A DNA stretch of 64,000 nt from Lachnospiraceae bacterium (lineage in GTDB: Bacteria; Bacillota; Clostridia; Lachnospirales; Lachnospiraceae): positions 26,019 to 90,018 of the forward strand of contig JAUNGI010000007.1 in NCBI GenBank assembly GCA_030524525.1. Direction: 5' to 3'. Both the position numbers and the translations under genes were made by a program. Position 1 is the first letter of the stretch. Each line of letters opens with the position of its first letter. Positions 1 through 64,000 of this stretch are shown piece after piece. The notes beneath the pieces are model-generated. The model ran no database searches, was not told where the DNA came from, and saw only the letters and a list, made by a program, of their open reading frames with translations.

Positions 1-1
1 C

Positions 2-523
2 TTTCCGGAGGGATCGCCGGAATTCACCGTGGCGCTGCGCATTCCCTCGTGGTGCGATTCCTATGCGCTGTCCGGCGCCGAGGGCGCAAGGCAGGAGCTG
101 CGGGACGGCTATCTGTATCTGACCAAGGCTTGGAGCGCCTCGGACCGGCTGACGCTTACCCTGCCCATGGAGGTGCGGGTCCGTCGGTGCAGCCCTCTGG
201 TCCGCGAAAATATCGGCAGGGTCGCGGTCACGCGGGGACCCCTCGTTTACTGCTTGGAGTCCGTTGACAACGGGGAGGGGCTGTTCCGGCTTTCCCTCGA
301 TCCGTCCGCTCCGGCAAAGACCGAGCCGGGCACGATCGCGGGCGAAAACGTGGTGACCGTGCGGATGCCGGGCTTCCGTATGCGCCTGCCGGAAAACGAA
401 AGCGGGCTTTACCCGCCCTATGCCGTGCCGGAAAAGGACCCGGTCATCCTGCGCTTCGTCCCCTACTACACATGGGCGAACCGGGGCGAAAACGAAATGA
501 CGGTGTGGGTGGAGAGCGAGTAG
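2..523 (+). CDS. Beta-L-arabinofuranosidase-like glycoside hydrolase (GH127/DUF1680), C-terminal part
   Basis: The reading frame is open from base 2, so the gene starts before the window and only about the last 173 residues are seen. The visible part looks like the C-terminal beta-sandwich region of DUF1680/GH127 proteins: a 'RIPSW' segment near the start, 'RGPLVYCLE' in the middle and 'WANRGENEMTVWV' at the end. These enzymes remove beta-linked L-arabinofuranose from plant-type oligosaccharides in the cytoplasm, which would suit a gut plant-glycan degrader. The catalytic residues lie in the missing N-terminal barrel, so activity cannot be judged. trpF follows 62 bases later with its own ribosome binding site. 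Confidence 0.75.
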   Translation, partial: FPEGSPEFTVALRIPSWCDSYALSGAEGARQELRDGYLYLTKAWSASDRLTLTLPMEVRVRRCSPLVRENIGRVAVTRGPLVYCLESVDNGEGLFRLSLDPSAPAKTEPGTIAGENVVTVRMPGFRMRLPENESGLYPPYAVPEKDPVILRFVPYYTWANRGENEMTVWVESE

Positions 524-585
524 ACGCAGAGCGGAGGGTTGGAAGACACAGCCGAAACTTTGCTTTGCCATGGAGGAAGGATCGA

Positions 586-1215
586 ATGAGAAATGTTCAG
601 GTCAAAATATGCGGACTGACTTCGGCGGAGGACGCCGAAACGGTGAACCGCCTTCGTCCGGATTATGCGGGGATCGTCCTGTTCTATCCCCGCAGCAAAC
701 GCAGCCAAACGCCGGCTCAGGCGCGGCGGCTCCTCGCCGCCCTGCACCCGTCCGTCCGGCCGATCGCGGTCGTCGTTTCCCCGACGGAAGCCGAGCTGGA
801 ACAGATCGCGGCGCTCGGCTTTTTTGCCGTGCAGATCCACGGCGCGGCTTCGGACGAGCTTTTGGAGCGCTGTCCGCTTCCGGTCTGGAAAGCGTTTCAG
901 GAAACGGAGCTTGCGGATTTTGACCGCTATCGCCGGAATCCCAAAATCACCGGCTATGTGTTCGACGCCGCCGAGCCCGGCAGCGGTAAGACCTTCGACT
1001 GGAACCGGCTGGAAGCGCTTCCAAGGGACGGAAGGCTCCGGCTGCTCGCCGGAGGGCTGACGCCCGAAAACGTCGCCGCCGCGATTGCCGCCGCAAAGCC
1101 CGACGGCGTGGACGTATCGTCCGGCGTGGAGTACCGGGACGGCAGACCCGGAAAGGACGCGGCACGGGTGGAGGCGTTTCTGCGGGCGGCAGGAGGCGAA
1201 GCGCGGAGCCTTTGA
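586..1215 (+). CDS. trpF: Phosphoribosylanthranilate isomerase
   Basis: The 209-residue product has the usual TrpF length. It opens with 'VKICGLTSAEDA', the family hallmark with the catalytic Cys, and carries 'GIVLFYPRSKRS', 'VQIHG' and the C-terminal phosphate-binding 'LAGGLTPENV' and 'GVDVSSGVE'. It isomerises phosphoribosylanthranilate in tryptophan synthesis as a cytoplasmic TIM barrel. The ATG at 586 was chosen because GGAGGAAGG sits just upstream and the KICG motif begins a few residues later; the open frame upstream is unlike the family. The gene stands alone, with no other trp gene in the window, between a sugar hydrolase and a convergent metal ATPase whose stop lies 23 bases further on. 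Confidence 0.93.
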   Translation: MRNVQVKICGLTSAEDAETVNRLRPDYAGIVLFYPRSKRSQTPAQARRLLAALHPSVRPIAVVVSPTEAELEQIAALGFFAVQIHGAASDELLERCPLPVWKAFQETELADFDRYRRNPKITGYVFDAAEPGSGKTFDWNRLEALPRDGRLRLLAGGLTPENVAAAIAAAKPDGVDVSSGVEYRDGRPGKDAARVEAFLRAAGGEARSL

Positions 1216-1238
1216 CGCTCTTTTATGCCGCAGTCGTT

Positions 1239-3107
1239 TCAGGTAAATTTCCGGTCATACAGCAGCGCCGCGATCAGCACCACAAAGCACGAACCCGCGT
1301 TATGCACCAGCGCGCCCGTGGTGGGATTCAGAATTCCCAGAACGGAAAGTCCGACCGCGAGGAAATTGATGCACATGGAAAGCGTAATGCTGAGCTTGAT
1401 CGTGTTCACCGTGGCATTGGACAAGCGCTTGAGATACGGAATGTTCGAGAGATCGTCGCTCATCAGCGCAATGTCCGCGGCTTCCACGGCGATATCGCTT
1501 CCCATGCTGCCCATGGCAACGCCCACGTCCGCCGTTTTCAGCGCGGGAGCGTCGTTTACTCCGTCGCCGATCATGCAGACGCTCCGGTTCTCCGCCCGCA
1601 GCCGAACGATGCTCTCCACCTTTTCCTCCGGCAAAAGCTCCGCCCGTACCTCGCGGATGCCCGCCTTTTCGGCAAAATGCCGGGCGGCTCTTTCATTGTC
1701 GCCGGTCAGCAGCACCGTCCGCGTCCGCATTGCCTCCAGCCTTGCGATCATAGCCTTCGCTTCGGGACGAAGCGTGTCGGAGAGCGCGATCAGTCCGATG
1801 CAGCGCTCCTTTTCGGCGATCAGAACGGACGCCTTGCCCTGCGCGCGCAGGCGGGAAAGCTCCGTTTTCACGCGCTCGGAAAGCTCCACGCCGTTTTCCG
1901 CCAAGTATTTCTCATTGCCGCAGAACAGACGTTTTCCCCCGACCTCTGCCGATACGCCCTTGCCTGCCTCCATGGAAAACCGCTCCGCCTCGCCGATGAC
2001 GGCGCCGCGTTCTCTTGCGCGGGCGACGATCGCCTTTCCGAGCGGATGCTCGCTTTTTGCCTCTGCGGAGGCGGCAAGCGCCAGAAGCGCATCCTCGGAA
2101 ACGGACTCCTCAAAGGAGAGAAGATCGCTGACCTCCAATCTGCCGTAGGTAAGCGTCCCGGTCTTATCGAAGGCGATCGTATCGACCTTTCCCATCCTTT
2201 CCAGCGCTTCCCCCGACTTTATGATCACGCCGTGCTTCGTCGCCTGACCGACCGCAGCCATGATCGCCGTGGGCGTGGCAAGCACAAGCGCGCACGGGCA
2301 GAATACGACGAGAACGGTAACCGCCCGCACCACGTCCTTGGTCGCAAGCCATGTGACGACGGCGATCAGCAGGGCGGCAGGAACGAGCCAGCTTGCGCTT
2401 TTGTCGGCGATCCGCGCCATGGGCGCTTTTTTATTTTCCGCTTCCTGCACCATGCGGATGAGCTTTTGCAGAGAGCTGTCCTCTCCCACCTTTGTGGCGC
2501 GAATGTCAATGGCGCCGAACCGGTTGACGGTGCCGCAGAAAACGCTGTCGCCCACCGCCTTATCCACCGGAAGCGATTCGCCGGTCATAACCGACTGATC
2601 CACCGAGGTCTCTCCGCTGACGACCGTGCCGTCCACCGGGACGGTCTCCCCCGGCAGGATCCGAAGGATGTCGTCCCTGCGGATCTCCTCGGCGGCGATC
2701 CGCTCCTCCTTTCCGTCCCGAATGCGTCTTCCCTGCGTCGGCGCAAGAGCCACCAGCTTTTTCAGCCCCTTCTTTGCCCGGTTTGCGGTCATGTCCTCAA
2801 GAATGCCGCCGATCGCCATAATAAAAGCCACCTCTCCCGCCGCGAACAGATCGCCGACGGCAATCGCCGCCAGCATGGCGACGGTGATCAGCAGGGCGGA
2901 GGATATCTTACTGATCCCCGGATTATACCGAATGCGCCATACGGCAAGATACAAAAGCGGCACGCCGCTGATCACGACCGTGAGCCACGCCGGATCGACC
3001 GGCCACTCCACCCCCAGCCTCGGCAAAGCAAAGCTGAGCGCCAAGAAGCAACCGCCGACCAACGTCGCGGGGACGCCGCCGAGAAAATCGCTGATCTTCT
3101 TTAACAT
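1239..3107 (-). CDS. Heavy-metal-translocating P1B-type ATPase
   Basis: The 622-residue protein has the full P-type core: 'TGES' (actuator), a CPC metal-binding motif in a membrane helix near residues 270-272, 'DKTGTLT' with the phosphorylated Asp near 314, a P1B 'SEHPLG' His-Pro motif, and 'GDGVNDAPAL'. Several hydrophobic helices precede the actuator. There is no N-terminal CXXC metal-binding domain. It should export a transition metal from the cytoplasm. The last helix carries 'HNAGS' instead of the 'DTG' usual in Zn/Cd exporters of the ZntA kind or the 'MSxS' of CopA, so the metal is uncertain (Mn, Zn or Cu family members are possible). GGAGG lies 6 bases before the start. It is divergent from a TetR gene with a palindromic operator between them. 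Confidence 0.9.
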   Translation of the reverse strand: MLKKISDFLGGVPATLVGGCFLALSFALPRLGVEWPVDPAWLTVVISGVPLLYLAVWRIRYNPGISKISSALLITVAMLAAIAVGDLFAAGEVAFIMAIGGILEDMTANRAKKGLKKLVALAPTQGRRIRDGKEERIAAEEIRRDDILRILPGETVPVDGTVVSGETSVDQSVMTGESLPVDKAVGDSVFCGTVNRFGAIDIRATKVGEDSSLQKLIRMVQEAENKKAPMARIADKSASWLVPAALLIAVVTWLATKDVVRAVTVLVVFCPCALVLATPTAIMAAVGQATKHGVIIKSGEALERMGKVDTIAFDKTGTLTYGRLEVSDLLSFEESVSEDALLALAASAEAKSEHPLGKAIVARARERGAVIGEAERFSMEAGKGVSAEVGGKRLFCGNEKYLAENGVELSERVKTELSRLRAQGKASVLIAEKERCIGLIALSDTLRPEAKAMIARLEAMRTRTVLLTGDNERAARHFAEKAGIREVRAELLPEEKVESIVRLRAENRSVCMIGDGVNDAPALKTADVGVAMGSMGSDIAVEAADIALMSDDLSNIPYLKRLSNATVNTIKLSITLSMCINFLAVGLSVLGILNPTTGALVHNAGSCFVVLIAALLYDRKFT

Positions 3108-3120
3108 ATGCTGACCTCCG

Positions 3121-3149
3121 TTGACGCCGTTTCAAAAACGGCATATAAT
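3121..3149 (+). promoter_or_regulatory. Sigma-A-type promoter of the tetR gene
   Basis: TTGACG (3121-3126) and a perfect TATAAT (3144-3149) are 17 bases apart. Transcription would start near 3156 and run through the operator at 3232 into the TetR gene. A looser copy of the operator overlaps the start region around 3148-3166 (TGTATTCGTTACAAAACA). Confidence 0.65.
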
Positions 3150-3186
3150 GTATTCGTTACAAAACAGATTGTTCCGTTTCGTCGTC

Positions 3187-3215
3187 ATTATAAGCAGACG
3201 CGAAAAACGGCGCAA
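3187..3215 (-). promoter_or_regulatory. Probable promoter of the P-type ATPase
   Basis: On the minus strand a perfect TATAAT (3192-3187) lies 17 bases after a weak TTGCGC (3215-3210). The weak -35 box and the palindrome just upstream at 3232-3251 fit a regulated promoter. Confidence 0.45.
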
Positions 3216-3231
3216 CGATCAATTTTTCTCG

Positions 3232-3251
3232 AATGTTCGTTACGGAACATT
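3232..3251. promoter_or_regulatory. Palindromic operator, probably for the adjacent TetR regulator
   Basis: AATGTTC and GAACATT form a perfect 7-base inverted repeat around a 6-base centre (GTTACG). The site lies between the divergent ATPase and tetR promoters, 27 bases before the tetR start. TetR proteins commonly bind such a site in their own intergenic region; the pairing here is inferred from position. Confidence 0.6.
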
Positions 3252-3277
3252 TGATCGGATTTGTTCGGGAGGCGGCT

Positions 3278-3853
3278 ATGGACAGACGGCAGAAAAAGAC
3301 AAGAGAGGCGATCCTTCAGGCGTTCGCCGAGCTTTTGTCGGAAAAGAATTATCATCAGATCACGGTGCAGGAGATCATTGACGCCGCCGACGTGGGAAGG
3401 ACGACGTTTTACGCCCATTTCGAGACAAAGGATTTTCTGCTCAAGGAGCTGTGCGAGGAATTGTTCAACCATATCATAGACACCGCCATGGGACTGCCCC
3501 ACGGACATTATCACTATTCCTGCGGCAGCGCGGCGGACTCCGTCTTTCTGCACCTGCTCCGGCATTTGCAGGAAAACGACCGCAACGTCCTCGGTCTGCT
3601 GTCCTCGCAGAACAACGAAATCTTTCTGCGGTATTTCAAAAGCAATCTGAAAAAGCTGATCGTGACCCAGTATGCGGACAAGGGGCTGCTCAAAAACTCC
3701 AAGCTTCCGGAAGCTTACCTTGTGAACCACATTTCGTCTTCGTTTGTCGAAACCGTGGACTGGTGGCTTTCCGAGAAAATGAAGGAACCCCCGGAAACCG
3801 TCACGGAGCTGTTTCTGGGGGTCATAGAACCGTTGCTGGAGGAGCGGGCGTAG
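3278..3853 (+). CDS. TetR/AcrR-family transcriptional regulator
   Basis: The 191-residue protein has the N-terminal TetR helix-turn-helix near residues 8-55 ('AILQAFAELL', 'ITVQEIIDAADVGRTTFYAHF'), followed by an all-helical ligand domain ending in 'VTELFLGVIEPLLEE'. It is a cytoplasmic DNA-binding repressor by family. The ATG at 3278 is preferred over one 45 bases upstream because GGGAGG precedes it and the HTH then begins at the normal distance. Divergence from the metal ATPase and the shared palindrome suggest it controls that pump and itself. The inducer is unknown; the ligand domain shows no obvious metal-binding cluster. Confidence 0.88.
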   Translation: MDRRQKKTREAILQAFAELLSEKNYHQITVQEIIDAADVGRTTFYAHFETKDFLLKELCEELFNHIIDTAMGLPHGHYHYSCGSAADSVFLHLLRHLQENDRNVLGLLSSQNNEIFLRYFKSNLKKLIVTQYADKGLLKNSKLPEAYLVNHISSSFVETVDWWLSEKMKEPPETVTELFLGVIEPLLEERA

Positions 3854-3950
3854 ATTGAAAAATCATCGCATCAGCGTGATTTTTCAATCGGCTATTTGTG
3901 ATGCTCTGGCACAAATAACCCCGTCGCTGGCGCTCCGGAAGGGGAATTAG
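3853..3950. repeat. Dispersed palindromic repeat, family 3 (copy 1)
   Basis: There are two adjacent hairpins. GATTGAAAAATCA (3853-3865) pairs with TGATTTTTCAATC (3877-3889). GGCTATTTGTG (3890-3900) pairs with CACAAATAACC (3910-3920). A GC-rich tail, CGTCGCTGGCGCTCCGGAA, follows. The same layout occurs in reverse orientation near 43455-43550, and a diverged copy lies at 25728-25803. The first hairpin overlaps the tetR stop codon and may also act as its terminator. Confidence 0.7.
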
Positions 3951-3954
3951 ATTT

Positions 3955-4524
3955 TCAGATCAGAAAACGGATCTGCTTCCTTCTCTCCGTTTCCTCCGGC
4001 ACGATATACCGATAAAGCGCTTCCAGCGCCTCGGCGATCTTTTCCGGCGCTTCGGCGGGCTCCCCCGCCTCCGTTAAAACGCAGTTCACAAAATGCACGC
4101 CGAACACCCGGCTTTCCACGCCGGTATCGACCGCGCCGTTTCTTTTGTAAAAGCCGAGCCGCCGGGCGGCAAGCTCCGGTTTCGGCGCATCCGCCGGAAA
4201 TTCGCTCTCCAGCAGGAGCCGATGCTCCGGGTAGAATTCCCGCAGCGCGGCGAGGGCTTCCCCGCCGATCCCCAGATTGCGCTTTTCCGAAAAGACCGCA
4301 AAATAATCGAGCAGCGCATAGCCGATCCCGTCGGCGCGCAGAACAAGCGCATAGCCCGCCGGTTCCCGGTCGAGACAAATGCGCAGATTATCGTATACGC
4401 CCTGCTCCGTCATGTTCAGAATGGACTTGAGCGGCTTCAGCTCCGCCTGCGGAAAATCCGCCGTCATGCGGGCGGCGTAAAGCTCCGAAATCTCGGCGGC
4501 GCTCATTTTTTCCAGTGTTATCAT
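3955..4524 (-). CDS. GNAT-family N-acetyltransferase-like protein
   Basis: The 189-residue protein has a GNAT-like layout: 'PAGYALVLRADGIGYALLDYFAVFSEKRNLGIGGEAL' contains the beta-strand 4 region and the Q/R-x-x-G-x-G/A-type acetyl-CoA loop ('RNLGIGGEAL'), and 'ARRLGFYKRNGA' matches the C-terminal motif. It should transfer an acetyl group from acetyl-CoA to an unknown acceptor in the cytoplasm. Its start overlaps the stop of the ATPase gene by 4 bases (ATGA), so the two are translated together. The N-terminal 40 residues and the C-terminal tail 'EETERRKQIRFLI' are not family-typical. The substrate is unknown. Confidence 0.75.
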   Translation of the reverse strand: MITLEKMSAAEISELYAARMTADFPQAELKPLKSILNMTEQGVYDNLRICLDREPAGYALVLRADGIGYALLDYFAVFSEKRNLGIGGEALAALREFYPEHRLLLESEFPADAPKPELAARRLGFYKRNGAVDTGVESRVFGVHFVNCVLTEAGEPAEAPEKIAEALEALYRYIVPEETERRKQIRFLI

Positions 4525-5384
4525 TCTCCTGCAAACTCCTTTTCATGCTCCTTAAAAAAATCATAATATGCCCGCACGTTCGGCAGCTCGCTCCATTTCC
4601 GCACCGCAACGGGCGATTCGTCAAAGTTATAGACCCTTGCGCCCCGAAGCGACAACAGAAACGGCGAATGCGTGGCAATGACGAGCTGACAGCCGTAAAA
4701 CCGGGCGCTCCCCTCCAAAAACTGCGCCAGCTCCTGCTGCTTTTCCGGGGAAAGGCTGTTCTCCGGCTCGTCCAAAAGATACAGCCCGTTTTCCTGCACC
4801 TTCTCCACGAAATAGATAAACGCGCTCTCGCCGTTCGAATGCTCCCGGACGTTTTTCATCAAATGCTCCCGGACATAGCGGGACTGGGTCCGGCTCCGGG
4901 ACTGATTGACCTGCTTCAGCCGGTCGTAGTCCTCGATGGAACGAAGCTGAAAATCCGAATATTTCGCGTCGAGATATTCTTCAAACAGCTCCTCCCGCTT
5001 CCGGTGGATGCCCTCGTTCAGCGTCCGCAGATTCAGCATAAAATCGAACACGTCGTCGCTTGTGATCATCCGGCTGCCGGTCGGGACCGGAAGCTGCGTC
5101 TCATAGCCGCACAGGCGCGTATAATCCTCGAAAAAATTCGTGCGGTTGAACAGCGTGTCCCGCGCAAGCTCCAGCTTCTCGGCGATCACGTTGAGGGCGG
5201 TGGACTTTCCGGAGCCGTTCCCGCCGTAAAAGATCGTGACCGGCGCAAAGCGCACCTGCTCCAGCCCGTTTTTCGACAACACCTCAAAAGGATAGTAGGT
5301 GTTGTAGCAGGTTCGCTTGACCGACAGGAAAAAGTCAAATTCGGTATCCGCATCCGGGAACCGGAACTCCGACAAATAGATCAT
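4521..5384 (-). CDS. AAA-family (ABC-like) ATPase, stand-alone
   Basis: The 287-residue protein has a Walker A 'GGNGSGKST' near residue 54, a Walker B plus D-loop region 'LYLLDEPENSLSPEKQQELAQFL', and a switch region 'LVIATHSPFLLSL'. This is the AAA_21/SMC-like arrangement without a membrane domain. Such proteins often work with a partner (nuclease, acetyltransferase or unknown). The only partner here is the GNAT-like gene overlapped by 4 bases downstream. A predicted promoter lies 27 bases upstream (5411-5439). No TOPRIM or nuclease domain is visible, which argues against an OLD-type nuclease. The role is unknown. Confidence 0.82.
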   Translation of the reverse strand: MIYLSEFRFPDADTEFDFFLSVKRTCYNTYYPFEVLSKNGLEQVRFAPVTIFYGGNGSGKSTALNVIAEKLELARDTLFNRTNFFEDYTRLCGYETQLPVPTGSRMITSDDVFDFMLNLRTLNEGIHRKREELFEEYLDAKYSDFQLRSIEDYDRLKQVNQSRSRTQSRYVREHLMKNVREHSNGESAFIYFVEKVQENGLYLLDEPENSLSPEKQQELAQFLEGSARFYGCQLVIATHSPFLLSLRGARVYNFDESPVAVRKWSELPNVRAYYDFFKEHEKEFAGE

Positions 5385-5410
5385 TTTTGCACACCCCCTC
5401 GCTGCTTACT

Positions 5411-5439
5411 ATAATACCCGGAAACGCCCCTTTCGGCAA
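5411..5439 (-). promoter_or_regulatory. Promoter of the AAA-ATPase/GNAT pair
   Basis: On the minus strand TTGCCG (5439-5434) and TATTAT (5416-5411) are 17 bases apart, 27 bases before the ATPase start. The position suits a short leader. Confidence 0.5.
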
Positions 5440-5501
5440 GAGGGAGCTGCACCCTTCCCAGCCGCCCCGCAAATTTTCGCCTCAGGAACCTCCCCGGTCT
5501 A

Positions 5502-5552
5502 TTGACAGAAAAGCTTCCCTGTGCTATCCTCGTGGTTAGTTAAGGCTAACTA
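5502..5552 (+). promoter_or_regulatory. Promoter with overlapping operator of the first ABC exporter gene
   Basis: TTGACA (5502-5507) and TATCCT (5525-5530) are 17 bases apart. Directly after the -10 box, across the expected start of transcription, lies a perfect inverted repeat: TAGTTA (5537-5542), AGGC, TAACTA (5547-5552). TAGTTA-type boxes are typical of MarR-family operators, but no MarR gene is seen nearby. The adjacent XRE regulator is the local candidate. Confidence 0.6.
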
Positions 5553-5577
5553 CAGCCGGATCAAGGAGATCGCCGAT

Positions 5578-7212
5578 ATGAAAAAGACAAAACGCTACGA
5601 TACGCTGCGCTGGAATCCGCGCTTCCTCGTTTTATGCTGCATCCTGCAATTCGCCTACGGACTGCTTTCCATGGGCTTTGCCCTCATCATCAATCTGGTC
5701 GCCAATACGGCGGCCTCCGCAGAAAGCGTCCGCGAGCTGCTCTCGGTGGGACTGATCGCCGTTCTGTTCGCCCTGCTCTATCCGTTCAGCCGCCTGCTGG
5801 CGGACGACGCGATGCAGACCTACGGGGAGCGGGCGGCGCAGTCCGTGCGGAGCAGGCTGAACCGTTCGATCTTTTCGATGGACAGCGCGGAATTCGCAAA
5901 AAAAGACACCGGAGAATATCTGAATACCCTGACCGGCGACGTCCTGCTGCTGCGGGATCAGTATTATACGCAGGTCCCGCTCATTTTTTCCTATGCCGCC
6001 CAGTTTATTTTCTGCGTGGTCTATTCCGTTCTGCTCAATCCGGTGGTGGCGGCGGTCATGATGGTCCTTTCGGTCGTTCAGTATTTTGTCCCGATGCTGT
6101 TCGGCAAAAAGATCAACCGTCTCACCGTCGTCCAGTCACAGCAAGCGGCGTCCTTTACCTCCAAGGCAAAGGAACTGCTGCTGGGCTTCTCCGTCGTAAA
6201 AAGCTACGGCGGCGAACGGTCCGTCGAGGGCGAATTTGACGAAGCCAATCAGAATATGGCAAACGCCCGGCTGCGCGCCCAGCTCATGACCCAGCTCATG
6301 ATGAAAAGCAATCTGCTGATCGCTCTGCTGATGGTTCTGCTGTCGGTGCTGACGGCAGGCTGGTTCGTCGTGAAGGGAAGCATGACGCCCGCAACGCTGC
6401 TGACCGTTTTTTACATTGCCAACCGTTTTTCGATGCCCGTAATGGATTTTGCGGCGACCTATACGCAGATCAAGGGCAGCCGCGGCGTTCAGGAACGGCT
6501 TGGGGAATTCCTTGCGGCGCATCCGGCGCTTCCGCCCCGGAAGGCGGACGCGGTACGGCAGGGGATCGAGGCGCGGGACCTGAATTTTTCTTATTCCGAG
6601 GACGCCCCCGCCATCCGCAGCTTTTCTTACTTCTTTGAAAAGGGCAAGAAATATCTGCTGCTGGGCGAAAGCGGCTGCGGAAAATCCACGCTTCTGAAAG
6701 TATTGGCGGGGCAATATCCGAGCCGCGGCGTTTATGTGGACGGAAAGCCGCTGGAAAGCCTGCCCTCCGGAAGTCTGGCGGGCAGGCTTGTGCTGGTGGG
6801 CCAGCAGCCCTACGTCTTCCGCCGTTCGGTGGCGGATAATATCGACTTTCTGGGACTCGGCGACCGAAAGCGGGTCGAACAGGAAATCCGGCGCTGCTGC
6901 CTCTCCGACTTTATCGCCTCCCTGCCGCAGGGCGTCGATACGCCGGTGGACGAGGAACAGCGGCAGCTTTCCGGCGGTCAGAAGGCGCGCATCGGCTTGG
7001 CAAGGGCGCTCTACGCCCAGCCCGATATCCTTCTGCTGGACGAGGTGACCAGCGCGCTGGACCCGGAGACCGCCCGGGCGATCGAGGAGATGCTCTTGGG
7101 GCTGGAGGGCATTACCATCCTCCACATTTCCCACAAGCCGAACCCTGAGCTTACGTCCCGGTACGACGGCGTGCTGACGATGGAAAACGGACGCTTGCTG
7201 TCCGAAGCGTAA
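5578..7212 (+). CDS. ABC exporter half-transporter (membrane plus ATP-binding domain)
   Basis: This 544-residue protein has an N-terminal six-helix ABC exporter membrane domain (about residues 1-300) followed by a nucleotide-binding domain: Walker A 'GESGCGKST', signature 'LSGGQKARIGLARAL', Walker B 'ILLLDEVTSALD' and an H-loop 'HISHK'. The catalytic Glu is present. The ATG at 5578 has AAGGAG upstream and starts the natural N-terminus 'MKKTKRYD'; a longer frame would overlap the operator. A second half-transporter lies downstream after an XRE regulator, so the two may form a heterodimer exporting a drug, peptide or lipid. The substrate cannot be read from the sequence. Confidence 0.88.
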   Translation: MKKTKRYDTLRWNPRFLVLCCILQFAYGLLSMGFALIINLVANTAASAESVRELLSVGLIAVLFALLYPFSRLLADDAMQTYGERAAQSVRSRLNRSIFSMDSAEFAKKDTGEYLNTLTGDVLLLRDQYYTQVPLIFSYAAQFIFCVVYSVLLNPVVAAVMMVLSVVQYFVPMLFGKKINRLTVVQSQQAASFTSKAKELLLGFSVVKSYGGERSVEGEFDEANQNMANARLRAQLMTQLMMKSNLLIALLMVLLSVLTAGWFVVKGSMTPATLLTVFYIANRFSMPVMDFAATYTQIKGSRGVQERLGEFLAAHPALPPRKADAVRQGIEARDLNFSYSEDAPAIRSFSYFFEKGKKYLLLGESGCGKSTLLKVLAGQYPSRGVYVDGKPLESLPSGSLAGRLVLVGQQPYVFRRSVADNIDFLGLGDRKRVEQEIRRCCLSDFIASLPQGVDTPVDEEQRQLSGGQKARIGLARALYAQPDILLLDEVTSALDPETARAIEEMLLGLEGITILHISHKPNPELTSRYDGVLTMENGRLLSEA

Positions 7213-7261
7213 AAAGAACTCGTTTTCAACCCTCCGTTGTATTTTCCCAAGTTTCCCTCCA

Positions 7262-7290
7262 TTGTTTTCAACCGAAGTTTTATGTATAAT
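7262..7290 (+). promoter_or_regulatory. Promoter of the XRE regulator/second ABC gene
   Basis: TTGTTT (7262-7267) and a perfect TATAAT (7285-7290) are 17 bases apart, with a TG one base before the -10 box. The start codon at 7327 follows by 37 bases. Confidence 0.6.
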
Positions 7291-7326
7291 ACAACCAACG
7301 CAAAAAGAAATCGAGGTACGATAACC

Positions 7327-8232
7327 ATGGAGGGAAAGACGGAAACCACCGTTTTAAGCAGCCGGATCGCCGCCCTGCGGAAAAACCGGGGACTTACGCA
7401 GGAGCAGCTTGGCGCGCTTGTGGGCGTGACCGCGCAGGCGGTCAGCAAATGGGAAAAAGGAGGCGCGCCGGATGTGGAGCTGCTGCCAAGCTTAGCGGAG
7501 CATCTGGGCGTTTCGATCGACACGCTGTTCGGGAGAAGCGAGCAGGAGCTGGAACGCATGCCGGAACGGCTGAGCCGCTGGCTGAGCGCCCAGCCGCCCG
7601 AGAGGCGGGTAAACGCATTGTTTGACCTGCTGTGCGCACTCTTTCCTACCATGCTGGACCCCTTGTCCCCTCTCGACATTTCCTGCGAAATGCCGGACAA
7701 CTGCTATTGGAACGATCCACAGCAAAAAGACGGTGAAAAGATCTGGCTGCGCTCCAAACTCGTTTCGGAAGAAGGGCTGGTGCTTGCCGTCCAATCCAAG
7801 AATTTTCCGCTCTATTTGGTACTGCCGGAGCCGCCGAAGGGCTACGAACAGCATCTGGCAGAAAATGATGACTACCGTCGGCTTTTTGCCGTGCTGAGCA
7901 AACCCGGCGCGTTGGAGATTCTGCGCTTTCTGTACGGGAAGAAGCGATGCTTTCACACGCCCGCCGCCGTTGCCAAGCGTCTGCATCTTTCGACGGAGGA
8001 AACGGAGGCGCTCCTCAAAGAAATGGAGGGCTGTCATCTGGTCGAAGGGGAAACGCTGGAGATCGTGGAAGGGACGTTGTCCGCCTATATTCTCCATGAC
8101 ACAAGTGCGCTCGTACCGTTTCTCTACTTCGCCCGATGGTTTATGGAGCAAAAGGAAGCATGGCTCTACGGCTGGGACACCCGCAAGCGTCCGATCCTGT
8201 TGGCAGAAAACGCAGAGGAGGCGGGGAAATAA
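7327..8232 (+). CDS. XRE-family regulator with C-terminal helical/winged-helix extension
   Basis: The 301-residue protein has an N-terminal HTH_3 domain at about residues 8-65 ('IAALRKNRGLTQEQLGALVGVTAQAVSKWEKGGAPDVELLPSLAEHLGVSIDTLF'-like order), the form common in clostridial regulators of ABC exporters. The middle (about 190-250) resembles a winged helix: 'LSKPGALEILRFLYGKKR', then 'AAVAKRLHLSTEETEALLKEMEGCHLV'. The ATG at 7327 follows GAGG by 10 bases and has a promoter upstream. The stop is directly followed by the start of the second exporter, so it is translated as one unit with it. It probably controls the exporter pair, perhaps through the palindrome at 5537-5552 (inference). Confidence 0.82.
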   Translation: MEGKTETTVLSSRIAALRKNRGLTQEQLGALVGVTAQAVSKWEKGGAPDVELLPSLAEHLGVSIDTLFGRSEQELERMPERLSRWLSAQPPERRVNALFDLLCALFPTMLDPLSPLDISCEMPDNCYWNDPQQKDGEKIWLRSKLVSEEGLVLAVQSKNFPLYLVLPEPPKGYEQHLAENDDYRRLFAVLSKPGALEILRFLYGKKRCFHTPAAVAKRLHLSTEETEALLKEMEGCHLVEGETLEIVEGTLSAYILHDTSALVPFLYFARWFMEQKEAWLYGWDTRKRPILLAENAEEAGK

Positions 8233-9945
8233 ATGGCGGCAAACAAGACAAACATCAAACCCTACGTCCATGCATTTTATAAGGGTGGTCGTCTGCGCTT
8301 CGCCGCCGTCCTGCTGCTGACCGTTCTGAGCGCGCTTCCAAATCTGATCGTTTCGTGGCTCCTTGGCGAAATTCTCGACATTATCGCCGCCTCGAACCTG
8401 CACCGGCTGCTCCGTCTGCTCTCTCTGCTGCCGTTTCTGTTTCTTTTGATCGTCCTGCTGAATGTTCTGCTGTACCGCACAAAAAGCCGCTTTATCCATG
8501 GCGCGATGAGGCGCTATAAATCGACCGCCTTCTCCCGCATTTCCGAAAAGAGCATCAGCGCCTTTTCCACGGAAAATACCGGCCGCTATCTTTCGGTTTT
8601 GAGCAACGACCTTTCCGCCATTGAGGAAAACTATTTGAATCGCTCGTTTTTGCTGATCTTCGACTGCGTTTCCTTTGTCGGAGCACTGACCATGATGTTC
8701 TGGTGCAGCTGGGAGCTGGCAGCGGCGGCGCTTTTCCTGAGCGCTCTGCCGATCGCCGTTTCGCTCTGCATGGGCGGCGAGCTGACGCGGCGGGAGCAGG
8801 CGGTCAGCAACCGAAACGAAAGCTATATGTCAACGCTCAAGGATCTGCTCCAAGGCTTCTCGGTCATCAAAAGCTTTCAGGCGGAGGCGCAGGCGAAGCA
8901 GCTGTATGAAAGCGCCAACGCTGCCGCAGAAAAGGCAAAGGATCGCCGCCGCTTTTGGGACGGTCTTATGGTCACGGTCTCCGGAGGCTGCGGCATGATC
9001 TTCCAGTTCGGCATTTTCTTTTTGGGGGCCTTTCTTGCCATTCGGGGACGGATCACCGCAGGAACGGTGCTCATCATCGTCAACCTGTGCAATTTTATTC
9101 TGTCGCCCATCGAGCATGTGCCGCAATACTGGGCAGGACGGAGGGCAGCCGAAGGACTGATCGAAAAGCTGGCGGACGCCGCCTCCTCCCATACCGCCGC
9201 TTCGGGCGTCGCCATCCCGCCAACGCTCACGGAAGCGATCGCCCTCGAGCGGGTCTCCTTTGGCTACGAACCGGAAAAGCCGGTGCTCAAGGACCTCTCC
9301 CTGCGCTTTGAAGCCGGCAAGAAATATGCGGTCGTCGGAGGCTCCGGCTCCGGTAAGTCCACGCTTTTGCATTTGCTGATGGGCGCGCATGCCGACTACA
9401 CGGGTTCCGTCACCATCGACGGGCGGGAGCTGAAAACGATCGATACCGACAGTCTATACAACGTTATGAGCCTGATTGGACAGAGCGTATTTCTCTTTGA
9501 CAGTACAATTGCGAACAATATCACAATGTTCCGTGAATTTCCGAAGGAACAACTCGACGACGCCGTCCGACGTTCGGGCCTGACGCAGCTGCTTGCGGAA
9601 AGAGGCGGCGAATACCGCTGCGGAGAAAACGGAGCCGGACTTTCCGGCGGCGAGCGCCAGCGCATATCCATCGCCCGCTGTCTGCTGCGGGGCACTCCGG
9701 TGCTTCTCCTCGACGAGGCCACCGCGGCGCTCGACAACCAAACCGCCTATGCCGTCACCGACTCCATCCTGCATTTGAACGGTCTGACCCGCATCGTCGT
9801 CACGCACAGGCTGGAACGCGGGCTAATGAAGCAATACGACGAAATCGTCGTCCTGCGCGACGGCAGCGTTTTGGAACGGGGCAGCTTTGACGCGCTGATG
9901 GCGCAGAAGGGCTATTTCTATTCCCTGTTTACGCTTTCAGCGTAA
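8233..9945 (+). CDS. ABC exporter half-transporter (membrane plus ATP-binding domain)
   Basis: The 570-residue protein has a six-helix exporter domain (about residues 20-310) and a nucleotide-binding domain with Walker A 'GGSGSGKST', signature '[16 protein letters not shown]', Walker B '[12 protein letters not shown]' and H-loop 'VVTHR'. All catalytic residues are intact. The ATG directly follows the regulator stop codon, with GGAGG-like bases in the end of that gene. It is a likely partner of the first half-transporter 1 kb upstream: similar size, and the regulator lies between them. Its end overlaps the end of the convergent xth gene by 17 bases. Confidence 0.88.
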
Positions 9946-10684
9946 GCTCTACCGGGCAATGATCCGAGCCGAGAACCTGCGTATGGATCTTCGCGTCCTC
10001 CAGACGCTCTTTCAGCGTTTCCGATACGACAAAGTAGTCGATCCGCCACCCTGCGTTCTTGGCTCTTGCCTGAAACATGTACGACCACCACGAATAGACC
10101 CCCTCCAGCTCCGGATAGAAATACCGGAAGGTGTCGATAAAGCCGCTTTCCAACACCCGCGTAAAGCAGGCGCGCTCCTCGTCGGTAAAGCCCGCGTTCC
10201 TTCGGTTGGTCTTCGGATTTTTCAGGTCGATCTCCCGGTGCGCCACGTTCAGATCTCCGCAGAAAATGACCGGCTTTTTCTCCGCCAGCCCCTTTACATA
10301 ATTCAGAAAATCCGCTTCCCACTCCATGCGGTAATCGAGCCGAGCCAGCTCGCGCTGGGAATTGGGCGTATAGACCGTTACGACCCAGAACTCCTCAAAT
10401 TCCGCGGTAATGACCCGCCCCTCCCGGTCGTGCTTTTCCGCGCCGATCCCGTAGGTCACGCGCAGCGGCTCCTTTTTGGAGAACAGCGCGGTGCCGGAAT
10501 AGCCCTTCTTTTCGGCGTAATTCCAATACTGATAATATCCCGGCAGCTCCAAGTCGTGCTGCCCCTCCTGCAGCTTTGTCTCCTGCAAACAGAAAACGTC
10601 CGCGTCGGCTTCCCGGAAAAAATCCAGAAAGCCCTTCTGCATACAGGCTCTTAAGCCGTTTACGTTCCATGATATAAGTTTCAT
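9929..10684 (-). CDS. xth: Exodeoxyribonuclease III (AP endonuclease)
   Basis: The 251-residue product starts with '[13 protein letters not shown]' and contains 'FCLQETKL', '[10 protein letters not shown]'-like ('[16 protein letters not shown]'), 'GFTDEER' and the terminal '[10 protein letters not shown]'. These are the conserved ExoIII/APE1 metal and catalytic residues (Asn, Glu, Asp-x-Asn, Asp-His). It cleaves DNA at abasic sites and degrades 3' ends in base excision repair. The ATG at 10684 is preceded by GGAG; the open frame further upstream only crosses a repeat. The gene ends inside the end of the convergent ABC exporter gene. B. subtilis calls this gene exoA. Confidence 0.95.
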
Positions 10685-10718
10685 ATAAACTCCTATTCCG
10701 AGCAAATTAACGCGGCAT

Positions 10719-10797
10719 CCGTGCGATCCCCGCGGAGCGTTTTTTGTTTCATAGGACGCCCCTTCGTAATGAAAGCTCTTTCCTATGAAACAAAAAA
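10719..10797. repeat. Dispersed palindromic repeat, family 2 (copy 1)
   Basis: The copy begins GTGCGATCCCCGCGGAGCG and continues into a perfect 17-base inverted repeat (10740-10755 against 10781-10797) of the form TTTTTTGTTTCATAGGA ... TCCTATGAAACAAAAAA with a 25-base loop. The same core is found at 45039-45099 and, diverged, at 50025-50087 and 18990-19070. It lies between glgD and xth, next to the glgD terminator. Confidence 0.75.
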
Positions 10798-10827
10798 CCC
10801 CCGGCAGCACATTTCAGCCGCCGGGGG
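10798..10827 (-). terminator. Intrinsic terminator of glgC-glgD
   Basis: CCCCCGGC (10798-10805) pairs with GCCGGGGG (10820-10827). On the minus strand it is followed by a run of six T. It lies 39 bases after the glgD stop and abuts the family 2 palindrome. Confidence 0.8.
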
Positions 10828-10865
10828 AAAAAACAAAAAGGGGTTCGTTGTCAGCGCTTCACAGC

Positions 10866-11987
10866 TTACATACTATACCGTTCCGACCGCTCATCCACAA
10901 TGCGGATCTTGCCCTCCTCGCCGACCAGCGTCTGACCGGACTGGATGGTGTCGCGGCTCTCCACGATACAGTTCTCGATGTAGGTATTGTCGCCGATATG
11001 AACGTCGTTCAGGATGATCGAGTTCTTGATCGTAACGTTGTTGCCCACATAAACCTTCTTGAAAATGATCGAATTTTCAACCGTTCCGTTGACAATGCTG
11101 CCGCTGGAAATCAGGCTGTTCTTGATCACGGCGTTCGGGTTGTACTTTGCGGGCGGAAGATCGTCCACCTTGGAGTACACGTCCGGATACTGCTTAAAGA
11201 AGTAGTCCCGCACCTCGCGCTTCAAGAAGTCCATATTGGTACGATAGTAAGCCTCCGTGGAAGAAATGTTGCTCCAGTAGCCCTCCATCTCATACGCATA
11301 TATGTTCTTCGTGTCTTTATAACGGATCAGGATGCCGTGAACAAAATCATAGTTGTTGTCCGCGATGCATTTTTCCAGAAGCTCGATCAGCAGACGGCGG
11401 CGGATCACGTAAATGCCGGTGGAAACCATCCGGGTCTCGGCGCTCAGCGGCTTTTCCTCAAACTCCGTAATGCGTCCGTCTTCATCCGTGGTCACCAGAC
11501 CAAACCGGCTGATATCCTCGTTTTCGGGAAGCTGGGTCGTAACGACCGTAATATCCGCCTGCTTTTCAATATGCTCGTTGATGACCTGATTGTAGTCGAG
11601 CTTGTAAATGCCGTCGCCCGAGGCGATCACAACATAGGGCTCGTGGCTCTGCTTCAGGAAATCAATATTCTGGTAGATCGCATCGGCGGTTCCCCGGTAC
11701 CAGAAGCCGTTCTCTTGGGTAATGGTCGGCGCAAAAACATAAAGTCCGCCCTGCTTCCGTCCGAAATCCCACCACTTGGAGGAATTCAGATGCTCATGCA
11801 GCGAACGGGAGTTGTACTGCGTCAGCACCGCCACCTTTTGAATGTGGGAATTGGTCATGTTCGAAAGCACAAAGTCAATGCTCCGGTAGCTTCCGGCAAC
11901 CGGCATGGCCGCAATGGCTCTGCGGCTGCTCAGCTCCTGCATGCGATTGGAGTTGCCTCCTGCGAGTATAATTCCGATTGCTTTCAT
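10866..11987 (-). CDS. glgD: Glucose-1-phosphate adenylyltransferase, GlgD subunit
   Basis: The 373-residue protein has the nucleotidyltransferase start '[16 protein letters not shown]', '[14 protein letters not shown]', '[12 protein letters not shown]', '[10 protein letters not shown]' and a C-terminal left-handed beta-helix with hexapeptide repeats (about residues 285-355). GlgD is the second, usually regulatory, subunit of ADP-glucose pyrophosphorylase in Firmicutes and acts with GlgC in glycogen synthesis. In line with that role, the catalytic 'GGDH' of GlgC is replaced by 'SGDG' here. The start overlaps the glgC stop by 4 bases. Glycogen synthase and branching enzyme genes are not in the window. 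Confidence 0.94.
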
Positions 11988-13258
11988 TGTGCGCCACCTG
12001 CCTTCACCAAACTTTCACCGCTGTCCAGAACGCCGTTGATATAATCGTCTTCACAGGTTCCGCCGGAAATCACGGTATTCTTTCCGATCTTCACGCCGTC
12101 CGGAATGACGGAATCCTCCGCAACGGTCACAAGGCCGTCCGCGTAAATATGCGGCTTCCAAGTGTTCGGCTTCTCCTCGCCCACGCCGATCTGACAGTGG
12201 TTTCCGATGACCACGTTTTCCGCCACGATGGCTTTTTCAATGTAGGTTCCCTTGCCGATGATCGTGCCCTTCATAATGATCGAATCGCGGACCACCGCCC
12301 CCTCCTCGATCACCACGTCGGCGCCCACGACGGAATTGTGCAGCTCGCCGTAGACCTCGGTGCCCTCGCCGATGATGGCGCGGTTGATTACCGCATTGTC
12401 CGCGATATACTGCGGACGGATCACGTCGCTCTTTGTGTAGATCTTCCAGTATTCGTCGTACAGATCGAAAACCGGAACGATGTCGATCAGCTCCATGTTG
12501 GCAGCCCAGTAAGAGCCCAGCGTTCCCACGTCCTTCCAGTAACCGTTGAACTCATAGGCAAATACCCGGTCCCCGCGGTTATGGCAGTACGGAATAATAT
12601 GCTTTCCGAAATCGCAGCCCTCCTGCTCGGACAGGGTGATCAGCGCCTCCTTCAGCACCTTCCAGGTAAAGATGTAAATGCCCATGGACGCCAGATTGCT
12701 TCTCGGATTCTTGGGCTTTTCCTCAAATTCGCGGATGCGCATGTCGTCGTCGGTAATCACCACGCCGAAGCGGCTCGCCTCCTCCCAAGGCACCGGAATC
12801 GTCGCGAGGGTAATGTCGGCATTGTTCTTCTTATGGAAATCCAGCATCTCCTCGTAATTCATCTTGTAGATATGATCGCCGCCAAGTACGAGCACATACT
12901 CCGGATTATAGGTTTCCATGAACTTCAGGTTCTGATAGATCGCATTTGCCGTACCGGTATACCACTCCGCATTCGTACTTTTTTCATAAGGAGGAAGGAT
13001 CGACACCCCGCCGATGTTTCGATCCAAGTCCCACGGAATGCCGATCCCGATATGGGTATTCAGCCGCAAGGGCTGGTACTGGGTCAATACGCCCACCGTA
13101 TCAACGCCGGAATTGATACAATTACTCAGGGGAAAATCAATGATGCGGTATTTTCCGCCAAATCCTACGGCCGGTTTTGCTACGCTGGAGGTCAGGACAC
13201 CGAGGCGGGAACCTTGTCCCCCTGCAAGCAGCATAGCAATCATTTCTTTCTTAATCAC
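11984..13258 (-). CDS. glgC: Glucose-1-phosphate adenylyltransferase, catalytic subunit
   Basis: The 424-residue protein carries '[13 protein letters not shown]', '[19 protein letters not shown]', '[10 protein letters not shown]', '[12 protein letters not shown]' and a hexapeptide-repeat C-terminal domain. It makes ADP-glucose from glucose-1-phosphate and ATP, the committed step of glycogen synthesis. A GTG start at 13258 is chosen because AGGTGG lies 4 bases upstream; the ATG five codons later has no well-placed ribosome binding site. A promoter lies 34 bases upstream. It forms a two-gene operon with glgD. Confidence 0.95.
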
Positions 13259-13291
13259 GCAACCACCTCGATTACAGTTTTTAATGAGACA

Positions 13292-13320
13292 AGTATAGCA
13301 CACCTTTCGGGAAAAGTGAA
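13292..13320 (-). promoter_or_regulatory. Promoter of glgC-glgD
   Basis: On the minus strand TTCACT (13320-13315) and TATACT (13297-13292) are 17 bases apart. Confidence 0.55.
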
Positions 13321-13455
13321 TAAAATTGATAAAAATAATTCGTTTTTTTGTGCGCTTTTATGCACAATCTACAAAATGGAGCACCTTACGTCAAGAAACT
13401 CCATTTTTTCGGGTTTTGTGTCAACAGAAAAAGAAAAAAGTTCGGTAATCTACGA
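13321..13455. other. AT-rich spacer between glgC and murC
   Basis: This part of the 326-base divergent gap between glgC and murC is much richer in A/T than its surroundings. It holds a hairpin (AAATGGAG/CTCCATTT, about 13375-13407) followed by a T run. No gene is seen. Confidence 0.4.
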
Positions 13456-13483
13456 TTGTTTTTTCGAGAAAAAATGATATGAT
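13456..13483 (+). promoter_or_regulatory. Promoter of murC with a ~95-base leader
   Basis: TTGTTT (13456-13461) and TATGAT (13478-13483) are 16 bases apart; TGA before the -10 box makes it an extended -10. The leader from about 13490 to 13584 can fold (GTCCC...GGGAC, and CTGCATGCGCAG), but I recognise no riboswitch in it. Confidence 0.5.
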
Positions 13484-13584
13484 TACTATTAAAGTCCCGG
13501 ATCACGTCCGTGGGACAAAGCCTGCATGCGCAGACCGAGCGATCCGTTTGCAGAAGCGGCGCCTTGTATATTATGGAGGAAACT

Positions 13585-14982
13585 ATGACAACGATCGACC
13601 TGAATCAACCTATACATATCCACTTTATCGGAATCGGAGGCATCAGCATGAGCGGGCTGGCGGAGCTTCTGCACAGCAAGGGCTTTGTCGTTTCCGGCTC
13701 CGACCGGGCGCGCTCCCCGATCACCGAGCGTCTGGAGGCGGACGGCATCCGCGTCTGTTACGGACAGCGCGCGTCCAATCTGACCGACGACATCGACCTT
13801 GCGGTATATACCGCCGCCGTGCATCCGGATAATCCGGAATACGCCGCCTGCGTGGAAAAGGGAATCCCCCTGATGGACCGGGCGGAGCTGCTCGGACAGA
13901 TCTCCCACGCCTTCCCGATCGCGATCGGCGTGTCCGGAACGCACGGAAAGACGACCACCACCTCGATGATCGCGCTGATGCTGCTGGAAGCCGGCATGGA
14001 CCCGACGATCTCCCTCGGCGGTATGCTGGACGCGATCGGCGGGAACCTGCGCATCGGCCGTTCGGACAATTTCCTGTTCGAAGCGTGCGAATACACGAAC
14101 AGCTTCCTTAAATTCTATCCGAGCGACGAGGTGATCCTGAATATCGACAAGGACCATTTGGATTTCTTCAAGGACTTGGACGATATCCGGCACTCCTTCC
14201 GGCTCTATGCCCAGCGGCTGCCCGAAAACGGCTGCCTCATCATCAACGGACAGATCCCAAGGCTTGCGGAGATCATCGAGGGGCTGCCCTGCGAGATCGT
14301 CACCTACGGAATGCTTGCGGAGGACGACCCGGACGACCGCTACCGTTTTGCCGCCCGGAACGTGACCTACGACGAGCTGGGCTGCCCTTCCTATGACCTG
14401 TACATCGACGGAGCTCCCTCCGGACGCATCCGACTTTCGGTCGTCGGCGAGCACAACGCAGCCAACTCGCTGGCTGCGATCGCCGAGGGCACCCGCCGTC
14501 GGATCCCCCTCTCCGTCATGCAGACGGCGCTGCTGCACTACACGGGAACCGAACGGCGCTTTGAAAAGAAGGGAACCGTGGGCGGCGTCACGATCGTGGA
14601 CGACTACGCGCACCATCCGACCGAGATCAAGGCGACGCTGACGGCGGCGAAGGCATATCCGCACAAGACGCTCTGGTGCGTATTTCAGCCCCACACCTAC
14701 ACCCGCACCAAGCTGCTGCGCGCCGAATTCGCGGAAGCGCTTTGCGCCGCCGACAAGATCGTTCTGGCGGACATCTTCGCCGCCCGCGAGGTCAACACCG
14801 GGGAGATCTCCAGCAGAGATCTGTGCGAGGATCTGAAAAAATTAGGGAAAGATGCCTATTATTTTCCTTCCTTCGATGAAATTGAAAATTTCCTGCTAAA
14901 AAATTGTGTCAACGGCGACCTGTTGATAACCATGGGGGCGGGAGACATTGCAAAAGTGGGCGATTTCCTGCTTGGGAAATAA
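13585..14982 (+). CDS. murC: UDP-N-acetylmuramate--L-alanine ligase
   Basis: The 465-residue protein has the MurC start 'IHFIGIGGISMSGLAELL', the ATP-binding 'GVSGTHGKTTTTSM', 'YTNSFLKFYPSDEVILNIDKDHLDFF', the 'GEHNAANSLAAI' Mur motif and the C-terminal 'VVDDYAHHPTEI'-like 'IVDDYAHHPTEI'. It adds L-alanine to UDP-MurNAc in cytoplasmic peptidoglycan precursor synthesis. The ATG at 13585 follows GGAGGAAACT. It stands alone, away from other mur genes, and ends in a strong hairpin terminator. The start of the neighbouring replication genes is 289 bases downstream. Confidence 0.97.
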   Translation: MTTIDLNQPIHIHFIGIGGISMSGLAELLHSKGFVVSGSDRARSPITERLEADGIRVCYGQRASNLTDDIDLAVYTAAVHPDNPEYAACVEKGIPLMDRAELLGQISHAFPIAIGVSGTHGKTTTTSMIALMLLEAGMDPTISLGGMLDAIGGNLRIGRSDNFLFEACEYTNSFLKFYPSDEVILNIDKDHLDFFKDLDDIRHSFRLYAQRLPENGCLIINGQIPRLAEIIEGLPCEIVTYGMLAEDDPDDRYRFAARNVTYDELGCPSYDLYIDGAPSGRIRLSVVGEHNAANSLAAIAEGTRRRIPLSVMQTALLHYTGTERRFEKKGTVGGVTIVDDYAHHPTEIKATLTAAKAYPHKTLWCVFQPHTYTRTKLLRAEFAEALCAADKIVLADIFAAREVNTGEISSRDLCEDLKKLGKDAYYFPSFDEIENFLLKNCVNGDLLITMGAGDIAKVGDFLLGK

Positions 14983-14983
14983 G

Positions 14984-15165
14984 TTATCCACAATATCCAC
15001 AGTCAGGATGGGGATTTCCTGCTGTGGATATTTTTTTTCTGTTTTTTCCCCGCCGGCAACCGTCCGGCGCGCCGCAAAGCCCCCGTCCCACGGGCTTTCG
15101 GCAAAAGGCAAGAAAATGCAACATTTTTCGCCCGCCGTTTATCCACAATTTCCACCTTATCCACA
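14984..15165. promoter_or_regulatory. Cluster of DnaA boxes
   Basis: Three perfect TTATCCACA boxes lie at 14984-14992, 15139-15147 and 15157-15165. Two one-mismatch ATATCCACA boxes lie at 14993-15001 (+) and 15023-15031 (-). The cluster fills the gap between murC and a dnaD-like gene. DnaA-ATP binding here could control that operon or load DnaA away from the origin; both are inferences. Confidence 0.7.
14992..15040 (+). terminator. Intrinsic terminator of murC
   Basis: AATATCCACAG (14992-15002) pairs with CTGTGGATATT (15022-15032), with an inner CAGGA/TCCTG stem, and runs into eight T. Two DnaA-like boxes form the arms of the stem. Confidence 0.8.
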
Positions 15166-15202
15166 GCTCCTTTCTACCCGTTTCGTACCTCTTTTTTGGC
15201 TA

Positions 15203-15231
15203 TTTACTTTTGATTTTTCTTAGTCTATAAT
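15203..15231 (+). promoter_or_regulatory. Promoter of the dnaD-like/dnaC-like genes
   Basis: TTTACT (15203-15208) and a perfect TATAAT (15226-15231) are 17 bases apart. Transcription would begin near 15238, which rules out the ATG at 15230 as a start for the next gene and supports 15272. Confidence 0.65.
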
Positions 15232-15271
15232 GTGGTTCGCACCGAAGATAACCAAAGGGGGAAAAGCTGAT

Positions 15272-16300
15272 ATGTGCAGGATTGGGATCAAATCAAACGG
15301 GAAAAGGCAGTATACGCAGGTGCCTAACCGTTTCATCGACCGGTATATGTCCGACGCCAACGGTTCTTATCTGAAAGTGTATTTTTTTCTGCTGCGTTTT
15401 CTTTCCGAGGATCGGGATTTCTCCATGAGCGCCCTTGCCGACCGCATGGATTATGCGGAAAAGGATATTCTGCGCGCGCTGCGCTATTGGGAGAAAAAGG
15501 GCATTCTGGAATTCACGCAGGACAAGGACGGCAATCTGCTCTCTCTCGACCTGCGCGACCTGACCGAGGAGGAGCCGGAGGAGCCAAGCCTGCGGCGGGC
15601 TGACTCGCCTGCCTCCTTCCCGCAGACCGAGACCCCGCCCTCAGAGAGCCTGATCGAAAAGGTGGAGCAGCGCCTCGGCAGACCCCTCGGCTCCAAGGTG
15701 GAGCTGGATCTGATCACGTTTCTGCGCGAGGAGCTGCAATTTCCGGAGGATCTGATCCTGCATCTTTATCAATACGCGGTGGAGCAGACCGGCAGCAACT
15801 GCGGAAAGGGTCTGAACCGTTACATAGAAACCGTCGCCATCAACTGGAACCGGCAGGGCATCGCCTCCCTCGCCGACCTGCAGAAGCAGAGCGCGCCCTT
15901 TGAGGAGGCCGCCGCGCTGTACCGGAGGGTCTTCTCCCTGCACGAGCCGCTGAACGAATCCCAGCGGGCCTTTCTGCGGAAGTGGACGGAGGACTGGAAG
16001 CTGTCCCCCGTTCTGTTGGAGGAAGCCTTCCGCCGCGCCTCGCTAAAGCCGACCTCGGACTGCCGGTATCTGGACGCCATCTTAAAGAAATGGCACGAAA
16101 GCGGCGCCCGGAGCTTGGAGGACGTGCAGCGTCTCGATCAGGCCCACGAGGAACGCAAACAGAGTCTTGAAAATGCCCGGAAAACTGATATGATAGGCAG
16201 TAGAAGAAAGACCGCGCCCAATCAGTTCAACGACTTTGACCAAAGGGAATATACCCAAGAGGACTGGGCGGAGATCGAACGGATCATGCTCCGGAACTGA
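15272..16300 (+). CDS. DnaD-domain primosomal protein
   Basis: The 342-residue protein has an N-terminal winged helix typical of DnaD/DnaB (about residues 15-90, 'YLKVYFFLLRFLSEDRDFSMSALADRM' region) and two copies of the DnaB_2/DnaD C-terminal helical domain (about 130-200 and 215-295, each ending in a 'Y..AI...W' pattern: 'RYIETVAINWNRQGI' and 'RYLDAILKKWHESGA'). These proteins remodel DNA and help load the replicative helicase with DnaI. AGGGGG lies before the chosen ATG, and the promoter excludes the earlier ATG. The DnaC/DnaI-like loader follows 67 bases later, so the two probably act together in replication restart or initiation. Confidence 0.85.
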   Translation: MCRIGIKSNGKRQYTQVPNRFIDRYMSDANGSYLKVYFFLLRFLSEDRDFSMSALADRMDYAEKDILRALRYWEKKGILEFTQDKDGNLLSLDLRDLTEEEPEEPSLRRADSPASFPQTETPPSESLIEKVEQRLGRPLGSKVELDLITFLREELQFPEDLILHLYQYAVEQTGSNCGKGLNRYIETVAINWNRQGIASLADLQKQSAPFEEAAALYRRVFSLHEPLNESQRAFLRKWTEDWKLSPVLLEEAFRRASLKPTSDCRYLDAILKKWHESGARSLEDVQRLDQAHEERKQSLENARKTDMIGSRRKTAPNQFNDFDQREYTQEDWAEIERIMLRN

Positions 16301-16367
16301 CGGAGCGAGTGCCGACGCCTTATCGGCATAGCCATATAAATACTTTTGCTCCACAATGGAGGGAACC

Positions 16368-17354
16368 ATGCCGCTGAACAATTCCGAATATCAGGTCATC
16401 ATGCGCGAATACGACGAGCTGCGCCTTGCGAACCTTCGCGAACAAAAACGCCGGAAGGAACGGGTATACGCCGCGCTTCCGGTGCTTGCCGAGATCGACG
16501 AACAGCTCATTCACGGCTCGGTGCAGTCGGCGAAGCTTGCCCTGCGGGGCGATCCGGAGCTGCTGCTCTCGCTCAAGCGGACGAACGACCGGCTGATCGC
16601 GCAGAAAAAGGATCTGATCCGCTGCGCGGGCTTTTCCGAAAACTATCTGGAGCCCATCTACCGCTGCCCGATCTGCAAGGACACCGGATATGCGGAAAAC
16701 GGATTCTGCCGCTGCTTCCGACAGGCCGTGATCAACCATTTTTTTATGGATCCGGGCCGCCGGGAGCTTTTGGAAAAGGAAAACTTTTCCACCTTTGACG
16801 AAAGTCTGTATTCCCGCACCATGATTGACGAGGACACCGGCAGCACATACTATGAGCTGATGAAGGATTTCCTTCAAAAGGCGAAGGAATATGTGGAGCA
16901 CTTCGATACGGAAAAGCGGAACCTGCTGATCCGGGGCGAGACCGGCGTGGGCAAGACCTTTCTTACCAACTGCATTGCCAAAGCCCTGCTCGACAAAAAT
17001 TATACGGTGCTCTATCTCTCCTCCTTCCGGCTGTTCGAGATCTTTGAACGATACAAGTTCGGTCACGAGGACGACAGTGCCAACGCCCGCCGCGCCTTTG
17101 ACACGATCTTGGACTGCGACCTGCTGATCATCGACGATCTGGGAACGGAGCTGACCAATTCCTATACGAACTCCCAGCTCTTTATCTGCATGGAGGAGCG
17201 CGCGCTGCGCCATAAGCCGATCGTCATTTCCACCAATCTGTCGATGGAAAAGATCAAACGGCGCTATGCCGAACGGGTCGTTTCCCGGCTTTTCAATTTC
17301 CAATACATCAAGATTTTGGGCAGTGACAACCGAATCAAACGGAGCATGATGTAG
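16368..17354 (+). CDS. DnaC/DnaI-type helicase loader ATPase
   Basis: The 328-residue protein has an N-terminal helical part, a Cys-rich site 'CPICKDTGYAENGFCRCF' near residue 100 as in DnaI/DnaC zinc-binding regions, Walker A 'GETGVGKT', Walker B 'LLIIDDLGTE' and sensor 'IVISTNLSMEKIKRRYAERVVSRLF'. It should load the DnaB-type helicase in the cytoplasm as an AAA+ protein. Of two nearby ATGs the one at 16368 is chosen, because GGAGGG lies 5 bases before it and overlaps the other. It is downstream of the DnaD-like gene, forming a replication pair. Confidence 0.88.
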   Translation: MPLNNSEYQVIMREYDELRLANLREQKRRKERVYAALPVLAEIDEQLIHGSVQSAKLALRGDPELLLSLKRTNDRLIAQKKDLIRCAGFSENYLEPIYRCPICKDTGYAENGFCRCFRQAVINHFFMDPGRRELLEKENFSTFDESLYSRTMIDEDTGSTYYELMKDFLQKAKEYVEHFDTEKRNLLIRGETGVGKTFLTNCIAKALLDKNYTVLYLSSFRLFEIFERYKFGHEDDSANARRAFDTILDCDLLIIDDLGTELTNSYTNSQLFICMEERALRHKPIVISTNLSMEKIKRRYAERVVSRLFNFQYIKILGSDNRIKRSMM

Positions 17355-17395
17355 CCCCGATTGAGATACATTACACATTCTATGGAGGAAAGCAC

Positions 17396-18583
17396 ATGTC
17401 GCAAGAAGACAAATTGATCGAAACCGTTTCCTACGCCCCGCTTGGCATTATCGCCATGGAAAGCAGCCGCGGAATCGGAGAAAAGGTGAACAAATATATT
17501 GTTTCGTGGCGCAACAACCGCGAGCACAAATATATGAGTACGCCGCATCAGGACAAGTACCGCCGCGACACCTATCTGATCGACTGCAAATGCACGCGTT
17601 TCGGTACGGGAGAGGCAAAGTGCGTCATTAACGAAAGCATCCGGGGCATGGACGTGTATATCCTTGTGGACGTCTGCAACTACAGCCTTACCTACACGGT
17701 CTGCGGAAACCCCAACCATATGTCGCCCGACGACCATTTTCAGGATCTGAAGCGGGTCATCTCGGCGCTGAGCGGCAAGGCGCGCCGGGTAACGGTCATC
17801 ATGCCGTTCCTTTACGAGAGCCGTCAGGACAAGCGTTCCTCCAGAGAGTCGCTGGACTGCGCCCTCGCCCTGCAGGAGCTTTCCCATGTGGGCGTCGATT
17901 CGGTCATTACCTTTGACGCGCACAATCCGTCCGTGCAGAACGCGACCCCGTTCAAGTCCTTCGACAACGTCATGCCCTCCTATCAGTTTGTAAAGGCTCT
18001 GATCAGATATATCCCGGACATCCGCATCGACGCGGAGCATCTGATGGTCATCAGCCCGGACTTGGGCGCGATGAACCGCGCGGTCTATTTCGCCACCGTT
18101 ATGGACACCGATATGGGCATGTTCCACAAGCGCCGGGACTACACAAAGATCGTGGACGGACGGAACCCGATCGTTGCCCATGAATTTCTCGGCGGCGACG
18201 TAAACGGCAAGGACGTGATCGTGCTTGACGACATGATCTCGTCCGGCGACAGCATGCTCGACGTTGCCAAGGAGCTGAAAAGCCGGGGCGCAAAGCGCAT
18301 CATCCTCTGCTCCACCTTCGGTCTGTTTACGAACGGCACCGCCAAATTCGACGCCGCTTATCAGGAGGGACTGATCTACCGCGTCATTACGACGAACCTG
18401 ATCTACCAGACGCCGGAGCTGCTGAGCCGCGAGTGGTACATCACCGCGGACATGAGCAAATATATTGCCCTGCTGATCGACTCGCTGAACCATGACGCGT
18501 CCATCAGCGAATTCCTCAGCCCCACCGACCGCATTCATACGCTTCTGGCAAAGCACAGAGCCGGCGAGCCGATCTCGGACTGA
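17396..18583 (+). CDS. prs: Ribose-phosphate pyrophosphokinase (long clostridial form)
   Basis: The 395-residue protein carries the PRPP loop 'VIVLDDMISSGDSM' and the PRPP synthetase-type 'VTVIMPFLYESRQDKRSSRESL' region ('RQDK' binds ATP), plus 'VITFDAHNPSVQN'. It makes PRPP from ribose-5-phosphate and ATP. It is about 80 residues longer than the usual Prs, mainly through an N-terminal extension and a C-terminal tail, a form seen in Lachnospiraceae-type genomes. GGAGG lies before the ATG. It follows the helicase loader by 41 bases and may be in the same transcript. Confidence 0.88.
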   Translation: MSQEDKLIETVSYAPLGIIAMESSRGIGEKVNKYIVSWRNNREHKYMSTPHQDKYRRDTYLIDCKCTRFGTGEAKCVINESIRGMDVYILVDVCNYSLTYTVCGNPNHMSPDDHFQDLKRVISALSGKARRVTVIMPFLYESRQDKRSSRESLDCALALQELSHVGVDSVITFDAHNPSVQNATPFKSFDNVMPSYQFVKALIRYIPDIRIDAEHLMVISPDLGAMNRAVYFATVMDTDMGMFHKRRDYTKIVDGRNPIVAHEFLGGDVNGKDVIVLDDMISSGDSMLDVAKELKSRGAKRIILCSTFGLFTNGTAKFDAAYQEGLIYRVITTNLIYQTPELLSREWYITADMSKYIALLIDSLNHDASISEFLSPTDRIHTLLAKHRAGEPISD

Positions 18584-18601
18584 GGCGGGACGCTCCAAAG
18601 C

Positions 18602-18630
18602 TTGACATTGCTTTTCCGTTGTGTTAGAAT
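18602..18630 (+). promoter_or_regulatory. Strong sigma-A promoter of the non-coding RNA
   Basis: A perfect TTGACA (18602-18607) and TAGAAT (18625-18630) are exactly 17 bases apart, just after the prs stop. No coding frame with a ribosome binding site follows within the next 400 bases, so the product is likely RNA. Confidence 0.75.
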
Positions 18631-18636
18631 TTGTTC

Positions 18637-19003
18637 GATTTTGGAAGGATAGGTTAAGAGTCTTTTCAAAGCAATTATTCCGGACCACCCCTTTGCGGAG
18701 TCAAGGCCATACGGACAGCCGGGTCCACTGCCGACCGGCAGCTTTGCGCTGCCTTATTGATCGAGTTAAAAGCTCGAATTTTATAAGTTGGTTACTTCAT
18801 AACCGAATGCGCTTGTACGCAGACTTGTGAAACGGTCAATAAGAGTAGTAAAAGTATGATTGCTATATAGACTCTAATCTCCCCGTCCTATCTGAACCCA
18901 AGGTTTCTCGGATTTTTCCGGACGTCGGCCGCCCTCTCGGCGCCACCGCTGTTTCAGATCAAAAACGCAAGTTGTGCATACCGCACGGCCTGCGTTTTTT
19001 TTT
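18637..19003 (+). ncRNA. Structured non-coding RNA, family not recognised
   Basis: The gap between prs and speA (508 bases) has a near-consensus promoter and ends in a hairpin with a T run. The 5' part GATAGG...TTAAGAGTC (about 18648-18662) can pair with GACTCTAA...CCTATC (about 18870-18893), closing a domain of some 250 bases. Inside lie clear hairpins: GGCAGC/GCTGCC (18736-18753), TCGAG/CTCGA (18761-18777), GGTTA/TAACC (18789-18804) and TGCG/CGCA (18808-18822). A second domain is closed by ATCTGAA/TTCAGAT (18890-18957). There is no RNase P core (GAGGAAAGTCC), no tmRNA tag and no SRP core. 6S RNA and the raiA motif are possible, but I cannot confirm either. It could also act as a leader of the speA operon, but the terminator would need to be read through. 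Confidence 0.55.
18961..19003 (+). terminator. Intrinsic terminator after the non-coding RNA
   Basis: AAAAACGCA (18961-18969) pairs with TGCGTTTTT (18991-18999), with an inner GTGC/GCAC stem, followed by a T run. It separates the RNA from speA. Confidence 0.7.
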
Positions 19004-19070
19004 GTTTCAGAGGAAAACCCGTCCTAGGAACGAAAAACGCGCCGCAGGCGAAGCTCTTTGTTGTGACCAA
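18990..19070. repeat. Diverged family 2 repeat (copy 4, reverse orientation)
   Basis: Read on the minus strand, this stretch has AGCTTCGCCTGCGGCGCG, then GTTTTTCGTTCCTAGGAC, then TCCTCTGAAACAAAAA. It follows the layout of family 2 copy 3, with mismatches in the stem. Membership is inferred from the ordered blocks and is weaker than for copies 1-3. Confidence 0.4.
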
Positions 19071-19091
19071 GGAAAAAGGGAGGGGAAATCC

Positions 19092-20552
19092 TTGAAAAAC
19101 AGTCGAATCCGTTTAGATCAAAGCCGCGCGCCCATCTATGAGGCGCTGGAAACGTTCCGGCGTATGCGCGTCGTACCCTTTGACGTGCCGGGACACAAGC
19201 GCGGCAGGGGCAATCCGGAGCTGACCGCCTTTTTGGGGCAGCAATGCGTCGGCATGGACGTAAACAGCATGAAGCCGCTGGACAATCTCTGCCACCCGGT
19301 TTCGGTGATCCGCGAGGCGGAGCAGCTGGCGGCGGACGCCTTCGGCGCGGCGCACGCGTTTCTGATGGTGGGCGGCACCACAAGCTCGGTGCAGAGCATG
19401 ATCCTGACCGCCTGCAAGCGCGGGGACGAGATCATTCTGCCGAGAAACGTCCACAAAAGCGTGATCAACGCCCTTGTTCTCTGCGGCGCGATCCCGGTCT
19501 ATGTGAATCCGGAGGTCGATCAGCGGCTGGGCATCTCTTTGGGAATGCGGCGGGAGCAGGTGGCAAAGGCGATCGCGGAGCATCCAAACGCCGTGGCGGT
19601 TCTGGTAAACAATCCCACCTATTACGGTATTTGCAGCGACCTGCGCGCCATTGTAACAATGGCGCACAATGCGGGAATGCTCTGCCTTGCGGACGAAGCT
19701 CACGGCACCCACTTCTACTTTGGCAGCGCTCTGCCGGTGTCGGCGATGGAGGCGGGGGCGGATATGGCTTCCGTGTCCATGCACAAGAGCGGCGGCAGCC
19801 TGACCCAGTCCAGTCTGCTGCTGGTGGGCCCCAATGTCCACGCGGGCTATGTGCGCCAGATCATCAACCTGACGCAGACCACCTCCGGCAGCTATCTTCT
19901 GATGTCCAGTCTGGATATCAGCCGCCGAAATCTGGTCTTCCGGGGACGCGAGGTGTTCCATCAGGTGGCGGACATGGCGGAGTATGCCCGTCAGGAGCTG
20001 AACGCGGTGGGCGGCTACTACGCATTTGGCAGGGAGCTGATGAACGGCAATTCGGTATTTGATTTCGACTCCACAAAGCTGAGCGTCCATACGCTGGATA
20101 TCGGACTGGCGGGAATCGAGGTCTACGATATTCTGCGGGACGAGTACGACATTCAGATCGAATTCGGTGATATCGGCAATATCCTCGCCTATCTTTCGAT
20201 GGGGGACCGCCCGCAGGAGCTGGAGCGGCTGGTCAGCGCGCTGGCGGAGATCCGCCGCCGCTATCAAAAGGACGGCACGGGGCTTCTGCATCAGGAGTAC
20301 ATCGACCCCGTCGTCGTGACCAGCCCGCAGGAGGCGTTTTACGCCGAGAAGGTCAGTCTGCCGCTGGAGGAAAGCGAAGGACGCGTATGCAGCGAATTTG
20401 TTATGTGCTACCCGCCGGGCATCCCGATCTTGGCGCCGGGGGAGCGGATCACCGCAGAGATCTTGGAGCATATCCGTTACGCAAAGGACAAGGGATGCAG
20501 CATGACCGGCTCGGAGGACCCTGATCTGAAACGGATCAACGTATTGGCATAA
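19092..20552 (+). CDS. speA: Arginine (Orn/Lys/Arg family) decarboxylase, PLP fold type I
   Basis: The 486-residue protein matches the short Gram-positive SpeA form: 'DVPGHKRGRGN' near the N-terminus, 'MVGGTTSSVQSM', 'LADEAHGTHFYF' and the PLP-lysine segment 'SMHKSGGSLTQSS'. The operon (agmatinase, carboxyspermidine genes) supports arginine as substrate, giving agmatine; the sequence alone would also allow lysine. A TTG start at 19092 is chosen because GGGAGGGG lies 6 bases upstream and no ATG is well placed; the longer frame upstream overlaps the terminator and repeat. It heads a five-gene polyamine operon. Confidence 0.88.
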   Translation: MKNSRIRLDQSRAPIYEALETFRRMRVVPFDVPGHKRGRGNPELTAFLGQQCVGMDVNSMKPLDNLCHPVSVIREAEQLAADAFGAAHAFLMVGGTTSSVQSMILTACKRGDEIILPRNVHKSVINALVLCGAIPVYVNPEVDQRLGISLGMRREQVAKAIAEHPNAVAVLVNNPTYYGICSDLRAIVTMAHNAGMLCLADEAHGTHFYFGSALPVSAMEAGADMASVSMHKSGGSLTQSSLLLVGPNVHAGYVRQIINLTQTTSGSYLLMSSLDISRRNLVFRGREVFHQVADMAEYARQELNAVGGYYAFGRELMNGNSVFDFDSTKLSVHTLDIGLAGIEVYDILRDEYDIQIEFGDIGNILAYLSMGDRPQELERLVSALAEIRRRYQKDGTGLLHQEYIDPVVVTSPQEAFYAEKVSLPLEESEGRVCSEFVMCYPPGIPILAPGERITAEILEHIRYAKDKGCSMTGSEDPDLKRINVLA

Positions 20553-20565
20553 AGGAGGGATCGAC

Positions 20566-21420
20566 ATGGAAATGTGGTTCAGTGAATTTCATACGCCGGA
20601 TGTAAAACACAGCATCCGGGTAACAAGGCATCTCTACTCCAAGCAAAGCGCCTATCAGCAGATTGACATTTTTGAGACGCCGGAGTTCGGCCGCGTTCTG
20701 ACGCTCGACGGCAACGTCATGCTGACGGAGCGGGACGAGTTTATTTACGACGAAATGATCACGCATGTGCCTATGGCGGTGCATCCGGGCATTAAGGATA
20801 TCCTTGTGATCGGCGCCGGGGACGGGGGCGTGGTGCGGGAGCTTACCCGATACGACCGCGTCGAGTGCATCGACCTTGTGGAGATGGACCCCAAGGTGCT
20901 GGAGGCCTGCCGCGCCTATCTGCCAAGCAACGCCTGCCGGATGGATGACCGTCGGGTGCATCTTCACTTTGAAAACGCCTTAAAATTTATCCGTCGGCGC
21001 GAGGCCGCCTACGATCTGATCATCGTGGACTCCACCGATCCCTTCGGCCCCTCGGAAGGGCTGTTCACCCGCGAATTTTACGGAAACTGCTACAACGCCC
21101 TGCGCGAGGACGGCATCATGGTCAATCAGCAGGGCAGCCCGTTCTATGCGGAGGACGCCAACGCCATGCAGCGCAGTCACAAGCGCATCGTCAGCACCTT
21201 TCCGATCAGCCGGGTCTATCAGGCGCACATTCCCACCTATGCGGCGGGCTACTGGCTGTTTGGGTTTGCCAGCAAGAAATACCACCCGATCGACGATCTG
21301 AACGCCGAGGCGTGGAAGGCGCTCAATCTGCATACGCGTTACTATACCCCCAGACTGCATGTGGGCGCGTTCTGGCTGCCCGCGTTCTTGGAGGAAATGC
21401 TGGAGGAGGTGGAGGAATAG
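20566..21420 (+). CDS. speE: Spermidine synthase-like aminopropyltransferase
   Basis: The 284-residue protein has the SpeE fold: an N-terminal 'FGRVLTLDGNVMLTERDEFIYDEMITHVP' region, the cofactor motif 'VIGAGDGGVVRELTRY', 'DLVEMDP' and the acid-base loop 'IIVDSTDPFGPSEGLF'. It would transfer an aminopropyl group from decarboxylated SAM to putrescine or agmatine. No S-adenosylmethionine decarboxylase (speD) is in the window, and the operon also has the carboxyspermidine route, so its role is open. AAAGGAGGG lies before the ATG; the gap to speA is 13 bases and to speB 2 bases. Confidence 0.88.
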   Translation: MEMWFSEFHTPDVKHSIRVTRHLYSKQSAYQQIDIFETPEFGRVLTLDGNVMLTERDEFIYDEMITHVPMAVHPGIKDILVIGAGDGGVVRELTRYDRVECIDLVEMDPKVLEACRAYLPSNACRMDDRRVHLHFENALKFIRRREAAYDLIIVDSTDPFGPSEGLFTREFYGNCYNALREDGIMVNQQGSPFYAEDANAMQRSHKRIVSTFPISRVYQAHIPTYAAGYWLFGFASKKYHPIDDLNAEAWKALNLHTRYYTPRLHVGAFWLPAFLEEMLEEVEE

Positions 21421-21422
21421 CC

Positions 21423-22292
21423 ATGCTGCGACCAAATATCGAAACCTTTATCGGCTGCGACGCGGATTATGCCGACGCCCGCATCGTCCTCTACGGCGCG
21501 CCCTTCGACTCCACCACGAGCTTCCGCCCCGGCGCGCGCTTCGGCCCCTCCGCCATGCGGCACGAAAGCTTCGGATTGGAGACCTACAGCCCCTATCAGG
21601 ACGCCGATCTGACGGACTGCGCCGTGTTTGACTGCGGCGACATGGAGCTGTGCTTCGGCAGCCCGGAAGCGGCTTTGCAGGATATCGAGGCGCGCGCCGC
21701 CGAGATCTTAAACGACGGAAAGCTGCCGCTGCTGCTGGGAGGCGAGCATCTGGTCACGCTTGGAGCCGTGCGGGCGGCGGCGCGGAAATACCCGAAGCTC
21801 CATATAATTCACTTTGACGCCCACGCCGATCTGCGCAGGGATTATCTGGACGCAGAGCTCAGCCACGCCTGCGTCCTGCGGCGCTGTCACGACCTGCTGG
21901 GGGACGGCCGCATTCACCAGTTCTGCATCCGCAGCGGAGAACGGGAGGAATTCCGCTTTGCCAAGGCGCACACGGAGCTGCATCCGTTCGGCTTCGACGG
22001 GCTGGAGCAGACCATCGGCTCCCTCCGGGAGCAGGGCGTCCCGCTCTACCTCACCATTGATCTGGACTGTCTCGATCCCTCCGTATTTCCGGGCACCGGC
22101 ACGCCGGAAGCGGGCGGCGTCAGCTTTATGCAGCTGCTGAGCGCCATCCGCACGGTCTGCACCGGGAACGTGATCGGAGCGGACGTGAACGAGCTTGCCC
22201 CGGCGCTGGACGCCAGCGGCGCTTCCACCGCAGCCGCCTGCAAGGTGCTGCGGGAGCTGATTCTTGCACTGTATAAAGAAAGATTTTCATAA
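21423..22292 (+). CDS. speB: Agmatinase/ureohydrolase
   Basis: The 289-residue protein has the ureohydrolase metal motifs 'LGGEHLVTLG', 'HFDAHADLR' and 'LTIDLDCLDPSVFPGTGTPEAGG'. It removes urea from a guanidino compound with two Mn ions in the cytoplasm. In context the substrate is agmatine (giving putrescine) or N1-aminopropylagmatine (giving spermidine directly). The ATG at 21423 lies 2 bases after the speE stop, with GGAGG in the end of speE; a longer frame would run deep into speE and lacks sense. Confidence 0.92.
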   Translation: MLRPNIETFIGCDADYADARIVLYGAPFDSTTSFRPGARFGPSAMRHESFGLETYSPYQDADLTDCAVFDCGDMELCFGSPEAALQDIEARAAEILNDGKLPLLLGGEHLVTLGAVRAAARKYPKLHIIHFDAHADLRRDYLDAELSHACVLRRCHDLLGDGRIHQFCIRSGEREEFRFAKAHTELHPFGFDGLEQTIGSLREQGVPLYLTIDLDCLDPSVFPGTGTPEAGGVSFMQLLSAIRTVCTGNVIGADVNELAPALDASGASTAAACKVLRELILALYKERFS

Positions 22293-22308
22293 AAAGGAGA
22301 ATATGACC

Positions 22309-23568
22309 ATGAGCAAGGTTCTTGTCATCGGATGCGGCGGCGTTGCCTCCGTCGCCATTCACAAATGCTGTCATGTAAGCGAGGTCTTTACCGAGTTGTG
22401 CATCGCCAGCCGCACCAAGTCCAAATGCGACAAGCTGGCGGCTGAGCTGGCGCCCCAAACCGCCACAAAGATCACCACCGCGCAGGTGGATGCGGACGAC
22501 GTGCAGCAGGTCATTGCGCTGATCCGTTCCTATCAGCCGGAGCTGGTCATGAACATTGCGCTGCCCTATCAGGATCTGACCATTATGGACGCCTGTCTTG
22601 CCTGCGGCGTCAACTATATGGACACCGCCAATTACGAGCCGGAGGACACCGACGACCCGGAGTGGCGCGCCGTCTATGAAAAGCGCTGCAAGGAGGCGGG
22701 CTTCTCCGCCTATTTCGATTACAGCTGGCAGTGGGCGTACCGCAAAAGGTTTGAGGACGCCGGTCTGACCGCGCTGCTGGGCTGCGGCTTTGATCCGGGC
22801 GTGACGCAGGCTTACTGCGCCTATGCGAAAAAGCATGAGTTCGATTCCATCGACACCATCGACATTCTGGACTGCAACGGCGGCGATCACGGCTATGCCT
22901 TTGCCACCAATTTTAATCCGGAGGTCAATCTGCGCGAGGTCTCGGCTCCGGGCAGCTACTGGGAAGACGGCCGCTGGGTCGAGATCCCGCCCATGAGCGT
23001 CAAGCGGGAATATGACTTCGATCAAGTGGGGCGCAAGGATATGTATCTGCTTCACCACGAGGAGATCGAAAGTCTGGCGCTGAATATCCCGGAGGCAAAG
23101 CGCATCCGCTTCTTTATGACGTTCGGTCAGAGCTATCTTGACCATATGCGCTGTCTTGAGGACGTGGGGATGCTGTCCACAAGCCCCGTGGAATTTGAGG
23201 GACAGCAGATCGTTCCCATCAAATTTTTGAAAGCGCTGCTGCCCGACCCCGCCAGCCTTGGGCCGCGCACCAAGGGCAAGACCAACATCGGCTGTATTTT
23301 CACCGGGAAAAAGGACGGCAAGGAGAAGACCTACTACATCTACAATGTCTGCGATCATCAGGAGTGCTACCGCGAGGTGGGCAGTCAGGCGATCAGCTAC
23401 ACCACCGGCGTCCCCGCCATGTGCGGCGCGCTGATGCTGCTGACCGGTCAGTGGAACAAGCCCGGCGTCTACACCGTGGAGGAGCTGGACCCCGATCCCT
23501 TCTTGGATGCGCTTGACCAATACGGTCTGCCCCGGAGCGAGAGCCGGACGCCGGTTCTGGTGGACTGA
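22309..23568 (+). CDS. Carboxyspermidine/carboxynorspermidine dehydrogenase
   Basis: The 419-residue protein belongs to the saccharopine dehydrogenase-like family: an N-terminal Rossmann motif 'VLVIGCGGVASVAIHKC', 'DTANYEPED' and 'GCGFDPGVTQAYCAYA'. It reductively condenses aspartate-semialdehyde with a diamine (putrescine) or agmatine using NADPH, giving the carboxy-amine that NspC decarboxylates. The neighbour nspC fixes this over lysine metabolism. The start at 22309 has AAGGAG 9 bases upstream; an ATG two codons earlier is possible. It ends in a one-base overlap (TGATG) with nspC. Confidence 0.9.
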   Translation: MSKVLVIGCGGVASVAIHKCCHVSEVFTELCIASRTKSKCDKLAAELAPQTATKITTAQVDADDVQQVIALIRSYQPELVMNIALPYQDLTIMDACLACGVNYMDTANYEPEDTDDPEWRAVYEKRCKEAGFSAYFDYSWQWAYRKRFEDAGLTALLGCGFDPGVTQAYCAYAKKHEFDSIDTIDILDCNGGDHGYAFATNFNPEVNLREVSAPGSYWEDGRWVEIPPMSVKREYDFDQVGRKDMYLLHHEEIESLALNIPEAKRIRFFMTFGQSYLDHMRCLEDVGMLSTSPVEFEGQQIVPIKFLKALLPDPASLGPRTKGKTNIGCIFTGKKDGKEKTYYIYNVCDHQECYREVGSQAISYTTGVPAMCGALMLLTGQWNKPGVYTVEELDPDPFLDALDQYGLPRSESRTPVLVD

Positions 23569-24818
23569 TGGGCGCGCCGCGGACAACAGACCCCCGCCCG
23601 CCGTTCGCGGGGCTGAACGGACATACTCCGGAGGAGCTGTTTGGCTCGCTGCCCACGCCCTGCTATATTCTGGACGAGGCCGCGCTGCGCAGAAACGGCG
23701 AGCTCCTTGCGGACGTGGCAAAGCGCACGGGCTGCAAAATTTTGCTGGCGCAGAAGGCGTTTTCCAACTACGAGCTTTACCCGGTCTTGGCGCCCTATCT
23801 GGCGGGAACCGAGGCAAGCGGTCTGTACGAGGCGCGCTTGGGAGCCGAGGAAATGCCGGGCGGAGAAGTCCACGTTTTTTGCGGAGCCTACCGGGACGAA
23901 GAATTCGCGGAGCTGCTGCGCTACGCCGATCACATCGTATTCAACTCCCCCCGCCAGCTGGAAAGGTTCGGTCCGGCGGCAAAGCAGGCTGGAAAAAGCG
24001 TGGGGCTGCGCGTCAATCCGGAGCGCTCCACGCAGGAGGGACATGCGATCTACGATCCCTGCGCTCCCGGCAGCCGCATGGGTACGACCCGCGCCCAATG
24101 GGATGAAAAAATGACGCCGGAGCTGCTCTCTCTGCTTGACGGACTTCACTTCCACACCTTATGCGAGCAGGATTCCGACGCCTTGGAGGTTACGCTGGAC
24201 GCCGCGGCGGAACGGTTCGGCGACGTTCTTCCCCGCATGAAGTGGCTCAACATGGGCGGCGGGCACCATATCACCAAGCCGGGCTATGACGTGGTCCGGC
24301 TGGAACGCTGCATCCGCAGAGCACAGCAGGCTTGGGACATACAGGTATATCTGGAGCCGGGCGAGGCGTGCGCGCTGAACGCGGGCTACCTTGCCGCCCG
24401 CGTGCTGGATGTTTTCCGAAACGGGGAGATCCGGCTCGCGATTCTGGACGCAAGCGCCGCCTGCCACATGCCCGACGTTCTGGAAATGCCCTACCGCCCG
24501 CCGCTTTACGGCGCGGAGGACCGGGACGAATTGCCCTCCCACGGCGCGGGAACGCCGGATAACCCGCCCCATGTCTTTCGACTCGGCGGCCCCACCTGTC
24601 TGGCGGGGGACGTGATCGGCGATTACGCCTTCCCGGCGCCGCTTCGCGAAGGCGAGCTGCTGCTGTTCGGAGACATGGCGATCTATACCACCTGCAAGAA
24701 CAACACCTTCAACGGAATGCCGCTGCCAAGCATCTACGTCCTGCGAGAGGACGGACGGCTGGACTGCCTGCGAAGGTTCGGCTATGAGGACTTCCGGGGA
24801 CGCTTGGGAGGAAAATAG
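23568..24818 (+). CDS. nspC: Carboxynorspermidine/carboxyspermidine decarboxylase
   Basis: The 416-residue protein is an alanine-racemase-fold PLP decarboxylase with 'PTPCYILDEAAL', the PLP-lysine 'ILLAQKAFSNYELYPVL', 'LNMGGGHHITKPGYD', 'EPGEACALNAGYL' and the substrate-Cys segment 'RLGGPTCLAGDVIGDY'. These match NspC more than LysA. It removes CO2 from carboxyspermidine to give spermidine. It is the last gene of the operon, followed 10 bases later by a bidirectional terminator. The first ~20 residues are extra compared with typical NspC, so the start could be later. Confidence 0.92.
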   Translation: MGAPRTTDPRPPFAGLNGHTPEELFGSLPTPCYILDEAALRRNGELLADVAKRTGCKILLAQKAFSNYELYPVLAPYLAGTEASGLYEARLGAEEMPGGEVHVFCGAYRDEEFAELLRYADHIVFNSPRQLERFGPAAKQAGKSVGLRVNPERSTQEGHAIYDPCAPGSRMGTTRAQWDEKMTPELLSLLDGLHFHTLCEQDSDALEVTLDAAAERFGDVLPRMKWLNMGGGHHITKPGYDVVRLERCIRRAQQAWDIQVYLEPGEACALNAGYLAARVLDVFRNGEIRLAILDASAACHMPDVLEMPYRPPLYGAEDRDELPSHGAGTPDNPPHVFRLGGPTCLAGDVIGDYAFPAPLREGELLLFGDMAIYTTCKNNTFNGMPLPSIYVLREDGRLDCLRRFGYEDFRGRLGGK

Positions 24819-24828
24819 GAGGAAAATA

Positions 24829-24857
24829 AAAAGAATCCCGCATTGCGAGATTCTTTT
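24829..24857. terminator. Bidirectional terminator between nspC and the kinase-like gene
   Basis: AAAAGAATC (24829-24837) pairs with GATTCTTTT (24849-24857) around a GCATTGCG loop region. It serves both convergent genes and partly resembles the TTGCGAGATTCT block of repeat family 2. Confidence 0.8.
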
Positions 24858-24858
24858 C

Positions 24859-25689
24859 CTACTCCGCGCTCTCCCATTCCCGTATCAGCTGCCAAACGGA
24901 CGGCTGCCGGTCGCTTCGGTCGTTCGCCGTGGCCTTCTCCGCCACCCGGTAAAGCGCTTCTCCCAGCGGCCAGCGGTCGTAGGTGCGGCTGTAGCCCCCG
25001 AACAGGGCAAACGCCATTGCGCCTGCGGTATATACGTTGGTCACCTCGTCCAGCGGCGCGCCCAGCTCGAATTCCTCGGGCGACATAAAGCTGGAGCTGC
25101 CCCACATGCGTCCCATGTCGTTGACGCAGGGCTTTTTCCGAAACAGGTCGATGTCGCAGAACGTGGTTTTGCCGTTCTCGAAATCGTACAAAATACTGCC
25201 GTCATAAAAATCAGCGGCAACATAACCGCGCCGATTGACCTCGGCAAGAAAATCAAGCACGTCGCGGAACACCTTCCGGCGCACGGAAATCGACAGGTTC
25301 ATGAACCTCCGGTGCCCCTCCGGATACATTCTTCCCATGCAGTCGCCGTCTGCCCAGCAAAATACAAGCGCAAACCCGCCGCCGATCTCCTCGGCGCCTA
25401 CCAGCTCGATCAGATTCTGCTGCTTCAGATCGCGGTAGATCGGCAGAACCGCTTTCAGCCGCTCCACCGCCGCCTCCGGCGTTCCCGAATACTCCGCCGT
25501 CGGCGCGCCCGCGAATTTCACAAAGTACTTCTGACCGTCCTTTTCCGTGCCAAAGCAGATATTGCCGGAATCCTGATCGTCGAAGACCTTGAACACCCTC
25601 CCATATCTGCTCAAAAAGGCAAAATCAAACGGAGCCTTCAATTTGAACGAACAACCGTCGATCTCCTGTATATGCAGCCCCTTGCGCAT
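24859..25689 (-). CDS. Divergent serine/threonine kinase-like protein
   Basis: The ~276-residue protein has a reduced protein-kinase layout: 'KYFVKFAG' (ATP lysine), a helix with 'ERLKAVLPIYRDL', a catalytic-loop region 'GYVAADFYDGSILYDF' in place of HRDLKPxN, 'FCDIDLF' in place of DFG, and 'SFMSPEEF...NVYTAGAMAFALF' matching the APE and DVYSxG segments. The catalytic Asp and metal Asp are kept, but the HRD His is Ala and the Asn is Ser, so activity is uncertain. There is no membrane segment. Start 25689 has AAAGGA close upstream; an ATG 12 codons earlier is possible but sits at a repeat edge without a ribosome binding site. It stands alone between the polyamine operon and the Dlt-like cluster. 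Confidence 0.7.
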   Translation of the reverse strand: MRKGLHIQEIDGCSFKLKAPFDFAFLSRYGRVFKVFDDQDSGNICFGTEKDGQKYFVKFAGAPTAEYSGTPEAAVERLKAVLPIYRDLKQQNLIELVGAEEIGGGFALVFCWADGDCMGRMYPEGHRRFMNLSISVRRKVFRDVLDFLAEVNRRGYVAADFYDGSILYDFENGKTTFCDIDLFRKKPCVNDMGRMWGSSSFMSPEEFELGAPLDEVTNVYTAGAMAFALFGGYSRTYDRWPLGEALYRVAEKATANDRSDRQPSVWQLIREWESAE

Positions 25690-25727
25690 CTCTTCCTTTA
25701 TAACCAGCTCCACACGAATCCTCATTT

Positions 25728-25803
25728 CCGAGCGACCTGCCGCGAAGACGCGACTCCCATCCGAGCTATTTGCTTTCGCTCAGGAACAAATAGCGGACCG
25801 TTT
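25728..25803. repeat. Dispersed palindromic repeat, family 3 (copy 2, diverged)
   Basis: TTTCCGAGCGACC and GACGCGAC blocks precede the hairpin GCTATTTG (25765-25772)/CAAATAGC (25787-25794). The order matches the copy at 43455. It fills the gap between the kinase-like gene and the end of the Dlt-like cluster. Confidence 0.55.
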
Positions 25804-25809
25804 CCGGCT

Positions 25810-26763
25810 TTATTTCTCCACCTTCCTCTTCCAGCGCGCCAGACAGTCGTTCCACTTGGCATAGCGCTCCGAATCTCGGCAATCGGAAAGCTCGTAATGC
25901 GCCTTCAGATAACTTCCCAAATATTGCGTCACCTTTTTGGCGCCGCTGTAATTCATATGGTCGCCGTAATCTCTCGTATCCTTCGTCCAGTCGATGGCGA
26001 CCTCGTCCGACAGCAGATTCATGTCCAGATACGGAACCGAAAGCCGATCTGCCAGCTCCTGAATCCCGTTGTGCCTCTTATAGTTCCAGCACTTGGCGCT
26101 CGGCGTGCTGTACAGCATAAGCTCCGCGCCGTTCTTCTCGCACAGCTTTGCAATGTACGAAACATACCGTTCGTTCAGCCACGCGATCTTTTCCGTCTCC
26201 TCCGTCGGAACCATATAATTTTTTTTCTCCGCCGGGCGGCTCTTTTTATTGAACAGATAGCCCTTGCCGTCGTCCGTCCATGTATATTCCACCCTGCCCG
26301 AAAGGTCGTTCACGTTCAGACTCTTCCAGCGGTCGTGATAATTCAGCACCGGAAGCGAATCCCGGCTTACGTTCACCAGAAATTCAATGCCGGTGATCTT
26401 GCGGTAGATCGCGTTCGCCTCAAGAAGCACGACCTTGGGCTTCTGCGTCCTAAGCGCCTGCTGCAGCAGGGACGCGGAGTAGGGAAGCTGCTGCGCCTTC
26501 GTACAGCACACATACGAGGGGATGCCGTACTGCTCCCACAGAGCCATCGGGACAAGTCCGGAATACGCCAGACTGTCGCCGATCACAAGCACCTCGATCG
26601 TATTTTCCGGCTCTCCCAAAATTCCGTTCGCCTGCACGTCCTGCATGCCGAACTCCTTCCGGTTGTTCTTCGGAACAAACAGCCGGGACAGCAGCAGAAG
26701 CATACACAGCAGCCCAAACAGAAAGACGAAGCACCGGGCAATTTTTCTTCCCTTTTGTTTCAT
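25810..26763 (-). CDS. SGNH-type exported protein, DltD/AlgJ-like
   Basis: The 317-residue protein has one N-terminal membrane anchor (about residues 7-28) and an extracytoplasmic SGNH-like domain: 'LVIGDSLAYSGLVP' holds the Gly-Asp-Ser nucleophile and 'DYGDHMNYSGAKKV' the C-terminal Asp-x-x-His. This is the arrangement in DltD and AlgJ/AlgX proteins, which help an MBOAT partner transfer acyl groups to extracellular polymers. It is the last gene of the Dlt-like run, 10 bases after the MBOAT gene. The ATG at 26763 follows AGGGG; the frame upstream overlaps the MBOAT gene. The polymer acylated is unknown. Confidence 0.82.
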   Translation of the reverse strand: MKQKGRKIARCFVFLFGLLCMLLLLSRLFVPKNNRKEFGMQDVQANGILGEPENTIEVLVIGDSLAYSGLVPMALWEQYGIPSYVCCTKAQQLPYSASLLQQALRTQKPKVVLLEANAIYRKITGIEFLVNVSRDSLPVLNYHDRWKSLNVNDLSGRVEYTWTDDGKGYLFNKKSRPAEKKNYMVPTEETEKIAWLNERYVSYIAKLCEKNGAELMLYSTPSAKCWNYKRHNGIQELADRLSVPYLDMNLLSDEVAIDWTKDTRDYGDHMNYSGAKKVTQYLGSYLKAHYELSDCRDSERYAKWNDCLARWKRKVEK

Positions 26764-26773
26764 AAGAATACCC

Positions 26774-28366
26774 CTAAAAATTTGCATAGATCGGGTCCAC
26801 CGGAATGTAGCCGGGGCCGTATGCGCCAAAAACGATAACGAACAGGATCAGCGCATAGTACAGCGCCCAGCGAAGCACGGTCGGCTTTTCCGCCGTCCGC
26901 TGCCGGATCTGCACGCCGCGTTCCTTCAAAACGCCAAACAGGAAGACGATCGCGACGGTGACGCCCACGATGATGAAATCCTGCCGATCCATTCCCATTT
27001 CAAAAATCTTTCCGCTTTTGAACGAGGAAAGCGAAAAGCTGCCGACCATCCTGCCGAACATTTTCATGCCGATGCCAAGCTCCGGCGCACGGAAAAACAG
27101 CTCGCCGATACAGACCAGAACGCCGGTCTTCAAAATGCGGAGCCCCGTGCAGACCGCTCCGTTCCGGCGGAGCCGAAGCTTCTCGTAGGTCTTGTGCACG
27201 AACGGCTCAAACACATTGCCGAGCAGGATCAGCACAAAGTGATAGATCCCGAAAAAGATATAGTTCCAGCCCGCGCCGTGCCAAATGCCATTAGAGAACC
27301 AGACGCAGAACAGGGCGACCGCCCCGGCGAGCAGCGGGCCGAAATGATTTCCGAGCCGCTTGCGCCCCCACGTCGTCAGCTTCTTTAACGGCTTGGAAAG
27401 CGTGACCGGATAGAAAATATAATCCCGGAACCATGTGCCCAGCGTGATATGCCACCGTTTCCAAAACTCCGAGATGCTCTTGGAGAAAAAGGGCTGCCGG
27501 AAGTTTTCCGGAAGCCGGATGCCAAAGATCTCGGCGGCGCCGATGACAATGTCCATCGTGCCGGAAAATTCCATGTAAAGCTGACAGGTATAGCCCACCG
27601 CGGCAAGCGCGATCACGCCGCCGTCATACTGCGCATAGTCCGCGAACACCGGCTTGATAAAGGCGTTCAGCCGATCCGCCACAACGACCTTTTTCATAAC
27701 GCCGTACAAAATGCGCTGCGCGCCGAACGTCAGGCTCCGGTAGGAAACGCTCGGACATTCCCAGAGCGCCTGCGCCGTATCGGAATAGCGGCAGATGGGT
27801 CCCTCCATGATCTGGGGGAAAAAGCTCAGGAACAGCGCCAGACGGAACAGGTTCCGGTCGGCGGGAACGCTCCCCCGGTAAACGTCGAACAGATAGGACA
27901 GCGCCTGCAGCGTATAGAACGAAATGCCGATCGGCGCAAGGATCTTCACCGTGGACAGCCTGAGCGGTAAATGCAGCACCTCAAACAGATTGTTCAGGTT
28001 CCAGCCAAAGAACGCCGTATATTTGACCGCGACCAAAATTCCGATGTGCAGCACCACCGCAAAGCCCATCACCATGCGCTGCTTATGAAGATACTGCTGC
28101 TTGATCGCCTTGCGCTCGCTCCGCTCCACGCCCTGCAGGGCGGCGTCCCGCTCGTTCGCAAGCAGGGAGAGCCACAGCCCGATGTGATGCACCGAAAGCG
28201 TGGAGAACAGCAGATAGAGCAAAAGCTTTCCGCTGAGGATCCAAAAAAAGACATAGCTCGCGGCAAGCAGAACGACCCGCCGTCCTTTCTGCGGAAGCGC
28301 CTGATACAACGCCACCGTCAGCGGCAGAAAAACGCCCAAAAAAACCACCGAACAGTAAGAATACAT
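26774..28366 (-). CDS. MBOAT membrane O-acyltransferase, DltB/AlgI-like
   Basis: The 530-residue protein has about 11 membrane helices and the MBOAT signature: 'ISEFWKRWHITLGTWFRDYIFYPV' and the catalytic-His segment 'WFSNGIWHGAGWNYIFFG'. These proteins take an acyl group from a carrier on the cytoplasmic side and move it to a polymer outside. It is longer than DltB (about 400 residues) and closer to AlgI length. The start at 28366 follows GAGGT; an ATG 7 codons earlier would also work. It lies 25 bases after the carrier protein gene, which implies that the carrier feeds this enzyme. Confidence 0.9.
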   Translation of the reverse strand: MYSYCSVVFLGVFLPLTVALYQALPQKGRRVVLLAASYVFFWILSGKLLLYLLFSTLSVHHIGLWLSLLANERDAALQGVERSERKAIKQQYLHKQRMVMGFAVVLHIGILVAVKYTAFFGWNLNNLFEVLHLPLRLSTVKILAPIGISFYTLQALSYLFDVYRGSVPADRNLFRLALFLSFFPQIMEGPICRYSDTAQALWECPSVSYRSLTFGAQRILYGVMKKVVVADRLNAFIKPVFADYAQYDGGVIALAAVGYTCQLYMEFSGTMDIVIGAAEIFGIRLPENFRQPFFSKSISEFWKRWHITLGTWFRDYIFYPVTLSKPLKKLTTWGRKRLGNHFGPLLAGAVALFCVWFSNGIWHGAGWNYIFFGIYHFVLILLGNVFEPFVHKTYEKLRLRRNGAVCTGLRILKTGVLVCIGELFFRAPELGIGMKMFGRMVGSFSLSSFKSGKIFEMGMDRQDFIIVGVTVAIVFLFGVLKERGVQIRQRTAEKPTVLRWALYYALILFVIVFGAYGPGYIPVDPIYANF

Positions 28367-28391
28367 CTCTACCTCACCAAAGCGCAAACGC

Positions 28392-28619
28392 TTATTCTTC
28401 CATCAGCCGCTGGATCAGCGCCCAGATCGCCTCTGCGGAATTGAAATTCTCCGGCACGATCTCCACGGTCGGTACGGTAACGTCAAATTCGTCCTCGATC
28501 CCCGCGATCAGCGAAATGATCATCAGTGAGGTCAGATAGTGACCGTCCACCAGATCGTCGCAGGTCTCGTAGTCCACCTCCGGGTTAATTTCCTCCAAAA
28601 TCTCAATCAGTTGTTCCAT
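28392..28619 (-). CDS. Acyl/peptidyl carrier protein, DltC-like
   Basis: The 75-residue acidic protein has the carrier fold. The usual 'DSL' phosphopantetheine site is replaced by 'LTSLMIISLI', with Ser31 as the likely attachment site, and the following helix 'IEDEFDVTVP' is typical. It lies one base after the PLP enzyme gene and 25 bases before the MBOAT gene. By analogy with DltC it would carry an aminoacyl or amine-derived group as a thioester from the ligase to the membrane transferase. Confidence 0.87.
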   Translation of the reverse strand: MEQLIEILEEINPEVDYETCDDLVDGHYLTSLMIISLIAGIEDEFDVTVPTVEIVPENFNSAEAIWALIQRLMEE

Positions 28620-28620
28620 G

Positions 28621-29820
28621 TTATTCCATTCCTTTCTTTTCGCCGTTTTCCTGCGGCATATTCATTTTATAGGTTTCCAGCGTCCCCCGCACAAGCTCGG
28701 CTTCGCCGCCGTCCCGCAGAAGAACCACCGCCGGCAGCGCCCGGCTCAGAAAGAGCGAGATGCCCTCGGTCATACAATATGCGCCCGTATTTTCAAATAC
28801 AAGCACGTCGCCGATCTGCGGGCCGCACAGCGGAAGCTGCTTTACCAAAATGTCGTTGACCGTACAGAGGGAGCCGCAGAGGTTCCACTTCTCCGGCTCG
28901 CCCGACCGCTCCGGGTACGCGTGACAGAGGGGAAGCTTCATCGCCATAGACTGCCCGTAATATACGAGATGATTCATGCCGCCGTCCACGATCGCATAGT
29001 TCTGATCGTGGTTGCTCTTTTTGTCCACGATCCGGGTCAGGTAAACGCCGCAGGACGCGGCGATGCTCCGTCCCAGCTCCAGCACAAGGCGGGGCTTTTC
29101 CTCCATCCCGCGAAGCAGCTCCGAGAATTCCGCAAGAAACGCGGCCTCGTCAAATTCCTCCGACGCAAAATACATCACCGGGAAGCCCGGCCCAAACTCC
29201 AGCTCCCTTGCCTCGTAGCCGAACTCCTCGCGCAGCCCCCGCAGAACGCCCTGCACATAGTCCAGCTCGCGCCGAAGCCGCTTCAGCGACGTCTTCTGCG
29301 TTCCCGAAAAGTATTGCAGCCCCTGAAAGTCCAAAAACGGGTAGGACGCGCGGTTTCGGATGGTCTCCCGCACCTCCTCCTCCGCCATGCCGAACTGGTT
29401 CCCGCTCGTAAGACGAAGCAGCACCGGAAGCCGTTCCCGCCTTTCCTCGGAAAGCCTTGCCAGCAGCGCAAGCTGCGAAAGCGATTCCGCCGTGTAAGCC
29501 CCGATCGGGCCGCCGCTCCGCGTCAGCTCCGCAATGACCTCCGGCGATTTATACACTCCGGAGATCACAAATTGCTCCGAGGGCAGCGCAAGCTCCTGGC
29601 AGATGCGCAGCTCGCCGGGCGAGCACAGCTCAAAGCGATCGACCAGACCCTCCAGCTCTCCGACGATAAACGGATTCGCCTTGATCGCATAGCAGAGCCC
29701 CACGCCGTCCGGCAGATTTTCCCGCAGAAAGCGGACGCGCTCCCGAAGCACACGGGCGTCAAAGACGTAGGTCGGCGTCGGAAAGCTTCGAGTCAGATAT
29801 TCCAGCTCATGTCGTTCCAT
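28621..29820 (-). CDS. Fold-III PLP enzyme of the Orn/DAP/Arg decarboxylase 2 family
   Basis: The 399-residue protein has 'PTPTYVFDARVLRERV', the PLP-lysine 'LCYAIKANPF' (Lys47), a Gly-rich 'ELEFGPGFPVMY', 'LELGRSIAASCG' in place of EPGR, and 'CGSLCTVNDILVKQLPL' where LysA has the CESxD substrate loop. PLP fold and the active-site Cys are kept, but the specificity loops differ from LysA, SpeC and NspC. It may decarboxylate or epimerise the amino acid that the neighbouring ligase activates, or act on the carrier-bound form. The start at 29820 overlaps the ligase end by 14 bases, so the two are translationally coupled. Confidence 0.82.
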   Translation of the reverse strand: MERHELEYLTRSFPTPTYVFDARVLRERVRFLRENLPDGVGLCYAIKANPFIVGELEGLVDRFELCSPGELRICQELALPSEQFVISGVYKSPEVIAELTRSGGPIGAYTAESLSQLALLARLSEERRERLPVLLRLTSGNQFGMAEEEVRETIRNRASYPFLDFQGLQYFSGTQKTSLKRLRRELDYVQGVLRGLREEFGYEARELEFGPGFPVMYFASEEFDEAAFLAEFSELLRGMEEKPRLVLELGRSIAASCGVYLTRIVDKKSNHDQNYAIVDGGMNHLVYYGQSMAMKLPLCHAYPERSGEPEKWNLCGSLCTVNDILVKQLPLCGPQIGDVLVFENTGAYCMTEGISLFLSRALPAVVLLRDGGEAELVRGTLETYKMNMPQENGEKKGME

Positions 29821-31342
29821 TTTTTTCACCCTTCCTCTCCTTTGCCAGTCGGAGCAGCTCCTTTCGGTCAATCTTGCCGTTCTTGGTCATGGGCATGCTC
29901 TCCACGGGCTTTAGAACGCCGGGGATCATATAGACCGGAAGCATTGTTTTCAGCGTTCCGAACAGCTCCTTTTTGTCCAGCGTCCCAAGATAAAAGCCGT
30001 ATAGCCTGCTCTTTTCCGCGTCGAATACGCAGCAGCAGCGTTCGATCCCCGGAACCTCCGACATGCGCTTTTCGATCTCCTCCAGCTCGATGCGGTGTCC
30101 CATGTACTTGATCTGAAAATCCTTTCTGCCGCAAAAAAACAGCTCTCCGTTTTCGTCGAACCTTCCGAGATCGCCGGTGCGGTAAAGAACGTCGCGGAAC
30201 CTTTCGTTCAGCGGATTCTGCACAAACGCCCGCTCCGTCTGCTCCTTTGCGCAGTAGTAGCCCAGCGCCACGCCGCTTCCGCGCACGCAGATCTCTCCGG
30301 TCTTTCCCACTTCCGTGACCCGACGGTTTTGGTCGTCCAGCAGCACGATCTGCTTATTGGGAAACGCTCGCCCGACGGGAATTCCGGCTTCGTAGTCCCG
30401 GCTCCGGTCGATGCGGTGATAGGTACAGTTGCAGGTGATCTCCGTGGGACCGTACAGATTCACAAACGCCGCCTTTGGCAGATGCTCCATCCAAGACCGC
30501 AGATGCCGAAGCGGCATGACCTCGCCGCTGAACAGCACCTTGTTTACCGTTTCCGGCGTTTTGTAGTCCAGTCCGTGGACGGTGCTGATGAGGCACAGGG
30601 CGGAAACCGCCCACACAAGCGTCGTGACCCTTTTCTCGCAGAGATAGTCGAGCAGCTCCGCGGGGCGGGAAAACAGCGATCGGGGAATGATCACAAGCGT
30701 GGCTCCCACGGCGACCGCCGAGTAGATATCCTTTACGGAAACGTCAAAGTCAAACGGCGCCTGATTGCCGATGCGGTCGTTCTCCCCAATGGAAAACAGC
30801 TCGGTAAAGCTGCCGATAAAATCCAGCACCGACCGGTGGCTCACAACGACGCCCTTCGGCACTCCGGTGGAGCCGGAGGTGAAATTCGCATAGAGCGGGT
30901 CAACGTCCAGCATCGTTTCCCTTGCCCCCGCAAGCAGCGCCCCGTCGATTTCCGCCGTTTTCAGCTCCTCCACGCAAAGCAGCAGCGCCTCCGGAAAGAT
31001 CGCGGCGGCAGCCGGCCGGCTTTCCCGGTCGGTAAGGATATACGGCGCGCGCAGCACCTCCTCGATCTGCAAAAGCCGCTGCGGCGGCAGCTCCGGATTG
31101 AGCTGGGAATAAAAGCCCCCCGCATAGACGATGCCGAAAAAGGCGCAGACCGTGTCGATCCCCTTTTCCATATAGACCGCGACCGGCGTATTGGCGTCAA
31201 TCTTCGCCGCCAGCGCGCTGCCGATGCGCCTGCTCCGTTCCAGAAGCTCCGCGTAGGTGCAGCGGCTCTGCGGCCCCTCCACGGCGATCTTCTCCGGATA
31301 TTTTTCCGCCGTCCGTTCCAGCCATTCCAATACACATTTCAT
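29807..31342 (-). CDS. Adenylating ligase, DltA/NRPS adenylation-domain-like
   Basis: The 511-residue protein has the adenylate-forming core motifs: 'FTSGSTGVPKGVVVSH', 'NLYGPTEITCNCTY', 'YRTGDLGRFDENGELFFCGRKDFQIKYMGHRIELEEIE' segments (A7-A8) and 'TKNGKIDRKEL' with the A10 lysine. Length and layout fit DltA or a stand-alone NRPS A domain. It activates an amino acid (or similar) with ATP and loads it on the carrier protein downstream. The residue pocket cannot be assigned by eye. GGAGAG lies before the ATG. It follows the sensor kinase gene by 65 bases in the same direction and probably shares its transcript. Confidence 0.87.
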   Translation of the reverse strand: MKCVLEWLERTAEKYPEKIAVEGPQSRCTYAELLERSRRIGSALAAKIDANTPVAVYMEKGIDTVCAFFGIVYAGGFYSQLNPELPPQRLLQIEEVLRAPYILTDRESRPAAAAIFPEALLLCVEELKTAEIDGALLAGARETMLDVDPLYANFTSGSTGVPKGVVVSHRSVLDFIGSFTELFSIGENDRIGNQAPFDFDVSVKDIYSAVAVGATLVIIPRSLFSRPAELLDYLCEKRVTTLVWAVSALCLISTVHGLDYKTPETVNKVLFSGEVMPLRHLRSWMEHLPKAAFVNLYGPTEITCNCTYHRIDRSRDYEAGIPVGRAFPNKQIVLLDDQNRRVTEVGKTGEICVRGSGVALGYYCAKEQTERAFVQNPLNERFRDVLYRTGDLGRFDENGELFFCGRKDFQIKYMGHRIELEEIEKRMSEVPGIERCCCVFDAEKSRLYGFYLGTLDKKELFGTLKTMLPVYMIPGVLKPVESMPMTKNGKIDRKELLRLAKERKGEKNGTT

Positions 31343-31407
31343 AATATTATCTCTCCGTTCCAGCCAGCATCATACCGGCTTTTGGTTCAGCCAGCCTGTA
31401 GTCAATC

Positions 31408-33027
31408 TTAATTTTGCTGAAGATTATCCGGCAGAACGTTTTCCGCCCGGCGCAGCCAGACGGAGAATTCCGTATGATACGGCTCCGCAGGCGCGGTCTC
31501 AAGCCGCAGCTCTCCGTGATGCAGCTCCACGATGCGCCTTACGACCGAAAGTCCCAGACCCGTGCTGCCGTTCGACTGACGCGCCGCGTCTCCGGTCACG
31601 AACGGCTCGAACACTCTTGCCGCGATCTCCTTGGAGATCCCCACGCCGTTGTCCGCAACGGTCAAACGGAGCCGCGGGCCTTCGTCCGCGATCGCCACAA
31701 AGATCGTCGTCCCCGCCGGATTGTACTTTAACGAATTGCCGATCAGATTTCCGATCAGACGCTTGATGAGCGTCCGATCCGCATTGACGTAAAGCGGCGC
31801 GTCCGGGATCGCAAGCTCCAGCTCAAAATGCTTTTCCTCGATCTCGTTGTATTTTTCGGAAAAGATCTCCTTGCAGGTCTCGCACAGATCCAGACATTCC
31901 AGCGTGGGGCAGTATTCGGGATGCTCGATCGACGAATATTCAAACAGCGAATTGACCAGCTCCACGGCGACCTTCGACTTTCGATAGATCGCTTCCAGAT
32001 ACTGTTCCTTCTTTTCCTCCGGGACCGCGCCTTCCGCAAAGGCGCGCGCATAACCGTAAATGACCGTCAGAGGCGTTTTGATATCGTGTGAAATGTTCGC
32101 CACGATCCTCCGGCTCTCCGAATTGATCCGTTCTTTTTCGCGCAGCGCGCTTTGCTGCGATTCCAGCAGCTCGTAAAAGCTTTGCAGCATCGCCCGGAAT
32201 TCCAGCGGCGTGTGCTCCCAGTCGAGCGCGTACGACTCGCCGCTCTTGTACGCCACCACCGCTTCGTTCAGCAAACGGAACTGTCTGCGTACCGTGTGGG
32301 AAAACCAGACCGCCTGAATGATCGTGACGGCGAGCAGCAGCGGAACGGCAAGCAGCCAAATTCGCCTTGTTTTCTGAACGACCTCGTCGTAGCCGTCCAT
32401 GCTGATCGACGAACCGGCAAACACCACCTGCCGCCACCGTCCCTGCCAATTCCGATATTGATATTTATATATCTCTGCCCCGTTATAAACGCCGTTGATC
32501 ATCTGAAACTCGATCCGGCTGAGCTTTTCCCTGCCGGGAAACAGATCCCCCTCAAGAATGTTCAGATCCTCGTCCAGCACCGCCTCGGCTTCGCAGACCA
32601 TTGCGTCGTTTTCCCAGTCGTAGGAGACCAGAAAGACATGGTGCCGCAGGTTCCCGTCCTCGTCCGTCTTTTCCAGAATGTTGTAATAGCCGTCGTCGTT
32701 CCAATCCAGAATAATATCTACGTTTTCCTTCTGTATCTTCTCGCCGAACACCTTGTCGCTCGTGTATATGATCCGCTCATTGTAATCCATCACGACGTAC
32801 TTGCAGCCGGGAAAGCTTTTCATTGGTATATTCTGAAAGTTTTCCTCAATCAGATCCTGCTCATACTCCAAAAAGTCCGACATGGACGGAAACGCATTGA
32901 ACAGAATTCGGTTGCTCCAGCTGTTAAACAGCCAGTAAATAATCAGGCAGGACAGAATATAGATAACAAAACGTATCATGCAGGTAACGACAAAGCTGTG
33001 CGTTATGTCCTTATAATTCACTTTCAA
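31408..33027 (-). CDS. Two-component sensor histidine kinase
   Basis: The 539-residue protein has a first membrane helix near residues 12-36, an extracytoplasmic domain of about 180 residues, a second helix near 222-242, a HAMP-like linker, then HisKA 'NISHDIKTPLTVIYGYA' with the phospho-His, N-box 'NLIGNSLKYN', 'DNGVGISKE' and 'TGLGLSVVRRIV'. It senses an unknown envelope signal. It overlaps the end of the response regulator gene by 17 bases and is followed by the Dlt-like set, which suggests that it controls envelope modification, as GraRS/VirRS-type systems do in other Firmicutes (analogy). Confidence 0.9.
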   Translation of the reverse strand: MKVNYKDITHSFVVTCMIRFVIYILSCLIIYWLFNSWSNRILFNAFPSMSDFLEYEQDLIEENFQNIPMKSFPGCKYVVMDYNERIIYTSDKVFGEKIQKENVDIILDWNDDGYYNILEKTDEDGNLRHHVFLVSYDWENDAMVCEAEAVLDEDLNILEGDLFPGREKLSRIEFQMINGVYNGAEIYKYQYRNWQGRWRQVVFAGSSISMDGYDEVVQKTRRIWLLAVPLLLAVTIIQAVWFSHTVRRQFRLLNEAVVAYKSGESYALDWEHTPLEFRAMLQSFYELLESQQSALREKERINSESRRIVANISHDIKTPLTVIYGYARAFAEGAVPEEKKEQYLEAIYRKSKVAVELVNSLFEYSSIEHPEYCPTLECLDLCETCKEIFSEKYNEIEEKHFELELAIPDAPLYVNADRTLIKRLIGNLIGNSLKYNPAGTTIFVAIADEGPRLRLTVADNGVGISKEIAARVFEPFVTGDAARQSNGSTGLGLSVVRRIVELHHGELRLETAPAEPYHTEFSVWLRRAENVLPDNLQQN

Positions 33028-33709
33028 TTTTGTACCCCAGCCCCCGGATCGTCTTAATATATTTCGGATTTGCCGTGTCGTCGCCGATCTTGGCGCGAAT
33101 GTTGGAGATATGCACCATCATCGTATTGTCGTCGCTTGCGTACCACTCTCCGTTGACGCATTCGTATAGCTGCGCCTTTGTAAATACCCTTCCCGGATTG
33201 CGCATGAGCTTTGCCATGATTTTCAGCTCGACCGAGGTCAGCGGCACGGTCTCTCCGTTCTTTTTCAGAATATACTGTTCGGTGTCAAATTCCAGCTCGC
33301 CGACCCTGAGCGTGGCAGCCGCGGCGTTCTCCGATCTGCCCATCCGGCAATATCTGCGGAGCATCGCCTTGACGTAGGCGACGACCTCCAGCGGGTCAAA
33401 CGGCTTGGTCAGATACGCGTCGGCGCCGATATCCAGCCCCAGTACGCGATCCACGTTCAGGTTCTTCGCGGAAATAATAATGATCGGAATATCGGTGCTC
33501 TGCCGGGCGGCGCGGATAAAGTCGTAACCGTTCATCTCCGGCATCATGATATCCACCAGCGCAACGGAAATGTCCTCCTTCGCCAGCACCGAAAGAGCCT
33601 CCTTCCCGTTTGCCGCCGGATAGACCGCAAAGCCGTTGCTCTCCAAATAAAGCGAAAGCAGCTCCACAATGTCGCTGTCGTCCTCCGCAACGAGTACCCC
33701 GTATTTCAT
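33011..33709 (-). CDS. OmpR/PhoB-family response regulator
   Basis: The 232-residue protein has a receiver domain with acidic pocket 'VAEDDSD', phospho-Asp in 'ALVDIMMPEMNGY' and Lys in 'YLTKPFDPLEV', then a winged-helix DNA-binding domain ending 'ISNIRAKIGDD...IKTIRGLGYKIESEL'. The ATG at 33709 gives a standard N-terminus; upstream residues in the longer frame are not receiver-like. The ribosome binding site is weak. It is coupled to the kinase by a 17-base overlap. Likely targets are the downstream Dlt-like genes and/or the upstream ABC transporter (inference). Confidence 0.92.
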   Translation of the reverse strand: MKYGVLVAEDDSDIVELLSLYLESNGFAVYPAANGKEALSVLAKEDISVALVDIMMPEMNGYDFIRAARQSTDIPIIIISAKNLNVDRVLGLDIGADAYLTKPFDPLEVVAYVKAMLRRYCRMGRSENAAAATLRVGELEFDTEQYILKKNGETVPLTSVELKIMAKLMRNPGRVFTKAQLYECVNGEWYASDDNTMMVHISNIRAKIGDDTANPKYIKTIRGLGYKIESEL

Positions 33710-33792
33710 ATCCGTTCCGTCTCCTGTCAGATAAAAGTATATGCCTCGGCACATTTTCTGCGCCGGACCCTGCCGCTTCGCAGTTTCTCCCT

Positions 33793-33845
33793 GCAAATGC
33801 GAAAGGGACCGAGGCTCCTACCCGAAGCCTCAGCCCCTTTTGCAT
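33793..33845. other. Hairpin between ABC transporter and response regulator genes
   Basis: AAAGGG-GAGGCT (33802-33816) pairs with AGCCTC-CCCTTT (33826-33840). There is no good T run on the minus strand, so it is only a weak terminator candidate for the ABC operon; partial read-through into the two-component genes is possible. Confidence 0.4.
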
Positions 33846-33905
33846 CATATAAGTTTCGGATAAAGCCCTCCTATACCAAACCTAAAGATTTCTTAAGGTA
33901 TTCGG

Positions 33906-35237
33906 TTATTTCCCGCGAATTACGCCGGTCAGCGTTTTCCAACTGATTTTCTGCCCGGTGTACAGCACCAGTCCGCGGTAGATGCGGGCGGTCAGCCAGA
34001 CAAGCGCCGCAGACGCTAAAAGCAAAAGCACCGTGGAAAGAACGCCGATCCCCCAGCCCACCGTTCCGGTCAGAAGCTCCGCAGGCACGCAGAACGGCGC
34101 GGTAAACGGAACGACCCGGCAAACGCGCAGAACCGTTTCGTTTTCCGCAAGCAGAGCGAAGTACGGCACGAGCCAGCCGATCAGAACCGGATAGATAAAG
34201 ACCGCCTGCGCGCTTGCGGTGTCCTCCGGCTTGGAAACGATGCTTCCCGCCACGCCTGCCAGCGCAAAGAACAGCAGACAGCCCGCGCTGAACACAACGA
34301 TCGCCAGAATCACGGACGGAACGCTCAGCGCCGTGCTGCCAAGCTCCTCCCGCAGGAAATTCACCGCCTGCGTTACCGTACTTCCGCCGTCCGGAAACAG
34401 CTTCGCCGCAGCAAACGAGCTTCCGAATACGCCCACCAAAATGCAGCCGATCCAAATAAAGCACTGGAGCATCGCCGTACTGAAAATGGCGAGCACCTTG
34501 CCCGTAACGAGCGCATACGGGTGGATGGAGGTCAGCAGCGTTTCCATAAGCTTGGAGGTCTTCTCCACCGAAACCTCCTTGCTGACGCTCTGCCCGTACA
34601 GCAAAACGATGAAGTACATAAACAGTCCGAACATCATGGGCGCAAGATACTTTATCAAAGTCGCGGCAAGGCTCGTCTGCTCGCCCGCCTCGATGCTCGA
34701 CGACATCACGGGCATTTGCAGCAGAACCACCTGCGCGGGCTGAATGTCCGCATTCAGAAGCACGGCGGCGTAAATGCAGTCCGTAAGCGCCGTTTCCAGT
34801 TCCTCCACGGAGTCTTCCTCCACGGACGATCCGTCCGGAATGAAAACGCTTAAAACGAGCCGGTCTTCCTCCCGCTTCAGCACGCCGGCGCAGGTACGCT
34901 CGGACTGCTCCGCCGCATAGGCGATCAGCTCCTCCACGGGACGCGTCCCCACCGTCTCCAGCGCAACGTCCGCCAGCTCCTCCTCGGAAGAAAACAGCTC
35001 CGGCAGGGCGTCAAGGGAAAGCTCCGTTTCATTCATCAGGCACAGCCGCTCGATCCTTCCCTCCTGCGCCTCCTCGTCTTCCTCCTCCGGCATGGCGGTG
35101 ATCAGAATGACCGCGGCGAGCACGCCCACCAGCAGAACGCCGATCAGCGCGGTAACGATCTTGAAGCGGGCGTTGCCCATATACTGCTTGCAGGTAAACG
35201 AATAGGCAAGCTTCCAATTTTTCAGTGAATGTTTCAT
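33906..35237 (-). CDS. ABC-2 type permease, NatB-like (second)
   Basis: The 443-residue protein has an N-terminal membrane helix (about 27-48), a large extracytoplasmic domain (about 50-195) and five to six further helices. 'VSVEKTSKLMETLLTSIHPYALVTGKVL' is the conserved cytoplasmic segment of NatB/YhaP-type permeases. It pairs with the adjacent permease and the ATPase to form an exporter. Its start overlaps the preceding permease stop by 4 bases. The external domain is rich in Glu and may bind a cation or peptide, but nothing specific is visible. Confidence 0.85.
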   Translation of the reverse strand: MKHSLKNWKLAYSFTCKQYMGNARFKIVTALIGVLLVGVLAAVILITAMPEEEDEEAQEGRIERLCLMNETELSLDALPELFSSEEELADVALETVGTRPVEELIAYAAEQSERTCAGVLKREEDRLVLSVFIPDGSSVEEDSVEELETALTDCIYAAVLLNADIQPAQVVLLQMPVMSSSIEAGEQTSLAATLIKYLAPMMFGLFMYFIVLLYGQSVSKEVSVEKTSKLMETLLTSIHPYALVTGKVLAIFSTAMLQCFIWIGCILVGVFGSSFAAAKLFPDGGSTVTQAVNFLREELGSTALSVPSVILAIVVFSAGCLLFFALAGVAGSIVSKPEDTASAQAVFIYPVLIGWLVPYFALLAENETVLRVCRVVPFTAPFCVPAELLTGTVGWGIGVLSTVLLLLASAALVWLTARIYRGLVLYTGQKISWKTLTGVIRGK

Positions 35238-36622
35238 AAAGCCCCCTTCTGCGTCTTCCGCTCCTTTTTCAGGCTCTTATAGATCCCGAACAGCTCCTTG
35301 AGCTTGATCGGGCTGCCGTTATGCGTGATGAGCAGCTCATAGATCGTCGCCACAAAGCGAAGCAGCAGCAGATCCACCGCCACAAGCACCGCGATCGCAA
35401 GGAACGCCGCCCAGCCGCCGATATTTCCCACCAGCAGCGCGCCCGGCAGCAGATACGGTGCGGAGAGCGGAAAGATCAGAGAAAACGTCACAAATGCGCT
35501 TTCTCCCGAAATCTGGAGCATGTTTGCCGCCGAAACGGCGACATAGACGCCGATCATGTTCGAGATCGTCAGGAGCATCAGCCCCTCCTGCGTTTCCTCG
35601 ATCTTGCTGACCGTCGCGCCGCACATGGCGGCAAGAACCGCGTAAAACAGAAAGCCGAAGCAGATCACCACGGCGGACAGCAAAAGGTTGAACGGATTGA
35701 TATTTGTCCAAATGCCCGCCGGAAGCAGCCCTTCCAGCACGCTCTTTTTCCCCGTCACCAGCCCGGTCACCCAGTTGGAGCCAAGCAGCAGTCCGATCAT
35801 GACAAACATCTGCCCCACCGAAGCAAGCAGCATTGCAAGCGTCTTGCCCATCACAAGCGCCATCGGACGAACGGAGGTCAGCAGAAGTTCCACGACGCGC
35901 GTCGATTTATCCACGACGATCGAAGTCGCGACCTGTGAGCTGGCAATGCAGTTGACCATCATAACCACGAACGCAACGCCGTACATGAGCCAATACTGCG
36001 CGTTGGAGATCTTCGTGTCTTCTTCCGCGATCGGCTTGTTGTTTTCGTCGGCATGCTGCACGAGCAGCGCTACCTGCGTGTCCAAAACCGCCCGCTGCGC
36101 GTCCGTCAGCCCCGCCGCCGCTTCCTTAAAAGCCGCGACGCAGTCGGTCAGGCGATCCGCCAAGAAGCTTCCTTCCTCCTCGCCGATCGCTCCCGACGCG
36201 GGGCGCACGACCTCCATCGTCAGCCCAAGCTCTCCCATGTACAGCCGGGCGATCACGGTATCCTCCGTTTCCTCGCTTTCCAAGACTTTGAGCATTTCCT
36301 CATAGGGCACGTCCGCTTTTTCCAGCGCCGCCTCGGCGAACGCCGGCTCCGCGTGCACCGCCTCAAAGCTCATGCCCATCTCCGAAAAGGATGTTCCGAA
36401 CAGCTCCTCGGTCTCGTCGTACCAGACGATCCTGCGGATGCTGCTTTCGGTGAGCTTCTCGTCCCCGCCGCCCTGATTCTGAATCAGCTGCAAAAGCGGC
36501 ATGGAAACAAGGGAAAGCACCGCCAGCAGGATCGTAAAGATCAGATAGCCCCTGTTTTTGAGCGTCTGCACCAGCGTAAAGGCAAAGACCTTTCCGGTAC
36601 CGCGAAATTCACTCCTCTTCAT
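35234..36622 (-). CDS. ABC-2 type permease, NatB-like (first)
   Basis: The 462-residue protein has a membrane helix near residues 26-46, an extracytoplasmic part (about 47-205) and six C-terminal helices. 'SIVVDKSTRVVELLLTSVRPMALVMGKTLAM' is the conserved NatB-type segment. It is a paralogue of the downstream permease with the same architecture, so the transporter is probably a heterodimer plus ATPase dimer. Known relatives export Na+ or give resistance to ionophores and peptides; the substrate here is unknown. It starts within the end of the ATPase gene (14-base overlap). Confidence 0.85.
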   Translation of the reverse strand: MKRSEFRGTGKVFAFTLVQTLKNRGYLIFTILLAVLSLVSMPLLQLIQNQGGGDEKLTESSIRRIVWYDETEELFGTSFSEMGMSFEAVHAEPAFAEAALEKADVPYEEMLKVLESEETEDTVIARLYMGELGLTMEVVRPASGAIGEEEGSFLADRLTDCVAAFKEAAAGLTDAQRAVLDTQVALLVQHADENNKPIAEEDTKISNAQYWLMYGVAFVVMMVNCIASSQVATSIVVDKSTRVVELLLTSVRPMALVMGKTLAMLLASVGQMFVMIGLLLGSNWVTGLVTGKKSVLEGLLPAGIWTNINPFNLLLSAVVICFGFLFYAVLAAMCGATVSKIEETQEGLMLLTISNMIGVYVAVSAANMLQISGESAFVTFSLIFPLSAPYLLPGALLVGNIGGWAAFLAIAVLVAVDLLLLRFVATIYELLITHNGSPIKLKELFGIYKSLKKERKTQKGAL

Positions 36623-37550
36623 GGCTCTCCCCTACCTTTTCCACGAATATCTCGTGCAGCGACGGCTCTCTCAGCTCAAAGCGGACGATCGTGACCCGAT
36701 GCTCCGTCAGGGTTCGCAGAAACGCCATTGCCTGTTCCTCTCCGGTCACCTTCAAATGGTATTCCGACGGCAGCTTCTCGGCGATGGTAAGTCCGGCCTC
36801 CTCCACATAGGCGGCGATATCCTCGTCGCATTTTACAAACAGATTCACCCTGCCGTAGCTCTTCTTGATCTCGTCGAGATTGCCCTGAAGCACCACCTTG
36901 CCCCGGTTGAGAATGGTCAGGTCGGTGCAGAATTCCTCGATCGTAGGCATCTGGTGGCTCGACATGATGATGTATTTGTCCTTCTGCATTTCCTCCCGGA
37001 TCACGGTCTTGAACAGATCGGTATTGACCGGGTCGAGTCCGCTGAGCGGCTCGTCCAGCACAAGGATCTCCGGGTCGGAGATCAGCGCCGCCATCAGCTG
37101 GATCTTCTGCTGATTTCCCTTGCTGAGCTGATCGGCACGGTTCGCCTTGCTCTTTTGCCCCTTGCCCTTTTTGGGCGGGAAGATGTATTCGTTCAGCTGC
37201 AAGCGATCCGCCCAATAATGGATGCGCTCCAGCGCTTCCAGCTTCGGCACCTGCTTTAGGCGCGCAAAATACAGAAGCTGATCCAGCAGCGAATATTTCG
37301 GGTACAGCCCGCGTTCCTCCGCCAGATAGCCGATGTTCCGCTCCGAGGGTACCATCGGCTTGCCGTCCCAGAGGATCTCCCCCTCGTCGTATTGCAGCAT
37401 GCCGAGCATAACGCGGATCGAGGTCGTCTTTCCGGCGCCGTTCGTGCCGAGCAGGGCGTAGACCCCCGGCTGCTGCATGGCAAAGCTGAGATGGTCCACG
37501 ACCACCTTATCCCCATAGGATTTTGTTAAGTTTCGTACTTCAAAGGACAT
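36609..37550 (-). CDS. ABC transporter ATP-binding protein, NatA-like
   Basis: The 313-residue protein has Walker A 'GTNGAGKTTSI', signature 'LSKGNQQKIQLMAAL', Walker B 'ILVLDEPLSGLDP' and H-loop 'MSSHQMPTIEEFC', followed by a C-terminal domain of about 90 residues as in NatA-type ATPases. 'MSFEVRNLTKSYGDKVVVDHL' is the natural N-terminus. The ATG at 37550 is preceded by GGAGG with a 5-base gap; the longer frame upstream runs into the 78-bp repeats. It heads the three-gene transporter operon. Confidence 0.92.
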   Translation of the reverse strand: MSFEVRNLTKSYGDKVVVDHLSFAMQQPGVYALLGTNGAGKTTSIRVMLGMLQYDEGEILWDGKPMVPSERNIGYLAEERGLYPKYSLLDQLLYFARLKQVPKLEALERIHYWADRLQLNEYIFPPKKGKGQKSKANRADQLSKGNQQKIQLMAALISDPEILVLDEPLSGLDPVNTDLFKTVIREEMQKDKYIIMSSHQMPTIEEFCTDLTILNRGKVVLQGNLDEIKKSYGRVNLFVKCDEDIAAYVEEAGLTIAEKLPSEYHLKVTGEEQAMAFLRTLTEHRVTIVRFELREPSLHEIFVEKVGESHEEE

Positions 37551-37580
37551 AACTCCCTCCATCACACAATAAACAAGCAT

Positions 37581-37860
37581 TCCCGCGATCGCCCCTCGTA
37601 TTCGCAATCCGCGCTGCCGCGTCCTGACTCTAAAAGACGATCGCTCCGTGCTCCGCACTCCCGCGATCGCCCTCCGTATTCGCAATCCGCGCTGCCACGT
37701 CCTGACTCTAAAAGACGATCGCTTCGTGCTTCGCTCTCCCGCGATCGCCCCTCATATTCGCAATCCGCGCTTTCGCGTCCTGACTCTAAAAGACGATCGC
37801 TTCGTGCTCCGCACTCCCGCGATCGCCCTCCGTATTCGCAATCCGCGCTTTCGCGCTCCT
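37581..37860. repeat. Tandem repeat of 78 bp, 3.6 copies
   Basis: Copies begin at 37581, 37659, 37737 and 37815, each starting TCCCGCGATCGCC and containing GACTCTAAAAGACGATCGC. The units differ by only a few bases. The GCGATCG near the unit start and CGATCGC near its end could pair. The array ends next to a large palindrome. It lies in the 445-base gap between the ABC ATPase and yhaN-like genes. Confidence 0.9.
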
Positions 37861-37876
37861 TGCTCATACGGGGGCG

Positions 37877-37938
37877 CCCAGACGATATCCATGGATTTGC
37901 ATATGCAAGCACATGCGAATCCATGGCTGTCGTCTGGG
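37877..37938. repeat. 62-bp palindrome
   Basis: CCCAGACGA (37877-37885) pairs with TCGTCTGGG (37930-37938), and inside it CCATGGATT pairs with AATCCATGG. This gives a long stem with a short AT-rich loop. It is followed by CTTTTAGAGT, the reverse complement of the ACTCTAAAAG in each 78-bp unit, so palindrome and array look like parts of one element. It may end transcription from both sides. Confidence 0.8.
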
Positions 37939-37995
37939 ACTTTTAGAGTATATCATATTTACCTCCGTACAACAAGACGAATATCCTAAATTTCC

Positions 37996-40092
37996 CTAAA
38001 GCATTACCGGGCTGAACGCCAGTCCGTTTTCGGCAAGCAGCTCCGCCTCCCGCTTCTGGCAGGTAAACAGCAGCACCTGTCTGCCGCAGTCCGCCAGCAG
38101 CCGCAGCGCCTCAAGCAAACGCTCGTCGTCGTAAAAGGCGAACGCGTCGTCGAAGATCAGGGGCAGAGCCTCCTTCCGGTACATCGTCTCGCCCACCGCG
38201 AGCCGAACCGCAAGATAAAGCTGCTCCAGCGTTCCGGCGCTGCACTGGCTGCTTTGGAGATATCGGCTTCCCGTGTCGATCTTGAGCTTTAGCTTTTCGT
38301 CGAGCGTCACCTTCCGGTATGCGCCGTTCGTCAGCTTCTGCACATAAGCGGACGCCGTTTTGTTCAGCTCGCGCCCAAAGCTGTCGTGGATTTCCTCGGA
38401 AAGCTTCTTAAGCGTATCCTGTGCAAGCGTTATCGCCTGCTTTTCCTGCGTATCCTCCGCCAGTCGGCTTTGCAGCTCGCACAGCCGGGTACGGTTTTCC
38501 AGACAGCGCGTCTCGATCTCTGCTCCCTGCTCCAACGCGCCCTCCAACCGGTCGATCTGGGTCTGCAAGCGCCGCGCCTCTGCGAACAGCTCCCTTGCCC
38601 GCTGCTCCCGATTGGCGGCCTCCGCCAGAAGCCGCCCTTGGATCGCCCCGACCGCAGGCTCCGTCAGCTCCGTGATCGCCGAAAAACGCCGAAAATACGC
38701 AAGCAGCTCCTCTTCCTGCAAATGCAGCGTTTCTTCCGCGCGCCGCTCCCGCTGCCGTTCCTCCGAAAGCGCTTCGCGGCGGCTCCGTACCACCGCCAGC
38801 TCCTCGCGAAGCCGGGCGATCCGTTCGCTCTGTTCCTCTTCCGAGGGTTCCTTGGCAAGCTCCTGCTGCAAGGCGAGCAGCTCCTCCGACGCCCGCGCCT
38901 TTGCTTCCATGCGCTCCGCCGAAAGCCGCTCCGCCAGCGCCTTTCGCTTCCGCTTCCGCCAAAAGGCAAAGCCCGCCAAGCCGCAGGCGCAAAGAAGCGC
39001 GGCAAACGCCGCGGGCGGCACGAAGAACAGAAGCGCCACGGCTGCCGCCAGACACGCCGCCGCTCCGCCAAGCAGCGCCCCAAAGCCCTGACGAACCGAC
39101 GTTTTCGCGCTCTCGCACGCCTGCGCAAGGCGCTCGTCCGACCGCCGATGCGCTTCCGCACGCTCGGCAAGCTCCCGCTTCTTTTCCCGATAAGCCTCCA
39201 AGCGTCGGACGGCTTCCTCGCTCCCACCCGGCTCGGCTCCCGAAAGCTCCTGCTCCTTGACCGCAAGCTCCCGCTCCTTTTGGGTCAGCTCCCGCTCCCG
39301 ATCCTCATGCTCCCGCAGATCGGAGCGATACGCAAGAAACCGCTCGTACCTTACGGAGAATTCCGCGTCCCGGCTTTCGTCCGCCGCCGCTTCGCTCTCT
39401 GCAAGCTCCCGTTCCAGCTCCGCAAGCCGCCGCTGCGCCTCCCTGCGCTCCTTGGCTCTCGCGTCCAGCTGAAGCATCTGCGTTTCCTCCTGCGAAAGCT
39501 CCCGCTGCAGCTCCGCGATCTGCTGCGGCAGCTTTTTGGCATCCAGCTGCTTTGCCTGTTCGGAAAGCTTCGCCAGCGCCCCCGGCACATCGACCTCCTG
39601 CTCCCGCGCCGCCGAAAGATTCGCCATATAATTTTGCAGCTCCTCGGCAAGCGCCGCGTCGGTGGCGGCTCCGGTCTGCGGAACGCTGACCGTATTCAAA
39701 AAGCCGCTTTCCGAAAGCTCCGGCAAAAGCAGCTCCATAACCTCCCAGCGCGCGGGGATCTCCCGTCCGGTCGCCAAATTCGTCAGCCGAAGCTTCCGCT
39801 CGTTCTGATAAAAGATCCGCTCGATCCGATACGCTTCCCCGCCGATCTCCAGCTCCATCGCCCCCTGATACGCCCCCGGCGCGTCAAGCGGCTGATACCG
39901 GGTATACAAGTCCTGCTTTGCCGCCCGTCCCCTCGGCTTTTCCGTCCCAAAGAGCATGGCGCGCAGAAACGCGGCAAGCGTCGATTTCCCCGCCTCGTTT
40001 TCGCCGTATATCACATTCAGTCCGTCCGAAAAACGAACCTCTTTTTTTTGAAATTTCCCGAAATACTCCGGGTACAAGCCTATGATCCTCAC
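37996..40092 (-). CDS. SbcC/YhaN-like coiled-coil ATPase
   Basis: The 698-residue protein has an N-terminal 'LNVIYGENEAGKSTLAAFLRAML' Walker A, long coiled coils (about 170-600) broken by a hydrophobic segment near residues 325-370 ('GFGALLGGAAACLAAAVALLFFVPPAAFAALLCA' region, two membrane-like helices), and a C-terminal 'SAGTLEQLYLAVRLAVGE...LIFDDAFAFYDDERL' with signature and Walker B. The internal hydrophobic pair is typical of YhaN-type proteins rather than SbcC. With the phosphoesterase encoded 21 bases upstream it should form an SbcCD-like DNA-end processing complex, perhaps at the membrane. Confidence 0.85.
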   Translation of the reverse strand: MRIIGLYPEYFGKFQKKEVRFSDGLNVIYGENEAGKSTLAAFLRAMLFGTEKPRGRAAKQDLYTRYQPLDAPGAYQGAMELEIGGEAYRIERIFYQNERKLRLTNLATGREIPARWEVMELLLPELSESGFLNTVSVPQTGAATDAALAEELQNYMANLSAAREQEVDVPGALAKLSEQAKQLDAKKLPQQIAELQRELSQEETQMLQLDARAKERREAQRRLAELERELAESEAAADESRDAEFSVRYERFLAYRSDLREHEDRERELTQKERELAVKEQELSGAEPGGSEEAVRRLEAYREKKRELAERAEAHRRSDERLAQACESAKTSVRQGFGALLGGAAACLAAAVALLFFVPPAAFAALLCACGLAGFAFWRKRKRKALAERLSAERMEAKARASEELLALQQELAKEPSEEEQSERIARLREELAVVRSRREALSEERQRERRAEETLHLQEEELLAYFRRFSAITELTEPAVGAIQGRLLAEAANREQRARELFAEARRLQTQIDRLEGALEQGAEIETRCLENRTRLCELQSRLAEDTQEKQAITLAQDTLKKLSEEIHDSFGRELNKTASAYVQKLTNGAYRKVTLDEKLKLKIDTGSRYLQSSQCSAGTLEQLYLAVRLAVGETMYRKEALPLIFDDAFAFYDDERLLEALRLLADCGRQVLLFTCQKREAELLAENGLAFSPVML

Positions 40093-40113
40093 TTCGTCGC
40101 TCCGCCTCCCCCG

Positions 40114-41169
40114 CTAATCCAGCAGCGCCTTCAAGCCGTAATACAGCGCCTTTTTTGTCACCTCGTCCTGCGGCTCGATCCCTTGGATGCGGTCGATATA
40201 CATGCCGATCAGATTGTCGTGATTGGCTGCCCGGATCGCCTCGAAATCGTACTCCGGAAGCGTCTCGTCCCGCACCTCGGTCACATAGCCCAGCTTCGCC
40301 AGCGCCCCGATATCCGGCGCAAGATGCTCCTCCCGGCTCCCCTCCAAAACGATGCGAAACAGGTTTTCTTCGCCCTCCGCCGCAAGCAGCCGCTTTGTCC
40401 GCTCCTGAATCGACCCGTTCGTGTCCTCCGGCGTCACCGGCACCGTCAGATCGACGTAGCGCCGCTTGGCAAACGGCACAAACTCCGTTCGAACCTCTTT
40501 TTTTCCGTCCGGCAGCAGGTCGATCTCCGCAAATACATAGCCGTGCTCGCCCGTCTCGTTTTTGTCGAGGGGCTCCAAGGAACCCGCATAGAACATCCCG
40601 TCCGCAAGCTTCTGCGGCTTATGGATATGTCCGAGCGCCGCATAATCAAAGCCCGCCAGCGCAAGCCGCTTGAAGTCGATGGGTACGTCCTTCGGATCGC
40701 CGCCGTGCGCCAGCAATACGGCGATCTCCCCGCCCTGCGCGCGCACGTCCCGAAGCCGCGCCTCCGAAATGTCGCGCGTGTGGTAGCTGAAGCCCGTTAC
40801 CGCCGCCGAAAGCTCCGGAAAGCGCACCGTCTGAAGCTCCTCTCCCGAAAGCATGGTCACATGCTCCGCCCACGGGAAATCCGCATAGTTCGAGCGGCTC
40901 CCGATATAATCGTGATTTCCAGCGATCAGCACGACCTTTGTCCTTTCCAGCCGGGAAAACTGGTAATTGACCTCCCGCAGCTCCCGCACGAGCGGCTGTC
41001 GGTGAAACAGATCGCCCGCAATCAGCAAAAGCTCCGCCTCCCGCCGGTTGCATTCGTCCATCAGCCGGCCGAACGTCTCCCAGATCTCCTTTTCCCGCAG
41101 CTCCGCCCAAGGCTGCTGCTTGTCCGGCTGCATTCCCAAATGAATGTCCGCCGTATGTATCAGTTTCAT
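40114..41169 (-). CDS. Metallophosphoesterase, SbcD/YhaO-like
   Basis: The 351-residue protein has all calcineurin-like motifs: 'KLIHTADIHLGM', 'LLIAGDLFHRQ', 'VLIAGNHDYIG', 'LAHGG' and 'ALGHIHKPQ'. This is the Mre11/SbcD nuclease family, which works with an SMC-like ATPase on DNA ends. The ATG at 41169 follows AAAGGGGG; the longer frame is not conserved. It pairs with the coiled-coil ATPase gene after a 21-base gap. In B. subtilis the equivalent yhaO-yhaN genes sit beside yhaM; here yhaM is 12.6 kb away. Confidence 0.87.
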   Translation of the reverse strand: MKLIHTADIHLGMQPDKQQPWAELREKEIWETFGRLMDECNRREAELLLIAGDLFHRQPLVRELREVNYQFSRLERTKVVLIAGNHDYIGSRSNYADFPWAEHVTMLSGEELQTVRFPELSAAVTGFSYHTRDISEARLRDVRAQGGEIAVLLAHGGDPKDVPIDFKRLALAGFDYAALGHIHKPQKLADGMFYAGSLEPLDKNETGEHGYVFAEIDLLPDGKKEVRTEFVPFAKRRYVDLTVPVTPEDTNGSIQERTKRLLAAEGEENLFRIVLEGSREEHLAPDIGALAKLGYVTEVRDETLPEYDFEAIRAANHDNLIGMYIDRIQGIEPQDEVTKKALYYGLKALLD

Positions 41170-41254
41170 CCACGCTTCCCCCTTTTCTCGATCGTGTGCG
41201 CCGCACTCCAATGCCTCCTACAGCATATCAAAGGAAGACGGCTTTGTCACGCGC

Positions 41255-42373
41255 TTATTTTTCCAGAATCGGCTCGTAAACATAGGTATACCGGTCCCTC
41301 CGCATTCCCTGCTGATCCACGATCTCAATACAATTTCCGTAATCGTCGTACCGGTATGTTTTCCTGCGAACCGAGTCGGTACCGTCCTCCTTGAGCAGGA
41401 TCTTCTCGGAAAGCCTGCCGTTTTCGTCAAAAACGCATCGCCATTCCTCTTGGCTATCTGAGATTATTGTGCCGTCCGAATTACAATGCGAAGCCGCATA
41501 AACCAGTTCACCGTTTTCATAACGATACTCCTCTTCCGCTCGATAAAAGGTATCATATTGAAATTCACCGCCTCGTTCTATTTTTTTTAGCAGATTCCCG
41601 TCCGAGTCATACAAATAACTATTGATTGTATAATGCGGTGTGACATCCGTATCTCCCAATACATACAAATTTGCCGCCTCATACGACCATAAAATCCCAT
41701 GTTCGCCATATGCAGCCTCATAAATCAGGGTACAGATACCCTCTTCCGGATAATAACGTTCAGTAATCACATTTCCTTCCTCATCATGCCAGAGAATCAA
41801 GTAGTCCTCCAACGTATTATCCTTCGGATCGCGTCGTTCACAACGAACGCTTCCGTCTTCTAAATACTGATAAACCTCAACGACATAAGGCGTCCCGTTG
41901 CCCCAACAATACTGCTTTTCCACTAGTTTCCCCTGCTCGTAAGCGTATGTTGTAATGCTTTTATTCCCATATTCGTCTGTTATGCTTTCAAAAACACAGT
42001 TCCCCTGCTCGTCGTACGCATATTCTTCTCCGCCCAGCGAAACGTCCCCGCTGACGTTGCACCGATAGCCTTCCACCTTGATCAGCCGATTGTTTTCGTC
42101 GTAGGTTCTTTGCTCCGTTGTATCCTCTCCGTCTACATGACGCCGCTCCTCCACCAGCAGCCAGCCAAGCAGCTTTCCGTCCGGAATGGGCGTAAGCGTA
42201 GGCGAAGCGTTCGGAGCAGCGCTTAACGTGGGGGTTGCCGACGGCGCAACGGTTCCGGAAAAGACCGGTCGCTGCCCGCCTTGCGTGGGCTGCGGCTCTT
42301 CGTTTGTGGTTTTGCCGCAGCCGGGAAGCAGCAAAGAGAATAAGAAAATAAAGATAATTATTACTCGTTTCAT
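41255..42373 (-). CDS. YD/Rhs-like repeat lipoprotein (copy A)
   Basis: The 372-residue protein has a lipoprotein signal ('IIFIFLFSLLLPGCGK', Cys19), a low-complexity Pro/Thr/Ser linker, and then many short 'YdenG.l....y' repeats, e.g. 'TYDENNRLIKVEGY', 'YAYDEQGNC', 'RYDDYGNCIEIVDQQG'. These resemble YD/Rhs repeats and form beta-rich surface structures. No toxin domain or catalytic motif is seen. Its first ~70 codons after the linker and its last ~60 codons are about 97% identical in DNA to lipoprotein copy B, but the middle is different. The ATG at 42373 is preceded by GGGGCGG. It lies downstream of the M23 gene. Confidence 0.75.
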   Translation of the reverse strand: MKRVIIIFIFLFSLLLPGCGKTTNEEPQPTQGGQRPVFSGTVAPSATPTLSAAPNASPTLTPIPDGKLLGWLLVEERRHVDGEDTTEQRTYDENNRLIKVEGYRCNVSGDVSLGGEEYAYDEQGNCVFESITDEYGNKSITTYAYEQGKLVEKQYCWGNGTPYVVEVYQYLEDGSVRCERRDPKDNTLEDYLILWHDEEGNVITERYYPEEGICTLIYEAAYGEHGILWSYEAANLYVLGDTDVTPHYTINSYLYDSDGNLLKKIERGGEFQYDTFYRAEEEYRYENGELVYAASHCNSDGTIISDSQEEWRCVFDENGRLSEKILLKEDGTDSVRRKTYRYDDYGNCIEIVDQQGMRRDRYTYVYEPILEK

Positions 42374-42396
42374 GCTTGACCGCCCCTTTCTTTCTA

Positions 42397-43443
42397 TCAT
42401 TTTGCAATCTCCACTGTTTTGCCGTCTCGATAAGCATTTAAGAATTTTGTATAAAATGTACAAGAAGTTCCATTAAAATCCTTATAGGCAGGATCAAAGG
42501 AAGGATTTATTTCCCATAAGCCTCCATTTAGAATGAACATAGGATTATTGGCATATGCTTTTATGTCTGCCTTCTCCTTTACCCCTCGATCGTCACTGCC
42601 ATGATAATATGCCGTTGGATTTAAGTAATATGTAGCACTGGAGGAAACCTTTTTCAAGACAGCAAAATGCAAGTGTTTGTCCCTTCCGGCAGAGCCGGAA
42701 CTACCGACATTTCCCAACTTCGTCTTCGTGTTAATAAACTGTCCCTTCTGGAGCCCGTCAGCAATTTCCTGCAAGTGCAAATATCGTGTATACAGCGTCA
42801 CGGTCGAATTGTCCTTACTTGTTACAGTATGTTCTAAATAGACATAATTTCCGTTTACTGAGTGATTCGTCCCAACTTCTACAACCTTTCCACATAGAGC
42901 AGCGCGGGCTTCTGCCGAACTAGCATCATCTATATCAATGTCGATTGCCCAATGACGTGGGTAGTTCGAATTTGAAGACGTGAACCTTGTTCCATAAAAA
43001 GATGAAATTGCTCCGAACCCAATAACAACTCCTCCTTTTGCAGAAAATTGTTTGTTTCCTACATCTTCTGCTGTTCTTTTCTTTCCCGCCATATACTGGC
43101 TGCCGCTTACCGGCCAAACAAAAGAATACTGCGTGACCGGAATCACAATTTTTTTCGTCACAGACGTCGAAGTGTAAACGAAAACAATTTCTCCAATCCT
43201 CCACGCATCGGAACCGCTGAAAGCCGTAATAGAGCAGTTGACCGTCGCCGCTCCCTGTCCCTGCGTTGCCGACAAGCGGATCCATTTGGAGGCTGTCGCC
43301 AGCGTCCATGTGTAAGTACCGGATAACGCAATCAGGAAACTGTAGCTTCCACTTTCACTTCCTTGGTGGATGCTGGTCGGAAGAATAGGGGAAGCCGCTC
43401 TCGCTTCTTCTATCACTGCTGCGGACTTAAAATTGTCGTTCAT
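42397..43443 (-). CDS. BACON-like domain plus M23 (LytM-type) peptidase, no signal peptide
   Basis: The 348-residue protein has a BACON-like N-terminal domain (about residues 30-110: 'WTLATASKWIRLSATQGQGAA...WRIGEIVFVYTS') and an M23 domain from 'FVWPVSGSQY' (about 118-310) with the metal motifs 'HWAID' (HxxxD) and 'HLHF' (HxH). It should cleave peptidoglycan cross-bridges or stems. The start 'MNDNFKSAAVIEE' has GGAG upstream and shows no signal peptide or membrane helix, which is odd for such an enzyme. DNA is clearly more AT-rich than the housekeeping genes. It lies between two related lipoprotein genes. Confidence 0.8.
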   Translation of the reverse strand: MNDNFKSAAVIEEARAASPILPTSIHQGSESGSYSFLIALSGTYTWTLATASKWIRLSATQGQGAATVNCSITAFSGSDAWRIGEIVFVYTSTSVTKKIVIPVTQYSFVWPVSGSQYMAGKKRTAEDVGNKQFSAKGGVVIGFGAISSFYGTRFTSSNSNYPRHWAIDIDIDDASSAEARAALCGKVVEVGTNHSVNGNYVYLEHTVTSKDNSTVTLYTRYLHLQEIADGLQKGQFINTKTKLGNVGSSGSAGRDKHLHFAVLKKVSSSATYYLNPTAYYHGSDDRGVKEKADIKAYANNPMFILNGGLWEINPSFDPAYKDFNGTSCTFYTKFLNAYRDGKTVEIAK

Positions 43444-43454
43444 AAAAATCTCCA

Positions 43455-43555
43455 TTCCGGAGCGTTGGCGACGGGGTACCATCAGAGCTATTTGTGACGC
43501 TCCGGCACAAATAGCTCTGTGAAAAATAAGCTATCAAGCTTATTTTTCACGCTGC
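43455..43555. repeat. Dispersed palindromic repeat, family 3 (copy 3, reverse orientation)
   Basis: The order is TTCCGGAGCG...GGCGACGGGG, the hairpin GCTATTTGTG/CACAAATAGC (43487-43515), then the hairpin TGAAAAATAAGC/GCTTATTTTTCA (43519-43549). This is copy 1 (3853-3950) read on the other strand, with the second stem changed on both arms. It lies upstream of the M23 gene. Confidence 0.7.
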
Positions 43556-43621
43556 CTTCTCGCTTTATATTTCATCTATTTGCAATGTCAGTCCCATCCT
43601 TATCCAAGTTTTGCTCTATCA

Positions 43622-44842
43622 TCAATTGGATTCACCCCCAACCGTTCTTTCAAAAATCGGCTCGTAAACATAGGTATACCGGTCCCTCCGCTTTCCCTGC
43701 TGATCCACGATCTCAATACAGTTTCCGTAATCGTCGTACCGGTATGTTTTCCTGCGAACCGAGTCGGTACCGTCCTCCTTTAGCAGGATCTTCTCGGAAA
43801 GCCTGCCGTTCTCGTCAAAAACGCATCGCCATTCCTCTTGGCTCTGCAAGGCGCCGTTATACCATGAGGCTGCATAAATCTGCTCTTCCCTGTCGTAACG
43901 GTACGCCTCTTCCTCCAGCAAAACGGTATCATCCCCGGAGATAGTTTCCCGAAAGCTTTTGTAAACCAGCTTCCCGCTTTCATAGCGGTACTCCTCCTCT
44001 TCGCACCACCAATCATCATAATCCAAAAAGCCGGTCGTCGCTTTCTTCTTGATCAAATTCCCGGTCAAGTCGTACGAATAATCGGTGGCTCTGTAGACAG
44101 GTCCTTCTCCCTCTTCATAAATGTCAAAATCTTCTTCATACGACGACAAAATACCAAACTCCCTATATTCTGCCTTGTAGGTTGTGCGGCAGGTCCCGTC
44201 CTCCAAAAACGAACAATTCTCAATCACATTTCCCGCCGCATCGTACCGAATAAGCGAGTAGTACCTCAACGTATTGTCTTCTCTGCGTTCTTCATAGCGG
44301 ATGCTTCCGTCTTCCAGCGCAATGTACAATTCGGTTAAGTAAGGCGTGCCGTCTGCCTCGCAAAATTGCTTTTCAACCAATCTTCCGTCTTCATAACGAC
44401 TTTTTTCCATGGATCTGTTTTTATACTCGTCGATCGTGGCTTGCAGAATGCAGTTCCCCTGCTCGTCGTACGCATATTCTTCTCCACCCAGAAAAACATC
44501 CCCGCTGACGTCGCACCGATAGCTTTCCACCTTGATCAGCCGGTTGTTTTCGTCGTAGGTTCTTTGCTCCGTTGTATCCTCCCCGTCTACATGACGCCGC
44601 TCCTCCACCAGCAGCCAGCCAAGCAGCTTTCCGTCCGGAATGGGCGTAAGCGTAGGACTCGGTGTTTCGACAGGGCGCTGTGCTTCGGTGGGAGAAGGCA
44701 AAATCCCCGGCGAAACCACCGGCGTCTCCGAAACCGGCATTTCCGTCCGCCGCTCCCCTTCAGCGAACGGGCGATCACCGGATTTTCCGCAGCCGGAAAA
44801 AAACAGCGCCATACAGAGAAGGCAGACCGTTCCTCGCTTCAT
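43622..44842 (-). CDS. YD/Rhs-like repeat lipoprotein (copy B)
   Basis: The 406-residue protein has a lipoprotein signal ('LLCMALFFSGCGK', Cys18), a Pro/Thr-rich linker and YD-like repeats as in copy A. DNA stretches 43659-43843 and 44452-44658 are near-identical to 41271-41455 and 41998-42208 of copy A, while the middle ~180 residues are only loosely similar. That pattern points to gene conversion or cassette exchange. A promoter lies at 44887-44915. The function is unknown; it is likely to be on the cell surface. Confidence 0.75.
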   Translation of the reverse strand: MKRGTVCLLCMALFFSGCGKSGDRPFAEGERRTEMPVSETPVVSPGILPSPTEAQRPVETPSPTLTPIPDGKLLGWLLVEERRHVDGEDTTEQRTYDENNRLIKVESYRCDVSGDVFLGGEEYAYDEQGNCILQATIDEYKNRSMEKSRYEDGRLVEKQFCEADGTPYLTELYIALEDGSIRYEERREDNTLRYYSLIRYDAAGNVIENCSFLEDGTCRTTYKAEYREFGILSSYEEDFDIYEEGEGPVYRATDYSYDLTGNLIKKKATTGFLDYDDWWCEEEEYRYESGKLVYKSFRETISGDDTVLLEEEAYRYDREEQIYAASWYNGALQSQEEWRCVFDENGRLSEKILLKEDGTDSVRRKTYRYDDYGNCIEIVDQQGKRRDRYTYVYEPIFERTVGGESN

Positions 44843-44886
44843 GCTCCTCGCCCCTTTCCCGATTACATTCGCTTTTCTTTCAAAAC

Positions 44887-44915
44887 ATTTTATCACATTT
44901 CGCAACCATCGGCAA
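44887..44915 (-). promoter_or_regulatory. Promoter of lipoprotein copy B
   Basis: On the minus strand TTGCCG (44915-44910) and TAAAAT (44892-44887) are 17 bases apart, 44 bases before the start codon. Confidence 0.5.
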
Positions 44916-44974
44916 TAATTCCCCAAGATTTAATATTCTCGTAACAATTTCCTGCAAAAGGACAACGGCGTTTT

Positions 44975-45099
44975 GCTTTGCGAGATTCTCCGTCTGCGGC
45001 GGGTCGCCCCGGCGACAAAGCTTCCTCTTCACCACAGTGCGATCCCCGCAGAGCGTTTTTTGTTCTATAGGAAACGCAGTTTCCTATAGAACAAAAAAA
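44975..45099. repeat. Dispersed palindromic repeat, family 2 (copy 2)
   Basis: A GCTTTGCGAGATTCTCCG block, then AGTGCGATCCCCGCAGAGCG, then a perfect 20-base inverted repeat (45056-45075 against 45079-45098; TTTTTTGTTCTATAGGAAAC with a 3-base loop). The arms differ from copy 1 in matching positions, so the stem is kept. It fills most of the 308-base gap between lipoprotein B and the next gene and may end transcription there. Confidence 0.8.
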
Positions 45100-45150
45100 G
45101 GCTCCTACCGGACGGAAGCGTCCTTGTAAAAGCCTTTTTCAATCCCCGAT

Positions 45151-45537
45151 TCAAAAGTTGATTATTTCCCGTATATTTTCATCCACAGTCCCCGCCAACC
45201 GAACAATGCCGGGCAGACAATAAAAGCTAACGATATTTTCCGCGCAAAACGCCTCCTTGGAAGCGGCGCATAAAAATACGCGTTTCTGCTGTGCCAGCGC
45301 CAGCCCAAGCTCAATATGCGCGCCCCTCCCTGCGGGAAGCAGGATAATCACCGTATCCGCGTCCCTAACGCCCTTTTGTTCGGCTTCGGCAATTTCCGTC
45401 AGCTCGTCCGTTGTTTTCGAATCGCCGACCTGCTTCGTCCAATCGTAAGTGCGGCGCCAGCCGTTTTCTTCCAGCTTCTCGGCATAGGAATTAACCAGCT
45501 CGCAGTTTTGAAGCCCCGATCCGATATAAAATTTCAT
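45151..45537 (-). CDS. Nucleoside 2-deoxyribosyltransferase-like protein
   Basis: The 128-residue protein has the PF05014-type layout: 'KFYIGSGLQNCELVNSYAEKLEENGW', 'TYDWT', 'DADTVIILLPAGRGAHIELGLALAQQKRVFL'. The Glu in 'HIELG' is the catalytic nucleophile of these enzymes. Family members exchange bases on deoxynucleosides or hydrolyse nucleotides. The ATG at 45537 begins the conserved beta-strand; upstream residues in the longer frame are not. It lies 59 bases after the GH13 gene on the same strand. The substrate is unknown. Confidence 0.75.
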   Translation of the reverse strand: MKFYIGSGLQNCELVNSYAEKLEENGWRRTYDWTKQVGDSKTTDELTEIAEAEQKGVRDADTVIILLPAGRGAHIELGLALAQQKRVFLCAASKEAFCAENIVSFYCLPGIVRLAGTVDENIREIINF

Positions 45538-45596
45538 AAAACGTCCCTTTCCGATTCTTCCGACATTTCGTCCCCGCAGGAAGCTTCTGCGGCACG

Positions 45597-46901
45597 CTAA
45601 CAGCGAAGGAACCGAACCGAATAGCCCTCCAAGTGACAGCCGTTTTCCAGCGGCACACGCTCGCCGGTCAGCAAGTCTACCGCAGAATCGGCTCCGCACG
45701 AAAACCTTGCGTCGAAATCGTTTTCCTCCGCATTGACGCAGACAAGCACCCGCTCTCCGTCCGCCGCGCGCTCAAATACGCACTGACGGTTCGTCAGAAC
45801 GAGCGAACGAAAGGTTCCGTAACAGAGTGCGCGGCTCCCGCGATGGGCCGCAGCAAGCGTTCCGATCCACCGGGTCAATTCGTTTTCCTCCGGCTGCCGC
45901 ACCTCAGGCCGCAGCGCCGCGTCTCCCTGCGCCTTCTCGCCCTTCATCCCCCACTCGCTTCCGTAATAAACGCAGGGAATGCCCGGCATTCCAAAAAGCA
46001 TCCCGTAAACAAGCGGAAGATGTTGCGGATTGGTCAGGATGCTTGCCACGCGGGTCACATCGTGGTTGTCCGCAAAGGCGAGCAGATGCTTGCCCTTATA
46101 GAGTGTCCACGGCTCCGGCCCAAACTGACGCAGCAGCGAATGCACGATCTCAAACAGATTGTAAGAATTGAACGCCGAATAGAGCCCCTTATAGCACTCG
46201 TAATTCGTAACGGAATGCAGCATTTGATCGTTCATCAATCGGTTATAATCGCCGTGCAGCATCTCCCCGCAGAGCCAGAATTCCGGCTTTTCCCCGTCGC
46301 AGAAGCTCCGAAGACGGCGAACAAAATTCGGATCGAGGCAATACGCCACGTCAAGCCGCAGTCCGTCGATATCGAACTCCCGGATCCAGCCCTCCACGGC
46401 GCCGAGCAGGTACTGCACGACCTCCTCGTTCTGTAAATTCAGCTTCACGAGGTTGAAGCAGCCCTCCCAGCCTTCGTACCAGAACGGATCGCCGTAGCAG
46501 GATTGCCCGTCAAAATGAATGTGGAACCAATCCTTATAGCGCGAGTTCCAGCCGTTTGCAAGCACGTCCTGAAACGCCCAAAAGCCCCGTCCCACATGGT
46601 TGAACACGCCGTCCAGCACGACCCGGATGCCCGCCTCGTGCAGCGCCCCGCACACCGCCGCAAAATCCGCATTGGTTCCAAGCCGGCAGTCAAGCTTTGC
46701 ATAGTCCCGCGTATCGTAACCATGCTCGTCCGATTCAAAGATCGGCGAAAAATAGACCGCCGTGATCCCAAGCTTTTGCAGATGGGGAATCCACTCCGTC
46801 ACCCGACCGATCCGATTCACAAGCACCCCGTCGTTTTTCGCCGGCGCTCCGCAGAGCCCCAGCGGATAGATCTGATAGAAAACACTTTCGTCCGCCCACA
46901 T
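45597..46901 (-). CDS. GH13-family alpha-glucan hydrolase
   Basis: The 434-residue protein has the GH13 regions: 'GVFNHVGRG' (region I), 'DGLRLDVAYCLD' with the nucleophile Asp (II), 'LCGEMLHGDYN' with the acid Glu (III) and 'FADNHDVTR' with the third Asp (IV), followed by a short C-terminal beta domain. There is no signal peptide, so it acts inside the cell on maltodextrins or glycogen-derived oligosaccharides; cyclomaltodextrinase/neopullulanase-like use is likely but unproven. AGGAGG lies before the ATG. Upstream lies a 70-bp repeat array whose minus-strand TGGTATAAT could be its promoter. Confidence 0.88.
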   Translation of the reverse strand: MWADESVFYQIYPLGLCGAPAKNDGVLVNRIGRVTEWIPHLQKLGITAVYFSPIFESDEHGYDTRDYAKLDCRLGTNADFAAVCGALHEAGIRVVLDGVFNHVGRGFWAFQDVLANGWNSRYKDWFHIHFDGQSCYGDPFWYEGWEGCFNLVKLNLQNEEVVQYLLGAVEGWIREFDIDGLRLDVAYCLDPNFVRRLRSFCDGEKPEFWLCGEMLHGDYNRLMNDQMLHSVTNYECYKGLYSAFNSYNLFEIVHSLLRQFGPEPWTLYKGKHLLAFADNHDVTRVASILTNPQHLPLVYGMLFGMPGIPCVYYGSEWGMKGEKAQGDAALRPEVRQPEENELTRWIGTLAAAHRGSRALCYGTFRSLVLTNRQCVFERAADGERVLVCVNAEENDFDARFSCGADSAVDLLTGERVPLENGCHLEGYSVRFLRC

Positions 46902-46969
46902 ATATGTCTGTCCTCCTATTGTTCAAAAATAAGTTGGAATATTCACGGCGCATGGCTGCCAACCGCTCA

Positions 46970-47120
46970 CATTATACCATGCCTTCGTGCGCTTTTGCGC
47001 ACACTTAAATCAGAAGTGCTAAACGCAGGGCGTTTTGCACATTATCCCAAGACCGTGTGCGCCTTTGCGCACACTTAATTCATTAGCGCTAAATGCGAAG
47101 CATTTTGCACATTATACCAC
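46970..47120. repeat. ~70-bp double-hairpin repeat, family 1, array A (two units)
   Basis: Units begin at 46970 and 47040 (period 70) with a terminal partial at 47110. Each holds hairpin GTGCGC...GCGCAC and hairpin GTGCTAAACGC...GCGTTTTGCAC, joined by CTTAAATCAGAA-like bases. The second stem is AAACGC/GCGTTT in unit 1 and AAATGC/GCATTT in unit 2. Each boundary reads TGGTATAAT on the minus strand (imperfect at 47041). The rest of the 444-base gap between GH13 and the SBP gene has only the SBP promoter. Confidence 0.9.
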
Positions 47121-47272
47121 AATCCGGCGTATTTTTACAGTCCCCAAATACTTGCAAGCCATCGTCCCGTCCGGATACGCCACCGCGCTCTAAAATACCC
47201 GCCTCCTGCGAAAAATGTACTCTGTAATACTATGTCAGCCCGTTGTCGGTAAAAGAAACTTTCTTGGGACGC

Positions 47273-47301
47273 TTGCACTTTCCGGCATTCTCCCCTATAA
47301 T
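47273..47301 (+). promoter_or_regulatory. Promoter of the substrate-binding lipoprotein
   Basis: TTGCAC (47273-47278) and a perfect TATAAT (47296-47301) are 17 bases apart, 44 bases before the start. Confidence 0.65.
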
Positions 47302-47345
47302 AGCCATGAATTCAGAACAATAATACACATACAAGTGAGGTATCT

Positions 47346-48332
47346 ATGAAACGCTTAACTGCTTTTTTGCTTTCGCTGCTTCTGCTGCTTTCCTTGGCAG
47401 CCTGCGATTCCGCCGACAAGTCGGAGAAGGAAACGCCCGCAGAGATTCCCGTAGCGGTTCTCAAAGGGCCGACCGCCATGGGAATGGTGCGGCTGATGTC
47501 CTTAAACGAGGAGGGCAAAACGTCCAATCACTATAATTTTACGATTGCCGGAGCCGCCGACGAGATCACCGCTTCGCTGATCAAGGGCGATCTTCCGATC
47601 GCGGCGATCCCCTGCAACCTCGCCGCCACGCTTTACAACAAGTCCGAGGGCAAGCTCGTCGTTGCCGCTGTCAATACGCTGGGCGTGCTCTACCTGATGG
47701 AGAACGGCGATTCGGTACAGTCCCTCGAAGATCTGCGCGGAAAGACCGTCTACGCCACGGGCGAGGGAACCACGCCGGAATATACGCTGCGCTATCTGCT
47801 GAGCTCCGCCGGCATCGACCCGGATAAGGACGTGACGATCACCTATCTATCCGAAGCCTCCGAGGTCGCCGCCCGTCTCGCCGCCTCCGAATCCGGCACG
47901 ATCGCCATGCTGCCTCAGCCCTATGTTACCACTGTCATGCAAAAGAACGAGTCGGTGCGCATTGCGCTCGATGTGACGGCGGAATGGGAACGGCTGAACG
48001 AAGACTCCACCGTTGTGACCGGTGTAATCGTCATCAACAAGGCTTTTCTGGAAAACAACCGTGACGCCGTAAAGAGCTTTCTTTCGGAATATGCGGAAAG
48101 CACCGCCTTCGCCACCTCACAGGTCGAAGAAACGGCCGCGCTCTTGGAGCATTTTGATATTTTCCCCGCGGCGGTCGCCCGTCAGGCGCTGCCCTACTGC
48201 AACATTGTGAATCTGACCGGCGAGGAGATGCAAAACGCCGTCAGCGGATATTTGCAGGTGCTGTTCGAGCAGAATCCGGCGTCGGTCGGCGGAAAGCTGC
48301 CGGACGACGGGTTTTATTATAAAGGGGAATGA
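47346..48332 (+). CDS. ABC-type substrate-binding lipoprotein (NMT1/SsuA-like), orphan
   Basis: The 328-residue protein has a lipoprotein signal ('LLLLLSLAACDS', Cys20) and a periplasmic-binding-protein fold of the NMT1/ThiY/SsuA group: 'VAVLKGPTAMGMVRLM', 'DLRGKTVYATGEGTTPEYTLRYLLSSAGIDPDKDVTI', 'MLPQPYVTTVM'. It would bind a small ligand outside the membrane (relatives bind sulfonates, thiamine precursors or riboflavin). No permease or ATPase gene follows, so it is an orphan; it is also the only + strand gene in the right 39 kb. GAGG precedes the ATG, and its own promoter and terminator are visible. Confidence 0.83.
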   Translation: MKRLTAFLLSLLLLLSLAACDSADKSEKETPAEIPVAVLKGPTAMGMVRLMSLNEEGKTSNHYNFTIAGAADEITASLIKGDLPIAAIPCNLAATLYNKSEGKLVVAAVNTLGVLYLMENGDSVQSLEDLRGKTVYATGEGTTPEYTLRYLLSSAGIDPDKDVTITYLSEASEVAARLAASESGTIAMLPQPYVTTVMQKNESVRIALDVTAEWERLNEDSTVVTGVIVINKAFLENNRDAVKSFLSEYAESTAFATSQVEETAALLEHFDIFPAAVARQALPYCNIVNLTGEEMQNAVSGYLQVLFEQNPASVGGKLPDDGFYYKGE

Positions 48333-48337
48333 TCATC

Positions 48338-48392
48338 GCGCCTGCATCTCTGCCGAAACTCGGAGGTGTAGGCGCAGCATTTTGTTTTCTTC
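48338..48392 (+). terminator. Intrinsic terminator of the substrate-binding protein gene
   Basis: GCGCCT (48338-48343) pairs with AGGCGC (48370-48375), with further pairing inside (CTC/GAG), followed by a T-rich stretch ATTTTGTTTTC. It starts 6 bases after the stop. Confidence 0.65.
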
Positions 48393-48756
48393 CATCGCTT
48401 GATCCCCTTGTCCGCTTATCTAAGCAAAGTACTGTTCGGCGCTATGCAAAGAAAAATTTTTACGGTGGCAAACAGCTGCAGCATTTTGTTCCCATCCAAT
48501 GAGCAAAGCAAGCTTCGACTGTCGAAGCCCGCAACAGCAAGATTCTGACCGCAAAACCGTCCAAAGAACTTCAAAAGCCCATCGCCCAGTTGGATATGCC
48601 TGTATATTTTTACCGGAAAAACCTGTCAGAATACTCTCGGCAATTATCCTATCTTCTTACTGCGCAGCTTTTCCCGCTGTGCATCCAAACATCCCCGTTA
48701 ACCTGAATAGAAATGGATACACGCGCATAAAGATAAGATTTCATTCGTTTCTTCCA
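48393..48756. other. Stretch without a recognisable gene
   Basis: Lower GC than around it. No frame has a ribosome binding site or recognisable motif, and no repeat family member is seen. It could hold decayed remnants next to the RhuM gene. Confidence 0.4.
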
Positions 48757-49740
48757 TTACTCCAACGCTTCCAATTCCTTAATACTCTCAATAAAGTGCC
48801 GCTCCACCGGCGAAAGCAGCTCCTCCTGCTTTTTCCGATATTTTTCATATTCCTCGTGCGCTTTATCAATGGCCTGCTTATGGGTTACGCGCCCTTTCGT
48901 TGTTAAAATGTCCCGCCGGGTCATTTTCAGGTAATCGTCAATCGTGTCCAGCCAATCCTTCATGTACATTGGCTCATGCGCCAGCGCACGCACCTCCGCA
49001 ATATCAAGATAGGCTGATACGATTTTATTCAGGGCGTCCAATTCCTGCTGTGTCAAATAATTCTTCGCAATCTCAGTATCCGACCGCCGGATCTGCCTGC
49101 CTTCCCACGAAGTCAGCCCCATATTTTCCTTTTCCGCATCGGCACGCTGATAGACGATCTCCGCCGCCGTATGTCTGTGTGCCGCCCAGTGCATTTTATT
49201 TTGCACCTGCTTAAAAAACTGAACGGATGCTTCCGCACTTGGATTATAGTCGATGCTGGTGGAATAAATTTCCAGAACCTTTCGCCAAAACACCTTTTCC
49301 GACGAGCGAATGTCACGAATTCGAGCAAGCAGCTCATCAAAATAGTTCCCTCCGCCCAGACGCTTCAATCGGTCGTCATCCAGCGCAAATCCCTTTTTCA
49401 TATATTCTTTCAAAATTTCGCTCGCCCAGATACGGAACTGTGTGCCGCGCAGGGATTTTACCCGATAACCGACAGAGATAATCACATCCAGATTATAATA
49501 ATCAACCTGATAGGTCTTTCCGTCTGCCGCAGTTGTTGCAAAATTTGCAACAACTGAATTTCTATCCAGTTCGCCCTCTGAAAAGATATTTTTTATATGC
49601 CTTGATATGGTTGATTTATCCCGCTGAAACAGTTCTGCCATCTGATCCAACGACAGCCAGACCGTATCTTCATCGAAGGAAACATCAATTTTTGTCAGCC
49701 CGTCCTCGGTCGTATACATAATAATATTGGAATCATTCAT
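48757..49740 (-). CDS. RhuM-family protein
   Basis: The 327-residue protein has the RhuM layout: an N-terminal winged-helix-like part 'TVWLSLDQMAELFQRDKSTISRHIKNIFSEGEL', then 'NLDVIISVGYRVKSLRGTQFRIWASEILKEYMKKGFALDDDRLK', and a C-terminal helical part with 'ERHFIESIKEL'. RhuM proteins are widespread accessory proteins, first named as a virulence factor, and often sit in mobile or restriction loci. GGAGG lies before the ATG. It overlaps the small HTH gene upstream by 8 bases, a toxin-antitoxin-like arrangement. Its biochemical role is unknown. No transposase is nearby. Confidence 0.85.
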   Translation of the reverse strand: MNDSNIIMYTTEDGLTKIDVSFDEDTVWLSLDQMAELFQRDKSTISRHIKNIFSEGELDRNSVVANFATTAADGKTYQVDYYNLDVIISVGYRVKSLRGTQFRIWASEILKEYMKKGFALDDDRLKRLGGGNYFDELLARIRDIRSSEKVFWRKVLEIYSTSIDYNPSAEASVQFFKQVQNKMHWAAHRHTAAEIVYQRADAEKENMGLTSWEGRQIRRSDTEIAKNYLTQQELDALNKIVSAYLDIAEVRALAHEPMYMKDWLDTIDDYLKMTRRDILTTKGRVTHKQAIDKAHEEYEKYRKKQEELLSPVERHFIESIKELEALE

Positions 49741-49936
49741 TTTTCCCGACCTCCTTGCGAATGCTCTCGGCTCGGATATAATACTCCAAAAGGCGAAGCA
49801 CATATTCCGGCGCATGACGATTCCCCAGTTCCCAGTCTGTGACCGTCCGGTAAGGGATCTCAAAAAATTCACAAAACTCTTTGCGGTTCATCCCCGTACT
49901 CTCCCGCAGTTCCTGCATTTTACTGCTGCAATCCAT
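49733..49936 (-). CDS. Small HTH (XRE-like) DNA-binding protein
   Basis: The 67-residue protein is a single helix-turn-helix: 'MQELRESTGMNRKEFCEFFEIPYRTVTDWELGNRHAPEYVLRLLEYYI'. This form is common as a partner or antitoxin. The ATG at 49936 follows GGAGAG; the 7-codon longer frame lacks a ribosome binding site. It overlaps the RhuM gene by 8 bases, so the pair is co-translated and it may repress its own operon. Confidence 0.82.
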   Translation of the reverse strand: MDCSSKMQELRESTGMNRKEFCEFFEIPYRTVTDWELGNRHAPEYVLRLLEYYIRAESIRKEVGKNE

Positions 49937-49950
49937 AACACACTCTCCAT

Positions 49951-50090
49951 AAAACAAAAAATCCAGCTTTGCGGGATTCCTCGCCTGCGCCGGGCTGCAA
50001 AGCAGCCGCCTTCCGCATCGCCGCAGTGCGATCCCTGCGAAGCGTTTTTATTTCATAGGACGCCCTTCCCCACGAAACAAAAAAACGCGT
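49951..50090. repeat. Dispersed palindromic repeat, family 2 (copy 3, partly decayed)
   Basis: GCTTTGCGGGATTCCTCG, AGTGCGATCCCTGCGAAGCG and the stem TTTTTATTTC (50045-50054)/GAAACAAAAA (50073-50082) are in the same order as in copy 2. The inner stem has lost pairing. It lies directly upstream of the HTH/RhuM pair and directly before array B of family 1. Confidence 0.65.
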
Positions 50091-50098
50091 TGCATACT

Positions 50099-50247
50099 CA
50101 TTATGCCAGCATTTCGTGCGCTTCGGCGCACACTAATTTCAGAAGTGCTAAACGCAACGCGTTTTGCACATTATACCATTTCGTGCGCTTCGGCGCACAC
50201 TTAAATCAATAGTGCTAAACGCAACGCGTTTTGCACATTATACCACA
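50099..50247. repeat. ~70-bp double-hairpin repeat, family 1, array B (two units)
   Basis: Units begin at 50099 and 50169 (period 70), with the closing CATTATACCA at 50236. The first hairpin is GTGCGCTTCGGCGCAC in both; the second is GTGCTAAACGC-AAC-GCGTTTTGCAC in both. The minus-strand TGGTATAAT is intact at the 50170 and 50237 boundaries and mutated (TGGCATAAT) at the one nearest the HTH gene. Confidence 0.9.
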
Positions 50248-50452
50248 CTGCCGGCGAGTACGCAACGCGTAAATTTCTTAACAGCCTATTTCTTTTACGG
50301 GTTTACAATACATGGGTTAAGCAAAATAGGAATAAAAGCAAACTGTCCGGAAAATGTCCACACACCTTTAGATTGTGGATTGCGATTGGCGCTGACATAC
50401 TCCATTACTGGTTATCCGGTGGACAATCAGCCAGACAAACTGAACTTTGTCA
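50248..50452. other. AT-rich spacer without a recognisable gene
   Basis: This segment follows array B and precedes the end of the DJ-1-like gene. A short + frame crosses it but shows no family motif or ribosome binding site. Base composition matches the AT-rich DJ-1 segment rather than the chromosome. Confidence 0.4.
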
Positions 50453-51088
50453 TTACGAGACGTATTCTTTCAACTCCTCCAGAAATTCTTTATAATCATC
50501 ATCAGACCAATAGAAAATGAGATTTTCCTCGGAATAATCTTCTGATTTTTCTTGCATGAAACTATTGCTGACATCATATCCAAATTTTCGTAAAACCGTT
50601 TCGGCAAACTCTCTAAAAAACATTCCAATTCCGGTTATGACATTACCATCCTCTACGATCCCTTTGTGTACGAAGTTGTTTTTTTCGACGAATCGAAAAG
50701 TATCTGCCATCTGCATGAAATACCCCGCGGTAAACTTCTTGCCGTAAAGTATTCCGGCTTTAGACAACAACAGGGGAGATGATGAAATCGCTGCGAAAAT
50801 AACTTCCGAGTTCGTTCCTTCCTTAAGAAAATCCATCAGCTTATCATCAAACAGTGCCGGCAGAGGGTTGATTGTACCCGGAAGAATCACACAATCATAA
50901 TCCGTTATTTTTACTTCTGTCGTCACCTTAGTAGGGAAAACTCTTAACCCGTCTTCGCTTATATATTTTTTATTCTCAGTTGCAATAAAATCAATCTTCT
51001 CACCAAACCAAACTGTTAGTGCAGATGTAAGGCAAGTTATTTCTTGTAAAGAAAAATCCGGATATAATAAAACCGCAAACTTTCTCAT
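50453..51088 (-). CDS. DJ-1/PfpI-family protein lacking the nucleophile Cys
   Basis: The 211-residue protein has the DJ-1/PfpI fold: 'FAVLLYPDFSLQEITCLTSAL', 'DYDCVILPGTINPLPALFDD', and the elbow segment 'VIFAAISSSPLLLSKAGILYGKKFT', where active members have a Cys. Here that position is Ser, so glyoxalase- or protease-type chemistry is doubtful; it may be a binding or regulatory protein. GGAGG lies before the ATG, and a good promoter (TTGTAT, 17 bases, TATAAT) is upstream. The DNA is far more AT-rich than its neighbours, a sign of transfer. Confidence 0.83.
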   Translation of the reverse strand: MRKFAVLLYPDFSLQEITCLTSALTVWFGEKIDFIATENKKYISEDGLRVFPTKVTTEVKITDYDCVILPGTINPLPALFDDKLMDFLKEGTNSEVIFAAISSSPLLLSKAGILYGKKFTAGYFMQMADTFRFVEKNNFVHKGIVEDGNVITGIGMFFREFAETVLRKFGYDVSNSFMQEKSEDYSEENLIFYWSDDDYKEFLEELKEYVS

Positions 51089-51134
51089 TATGTTTTCCTC
51101 CATAAATTGCACTTTACCGGTTTGTTTGAATTCA

Positions 51135-51163
51135 ATTATACATTACCACTGCGGGAGATACAA
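51135..51163 (-). promoter_or_regulatory. Promoter of the DJ-1-like gene
   Basis: On the minus strand TTGTAT (51163-51158) and a perfect TATAAT (51140-51135) are 17 bases apart, with TG one base before the -10 box. Confidence 0.65.
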
Positions 51164-51433
51164 GCACTTTATACCGTTCATACATACTATCTTTGCAATA
51201 ACTTATGTTTGAATTTTATCCCTGCCCAGCGTCACCCATGTGTCAAGCAAACACAAAAAACCACTTTATTACTGAACAGCTCCTATACAATAATCTAGTG
51301 TTGCAATCGAGGTCGTTTTATTCCGCGCATACATTTAATCTTGATAGTTTTGATATATCACCGCTCAATCTCCACGACTGAACGGACACACAGCCATTCA
51401 CTGATCAAAATTATTCAGTTGTTCCGCATCCCG
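51164..51433. other. AT-rich stretch without a recognisable gene
   Basis: Nothing with a start signal or motif is seen on either strand. It continues the AT-rich composition of the DJ-1-like segment up to the possible gene fragment at 51434. Confidence 0.4.
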
Positions 51434-51616
51434 TTAGTTGGCGGTTTTCATCAGCTTCTTCATGAACTTCCAAAGCCAGATTCCATCTTTCAACCCCAGC
51501 CGGTAAAAGAACATTTCGCTCTCTACGCTGGAATCGAAGATAGAATTGCAGTAGCGTTTCACAACTTTATAATCATGCATGAAGCCTTGAAAATTCGCCG
51601 TCAAGTTACTGTCAAA
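51434..51616 (-). pseudogene. Possible C-terminal fragment of a transferred gene
   Basis: A 60-codon open stretch ends in a stop at 51436-51434. It has a protein-like composition ('GFMHDYKVVKRYCNSIFDSS', 'MFFYRLGLKDGIWLWKFM', a basic tail). It is entered through an in-frame stop just upstream and has no ribosome binding site, so it looks like the surviving end of a broken gene. The family is not recognised. Confidence 0.3.
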
Positions 51617-51688
51617 TCAGGAGTGTTGCCTTGCAACACAATGATACAGATTGTACTTTGAAGTTCACAATCCATATTACTGTTCTCC

Positions 51689-53329
51689 TTAAATCATTTC
51701 AAAATGTCGTAAGGCTTCCATGATAGCAGTCTTCTTCTCCGCCGGGCATTGCGGCTGCTTAGCATCCTCAGACTTTGCCTTATTATAATTCCCCCGCTCA
51801 ATCATACCACACTTCTGCTTCACCTGTGCGATATACAGGCTGCTGACCTTCAGGCCGCTATGCTCCAAAACATACGCCTTGATTTCATCATAGGTTGCCT
51901 TTTTCTCCGCCGCCGTCAAATCCATCTCGTCCATCTTCACTTCGACTTCAATATGCTGAGTCGATTTCAGTTTGGACAAAAGACATACCGTCTCCACGCT
52001 CACCGTCCACGGAAACATGTCCACCGGCTGCACCTTCTTCACCTCATACCCCCCGGCGGTCAAATGCTTCAAGTCCCGCGCGAGCGTCGCGCTGTCGCAG
52101 CTGACATAGACGATGCGGCTCGGCTGCATAGCGAGCATCGTGTCAAGCACGCGCGGCTCGCAGCCCTTACGGGGCGGATCGACCACGATCACGTCGGGGC
52201 GGCAGTTTTCCTCCTCGTAGACGCGCGGAAGCACCTCCTCCGCCTTGCCCACATAGAAACGCGTGTTGGAGAGGCCGTTCCGGACGGCGTTTGCCTCCGC
52301 GTCGCGGACGGCGGGCGCAACGATCTCCACGCCGCGCACAAAACCCGCCTTCTGCGCAAGGAAAAGGCTGATCGTGCCGATGCCGCAGTACAAATCCCAC
52401 ACCTGCTCGGTTCCGGTCAGCGCCGCAAAGGAAAGCGCGGTCTCGTACAGCTTGCGGGTCTGCTCGGGATTGACCTGAAAAAACGACTGAGGCGAGACGC
52501 GGAAGCGAAGCTGCCCGATGCTGTCTTCCAGATAGCCCGGCCCAAACAGGTTGACGACCTGCTCGCCAAGGATCACGTTCGTATCGGCTTCGTTGATATT
52601 CAGACAGACGCTGCTCACCGTCGGTTCCGGAGCAAGCGCGCGCAGACGCTCCACAAGCAGCTCCTGCCGGGGCAGATGTTTTCCGTTAATAACAATACAT
52701 ACAAGGTATTCCCCGGTCTCGTAAGAGCGGCGGATCAGAATATGGCGCACAAGCCCCCTGCCGCTCGTCTCGTCGTAAGCGGGAATCCGGTATTCCGTCA
52801 GAAAGCTTCGGATCGTTTCCAGAATGCGGTCGTTTTCCCTGCCGCCCAACAGGCAGTTCGCCTGTTCGACGATCTCGTGGCTGCGGCTCGCATAAAAGCC
52901 CATCCGCAGCCTGCCCTCGCGATCGACGCCGACCGGAACCTGCGTTTTGTTGCGGTAATGAAAGGGCTGCTCCATGCCGATGACCGGCTCCACGGGAACC
53001 GACAGCCCGCCAATGCGCTTCAGGTGGTTCGCGACCTTCTCCCGCTTAAATTCGAGCTGCCGTTCGTAGGACATCGCCTGCAGCTGACAGCCCCCGCAGC
53101 GGCGCGCCGAGGGGCACGCCTCCGGAATGCGCGAGGGAGAGGGCGTGAGGATGTGGAGCATCCTGCCATAGCCGTAGCTCTTTTTCAGCTTGGTCACGAC
53201 CGCCTCCACGCGGTCGCCGATCACGGTATCCTTGACAAAGAAGGGAAAGCCGTCCGCTTTCCCTACGCCGCTGCCATCCTCCGTCATATCCTCGATATAC
53301 AATTCCAATCGCTGATTCTTTGTAAACAT
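51689..53329 (-). CDS. rlmD: 23S rRNA (uracil-C5)-methyltransferase with C-terminal extension
   Basis: The 546-residue protein has an N-terminal TRAM domain ('EDMTEDGSGVGKADGFPFFVKDTVIGDRV'), a [4Fe-4S] Cys cluster 'CPSARRCGGC', the SAM-binding 'VWDLYCGIGTISLFLA', 'VVDPPRKGCEPRVLD' and the nucleophile 'VYVSCDSATLARDL'. It methylates a 23S rRNA uridine. RlmD, RlmCD or another RlmC/D/TrmA-type specificity cannot be told apart by eye. After 'LSKL' comes an extra ~90-residue tail ('IEVEVKMDEMDLTAAEKKATYDE...', 'KSEDAKQPQCPAEKK', 'ALRHFEMI') outside the usual fold. GGAG precedes the ATG. Array C of family 1 lies immediately upstream. Confidence 0.9.
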   Translation of the reverse strand: MFTKNQRLELYIEDMTEDGSGVGKADGFPFFVKDTVIGDRVEAVVTKLKKSYGYGRMLHILTPSPSRIPEACPSARRCGGCQLQAMSYERQLEFKREKVANHLKRIGGLSVPVEPVIGMEQPFHYRNKTQVPVGVDREGRLRMGFYASRSHEIVEQANCLLGGRENDRILETIRSFLTEYRIPAYDETSGRGLVRHILIRRSYETGEYLVCIVINGKHLPRQELLVERLRALAPEPTVSSVCLNINEADTNVILGEQVVNLFGPGYLEDSIGQLRFRVSPQSFFQVNPEQTRKLYETALSFAALTGTEQVWDLYCGIGTISLFLAQKAGFVRGVEIVAPAVRDAEANAVRNGLSNTRFYVGKAEEVLPRVYEEENCRPDVIVVDPPRKGCEPRVLDTMLAMQPSRIVYVSCDSATLARDLKHLTAGGYEVKKVQPVDMFPWTVSVETVCLLSKLKSTQHIEVEVKMDEMDLTAAEKKATYDEIKAYVLEHSGLKVSSLYIAQVKQKCGMIERGNYNKAKSEDAKQPQCPAEKKTAIMEALRHFEMI

Positions 53330-53346
53330 AGAAAATGTCTCCGTAT

Positions 53347-53705
53347 ATTATACCATGATCTCGTGCGCCTCGGCGCACACTTAATTTAGCAGTGCTAATT
53401 GCGATGCTTTTTGCACATTATTCCATGATCTCGTGCCCTCCAGCCCACATTTAATTCGTAGTGCTAAATGCGATGCTTTTTGCTCATTATTCCATGATCT
53501 CGTGCCCTCCAGCGCACACTTAATTCAGCAGTGCCAAAGCGCAAAGCTTTTTGCTCATTATTCCATGATTTCGTGCGCCTCGGCGCACACTTAATTCAAA
53601 AGTGCTAAATGCGTAGCATTTTGCTCATTATTCCATGATCTCGTGCGCCTCGGTGCACACTTAATTCAGCAGTGCTAAACGCGATGCATTTTGCACATTA
53701 TGCCA
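53347..53705. repeat. ~70-bp double-hairpin repeat, family 1, array C (five units)
   Basis: Units begin near 53347, 53417, 53486, 53557 and 53627, closing at 53697 (periods 69-71). The first hairpin is GTGCGC-CTCG-GCGCAC in units 1 and 4, near-perfect in 5, and decayed in units 2 and 3. The second stem varies with pairing kept in several units: AAATGC/GCATTT, AAACGC or AAAGC/GCTTT. A minus-strand TGGTATAAT (53355-53347) stands 18 bases before the rlmD start codon. Confidence 0.93.
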
Positions 53706-53828
53706 TAAGTGCAGCGCTGCAAAAACTCGCCCAACTCCCCCACACGAACTGCGGAAAACATGCCGCAAAAACTTGCCCAACTCTCCTCAACTCGCCCACA
53801 CGCGCTGCCGGAAGCACGCCCCCAAAAG
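53706..53828. other. Short spacer with imperfect direct repeats
   Basis: AAAAACTCGCCCAACTC-like blocks recur about three times between array C and the end of yhaM. No gene or clear hairpin terminator is seen. Confidence 0.4.
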
Positions 53829-54776
53829 CTATTTCTCCGGCCGAGTGGACTGGCGCACGTTGCTCTCCAGCGTCCGCTGGAAGCCGAGCCAGCCGCCGTC
53901 GTATTCGGGCGTGCGGAACAGCTCCGTGAACTGCTCCATTTTGGCGTCCAGATCGTCCGCCATCGCAAGCGCCATCGCCTCGGCAAGCGCCGGAACCTTC
54001 GGAGAGCCGAATTCGGGCTTCCGGTGATGCGCCAAAATGCAGTGCCGCAGCTCGCTTGCAAGCTTCTGCGGAAAGCCGGGGATCTCCCGGATGTGCGCGC
54101 CCACCATTTCAGCCCCCAAGAAAATATGTCCGAGCAAATTCCCGTCGTCCGTATAATCGTTTTCCGGGAAATCGGAGATCTCCCGCAGCTTTCCCACGTC
54201 GTGGAACATCGCCGCCGTCAGCAGCAGATCGCGGTTCAGCACCGGATAATTCCGCGCAAGATAATTGCAGATGCGCGTTACGCCTAGCGTATGCTCCAGA
54301 AGTCCGCCGACAAAGCCGTGATGCACCGTCCGCGCCGCCGAATGCGTCCGAAACTGCTTGGCGAACGCCTCCTGCCCGAAAAAGCTGAGAAGAAGCTGCT
54401 TCAAATGGGGCTCCTTGACCGATTCGATAAATTTCAGCAGCTCCGCATACATTTCCGAGATATCCTTGTTTGTGCAGGGCATATAGTCCGCCACATCGTA
54501 TTCGCCCGGCTCGGCCCTGCGGATGCTGCGGATATTCAGCTGGTTCGCGCTGTTGAATACCGTCACCTGCGCGTCCACCTTCACATAGTCGAGCGGCTCA
54601 AAATGCCCGACGCCGGGCCCCAAATCCCAGATCTTGCCGTCCACGCGTCCGGTCTTGTCCTGCAGGGTCAGCGACATGTAATTTTTCCCAACCTTGCTTT
54701 TCAGTACCTGCGCCTGCTTGCACAAATAGACCTCCCGAATGGTTTCGCCCTCCCGAAGCGTTTCAATATATCTCAT
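53829..54776 (-). CDS. yhaM: 3'-5' exoribonuclease YhaM-like (OB fold plus HD domain)
   Basis: The 315-residue protein has an N-terminal OB/tRNA-anticodon-type fold (about residues 15-90: 'YMSLTLQDKTGRVDGKIWDL') and an HD hydrolase domain with 'VHHGFVGGLLEHTLGV', 'AAMFHDVGKLREI', 'HIFLGAEMV' and 'LRHCILAHHRKPEFGSP'. This is the YhaM architecture and length (314 residues in B. subtilis). It trims RNA and possibly DNA from 3' ends. GGAGG lies before the ATG. Its usual partners yhaO/yhaN are in the window, but 12.6 kb away. Confidence 0.92.
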   Translation of the reverse strand: MRYIETLREGETIREVYLCKQAQVLKSKVGKNYMSLTLQDKTGRVDGKIWDLGPGVGHFEPLDYVKVDAQVTVFNSANQLNIRSIRRAEPGEYDVADYMPCTNKDISEMYAELLKFIESVKEPHLKQLLLSFFGQEAFAKQFRTHSAARTVHHGFVGGLLEHTLGVTRICNYLARNYPVLNRDLLLTAAMFHDVGKLREISDFPENDYTDDGNLLGHIFLGAEMVGAHIREIPGFPQKLASELRHCILAHHRKPEFGSPKVPALAEAMALAMADDLDAKMEQFTELFRTPEYDGGWLGFQRTLESNVRQSTRPEK

Positions 54777-54806
54777 GAGTTTCTTTTCCTCCCGCTGATT
54801 TTTTGC

Positions 54807-56090
54807 TTATTCCCCTGCCTGTATTTCCATGGTTTTGACCGTTTTCTTTCCGTTCCGATAAAACGTAATGTCGATCTCCTGCCCCGGCAGATAATTATTC
54901 AGTACCGTAAAAAACTGACTGGCAAAGTAGATATCGTGCTCCCCGATCCGCGTGATGATATCGCCGCGCCGGAATTCGTTCTCATAGGCGGGCGAATCGC
55001 TCCGGACCTCGGTGATCAGAAGACCGTTGTCAAGCGAAAGCTCCGTCAGAACTGCCTGCGAAAGCTCCTGAAAAACCGCGCCGAACGCATTGGGCTGTTT
55101 TCCGTTTATCATATATTGCAGAAGCGGTTTCAGCTCGTTGATGCTGTATGCCTGCTGCATCTGCCGTTCCCCGGCAAAGCAGCGGGTCAGCACGCCGACC
55201 ATCTCCCCCTTTGCGTTTACCAAAACGCCGAAGCCGTCCTCATAGCCGAACATATTGGTGGAGATCAGCGACACCGAGCTGTCCGTAATATAGCCGATCT
55301 CCCCGGTGGAGGAGACCATTCCCACATCCACCGAAAGATGCTTTCCCGTGGGGCTGCCCACCGCGATCACCACGGCTCCGGCGGAAAGCCCGGAGGAGTC
55401 GCCGACGGAGATCACCCGGATCTGCTCCAGCTCCTCCGCGCCGTAGTTTTTGTGGGACGCCCGGATAACCGCCAGATCCAGCTCCTCGTTCGCCTCCAGC
55501 AGCTCCGCGTCGGCCACCAGTCCGTTGCAGAACGTGACCGAGAGCGAATCCACCCGATCGGCGTACAGCTGGGAATAGTTCACCAAAATCAGATATTCCA
55601 GCTGATTGTCCGCCAGAATAATGCCCGTATGCTCCGATGCCACCGGAGCGGTCTCTCCAAAGATCGCGTCAAGCTCCTTCCGCACGGCAGTTACCGTTAC
55701 AATGGCGGGCGAAAGCGTATCCGCCACCTGCTGCACGCCCAGCAGGATCGAGCTGTACTCCTCCAAAGCCGCGGGATCGACCTGTGTGGTCGCGCCGTCG
55801 CCGCCGTTTCCGATCGGCGTTCCGGGTACGGTCTGCGTCGGAAAATCCACCTCCACGCGCTTGTTTTCCTCCAAAATATTGGTCAGCACATAGTCCGAGG
55901 CTTTATAAGAAATGCTTGCGATCACGCCGAACATGACCGCCAGCAGAAACACCGTGACAAACATACCTGCCCGCTTCTTCTGCTTGCTGCCCCACTTCTT
56001 CTGACCGACCTCCTGCTTGATAAAGCCGAAATTCTCATTCGCCTGCTTGTTTTCTTCCAGCGCGTCCCGCTCTTTGCTTTCGTTTGCCAT
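54807..56090 (-). CDS. HtrA-like membrane protein with PDZ domain, catalytic triad lost
   Basis: The 427-residue protein has one membrane helix (about 42-64), a trypsin-like domain (about 110-325) and a PDZ domain (about 340-425, 'GLLITEVRSDSPAYENEFRRGDIITRIG'). In HtrA the triad is NNHV, DLAV and GNSGGPLVN. Here they read 'VNYSQL' (His to Tyr), 'ELDLAVIR' (Asp kept) and 'YEDGFGVLVN' (Ser to Gly), so it cannot be a serine protease. It is probably a scaffold or peptide-binding sensor outside the membrane. AGGAG precedes the ATG. It lies 8 bases downstream of the sensor kinase gene, suggesting work with that system. Confidence 0.87.
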   Translation of the reverse strand: MANESKERDALEENKQANENFGFIKQEVGQKKWGSKQKKRAGMFVTVFLLAVMFGVIASISYKASDYVLTNILEENKRVEVDFPTQTVPGTPIGNGGDGATTQVDPAALEEYSSILLGVQQVADTLSPAIVTVTAVRKELDAIFGETAPVASEHTGIILADNQLEYLILVNYSQLYADRVDSLSVTFCNGLVADAELLEANEELDLAVIRASHKNYGAEELEQIRVISVGDSSGLSAGAVVIAVGSPTGKHLSVDVGMVSSTGEIGYITDSSVSLISTNMFGYEDGFGVLVNAKGEMVGVLTRCFAGERQMQQAYSINELKPLLQYMINGKQPNAFGAVFQELSQAVLTELSLDNGLLITEVRSDSPAYENEFRRGDIITRIGEHDIYFASQFFTVLNNYLPGQEIDITFYRNGKKTVKTMEIQAGE

Positions 56091-56098
56091 ATGCGCTC

Positions 56099-57577
56099 CT
56101 ATTCCGCCTTTGCAAGGCTGAATATAAATTCCGTGCCTACGCCCTCCGTGCTTACCACCTTAATATTCTCGTTGTGGGCGGCAATGATCTGCTTGGTAAT
56201 GGACAGGCCCAGCCCCGTTCCCTTCTTGTCCTTGCCCCGGGAGAGGTCGGTCTTGTAAAACCGTTCCCAGACCTTGCTGATGGATTCCTTCGGAATGCCG
56301 ATGCCGTGATCCTTCACCGATACCAAGATCTTTTCTCTCTGCTCCATTACGGTGACCTCGATGGTGCTGTCGGTATGACTGAACTTGATCGCATTGTCGA
56401 TCAGATTATGCACGACCTGCTGAATCTTCCCGCGATCGGCGTAGACCATCATTTCGTTTTCCGCAAAGATCAGCCGGATGCGAAGGTTCTTCTGCGAGCA
56501 TTTCCCCTCAAATGTCATCGCGGACTGCTTGAGCATCTTTGTAATGTCGAATTTGGAGCATTCCAAACGCACGCCCTTATTTTCAAAGTTGCTCAGATCG
56601 AGCAGATCGTTCGTCAGGTTGGAAAGCCGGTCGGTCTCAAACAGGATGATATCCAGATACTTGCCTTGGATCTCATAGGGGATCGTGCCGTCCTTCATGG
56701 CCTCCGCATAGCCCTTGATGGACGTCAGGGGCGACCGGAAATCGTGACTGATATTCGCAATGAAGTTTTTCTGATAATTCACAAGGTTCGCGTGCTGCTC
56801 CGCAAGATAATGAATGGAATTCCCAAGCTCCCGATACGCGTCGTTGGCGCCCGGCTTCATCTCGTAGGAAAAATCGCCGTCGGCATACGCCACCGCCGCC
56901 TTTCGCAGCCGCCGCAGATTGCTCTCATGATAATACGCAAACCACGAAAGCAGCCCCGCAAAGCAAAGCAAAACAAGCCCCGCGATCATATTGCTCAGAA
57001 ACATCAGCCGATCGACCTCGGCAAGCACGCGCCCCATGGGCTGCGCAAAGATCAGATAGCCCCGGAGCTGAATGCCGGAAAGCATAGGCTCCACAACGGC
57101 AAGCATCGGCTCGTCGGTCAGAGCCTTCAGCTCCAGATCCTCCACATAGACCTGTTCCAACAGCCCGGTTTGCAGCTCCGCCAAGTTGACCCCCGCCGCC
57201 GGCTCTTCCTGCGCCCCGTCAGCCCGCTCTCCGTCAGCCTGCTCTCCGCCCACCGCCGGGGCGACGGAGCCGTCGTCCGCCGTATCCGCCAGCAGCGTCC
57301 CCGTGCGGTCGGTCAGCCAAATGCGTGCGTCGAGCAGCACCGCCGCCATCCGAAGCTGCTGTACGAACGCCTCGCGGGACACGCCGTTTTCCACATAATC
57401 TTCCTGATATTCGTCCGAAATCAGCCGGACCTCCTGATACAGGATCTGCTTCTGCCGCTCCAGCAGCCGGTTCCGCTGGTAATAATAGCCGAACACGTTG
57501 ACAAACAGCAGCACCAACACGGCGACCGTCAGAAAGCCGATGAAATATTTCTGCCAAACATGGTACTTCACGCTCAT
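56099..57577 (-). CDS. PhoR/WalK-type sensor histidine kinase
   Basis: The 492-residue protein has a membrane helix (11-33), an extracytoplasmic domain (about 35-190) with a low-complexity Glu/Ala/Gly-rich insert, a second helix (about 192-215), a HAMP domain, HisKA 'NISHDFRSPLTSIKGYAEAM' with the phospho-His, 'HNLIDNAIKFSH', 'DHGIGIPKESI' and 'KGTGLGLSITKQII'. It senses an envelope signal and phosphorylates the regulator encoded 19 bases upstream. The dead HtrA-like gene follows 8 bases later, probably as a third component. Confidence 0.93.
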   Translation of the reverse strand: MSVKYHVWQKYFIGFLTVAVLVLLFVNVFGYYYQRNRLLERQKQILYQEVRLISDEYQEDYVENGVSREAFVQQLRMAAVLLDARIWLTDRTGTLLADTADDGSVAPAVGGEQADGERADGAQEEPAAGVNLAELQTGLLEQVYVEDLELKALTDEPMLAVVEPMLSGIQLRGYLIFAQPMGRVLAEVDRLMFLSNMIAGLVLLCFAGLLSWFAYYHESNLRRLRKAAVAYADGDFSYEMKPGANDAYRELGNSIHYLAEQHANLVNYQKNFIANISHDFRSPLTSIKGYAEAMKDGTIPYEIQGKYLDIILFETDRLSNLTNDLLDLSNFENKGVRLECSKFDITKMLKQSAMTFEGKCSQKNLRIRLIFAENEMMVYADRGKIQQVVHNLIDNAIKFSHTDSTIEVTVMEQREKILVSVKDHGIGIPKESISKVWERFYKTDLSRGKDKKGTGLGLSITKQIIAAHNENIKVVSTEGVGTEFIFSLAKAE

Positions 57578-57596
57578 CCTCGTTCCTCAGACGTTT

Positions 57597-58325
57597 TTAT
57601 ACGCCGCGCAGTTCAAATTTATATCCGATGCCCCAGACCGTCCGCAGGCTCCACTGCGCATGATCCCGCAGCTTCTCGCGGATCCGCTTCACGTGCACGT
57701 CCACCGTCCGCGTATCGCCCATATAATCATAGCCCCAGATCCGGCTCAGAAGCTGCTCCCGGCTGAACACCTGATTCGGATGCGCCGCCAGATAATACAG
57801 AAGCTCCAGCTCCTTCGGCGGCATTTCGATCTGATTTCCCATGTAAACGACCGAATAATTGGACTGATTGATGACCAGATCCTCATATGCCACATATTCG
57901 CCCTGCCTATGGAGCACGCCGCCCGACACGGGCGCAGGCTCCTGCGGGGGCTCCTGCTTGAAGCGCCGCAGAACCGCCTTGATGCGGGCGATCAGCTCCT
58001 TGGAATCGAAGGGCTTCATAATATAATCGTCGGCTCCCAGCTCCAAGCCAAGCACCTTGTCAAAGACCTCGCCCTTGGCGGACAGCATGATGATCGGCGC
58101 GTCCGAGGTCCGGCGGATCTGCCGGCACACCTCGTAGCCGTCCAAGCCCGGAAGCATCAAATCGAGCAGCACAAGGTTCGGCCGGTACTCGGCAAACTGC
58201 TCGACCGCCTCCAGCCCGTCTCCGACGATGCGCGTATCGTAGCACTCCTTCGTCAGATACAGCGCGATCAGCTCCGCAATGTTATTGTCGTCGTCCACGA
58301 TCAGTATTTTCTGTTTCTCCGCCAC
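57597..58325 (-). CDS. PhoB/WalR-type response regulator
   Basis: The 242-residue protein has a receiver domain ('LIVDDDNNI', phospho-Asp in 'LVLLDLMLPGLDGYEV', Lys in 'YIMKPFDSKEL') and a winged-helix domain ('MPPKELELLYYLAAHPNQVFSREQLLSRIWGYDYMGDTRTVDVHVKRIREKL' order). The start is a GTG at 58325 with GAGGG upstream. It lies 16 bases after mutS2 and directs the kinase/HtrA-like genes that follow; its other targets are unknown. Confidence 0.94.
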   Translation of the reverse strand: MAEKQKILIVDDDNNIAELIALYLTKECYDTRIVGDGLEAVEQFAEYRPNLVLLDLMLPGLDGYEVCRQIRRTSDAPIIMLSAKGEVFDKVLGLELGADDYIMKPFDSKELIARIKAVLRRFKQEPPQEPAPVSGGVLHRQGEYVAYEDLVINQSNYSVVYMGNQIEMPPKELELLYYLAAHPNQVFSREQLLSRIWGYDYMGDTRTVDVHVKRIREKLRDHAQWSLRTVWGIGYKFELRGV

Positions 58326-58341
58326 GTTCTTCCCTCATCTC

Positions 58342-60726
58342 TTATTTGAACACCACGATGGTAACGCCGTGGTCGCCCTCTCCGTAAGCCCCCGCGTGAA
58401 ATTCCTTCACATATTTCAGGCGGCGGCAGTGATTCTGCACCGCCGTCCGCAGCGCTCCGGTGCCTCTGCCGTGAATGACCGTCACCTGCGCGAGGTGCGC
58501 CAGATACGCGTCGTCCAAATATTTGTCCAGCTCCGCGATCGCCTCGTCCACCCGCTTTCCGACCAGATTGATCTCCGGACGGACGGTGCTTGCCTTGGCG
58601 GCTCCGACGGAGCTTCCGACAACGTGCTTTTTCTCTGCGCTGCCGCTCGGCTCCTCCTCCACGGGCTCCAAGTCGCGGATATTGCACTTGGACTGCATAA
58701 TGCCCATGGTTACAAAGCAGTCGCCCTTTTCGTTCGGCAGCGTGTGAATGGTTCCGGTCAGGTTCATGCTCAGCACCCGCACCGTATCGCCGATGCGGAA
58801 ATCCTCCGGCTTATGCTCCTTCTTCTTTTCGCGGCGCACCAGCCCGTTTTTCTCCTCCACGGCTCCGAGCCTCTCGCGCACCTTCCGGCGCTCCTCCTCA
58901 AGCGCGTGACCGGCTCCGGAAGACTGCTCCAGCTTGCGGATGCGCTTGATGACCGAGTCGGCGTATTCCTTCGTTTCTTCGAGAATGTCCCTCGCCTCGG
59001 CGTTTGCCTTTTTGAGGATCTGCTCCCGGCGTTCCTCCACGTTTTTCTGCTTCTGCTCCCACTGGCTCCGGATGAGCGCCGTTTCCCGACGATCCGCCCG
59101 CGCCGCCGCCAGCTCCTCTTCCAGAAGCTGCCGCTTTGTTTCCAGCTCGCCGAGCATCTCCTCAAAGCTCTTGTCCTTCACGCCGATAAACTCGTTTGCC
59201 TCCCGGATGATCTCCTCCGAAAGCCCCAGCTTTTTGGAGATCGCGAAGGCGTTGCTCTTTCCGGGAATGCCCACCAGCAGACGATAGGTCGGAGAGAGCG
59301 TCTCCACGTTAAATTCGCAGCACGCATTGACCACGCCCGGCGTCGTCATGGCAAACACCTTGAGCTCGGCGTAGTGGGTCGTCGCCAGCGTGCGGATGTC
59401 GTAGCGGTGGAGCGAGGTGAGGATCGCCATTGCCAGCGCCGCGCCCTCGGTCGGGTCGGTTCCGGCTCCCAGCTCGTCGAACAGCACCATGTCCTCGTCG
59501 GTAACGCTTTCCAGTATCTGCACCGTATGGGTCATATGCGAGGAAAACGTACTGAGGGACTGCTCGATGCTCTGCTCGTCGCCGATGTCGGCATAGACCT
59601 CGCGGAAAATACCGAGCGTCGAGCCCTGCTTCGCCGGAATATGAAGTCCCGCCTGCCCCATCAGCGTAAACAGCCCCACCGTTTTCAGCGTAACGGTCTT
59701 GCCGCCCGTGTTCGGGCCGGTGATGACGAGCATCGAATAGTCCTGACCGAGCGAAATGTCGATCGGAACCACCTTTTTACGTTCGATCAGCGGATGCCGC
59801 CCCTGCTTGATGCAAAGCGTCCGGTCCTCGGAAAATTCCGGTCGCGTCGCCTGCATATCCCGCGCCAGCTTCCCTCTCGCAAAGATAAAGTCCAGCTCCG
59901 CCAGCGCTTCCTGATCGTAGCGCAGATTCTCCGCGTCGGGGGCAAGCTGCGCCGAAAGCTCGGCAAGCACCTTTTCGATCTCCTCCTTTTCCCGAAGCGC
60001 CAGCTCCCGCAGATCGTTGTTGAGCCGCACCACCTCCATCGGCTCGATAAACGAGGTGGAGCCGGTGGCGGACTGGTCGTGCACCATGCCGCTGACCTGA
60101 TTTTTGTATTCGCTCCGATACGGGAGGCAGTAGCGCCCGTCGCGCATCGTGATCAGCGCGTCTTGGAGCATCCCTGCCGCCGAAGCCTGACTGACGATGG
60201 CGTTCAGGCGGTCGCGGATCTTGTCGTGGACCGTCTTCATCTGCCGGCGCACGCTGCGAAGCCCGGCGCTCGCGTCGTCCGCCATTTCCTCTTCGGAAAG
60301 AATGCAGCGCTGGATCTCATGGTTCATCGGCGAAAGCGGCGCCAGCAGGGAAAAGGACTCGGTCAGCGAATCCTGCCGCTCCTCGTCGCTCTGGCGTTCG
60401 CAGGAATAGCCGTAATTTTTTGCGCGCAGCACGGCGGTCAGCAGGGAGCTGATGCGCAGAAGCTCCGGCATCGTCAGCGTTCCGCCCCGCTCCAAGCGCA
60501 GAAGGGAATCCCGAACGTCCGGAACCCCGCCGAACGACAGGTTTCCCTTTTGGCAGATGCGCGCGTAGGCGTCCGCCGTCTGCTGCTGCAAAAGCTCCGC
60601 CTCCTCCCGCTCCGTCCGGGGCAGAAGCGCCGCCGCCCGCTCCTTTCCGAGCGCGGAATCGGCGCAGTGCGTAAGCATATCGCGAATTTTATGGAATTCC
60701 AAAGTATAAATTGCTTTTTCGTTCAT
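58342..60726 (-). CDS. mutS2: MutS2 (Smr-domain) ATPase
   Basis: The 794-residue protein has a MutS core helical domain, Walker A 'ITGPNTGGKTVTLKTVG', Walker B region 'MVLFDELGAGTDPTEGAAL', a long coiled coil (about 520-640) and a C-terminal Smr domain with 'VTVIHGRGTGALRTAV'. In Gram-positive bacteria MutS2 splits collided ribosomes (RqcU role) and has been linked to suppression of recombination. There is no mismatch-recognition domain, as expected. It is 13 bases downstream of trmL. Confidence 0.96.
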   Translation of the reverse strand: MNEKAIYTLEFHKIRDMLTHCADSALGKERAAALLPRTEREEAELLQQQTADAYARICQKGNLSFGGVPDVRDSLLRLERGGTLTMPELLRISSLLTAVLRAKNYGYSCERQSDEERQDSLTESFSLLAPLSPMNHEIQRCILSEEEMADDASAGLRSVRRQMKTVHDKIRDRLNAIVSQASAAGMLQDALITMRDGRYCLPYRSEYKNQVSGMVHDQSATGSTSFIEPMEVVRLNNDLRELALREKEEIEKVLAELSAQLAPDAENLRYDQEALAELDFIFARGKLARDMQATRPEFSEDRTLCIKQGRHPLIERKKVVPIDISLGQDYSMLVITGPNTGGKTVTLKTVGLFTLMGQAGLHIPAKQGSTLGIFREVYADIGDEQSIEQSLSTFSSHMTHTVQILESVTDEDMVLFDELGAGTDPTEGAALAMAILTSLHRYDIRTLATTHYAELKVFAMTTPGVVNACCEFNVETLSPTYRLLVGIPGKSNAFAISKKLGLSEEIIREANEFIGVKDKSFEEMLGELETKRQLLEEELAAARADRRETALIRSQWEQKQKNVEERREQILKKANAEARDILEETKEYADSVIKRIRKLEQSSGAGHALEEERRKVRERLGAVEEKNGLVRREKKKEHKPEDFRIGDTVRVLSMNLTGTIHTLPNEKGDCFVTMGIMQSKCNIRDLEPVEEEPSGSAEKKHVVGSSVGAAKASTVRPEINLVGKRVDEAIAELDKYLDDAYLAHLAQVTVIHGRGTGALRTAVQNHCRRLKYVKEFHAGAYGEGDHGVTIVVFK

Positions 60727-60739
60727 AACTTAAACCCTT

Positions 60740-61231
60740 TTACCAATGGAGCCGGTGCAGCTCTCCCTCGCAGCGCATCCCCTCAAAATCGTTCTGCCGC
60801 AGCGCCTCGTACAGTACGATCGCCACCGCGTTGCTCAGGTTCAGCGAGCGCGTCTCGCCGATCATCGGAATGCGGATGCAGGTCTCCTCGTGTTCCACCA
60901 GAAGCTCTTCGGGAATTCCCGCGCTCTCCTTTCCGAACATGAGGTAGCAATCCGGCTCAAACGCCGCGTGCGTGTAGGCGCGCCGCGCCTTCGTCGTGGC
61001 ATAATATATCTTCGCTCCCGGATTTTTCCGGCAGAAGTCCGCATAGTCCTCGTACACACGGACGTCAAGATCCTTCCAGTAATCCAGCCCGGCGCGCCGA
61101 AGCATCTTCTCGTCCAGAGAAAAGCCCAGCGGGCGGATCAGGTGCAGCCGTGTTCCCGTGGCGACGCAGGTTCTGCCGATATTTCCGGTGTTTGCCGGGA
61201 TCTCCGGCTCATGTAATACAACGTTCAGCAT
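60740..61231 (-). CDS. trmL: tRNA (cytidine(34)-2'-O)-methyltransferase
   Basis: The 163-residue SPOUT protein has 'EIPANTGNIGRTC', 'LMFGKESAGIPEEL', 'IPMIGETRSLNLSNAVAIVLYEALRQ', the trefoil-knot SAM motifs of TrmL. It methylates the wobble ribose of leucine tRNAs. Length is standard. It starts 8 bases after the aminotransferase stop on the same strand. Confidence 0.94.
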   Translation of the reverse strand: MLNVVLHEPEIPANTGNIGRTCVATGTRLHLIRPLGFSLDEKMLRRAGLDYWKDLDVRVYEDYADFCRKNPGAKIYYATTKARRAYTHAAFEPDCYLMFGKESAGIPEELLVEHEETCIRIPMIGETRSLNLSNAVAIVLYEALRQNDFEGMRCEGELHRLHW

Positions 61232-61239
61232 AGACCGCC

Positions 61240-62412
61240 TCAGACGCTCTGCTGCCGGTGACGCTCCACGAAGCTCCGCACGCGTTCCAGCGCCTTTTTC
61301 AGATTCTCGATGGAGTAAGCGTAGGAAATGCGCATAAAGCCCTCCCCGCTGTCGCCGAAGGCGGTTCCCGGTACGATCGCCACCTTTTCCTCCTGCAGCA
61401 GCAGATTGGCAAATTCCTCGCTGCTCATTCCAAGGCTTTTGATGCAGGGGAAAACGTAAAACGCGCCGTACGGCTCAAAGCATTCCAGCCCCATGTCACG
61501 CAGCTCGTGCAGCACCAAGCGGCGGCGCTGATTATACGATTCGCGCATCATCTGCACGTCGGCGTCGCCGTTGCGCAGCGCGTCCACCGCCGCAAACTGG
61601 CTCGTCGTCGGCGCGCACATAATGGCAAACTGGTGGATCTTGAGCATCTGTTCAATGATCTCCGCCGGGCCGCAGGCATAGCCCAAGCGCCAGCCGGTCA
61701 TGGCATGGCTCTTGGAAAAGCCGTTGATGACGATGGTCCGCTCCTTCATGCCCGGAAGCTCCGCAGTGGACACATGCTCGTAATCGTAGGTCAGCTCGCT
61801 GTAGATCTCGTCGGAAACAACGACGATATCCTTTTCGATGCAGACCTTGGCGATCTTCTCCAGATCCTCTCTTGTCATGATGGCGCCGGTGGGATTGTTC
61901 GGGAACGGAAGCACCAAAAGCTTCGTTTTCTCCGTCACCGCCTCCAAAAGCTCCTCCGCCGTCAGCCGGAAGTCGTTCTCCGCTTTCAGCGGAATAATCA
62001 CCGGCACGCCCTGCGTCAAAATAACGCACGGCTCGTACGAAACATAGCTGGGCTGCGGGATGATGACCTCCTCGCCCGGACAGATCATGGCGCGGATGGC
62101 AAGGTCGATCGCCTCGCTGCCGCCGACGGTAACGATGATCTCATGCTTGGGATCGTATTGAAGCCGGTACCGGCGGTGCAGGAACCGGCTGATCTCCTCC
62201 TTCAGCTCGGCAAGCCCGGCGTTGGAGGTATAGTGCGTCCTTCCCTTTTCCAAGGAGTAGATGCCCTCCTCTCTCACATGCCAAGGCGTCGGAAAATCCG
62301 GCTCGCCCACGCCGAGGCTGATCGCGTCCTTCATCTCGCTTACGATATCGAAAAATTTCCGGATTCCGGAGGGTTTTATTTCCACCACACTGGGGTTTAA
62401 CGGGTTTCTCAT
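61240..62412 (-). CDS. Class I/II PLP aminotransferase (PatA/AspC-like)
   Basis: The 390-residue protein has 'ISLGVGEPDFPTP', 'YTSNAGLAELKEEI', 'PFPNNPTGAIM', 'VVSDEIYSEL' and the PLP-lysine 'INGFSKSHAMTGWRLGY'. The fold-I layout and N-terminal 'SGIRKFFDIVSEM' fit the PatA-type Asp/aromatic aminotransferases of Firmicutes. The exact amino acid is uncertain. It overlaps the Lrp gene by 4 bases (ATGA), so the regulator probably controls it in response to an amino acid. Confidence 0.9.
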   Translation of the reverse strand: MRNPLNPSVVEIKPSGIRKFFDIVSEMKDAISLGVGEPDFPTPWHVREEGIYSLEKGRTHYTSNAGLAELKEEISRFLHRRYRLQYDPKHEIIVTVGGSEAIDLAIRAMICPGEEVIIPQPSYVSYEPCVILTQGVPVIIPLKAENDFRLTAEELLEAVTEKTKLLVLPFPNNPTGAIMTREDLEKIAKVCIEKDIVVVSDEIYSELTYDYEHVSTAELPGMKERTIVINGFSKSHAMTGWRLGYACGPAEIIEQMLKIHQFAIMCAPTTSQFAAVDALRNGDADVQMMRESYNQRRRLVLHELRDMGLECFEPYGAFYVFPCIKSLGMSSEEFANLLLQEEKVAIVPGTAFGDSGEGFMRISYAYSIENLKKALERVRSFVERHRQQSV

Positions 62413-62897
62413 GGAGTAATTAACATCCTTTCGTCTTTATTGTCGTTTACGAGCGTTACGCCGTGCTCCTTATACTTTTTCAGCACGAAATGCGTGGCGG
62501 TGCTGAGCACCGATTCAAGGGGCGACAGCTTATCCGAAACGAACTGCGCGATGCTCTTTAAGCTCTTTCCCTTGAGCATTACGGTCAGATCGAACGCGCC
62601 GCTCATCAGATACACCGCTTCCACCTCCTCGAACTGATAGATACGCTCGGCGATCTTGTCAAAGCCCTGACCGCGCTGGGGCGTTACCTTGACCTCGATC
62701 ATGGCAATGACCTGCGACAGATCGGTCTTATCCCAGTCGATCAGCGTCGTATAGCCGCAAATGACCTTTTCTTCCTCCATTTTGATCAGCTCCTCGGCGA
62801 CCGCCGCCTCGTCCTGTCCAAGCATGATCGCCAGATCCTTTGTAGAAAAACGGGCGTTCTGATCGATCGCCTCCAAAATCTGCATCCGTAAACTCAT
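62409..62897 (-). CDS. Lrp/AsnC-family regulator
   Basis: The 162-residue protein has an N-terminal HTH ('LEAIDQNARFSTKDLAIMLGQDEAAVAEELIKMEEEKVICGY') and a RAM ligand domain ('IEVKVTPQRGQGFDKIAERIYQFEEVEAVYLMSGAFDLTVMLKG'). It likely binds an amino acid. The ATG at 62897 follows GAGAGG; the longer frame upstream is antisense-like Arg/Gly-rich sequence. It is coupled to the aminotransferase by a 4-base overlap. Confidence 0.93.
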   Translation of the reverse strand: MSLRMQILEAIDQNARFSTKDLAIMLGQDEAAVAEELIKMEEEKVICGYTTLIDWDKTDLSQVIAMIEVKVTPQRGQGFDKIAERIYQFEEVEAVYLMSGAFDLTVMLKGKSLKSIAQFVSDKLSPLESVLSTATHFVLKKYKEHGVTLVNDNKDERMLITP

Positions 62898-62914
62898 GAT
62901 ATTTACCTCTCTTT

Positions 62915-63970
62915 CTATATTGCCAGCGCATCCGTCCGAAACGGTTCCAGATAGCGCTGTTCTTCCTGATTTTTCAGAATTCTCGCCGCATCCGCGGTCA
63001 GTCTTCCGATCTCCGCCGCCTCCACGCCCGCGTCCCACAGCGCCGCAAGCAGCCGCTCCGGCTCCGCCGTGACCATCAGCACGCTGCCGCCGCCCCTCAT
63101 CTGGTACGGATTGACGTCGAAGCGCTCGCAGGCTTCCACGGTCTGCTGACGAAGCGGGATGTCCGGAAGCCACACCTCCATGCCGAGCCGCAGACGCTCT
63201 CCAAGCTCCCACAGCCCGCGGAAAACGCCGCCGTCTCCGTAGGTTGTCATGAAAAGCGCCCCGTTCCGCCAGCCGAGACGGATCGCCTTTCCCGCGTCGA
63301 GCGTTTCCCAAAGCTCCTCCACGCCCTTCCGGAAGTGCTTCGGAAGCGAGGCAAGCTCCGGCTCCCGCTCGTGGTACAGCTCCAAGGTGCCTTCCGCGCC
63401 CGCATAGCCGGTCATAACGATCTTATATTCCGCCGGTTCGCTCAGCCGTTCGGCGGCTTGCGCCTCCGCCGGGCGCGCTTCCCCTGCCTCCGCCCGGTCT
63501 GCGTCGGCGGCTCGCCCGCCTTCGTTTTCCGAGCGCGCGGGGCTGCCCGCCGCCGTGGCGGTCATTACAAAGCCCTGCACCGACCCGCGCCGCAGCTCCG
63601 CGTTCGCGATCGGAAGCTTCAGCCGTTTCGCCGCCGCCTGTGCTCTTTTCAGAACCGCGCGGAACTCCGACTCCGCCGCCTCTGCCCCCGCCGTTACCGA
63701 CAGACCAAGCTGCACGCTCTCCGTACCGGCGGCGAGCAGCCGGTTGACCGCCCGATACACCGCAAATTCCATCCGATAGGGTTCCGTTCCCCAAAGCGTC
63801 GCCTCTGCAAGCAGAGGCTTTTCGGCTCGCGCCGCCAGCCGCAGTCGCTCCGCGACGGCAGCCCGCTCGCCCGCGCCGGACACGGGACGCGAAAGATAAT
63901 CCGCGCCGAATAATTTTTCCGTCAGGCGGTCGTACTCCGGGCCGCTGAGATCCCCAAGTTTCGGAAACAT
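62915..63970 (-). CDS. AIR synthase/HypE-like protein
   Basis: The 351-residue protein has a C-terminal AIRS-like domain ('IPLRQQTVEACERFDVNPYQMRGGGSVLMVTAEPERLLAALWDAGVEAAEIGRLT') as in HypE and PurM relatives, and a central 'EYKIVMTGYAGAEGTLELYHEREPELA' segment. An Ala/Glu/Arg-rich insert (about residues 140-180) breaks the N-terminal part. It is not a standard PurM or HypE, since the C-terminal PRVCGT-type HypE tail is absent. Close relatives of this kind are seen in clostridial genomes without known function. AGGTGGG precedes the ATG. It lies 17 bases before the Lrp gene. Confidence 0.7.
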   Translation of the reverse strand: MFPKLGDLSGPEYDRLTEKLFGADYLSRPVSGAGERAAVAERLRLAARAEKPLLAEATLWGTEPYRMEFAVYRAVNRLLAAGTESVQLGLSVTAGAEAAESEFRAVLKRAQAAAKRLKLPIANAELRRGSVQGFVMTATAAGSPARSENEGGRAADADRAEAGEARPAEAQAAERLSEPAEYKIVMTGYAGAEGTLELYHEREPELASLPKHFRKGVEELWETLDAGKAIRLGWRNGALFMTTYGDGGVFRGLWELGERLRLGMEVWLPDIPLRQQTVEACERFDVNPYQMRGGGSVLMVTAEPERLLAALWDAGVEAAEIGRLTADAARILKNQEEQRYLEPFRTDALAI

Positions 63971-64000
63971 TTTCCCACCTTCCTGCGCGGCGCGCTACGC

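What the first reader, a model, noticed from the sequence alone, without database searches (positions are those of the whole stretch)
25810..33709. Dlt-like envelope modification cluster with an extra PLP decarboxylase and its own two-component system
Seen: on the minus strand, response regulator, kinase, adenylating ligase, fold-III PLP enzyme, carrier protein, MBOAT and SGNH protein follow with overlaps or gaps of at most 65 bases. Known: DltA/DltC/DltB/DltD add D-alanine to teichoic acids, and GraRS/VirRS-type systems control such changes against cationic peptides. The four Dlt-type roles are all present, but the cluster also has a decarboxylase-family enzyme with altered specificity loops (ELGR for EPGR, CTVND for CESxD). 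Inference: the modifying group is not plain D-alanine but an epimerised or decarboxylated amino acid, or an amine, moved to a surface glycan. The MBOAT is AlgI-sized, which hints at a polymer other than teichoic acid.
Basis: partly seen in the sequence, partly recalled or inferred. Interest (0 to 1): 0.82.

Follow-up and report, generated by a model that had tools for sequence, protein, structure and literature searches.

The report
Dlt-like cassette with built-in decarboxylase
This gene set appears to load a small amino acid on a carrier protein, remove a carboxyl group from it there, and pass the resulting positively charged group to a polymer on the cell surface; it looks like an uncharacterised cousin of the well-known D-alanine system.

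Summary
The core is ligase, fold-III PLP enzyme, carrier, MBOAT and SGNH protein; near the PLP gene in 80 relatives, the ligase is found in 77 and the carrier in 78. None passes a Dlt cut-off. The PLP enzyme's best solved match is BtrK, which decarboxylates carrier-bound glutamate; its 'altered loops' are BtrK-like. Among 30 genomes with related ligases, the PLP enzyme occurs in 10 of 10 whose ligase has the window's pocket and 0 of 20 with other pockets (one split of the tree, so not independent events). The MBOAT ends in a tyrosine motif like the DltX/PatA acyl shuttle. Best reading: an acidic amino acid is loaded by its side-chain carboxyl, decarboxylated on the carrier to beta-alanyl or GABA, and shuttled through MBOAT and SGNH protein to an extracellular polymer. 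Substrate, loading end and acceptor are not shown; the ligase lacks a loop feature of a known side-chain-loading enzyme. No description turned up in ten searches of an open-access library. A new variant of a known kind.

The parts
33011..33709 (-). OmpR-type response regulator
   Evidence: PF00072+PF00486; ATG seen; window-type RR/HK pair in 14 of 35 MBOAT-similar loci
31408..33027 (-). sensor histidine kinase; 184-residue stretch between the hydrophobic segments (limits by eye) with 35 D+E against 19 K+R
   Evidence: PF00512+PF02518; composition
29807..31342 (-). stand-alone amino-acid adenylating ligase; pocket D200 V201 K204 V243 L270 S272 L296 C304 N305 K490
   Evidence: TIGR01733 over cut-off, DltA models below cut-off; D200, V201, K204, C304, N305 in 44 of 46 and S272, K490 in 46 of 46 aligned
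28621..29820 (-). fold-III PLP enzyme, predicted BtrK-like decarboxylase of a carrier-bound amino acid (residue numbers in this report count from the TTG at 29871, 17 residues before this ATG)
   Evidence: best solved match BtrK by single sequence and by profile; separate clade from LysA
28392..28619 (-). carrier protein; predicted phosphopantetheine site Ser31
   Evidence: weak PF00550, DltC and AmcB hits, all under cut-off; aligned Ser in 83 of 83 carriers (two of 85 loci had no carrier)
26774..28366 (-). MBOAT acyltransferase, 530 aa, conserved H363
   Evidence: PF03062 over cut-off, DltB model below cut-off; DltB the only solved matches; H363, Y527, F530 invariant in 39 of 39 aligned
26777..26794 (-). 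C-terminal PIYANF, predicted fused acyl-shuttle motif (Tyr527)
   Evidence: xxYxxF ends 67 of 68 clustered MBOAT frames; compare FXYXXF of DltX and PatA, PMC12148441 abstract and passages
25810..26763 (-). SGNH-type protein with N-terminal hydrophobic stretch; S64, D265/D268, H269
   Evidence: no family hit; G62-D63-S64, D265, H269 invariant and D268 nearly so in 32 selected relatives
24859..25725 (-). kinase-like protein, probably a downstream passenger
   Evidence: PF00069 below cut-off; no match in related loci
24828..24858 (-). terminator-like hairpin ending the run
   Evidence: 14-pair stem and T-rich tail

Best explanation
An envelope aminoacylation pathway with on-carrier decarboxylation. 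The ligase activates an acidic amino acid (Asp or Glu most likely) and loads it, by its side-chain carboxyl, on the carrier's phosphopantetheine arm. The PLP enzyme then removes the alpha-carboxyl while the amino acid is on the carrier, leaving a beta-alanyl or 4-aminobutyryl thioester. The MBOAT moves this group across the membrane onto the tyrosine of its own C-terminal motif, from which the SGNH protein takes it and esterifies an extracellular polymer. This would turn an anionic building block into a cationic ester. Shown here: gene content, conservation, conserved catalytic-type residues, co-occurrence of the PLP enzyme with one ligase clade, the tyrosine motif. Inferred: acidic substrate, side-chain loading, decarboxylation on the carrier, transfer to a polymer, regulation by the two-component pair.
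For: PLP enzyme: BtrK is the top solved match by sequence (E 9.5e-33) and by family profile (230.7 bits against 211.4 for the best DAP decarboxylase). Lys64, Glu81, Glu265, Cys336, Asp340 and Tyr365 are invariant in the 45-row alignment. [FY]-x-G-T-Q in 43 of 43 family rows and C-T-x-x-D in 41 of 43 resemble BtrK's YTGTQ and CTPED, whereas the ten LysA rows over the LysA cut-off all have H-[IV]-G-S and C-E-x-G-D. The genome has another, LysA-clade gene elsewhere. PLP family member at E<=1e-70 in 10 of 10 genomes with the DVK..S.CN ligase and 0 of 20 with other pockets, including two genomes where it is not beside that ligase copy. Lys at 204 (GrsA 239) is also kept in the DSKD group and in the DAKCAGLGM group, and both fetched members of the latter adjoin an Asp/Glu racemase. 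Precedents for a carrier-bound amino acid and a PLP decarboxylase: VinN/VinL/VinO, BolO/BolC/BolN (proposed by its authors), BtrI/BtrK (PMC11284099, PMC7756342, PMC7857480, passages). MBOAT frames end xxYxxF in 67 of 68, as in DltX and PatA (PMC12148441).
Against: VinN's one-residue-shorter beta13-beta14 loop and its Lys330/Arg331 (PMC11253843 passages) are not seen: the ligase family aligns without gap there to an LgrA adenylation domain and has Cys304/Asn305, so this feature does not support side-chain loading. BtrK's place in the PLP tree is unresolved. The C-T-x-x-D signature is not exclusive: L014, a protein outside the family that scores 286 bits, just under the LysA cut-off, has CTPID and ESGR. 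The PLP/pocket association is a single change on the ligase tree. Two PLP-linked ligases (L019, L020) have another pocket, I-A-R-G-C-S-Q-A-S-K, with Arg for Lys204 and no Asp at 200. L068 and L082 have no ligase near the PLP gene. In 16 of 80 loci no MBOAT was found within 6 kb; some are cut by contig ends (L061, L065, L079, L099), but at least six have 10 kb or nearly so on both sides (L054, L056, L074, L075, L089, L092). A GDS motif was recognised in only 35 of 64 clustered SGNH frames. No substrate, acceptor or activity was tested.
Confidence: 0.55

Rival explanations
1. The PLP enzyme works on a free amino acid and supplies the ligase with a ready-made product (for example beta-alanine or GABA), which is then loaded and transferred.
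For: Would also bind the PLP gene to one ligase type; in G202 the PLP gene is on another contig than the ligase. In the sister DAKCAGLGM group the racemase presumably supplies a free D-amino acid.
Against: BtrK is the nearest solved relative and acts on the carrier-bound form (PMC7857480 passage); in vicenistatin biosynthesis thioester formation is required before decarboxylation (PMC11284099 passage). A basic residue at 204, kept in 46 of 46 as K or R, is not obviously needed for a substrate without a second carboxylate.
Confidence: 0.15
2. The ligase loads the alpha-carboxyl of an amino acid and the PLP enzyme acts at another position or only inverts Calpha: for example decarboxylation of the second centre of carrier-bound DAP to lysyl, or epimerisation to a D-aminoacyl carrier.
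For: No loop shortening of the VinN kind; the PLP enzyme is also related to DAP decarboxylases; a sister clade adjoins an Asp/Glu racemase.
Against: Glu265 at the place of the PLP-ring glutamate of decarboxylases and Cys336 are invariant, not the racemase set (recalled); C-E-x-G-D of LysA is replaced by C-T-x-x-D; Ala_racemase_N is a hit just at its cut-off (24.3 against 24.1 bits).
Confidence: 0.2
3. It is a diverged D-alanine (Dlt) operon and the PLP gene is a racemase or passenger.
For: All four Dlt-type roles are present and DltA, DltB and DltC models match below cut-off; no other gene of the genome scores higher with the DltA model, and none passes its cut-off.
Against: DltA, DltB and DltC cut-offs missed by wide margins; DltA's L198 and C269 (PMC11253843 passage) are V201 and S272 here, with K204 added; PLP gene kept in 10 of 10 genomes of this ligase type examined.
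Confidence: 0.05
4. Overlapping question, not exclusive of the others: the acceptor in this window is a glycan or peptidoglycan and not a teichoic-type polymer.
For: In seven loci (L054-L057, L063, L074, L075) the trio sits without MBOAT among genes that look by eye like sugar aminotransferase, glycosyltransferase, epimerase and polymerase genes; the gene before the L075 ligase is a hexapeptide transferase. In L017 and L092 the trio has no MBOAT and lies among housekeeping-type genes.
Against: The own genome has two PF04464 (TagF-type) and four PF00884 (the family of LtaS) genes that could make a teichoic-type acceptor.
Confidence: 0.4

Closest known systems
Dlt system (DltA, DltC, DltB, DltX, DltD)
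   Same: Stand-alone ligase, carrier, MBOAT and SGNH-type protein; carrier-protein donor; shuttle-type tyrosine motif
   Different: Models score below cut-off; pocket differs; shuttle motif is at the MBOAT C-terminus and not on a neighbouring microprotein; added PLP enzyme
PatA/PatB and other MBOAT-SGNH pairs with a fused C-terminal motif
   Same: MBOAT with conserved His and C-terminal xxYxxF, followed by an SGNH partner
   Different: Those are described as using acyl-CoA and lacking a carrier protein (PMC12148441 passages); here a ligase and carrier accompany the MBOAT
VinN-VinL-VinO and BolO-BolC-BolN (beta-aminoacyl starter units); BtrI-BtrK (butirosin)
   Same: Carrier-bound amino acid plus PLP decarboxylase; BtrK is the best solved match
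   Different: Natural-product pathways; VinN loop, Lys330 and Arg331 not matched; the butirosin loading enzyme is of another type (recalled)
Exosortase-A-associated ligase and decarboxylase (TIGR03098, TIGR03099)
   Same: Same two enzyme types by model description; surface-polysaccharide setting (recalled)
   Different: Both models far below cut-off
Diaminopimelate decarboxylase LysA
   Same: Fold family and several catalytic residues
   Different: Below cut-off, distinct clade, different motifs; the genome has another gene in the LysA clade, itself at 280.7 bits under the 297.9 cut-off

Membership tests
Dlt D-alanylation system | DltA equivalog score | tested here: not met
   TIGR01734 281.6 bits, cut-off 559.85
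Dlt D-alanylation system | DltB and DltC equivalog scores | tested here: not met
   TIGR04091 169 against 375; NF003464 27.7 against 68
Dlt D-alanylation system | D-Ala pocket residues (L198, C269 of B. cereus DltA) | tested here: not met
   V201 and S272 at the corresponding places, K204 added
Dlt D-alanylation system | Separate DltX microprotein | tested here: inconclusive
   No room for one between ligase and SGNH gene (gaps of at most 25 bases) and the motif is on the MBOAT; the rest of the genome was not searched for DltX
Dlt D-alanylation system | Loads D-alanine | not testable with these tools
   needs an enzyme assay
Bacterial MBOAT-SGNH acyltransferases | MBOAT His and C-terminal FXYXXF with invariant Tyr | tested here: met
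   H363, Y527, F530 in 39 of 39 aligned; xxYxxF in 67 of 68 clustered frames, first residue F in 31, P in 25 (the window's), L or M in 11
Bacterial MBOAT-SGNH acyltransferases | SGNH partner with catalytic Ser and His | tested here: inconclusive
BtrK-type carrier-bound amino acid decarboxylases | Closest solved relative is BtrK | tested here: met
BtrK-type carrier-bound amino acid decarboxylases | Common clade with BtrK, apart from LysA | tested here: inconclusive
   window family is one clade (19 rows, 100/99), LysA another (11 rows, 99/99), BtrK unresolved
BtrK-type carrier-bound amino acid decarboxylases | Decarboxylates a carrier-bound substrate | not testable with these tools
   needs a carrier mass assay
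VinN-type side-chain-loading ligases | Asp at 235, bulky 236, Ser at 301, shortened beta13-beta14 loop, Arg331 | tested here: not met
   D200, V201 and S272 fit; loop not shortened in the alignment to LgrA, and N305 for Arg. VinN itself was not aligned
Exosortase-A-associated ligase/decarboxylase | TIGR03098 and TIGR03099 cut-offs | tested here: not met
   196.7 against 592.35; 174.4 against 478.45
Exosortase-A-associated ligase/decarboxylase | Exosortase in the genome | not tested
   no search made
LysA | TIGR01048 cut-off and LysA clade | tested here: not met
   167.7 against 297.9; outside the LysA clade

The most novel reading that the evidence does not exclude
A large family of carrier-fed MBOAT-SGNH systems decorates the cell surface of Clostridia and their neighbours with different amino acids from interchangeable supply modules, each ligase pocket travelling with its own tailoring enzyme (PLP decarboxylase, Asp/Glu racemase, GNAT or other). 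The window holds the decarboxylase module, which would place beta-alanyl or GABA esters on an envelope polymer and so change its charge from one common metabolite.
Probability: 0.45. Interest if true: 0.82.

Novelty: new variant of a known kind. Interest (0 to 1): 0.68.

Why it matters
If right, D-alanylation is one case of a wider way in which such bacteria tune surface charge, and a decarboxylation step known from antibiotic pathways also serves the cell envelope. The system joins two arms described as separate in PMC12148441 (carrier donor, fused tyrosine shuttle). The relatives fetched come mostly from records titled as Clostridia, Lachnospiraceae, Oscillospiraceae, Erysipelotrichaceae and Coriobacteriaceae, several with gut or rumen names, so the product could be a common surface feature. 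One purified-enzyme experiment would settle what the group is.

Tried and rejected
Rejected: housekeeping LysA (another LysA-clade gene in the genome); canonical Dlt; racemase as first choice (invariant decarboxylase-type residues); the kinase-like gene as a component; naming Asp or Glu from the pocket alone, since no assayed code that I know equals it (the comparison codes for Glu and for the iso-linked residues of microcystin are recalled, not from a call).

Led nowhere: solved-structure search with the SGNH protein; repeats upstream of the regulator gene, none; promoter-like sites, no more than chance (6 against a mean of 4.3 in shuffles); paper searches on MBOAT with beta-alanine (none), exosortase decarboxylases (none) and GABA or beta-alanine in teichoic acids (three unrelated).

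Paper searches: ten. Searches were aimed at the cluster or its product, the others at its enzymes. No listed paper describes the cluster by its title or by what I read; two searches listed 12 of 46 and 12 of 35 papers. Read beyond listings: abstract and passages of PMC12148441; passages of PMC11284099, PMC11253843, PMC7857480 and PMC7756342; no paper whole.
Full report
What is there. The seven genes lie on the minus strand as described, with gaps of 65, 1, 25 and 10 bases and overlaps of 17 and 14. Ligase: the amino acid adenylation model passes its cut-off (TIGR01733, 344.8 against 317.4), the DltA model does not (281.6 against 559.85). PLP enzyme: Orn/DAP/Arg decarboxylase domains. Carrier: weak carrier-protein hits under their cut-offs. 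MBOAT: PF03062 over cut-off, DltB model under it. SGNH protein: no family hit. Regulator and kinase are ordinary OmpR and HisKA types. A kinase-like gene and a terminator-like hairpin follow; that gene has no match in the related loci.

Conservation. Around them the ligase is found in 77 (L058 starts at the PLP gene; L068 and L082 lack it, with no masked bases), the carrier in 78 (the contigs of L061 and L079 end just after the PLP gene), an MBOAT of 100 bits or more within 6 kb in 64, and an SGNH protein of 40 bits or more within 8 kb in 45. The 16 without MBOAT include cut contigs and loci with about 10 kb on both sides. Of 35 loci with an MBOAT over 400 bits, 14 have the window-type regulator and kinase and seven more have a weaker-matching pair. 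Record titles name Clostridia, Lachnospiraceae, Oscillospiraceae, Erysipelotrichaceae and Coriobacteriaceae, with single records such as one Streptococcus suis and one Bacteroides bin. In the window's own genus only 2 of 22 genomes sampled, own included, have the PLP family, so its presence is patchy.

The PLP enzyme. Its best solved match is BtrK, by single sequence and by the profile of alignment A3. Two of the 45 rows of A3 (from L056 and L074) are only 22-24% identical and are not family members; Lys64, Glu81, Glu265, Cys336, Asp340 and Tyr365 are invariant in all 45. In the 43 family rows the motifs are [FY]-x-G-T-Q in 43, E-x-G-R in 43 and C-T-x-x-D in 41, the other two having C-S. BtrK has YTGTQ, ESGR and CTPED. 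The ten LysA rows over cut-off have H-[IV]-G-S and C-E-x-G-D in ten of ten; but L014, outside the family and just under the LysA cut-off, has CTPID, so this mark is not exclusive. On the tree the family is one clade (19 rows, 100/99) and LysA another (11 rows, 99/99); BtrK is unresolved. The genome's own LysA-clade gene lies elsewhere (G000:C44, 280.7 bits against a cut-off of 297.9).

The ligase pocket and a natural control. Read at GrsA positions 235, 236, 239, 278, 299, 301, 322, 330, 331 and 517 (mapped by alignment and recall of the GrsA sequence), the window ligase is D V K V L S L C N K. D, V, K, C and N are kept in 44 of 46 relatives and S and the last K in 46; the exceptions L019 and L020, both PLP-linked, read I A R G C S Q A S K. 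Of 246 genomes of the order, 53 have a ligase at E<=1e-80; the 30 best-scoring were examined, 23 were not. Ten have the DVK..S.CN pocket. The other twenty read DSKD..IVDK (12, two positions varying), DAKCAGLGMK (5), DNLFLCLDVK (2) and DAKDMLLGDK (1). A PLP family member at E<=1e-70 is in 10 of 10 of the first and 0 of 20 of the rest, where the best value is 1.2e-28. In two of the ten it is not beside that ligase copy: in G202 it is on another contig, next to a carrier gene on the opposite strand, and G187 has a second cluster on another contig, with PLP, carrier, MBOAT and SGNH genes and a ligase cut by the contig end. On the ligase tree the split is a single branch, 99/96 (the G202 and G187 ligases were left out of the label), so this is one long-kept association and not many independent ones.

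Other pockets, other neighbours. Seven loci with other pockets were fetched. Both DSKD loci (L136, L137) have a GNAT-family gene between ligase and carrier, both DAKCAGLGM loci (L139, L140) an Asp/Glu racemase directly upstream of the ligase; of the two DNLF loci one (L141) has an antibiotic-NAT-family gene between ligase and carrier and the other (L143) a gene with FkbM-methyltransferase and CoA-binding hits; L138 has nothing between ligase and MBOAT. Five of the seven (L136-L140) also show an MBOAT ending in FIYxxF and an SGNH-like gene; L141 and L143 show none in the stretch printed. Lys at GrsA position 239 is shared by the racemase-linked and the DSKD groups, which is my ground for an acidic substrate; the Glu code DAKDLGVVDK and the Arg239 of the iso-linked microcystin domains are recalled.

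The export arm. In Dlt, DltB passes the group to a tyrosine in the FXYXXF motif of DltX; PatA has that motif at its own C-terminus and acetylates itself there; pairs other than Dlt are said to use acyl-CoA and to lack a carrier protein (PMC12148441, abstract and passages). The window MBOAT ends in PIYANF. Of 68 frames in the MBOAT cluster (from 66 loci) 67 end in xxYxxF, 31 of them with F first; the odd one, in L071, is a 370-residue frame that looks broken or mis-called. His363, Tyr527 and Phe530 are invariant in 39 of 39 aligned. The carrier serine is present in 83 of 83 carriers. So the system combines a Dlt-type carrier donor with a PatA-type fused shuttle. The paper says that the motif sits on two transmembrane helices that DltB lacks, which would explain the large MBOAT (inference). 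The SGNH partner is the least secure part: a GDS motif is recognised in 35 of 64 clustered frames and conserved in the 32 selected for alignment.

Mechanism. Pathways with a PLP decarboxylase acting on a carrier-bound amino acid are described: BtrI/BtrK, VinN/VinL/VinO, and, as its authors propose, BolO/BolC/BolN; in the vicenistatin case the thioester must form first (PMC7857480, PMC11284099, PMC7756342, passages). By that logic the window's enzymes would make beta-alanyl- or 4-aminobutyryl-carrier. Against it, VinN's loop shortening and Arg331 (PMC11253843 passages) are absent, so an alpha-loaded alternative stays open at about one in five. The acceptor is unknown. The genome has two PF04464 and four PF00884 genes and three other MBOAT places, and no gene over the DltA cut-off. 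In seven relatives the trio lies without MBOAT in what looks by eye like a polysaccharide locus, so the acyl group may have more than one use. The role of the two-component pair is untested; the acidic make-up of its sensor stretch is only suggestive.

Limits. VinN, VinO and DltA sequences were not aligned here. The library of papers is open-access; that no description was found in ten searches does not show that none exists.

Noticed in passing
window 21312-24818 (+): Agmatinase (over cut-off), a carboxynorspermidine synthase-like gene (under cut-off) and NspC carboxynorspermidine decarboxylase (over cut-off) side by side: a polyamine cassette convergent with the finding; NspC is another PLP decarboxylase of the same fold family within 4 kb.
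   Followed up: partly
window 33906-37685 (-): Two genes that look by eye like ABC-2-type permeases and one ABC ATPase upstream of the response regulator, same strand.
   Followed up: no
window 37577-37849: 78-base tandem repeat, 3.5 copies, 90% matches.
   Followed up: no
window 46968-47119, 50110-50245, 53347-53706: Similar-looking arrays of 67-70-base units (each with a GTGCGC...GCGCACAC part) at three separate places.
   Followed up: no
L139:5950-6663, L140:7520-8212: Asp/Glu racemase genes directly upstream of a sister ligase (pocket DAKCAGLGMK), with MBOAT and SGNH-like genes: a candidate D-Asp or D-Glu surface modification system.
   Followed up: partly
L136:9277-10068, L137:5330-6121: GNAT-family gene between a sister ligase (pocket DSKD..IVDK) and its carrier: a candidate N-acylated aminoacyl modification.
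   Followed up: partly
L056:2991-4178, L074:1088-2305: A distant fold-III decarboxylase homologue (GFTCMENDRL / GFTCMEDDRL) in two of the polysaccharide-type loci that also hold the trio.
   Followed up: no
L017:6917-10164, L092:8455-11545: Ligase-PLP-carrier trio without MBOAT among housekeeping-type genes, followed by a conserved Ser-rich protein of about 250 residues.
   Followed up: no
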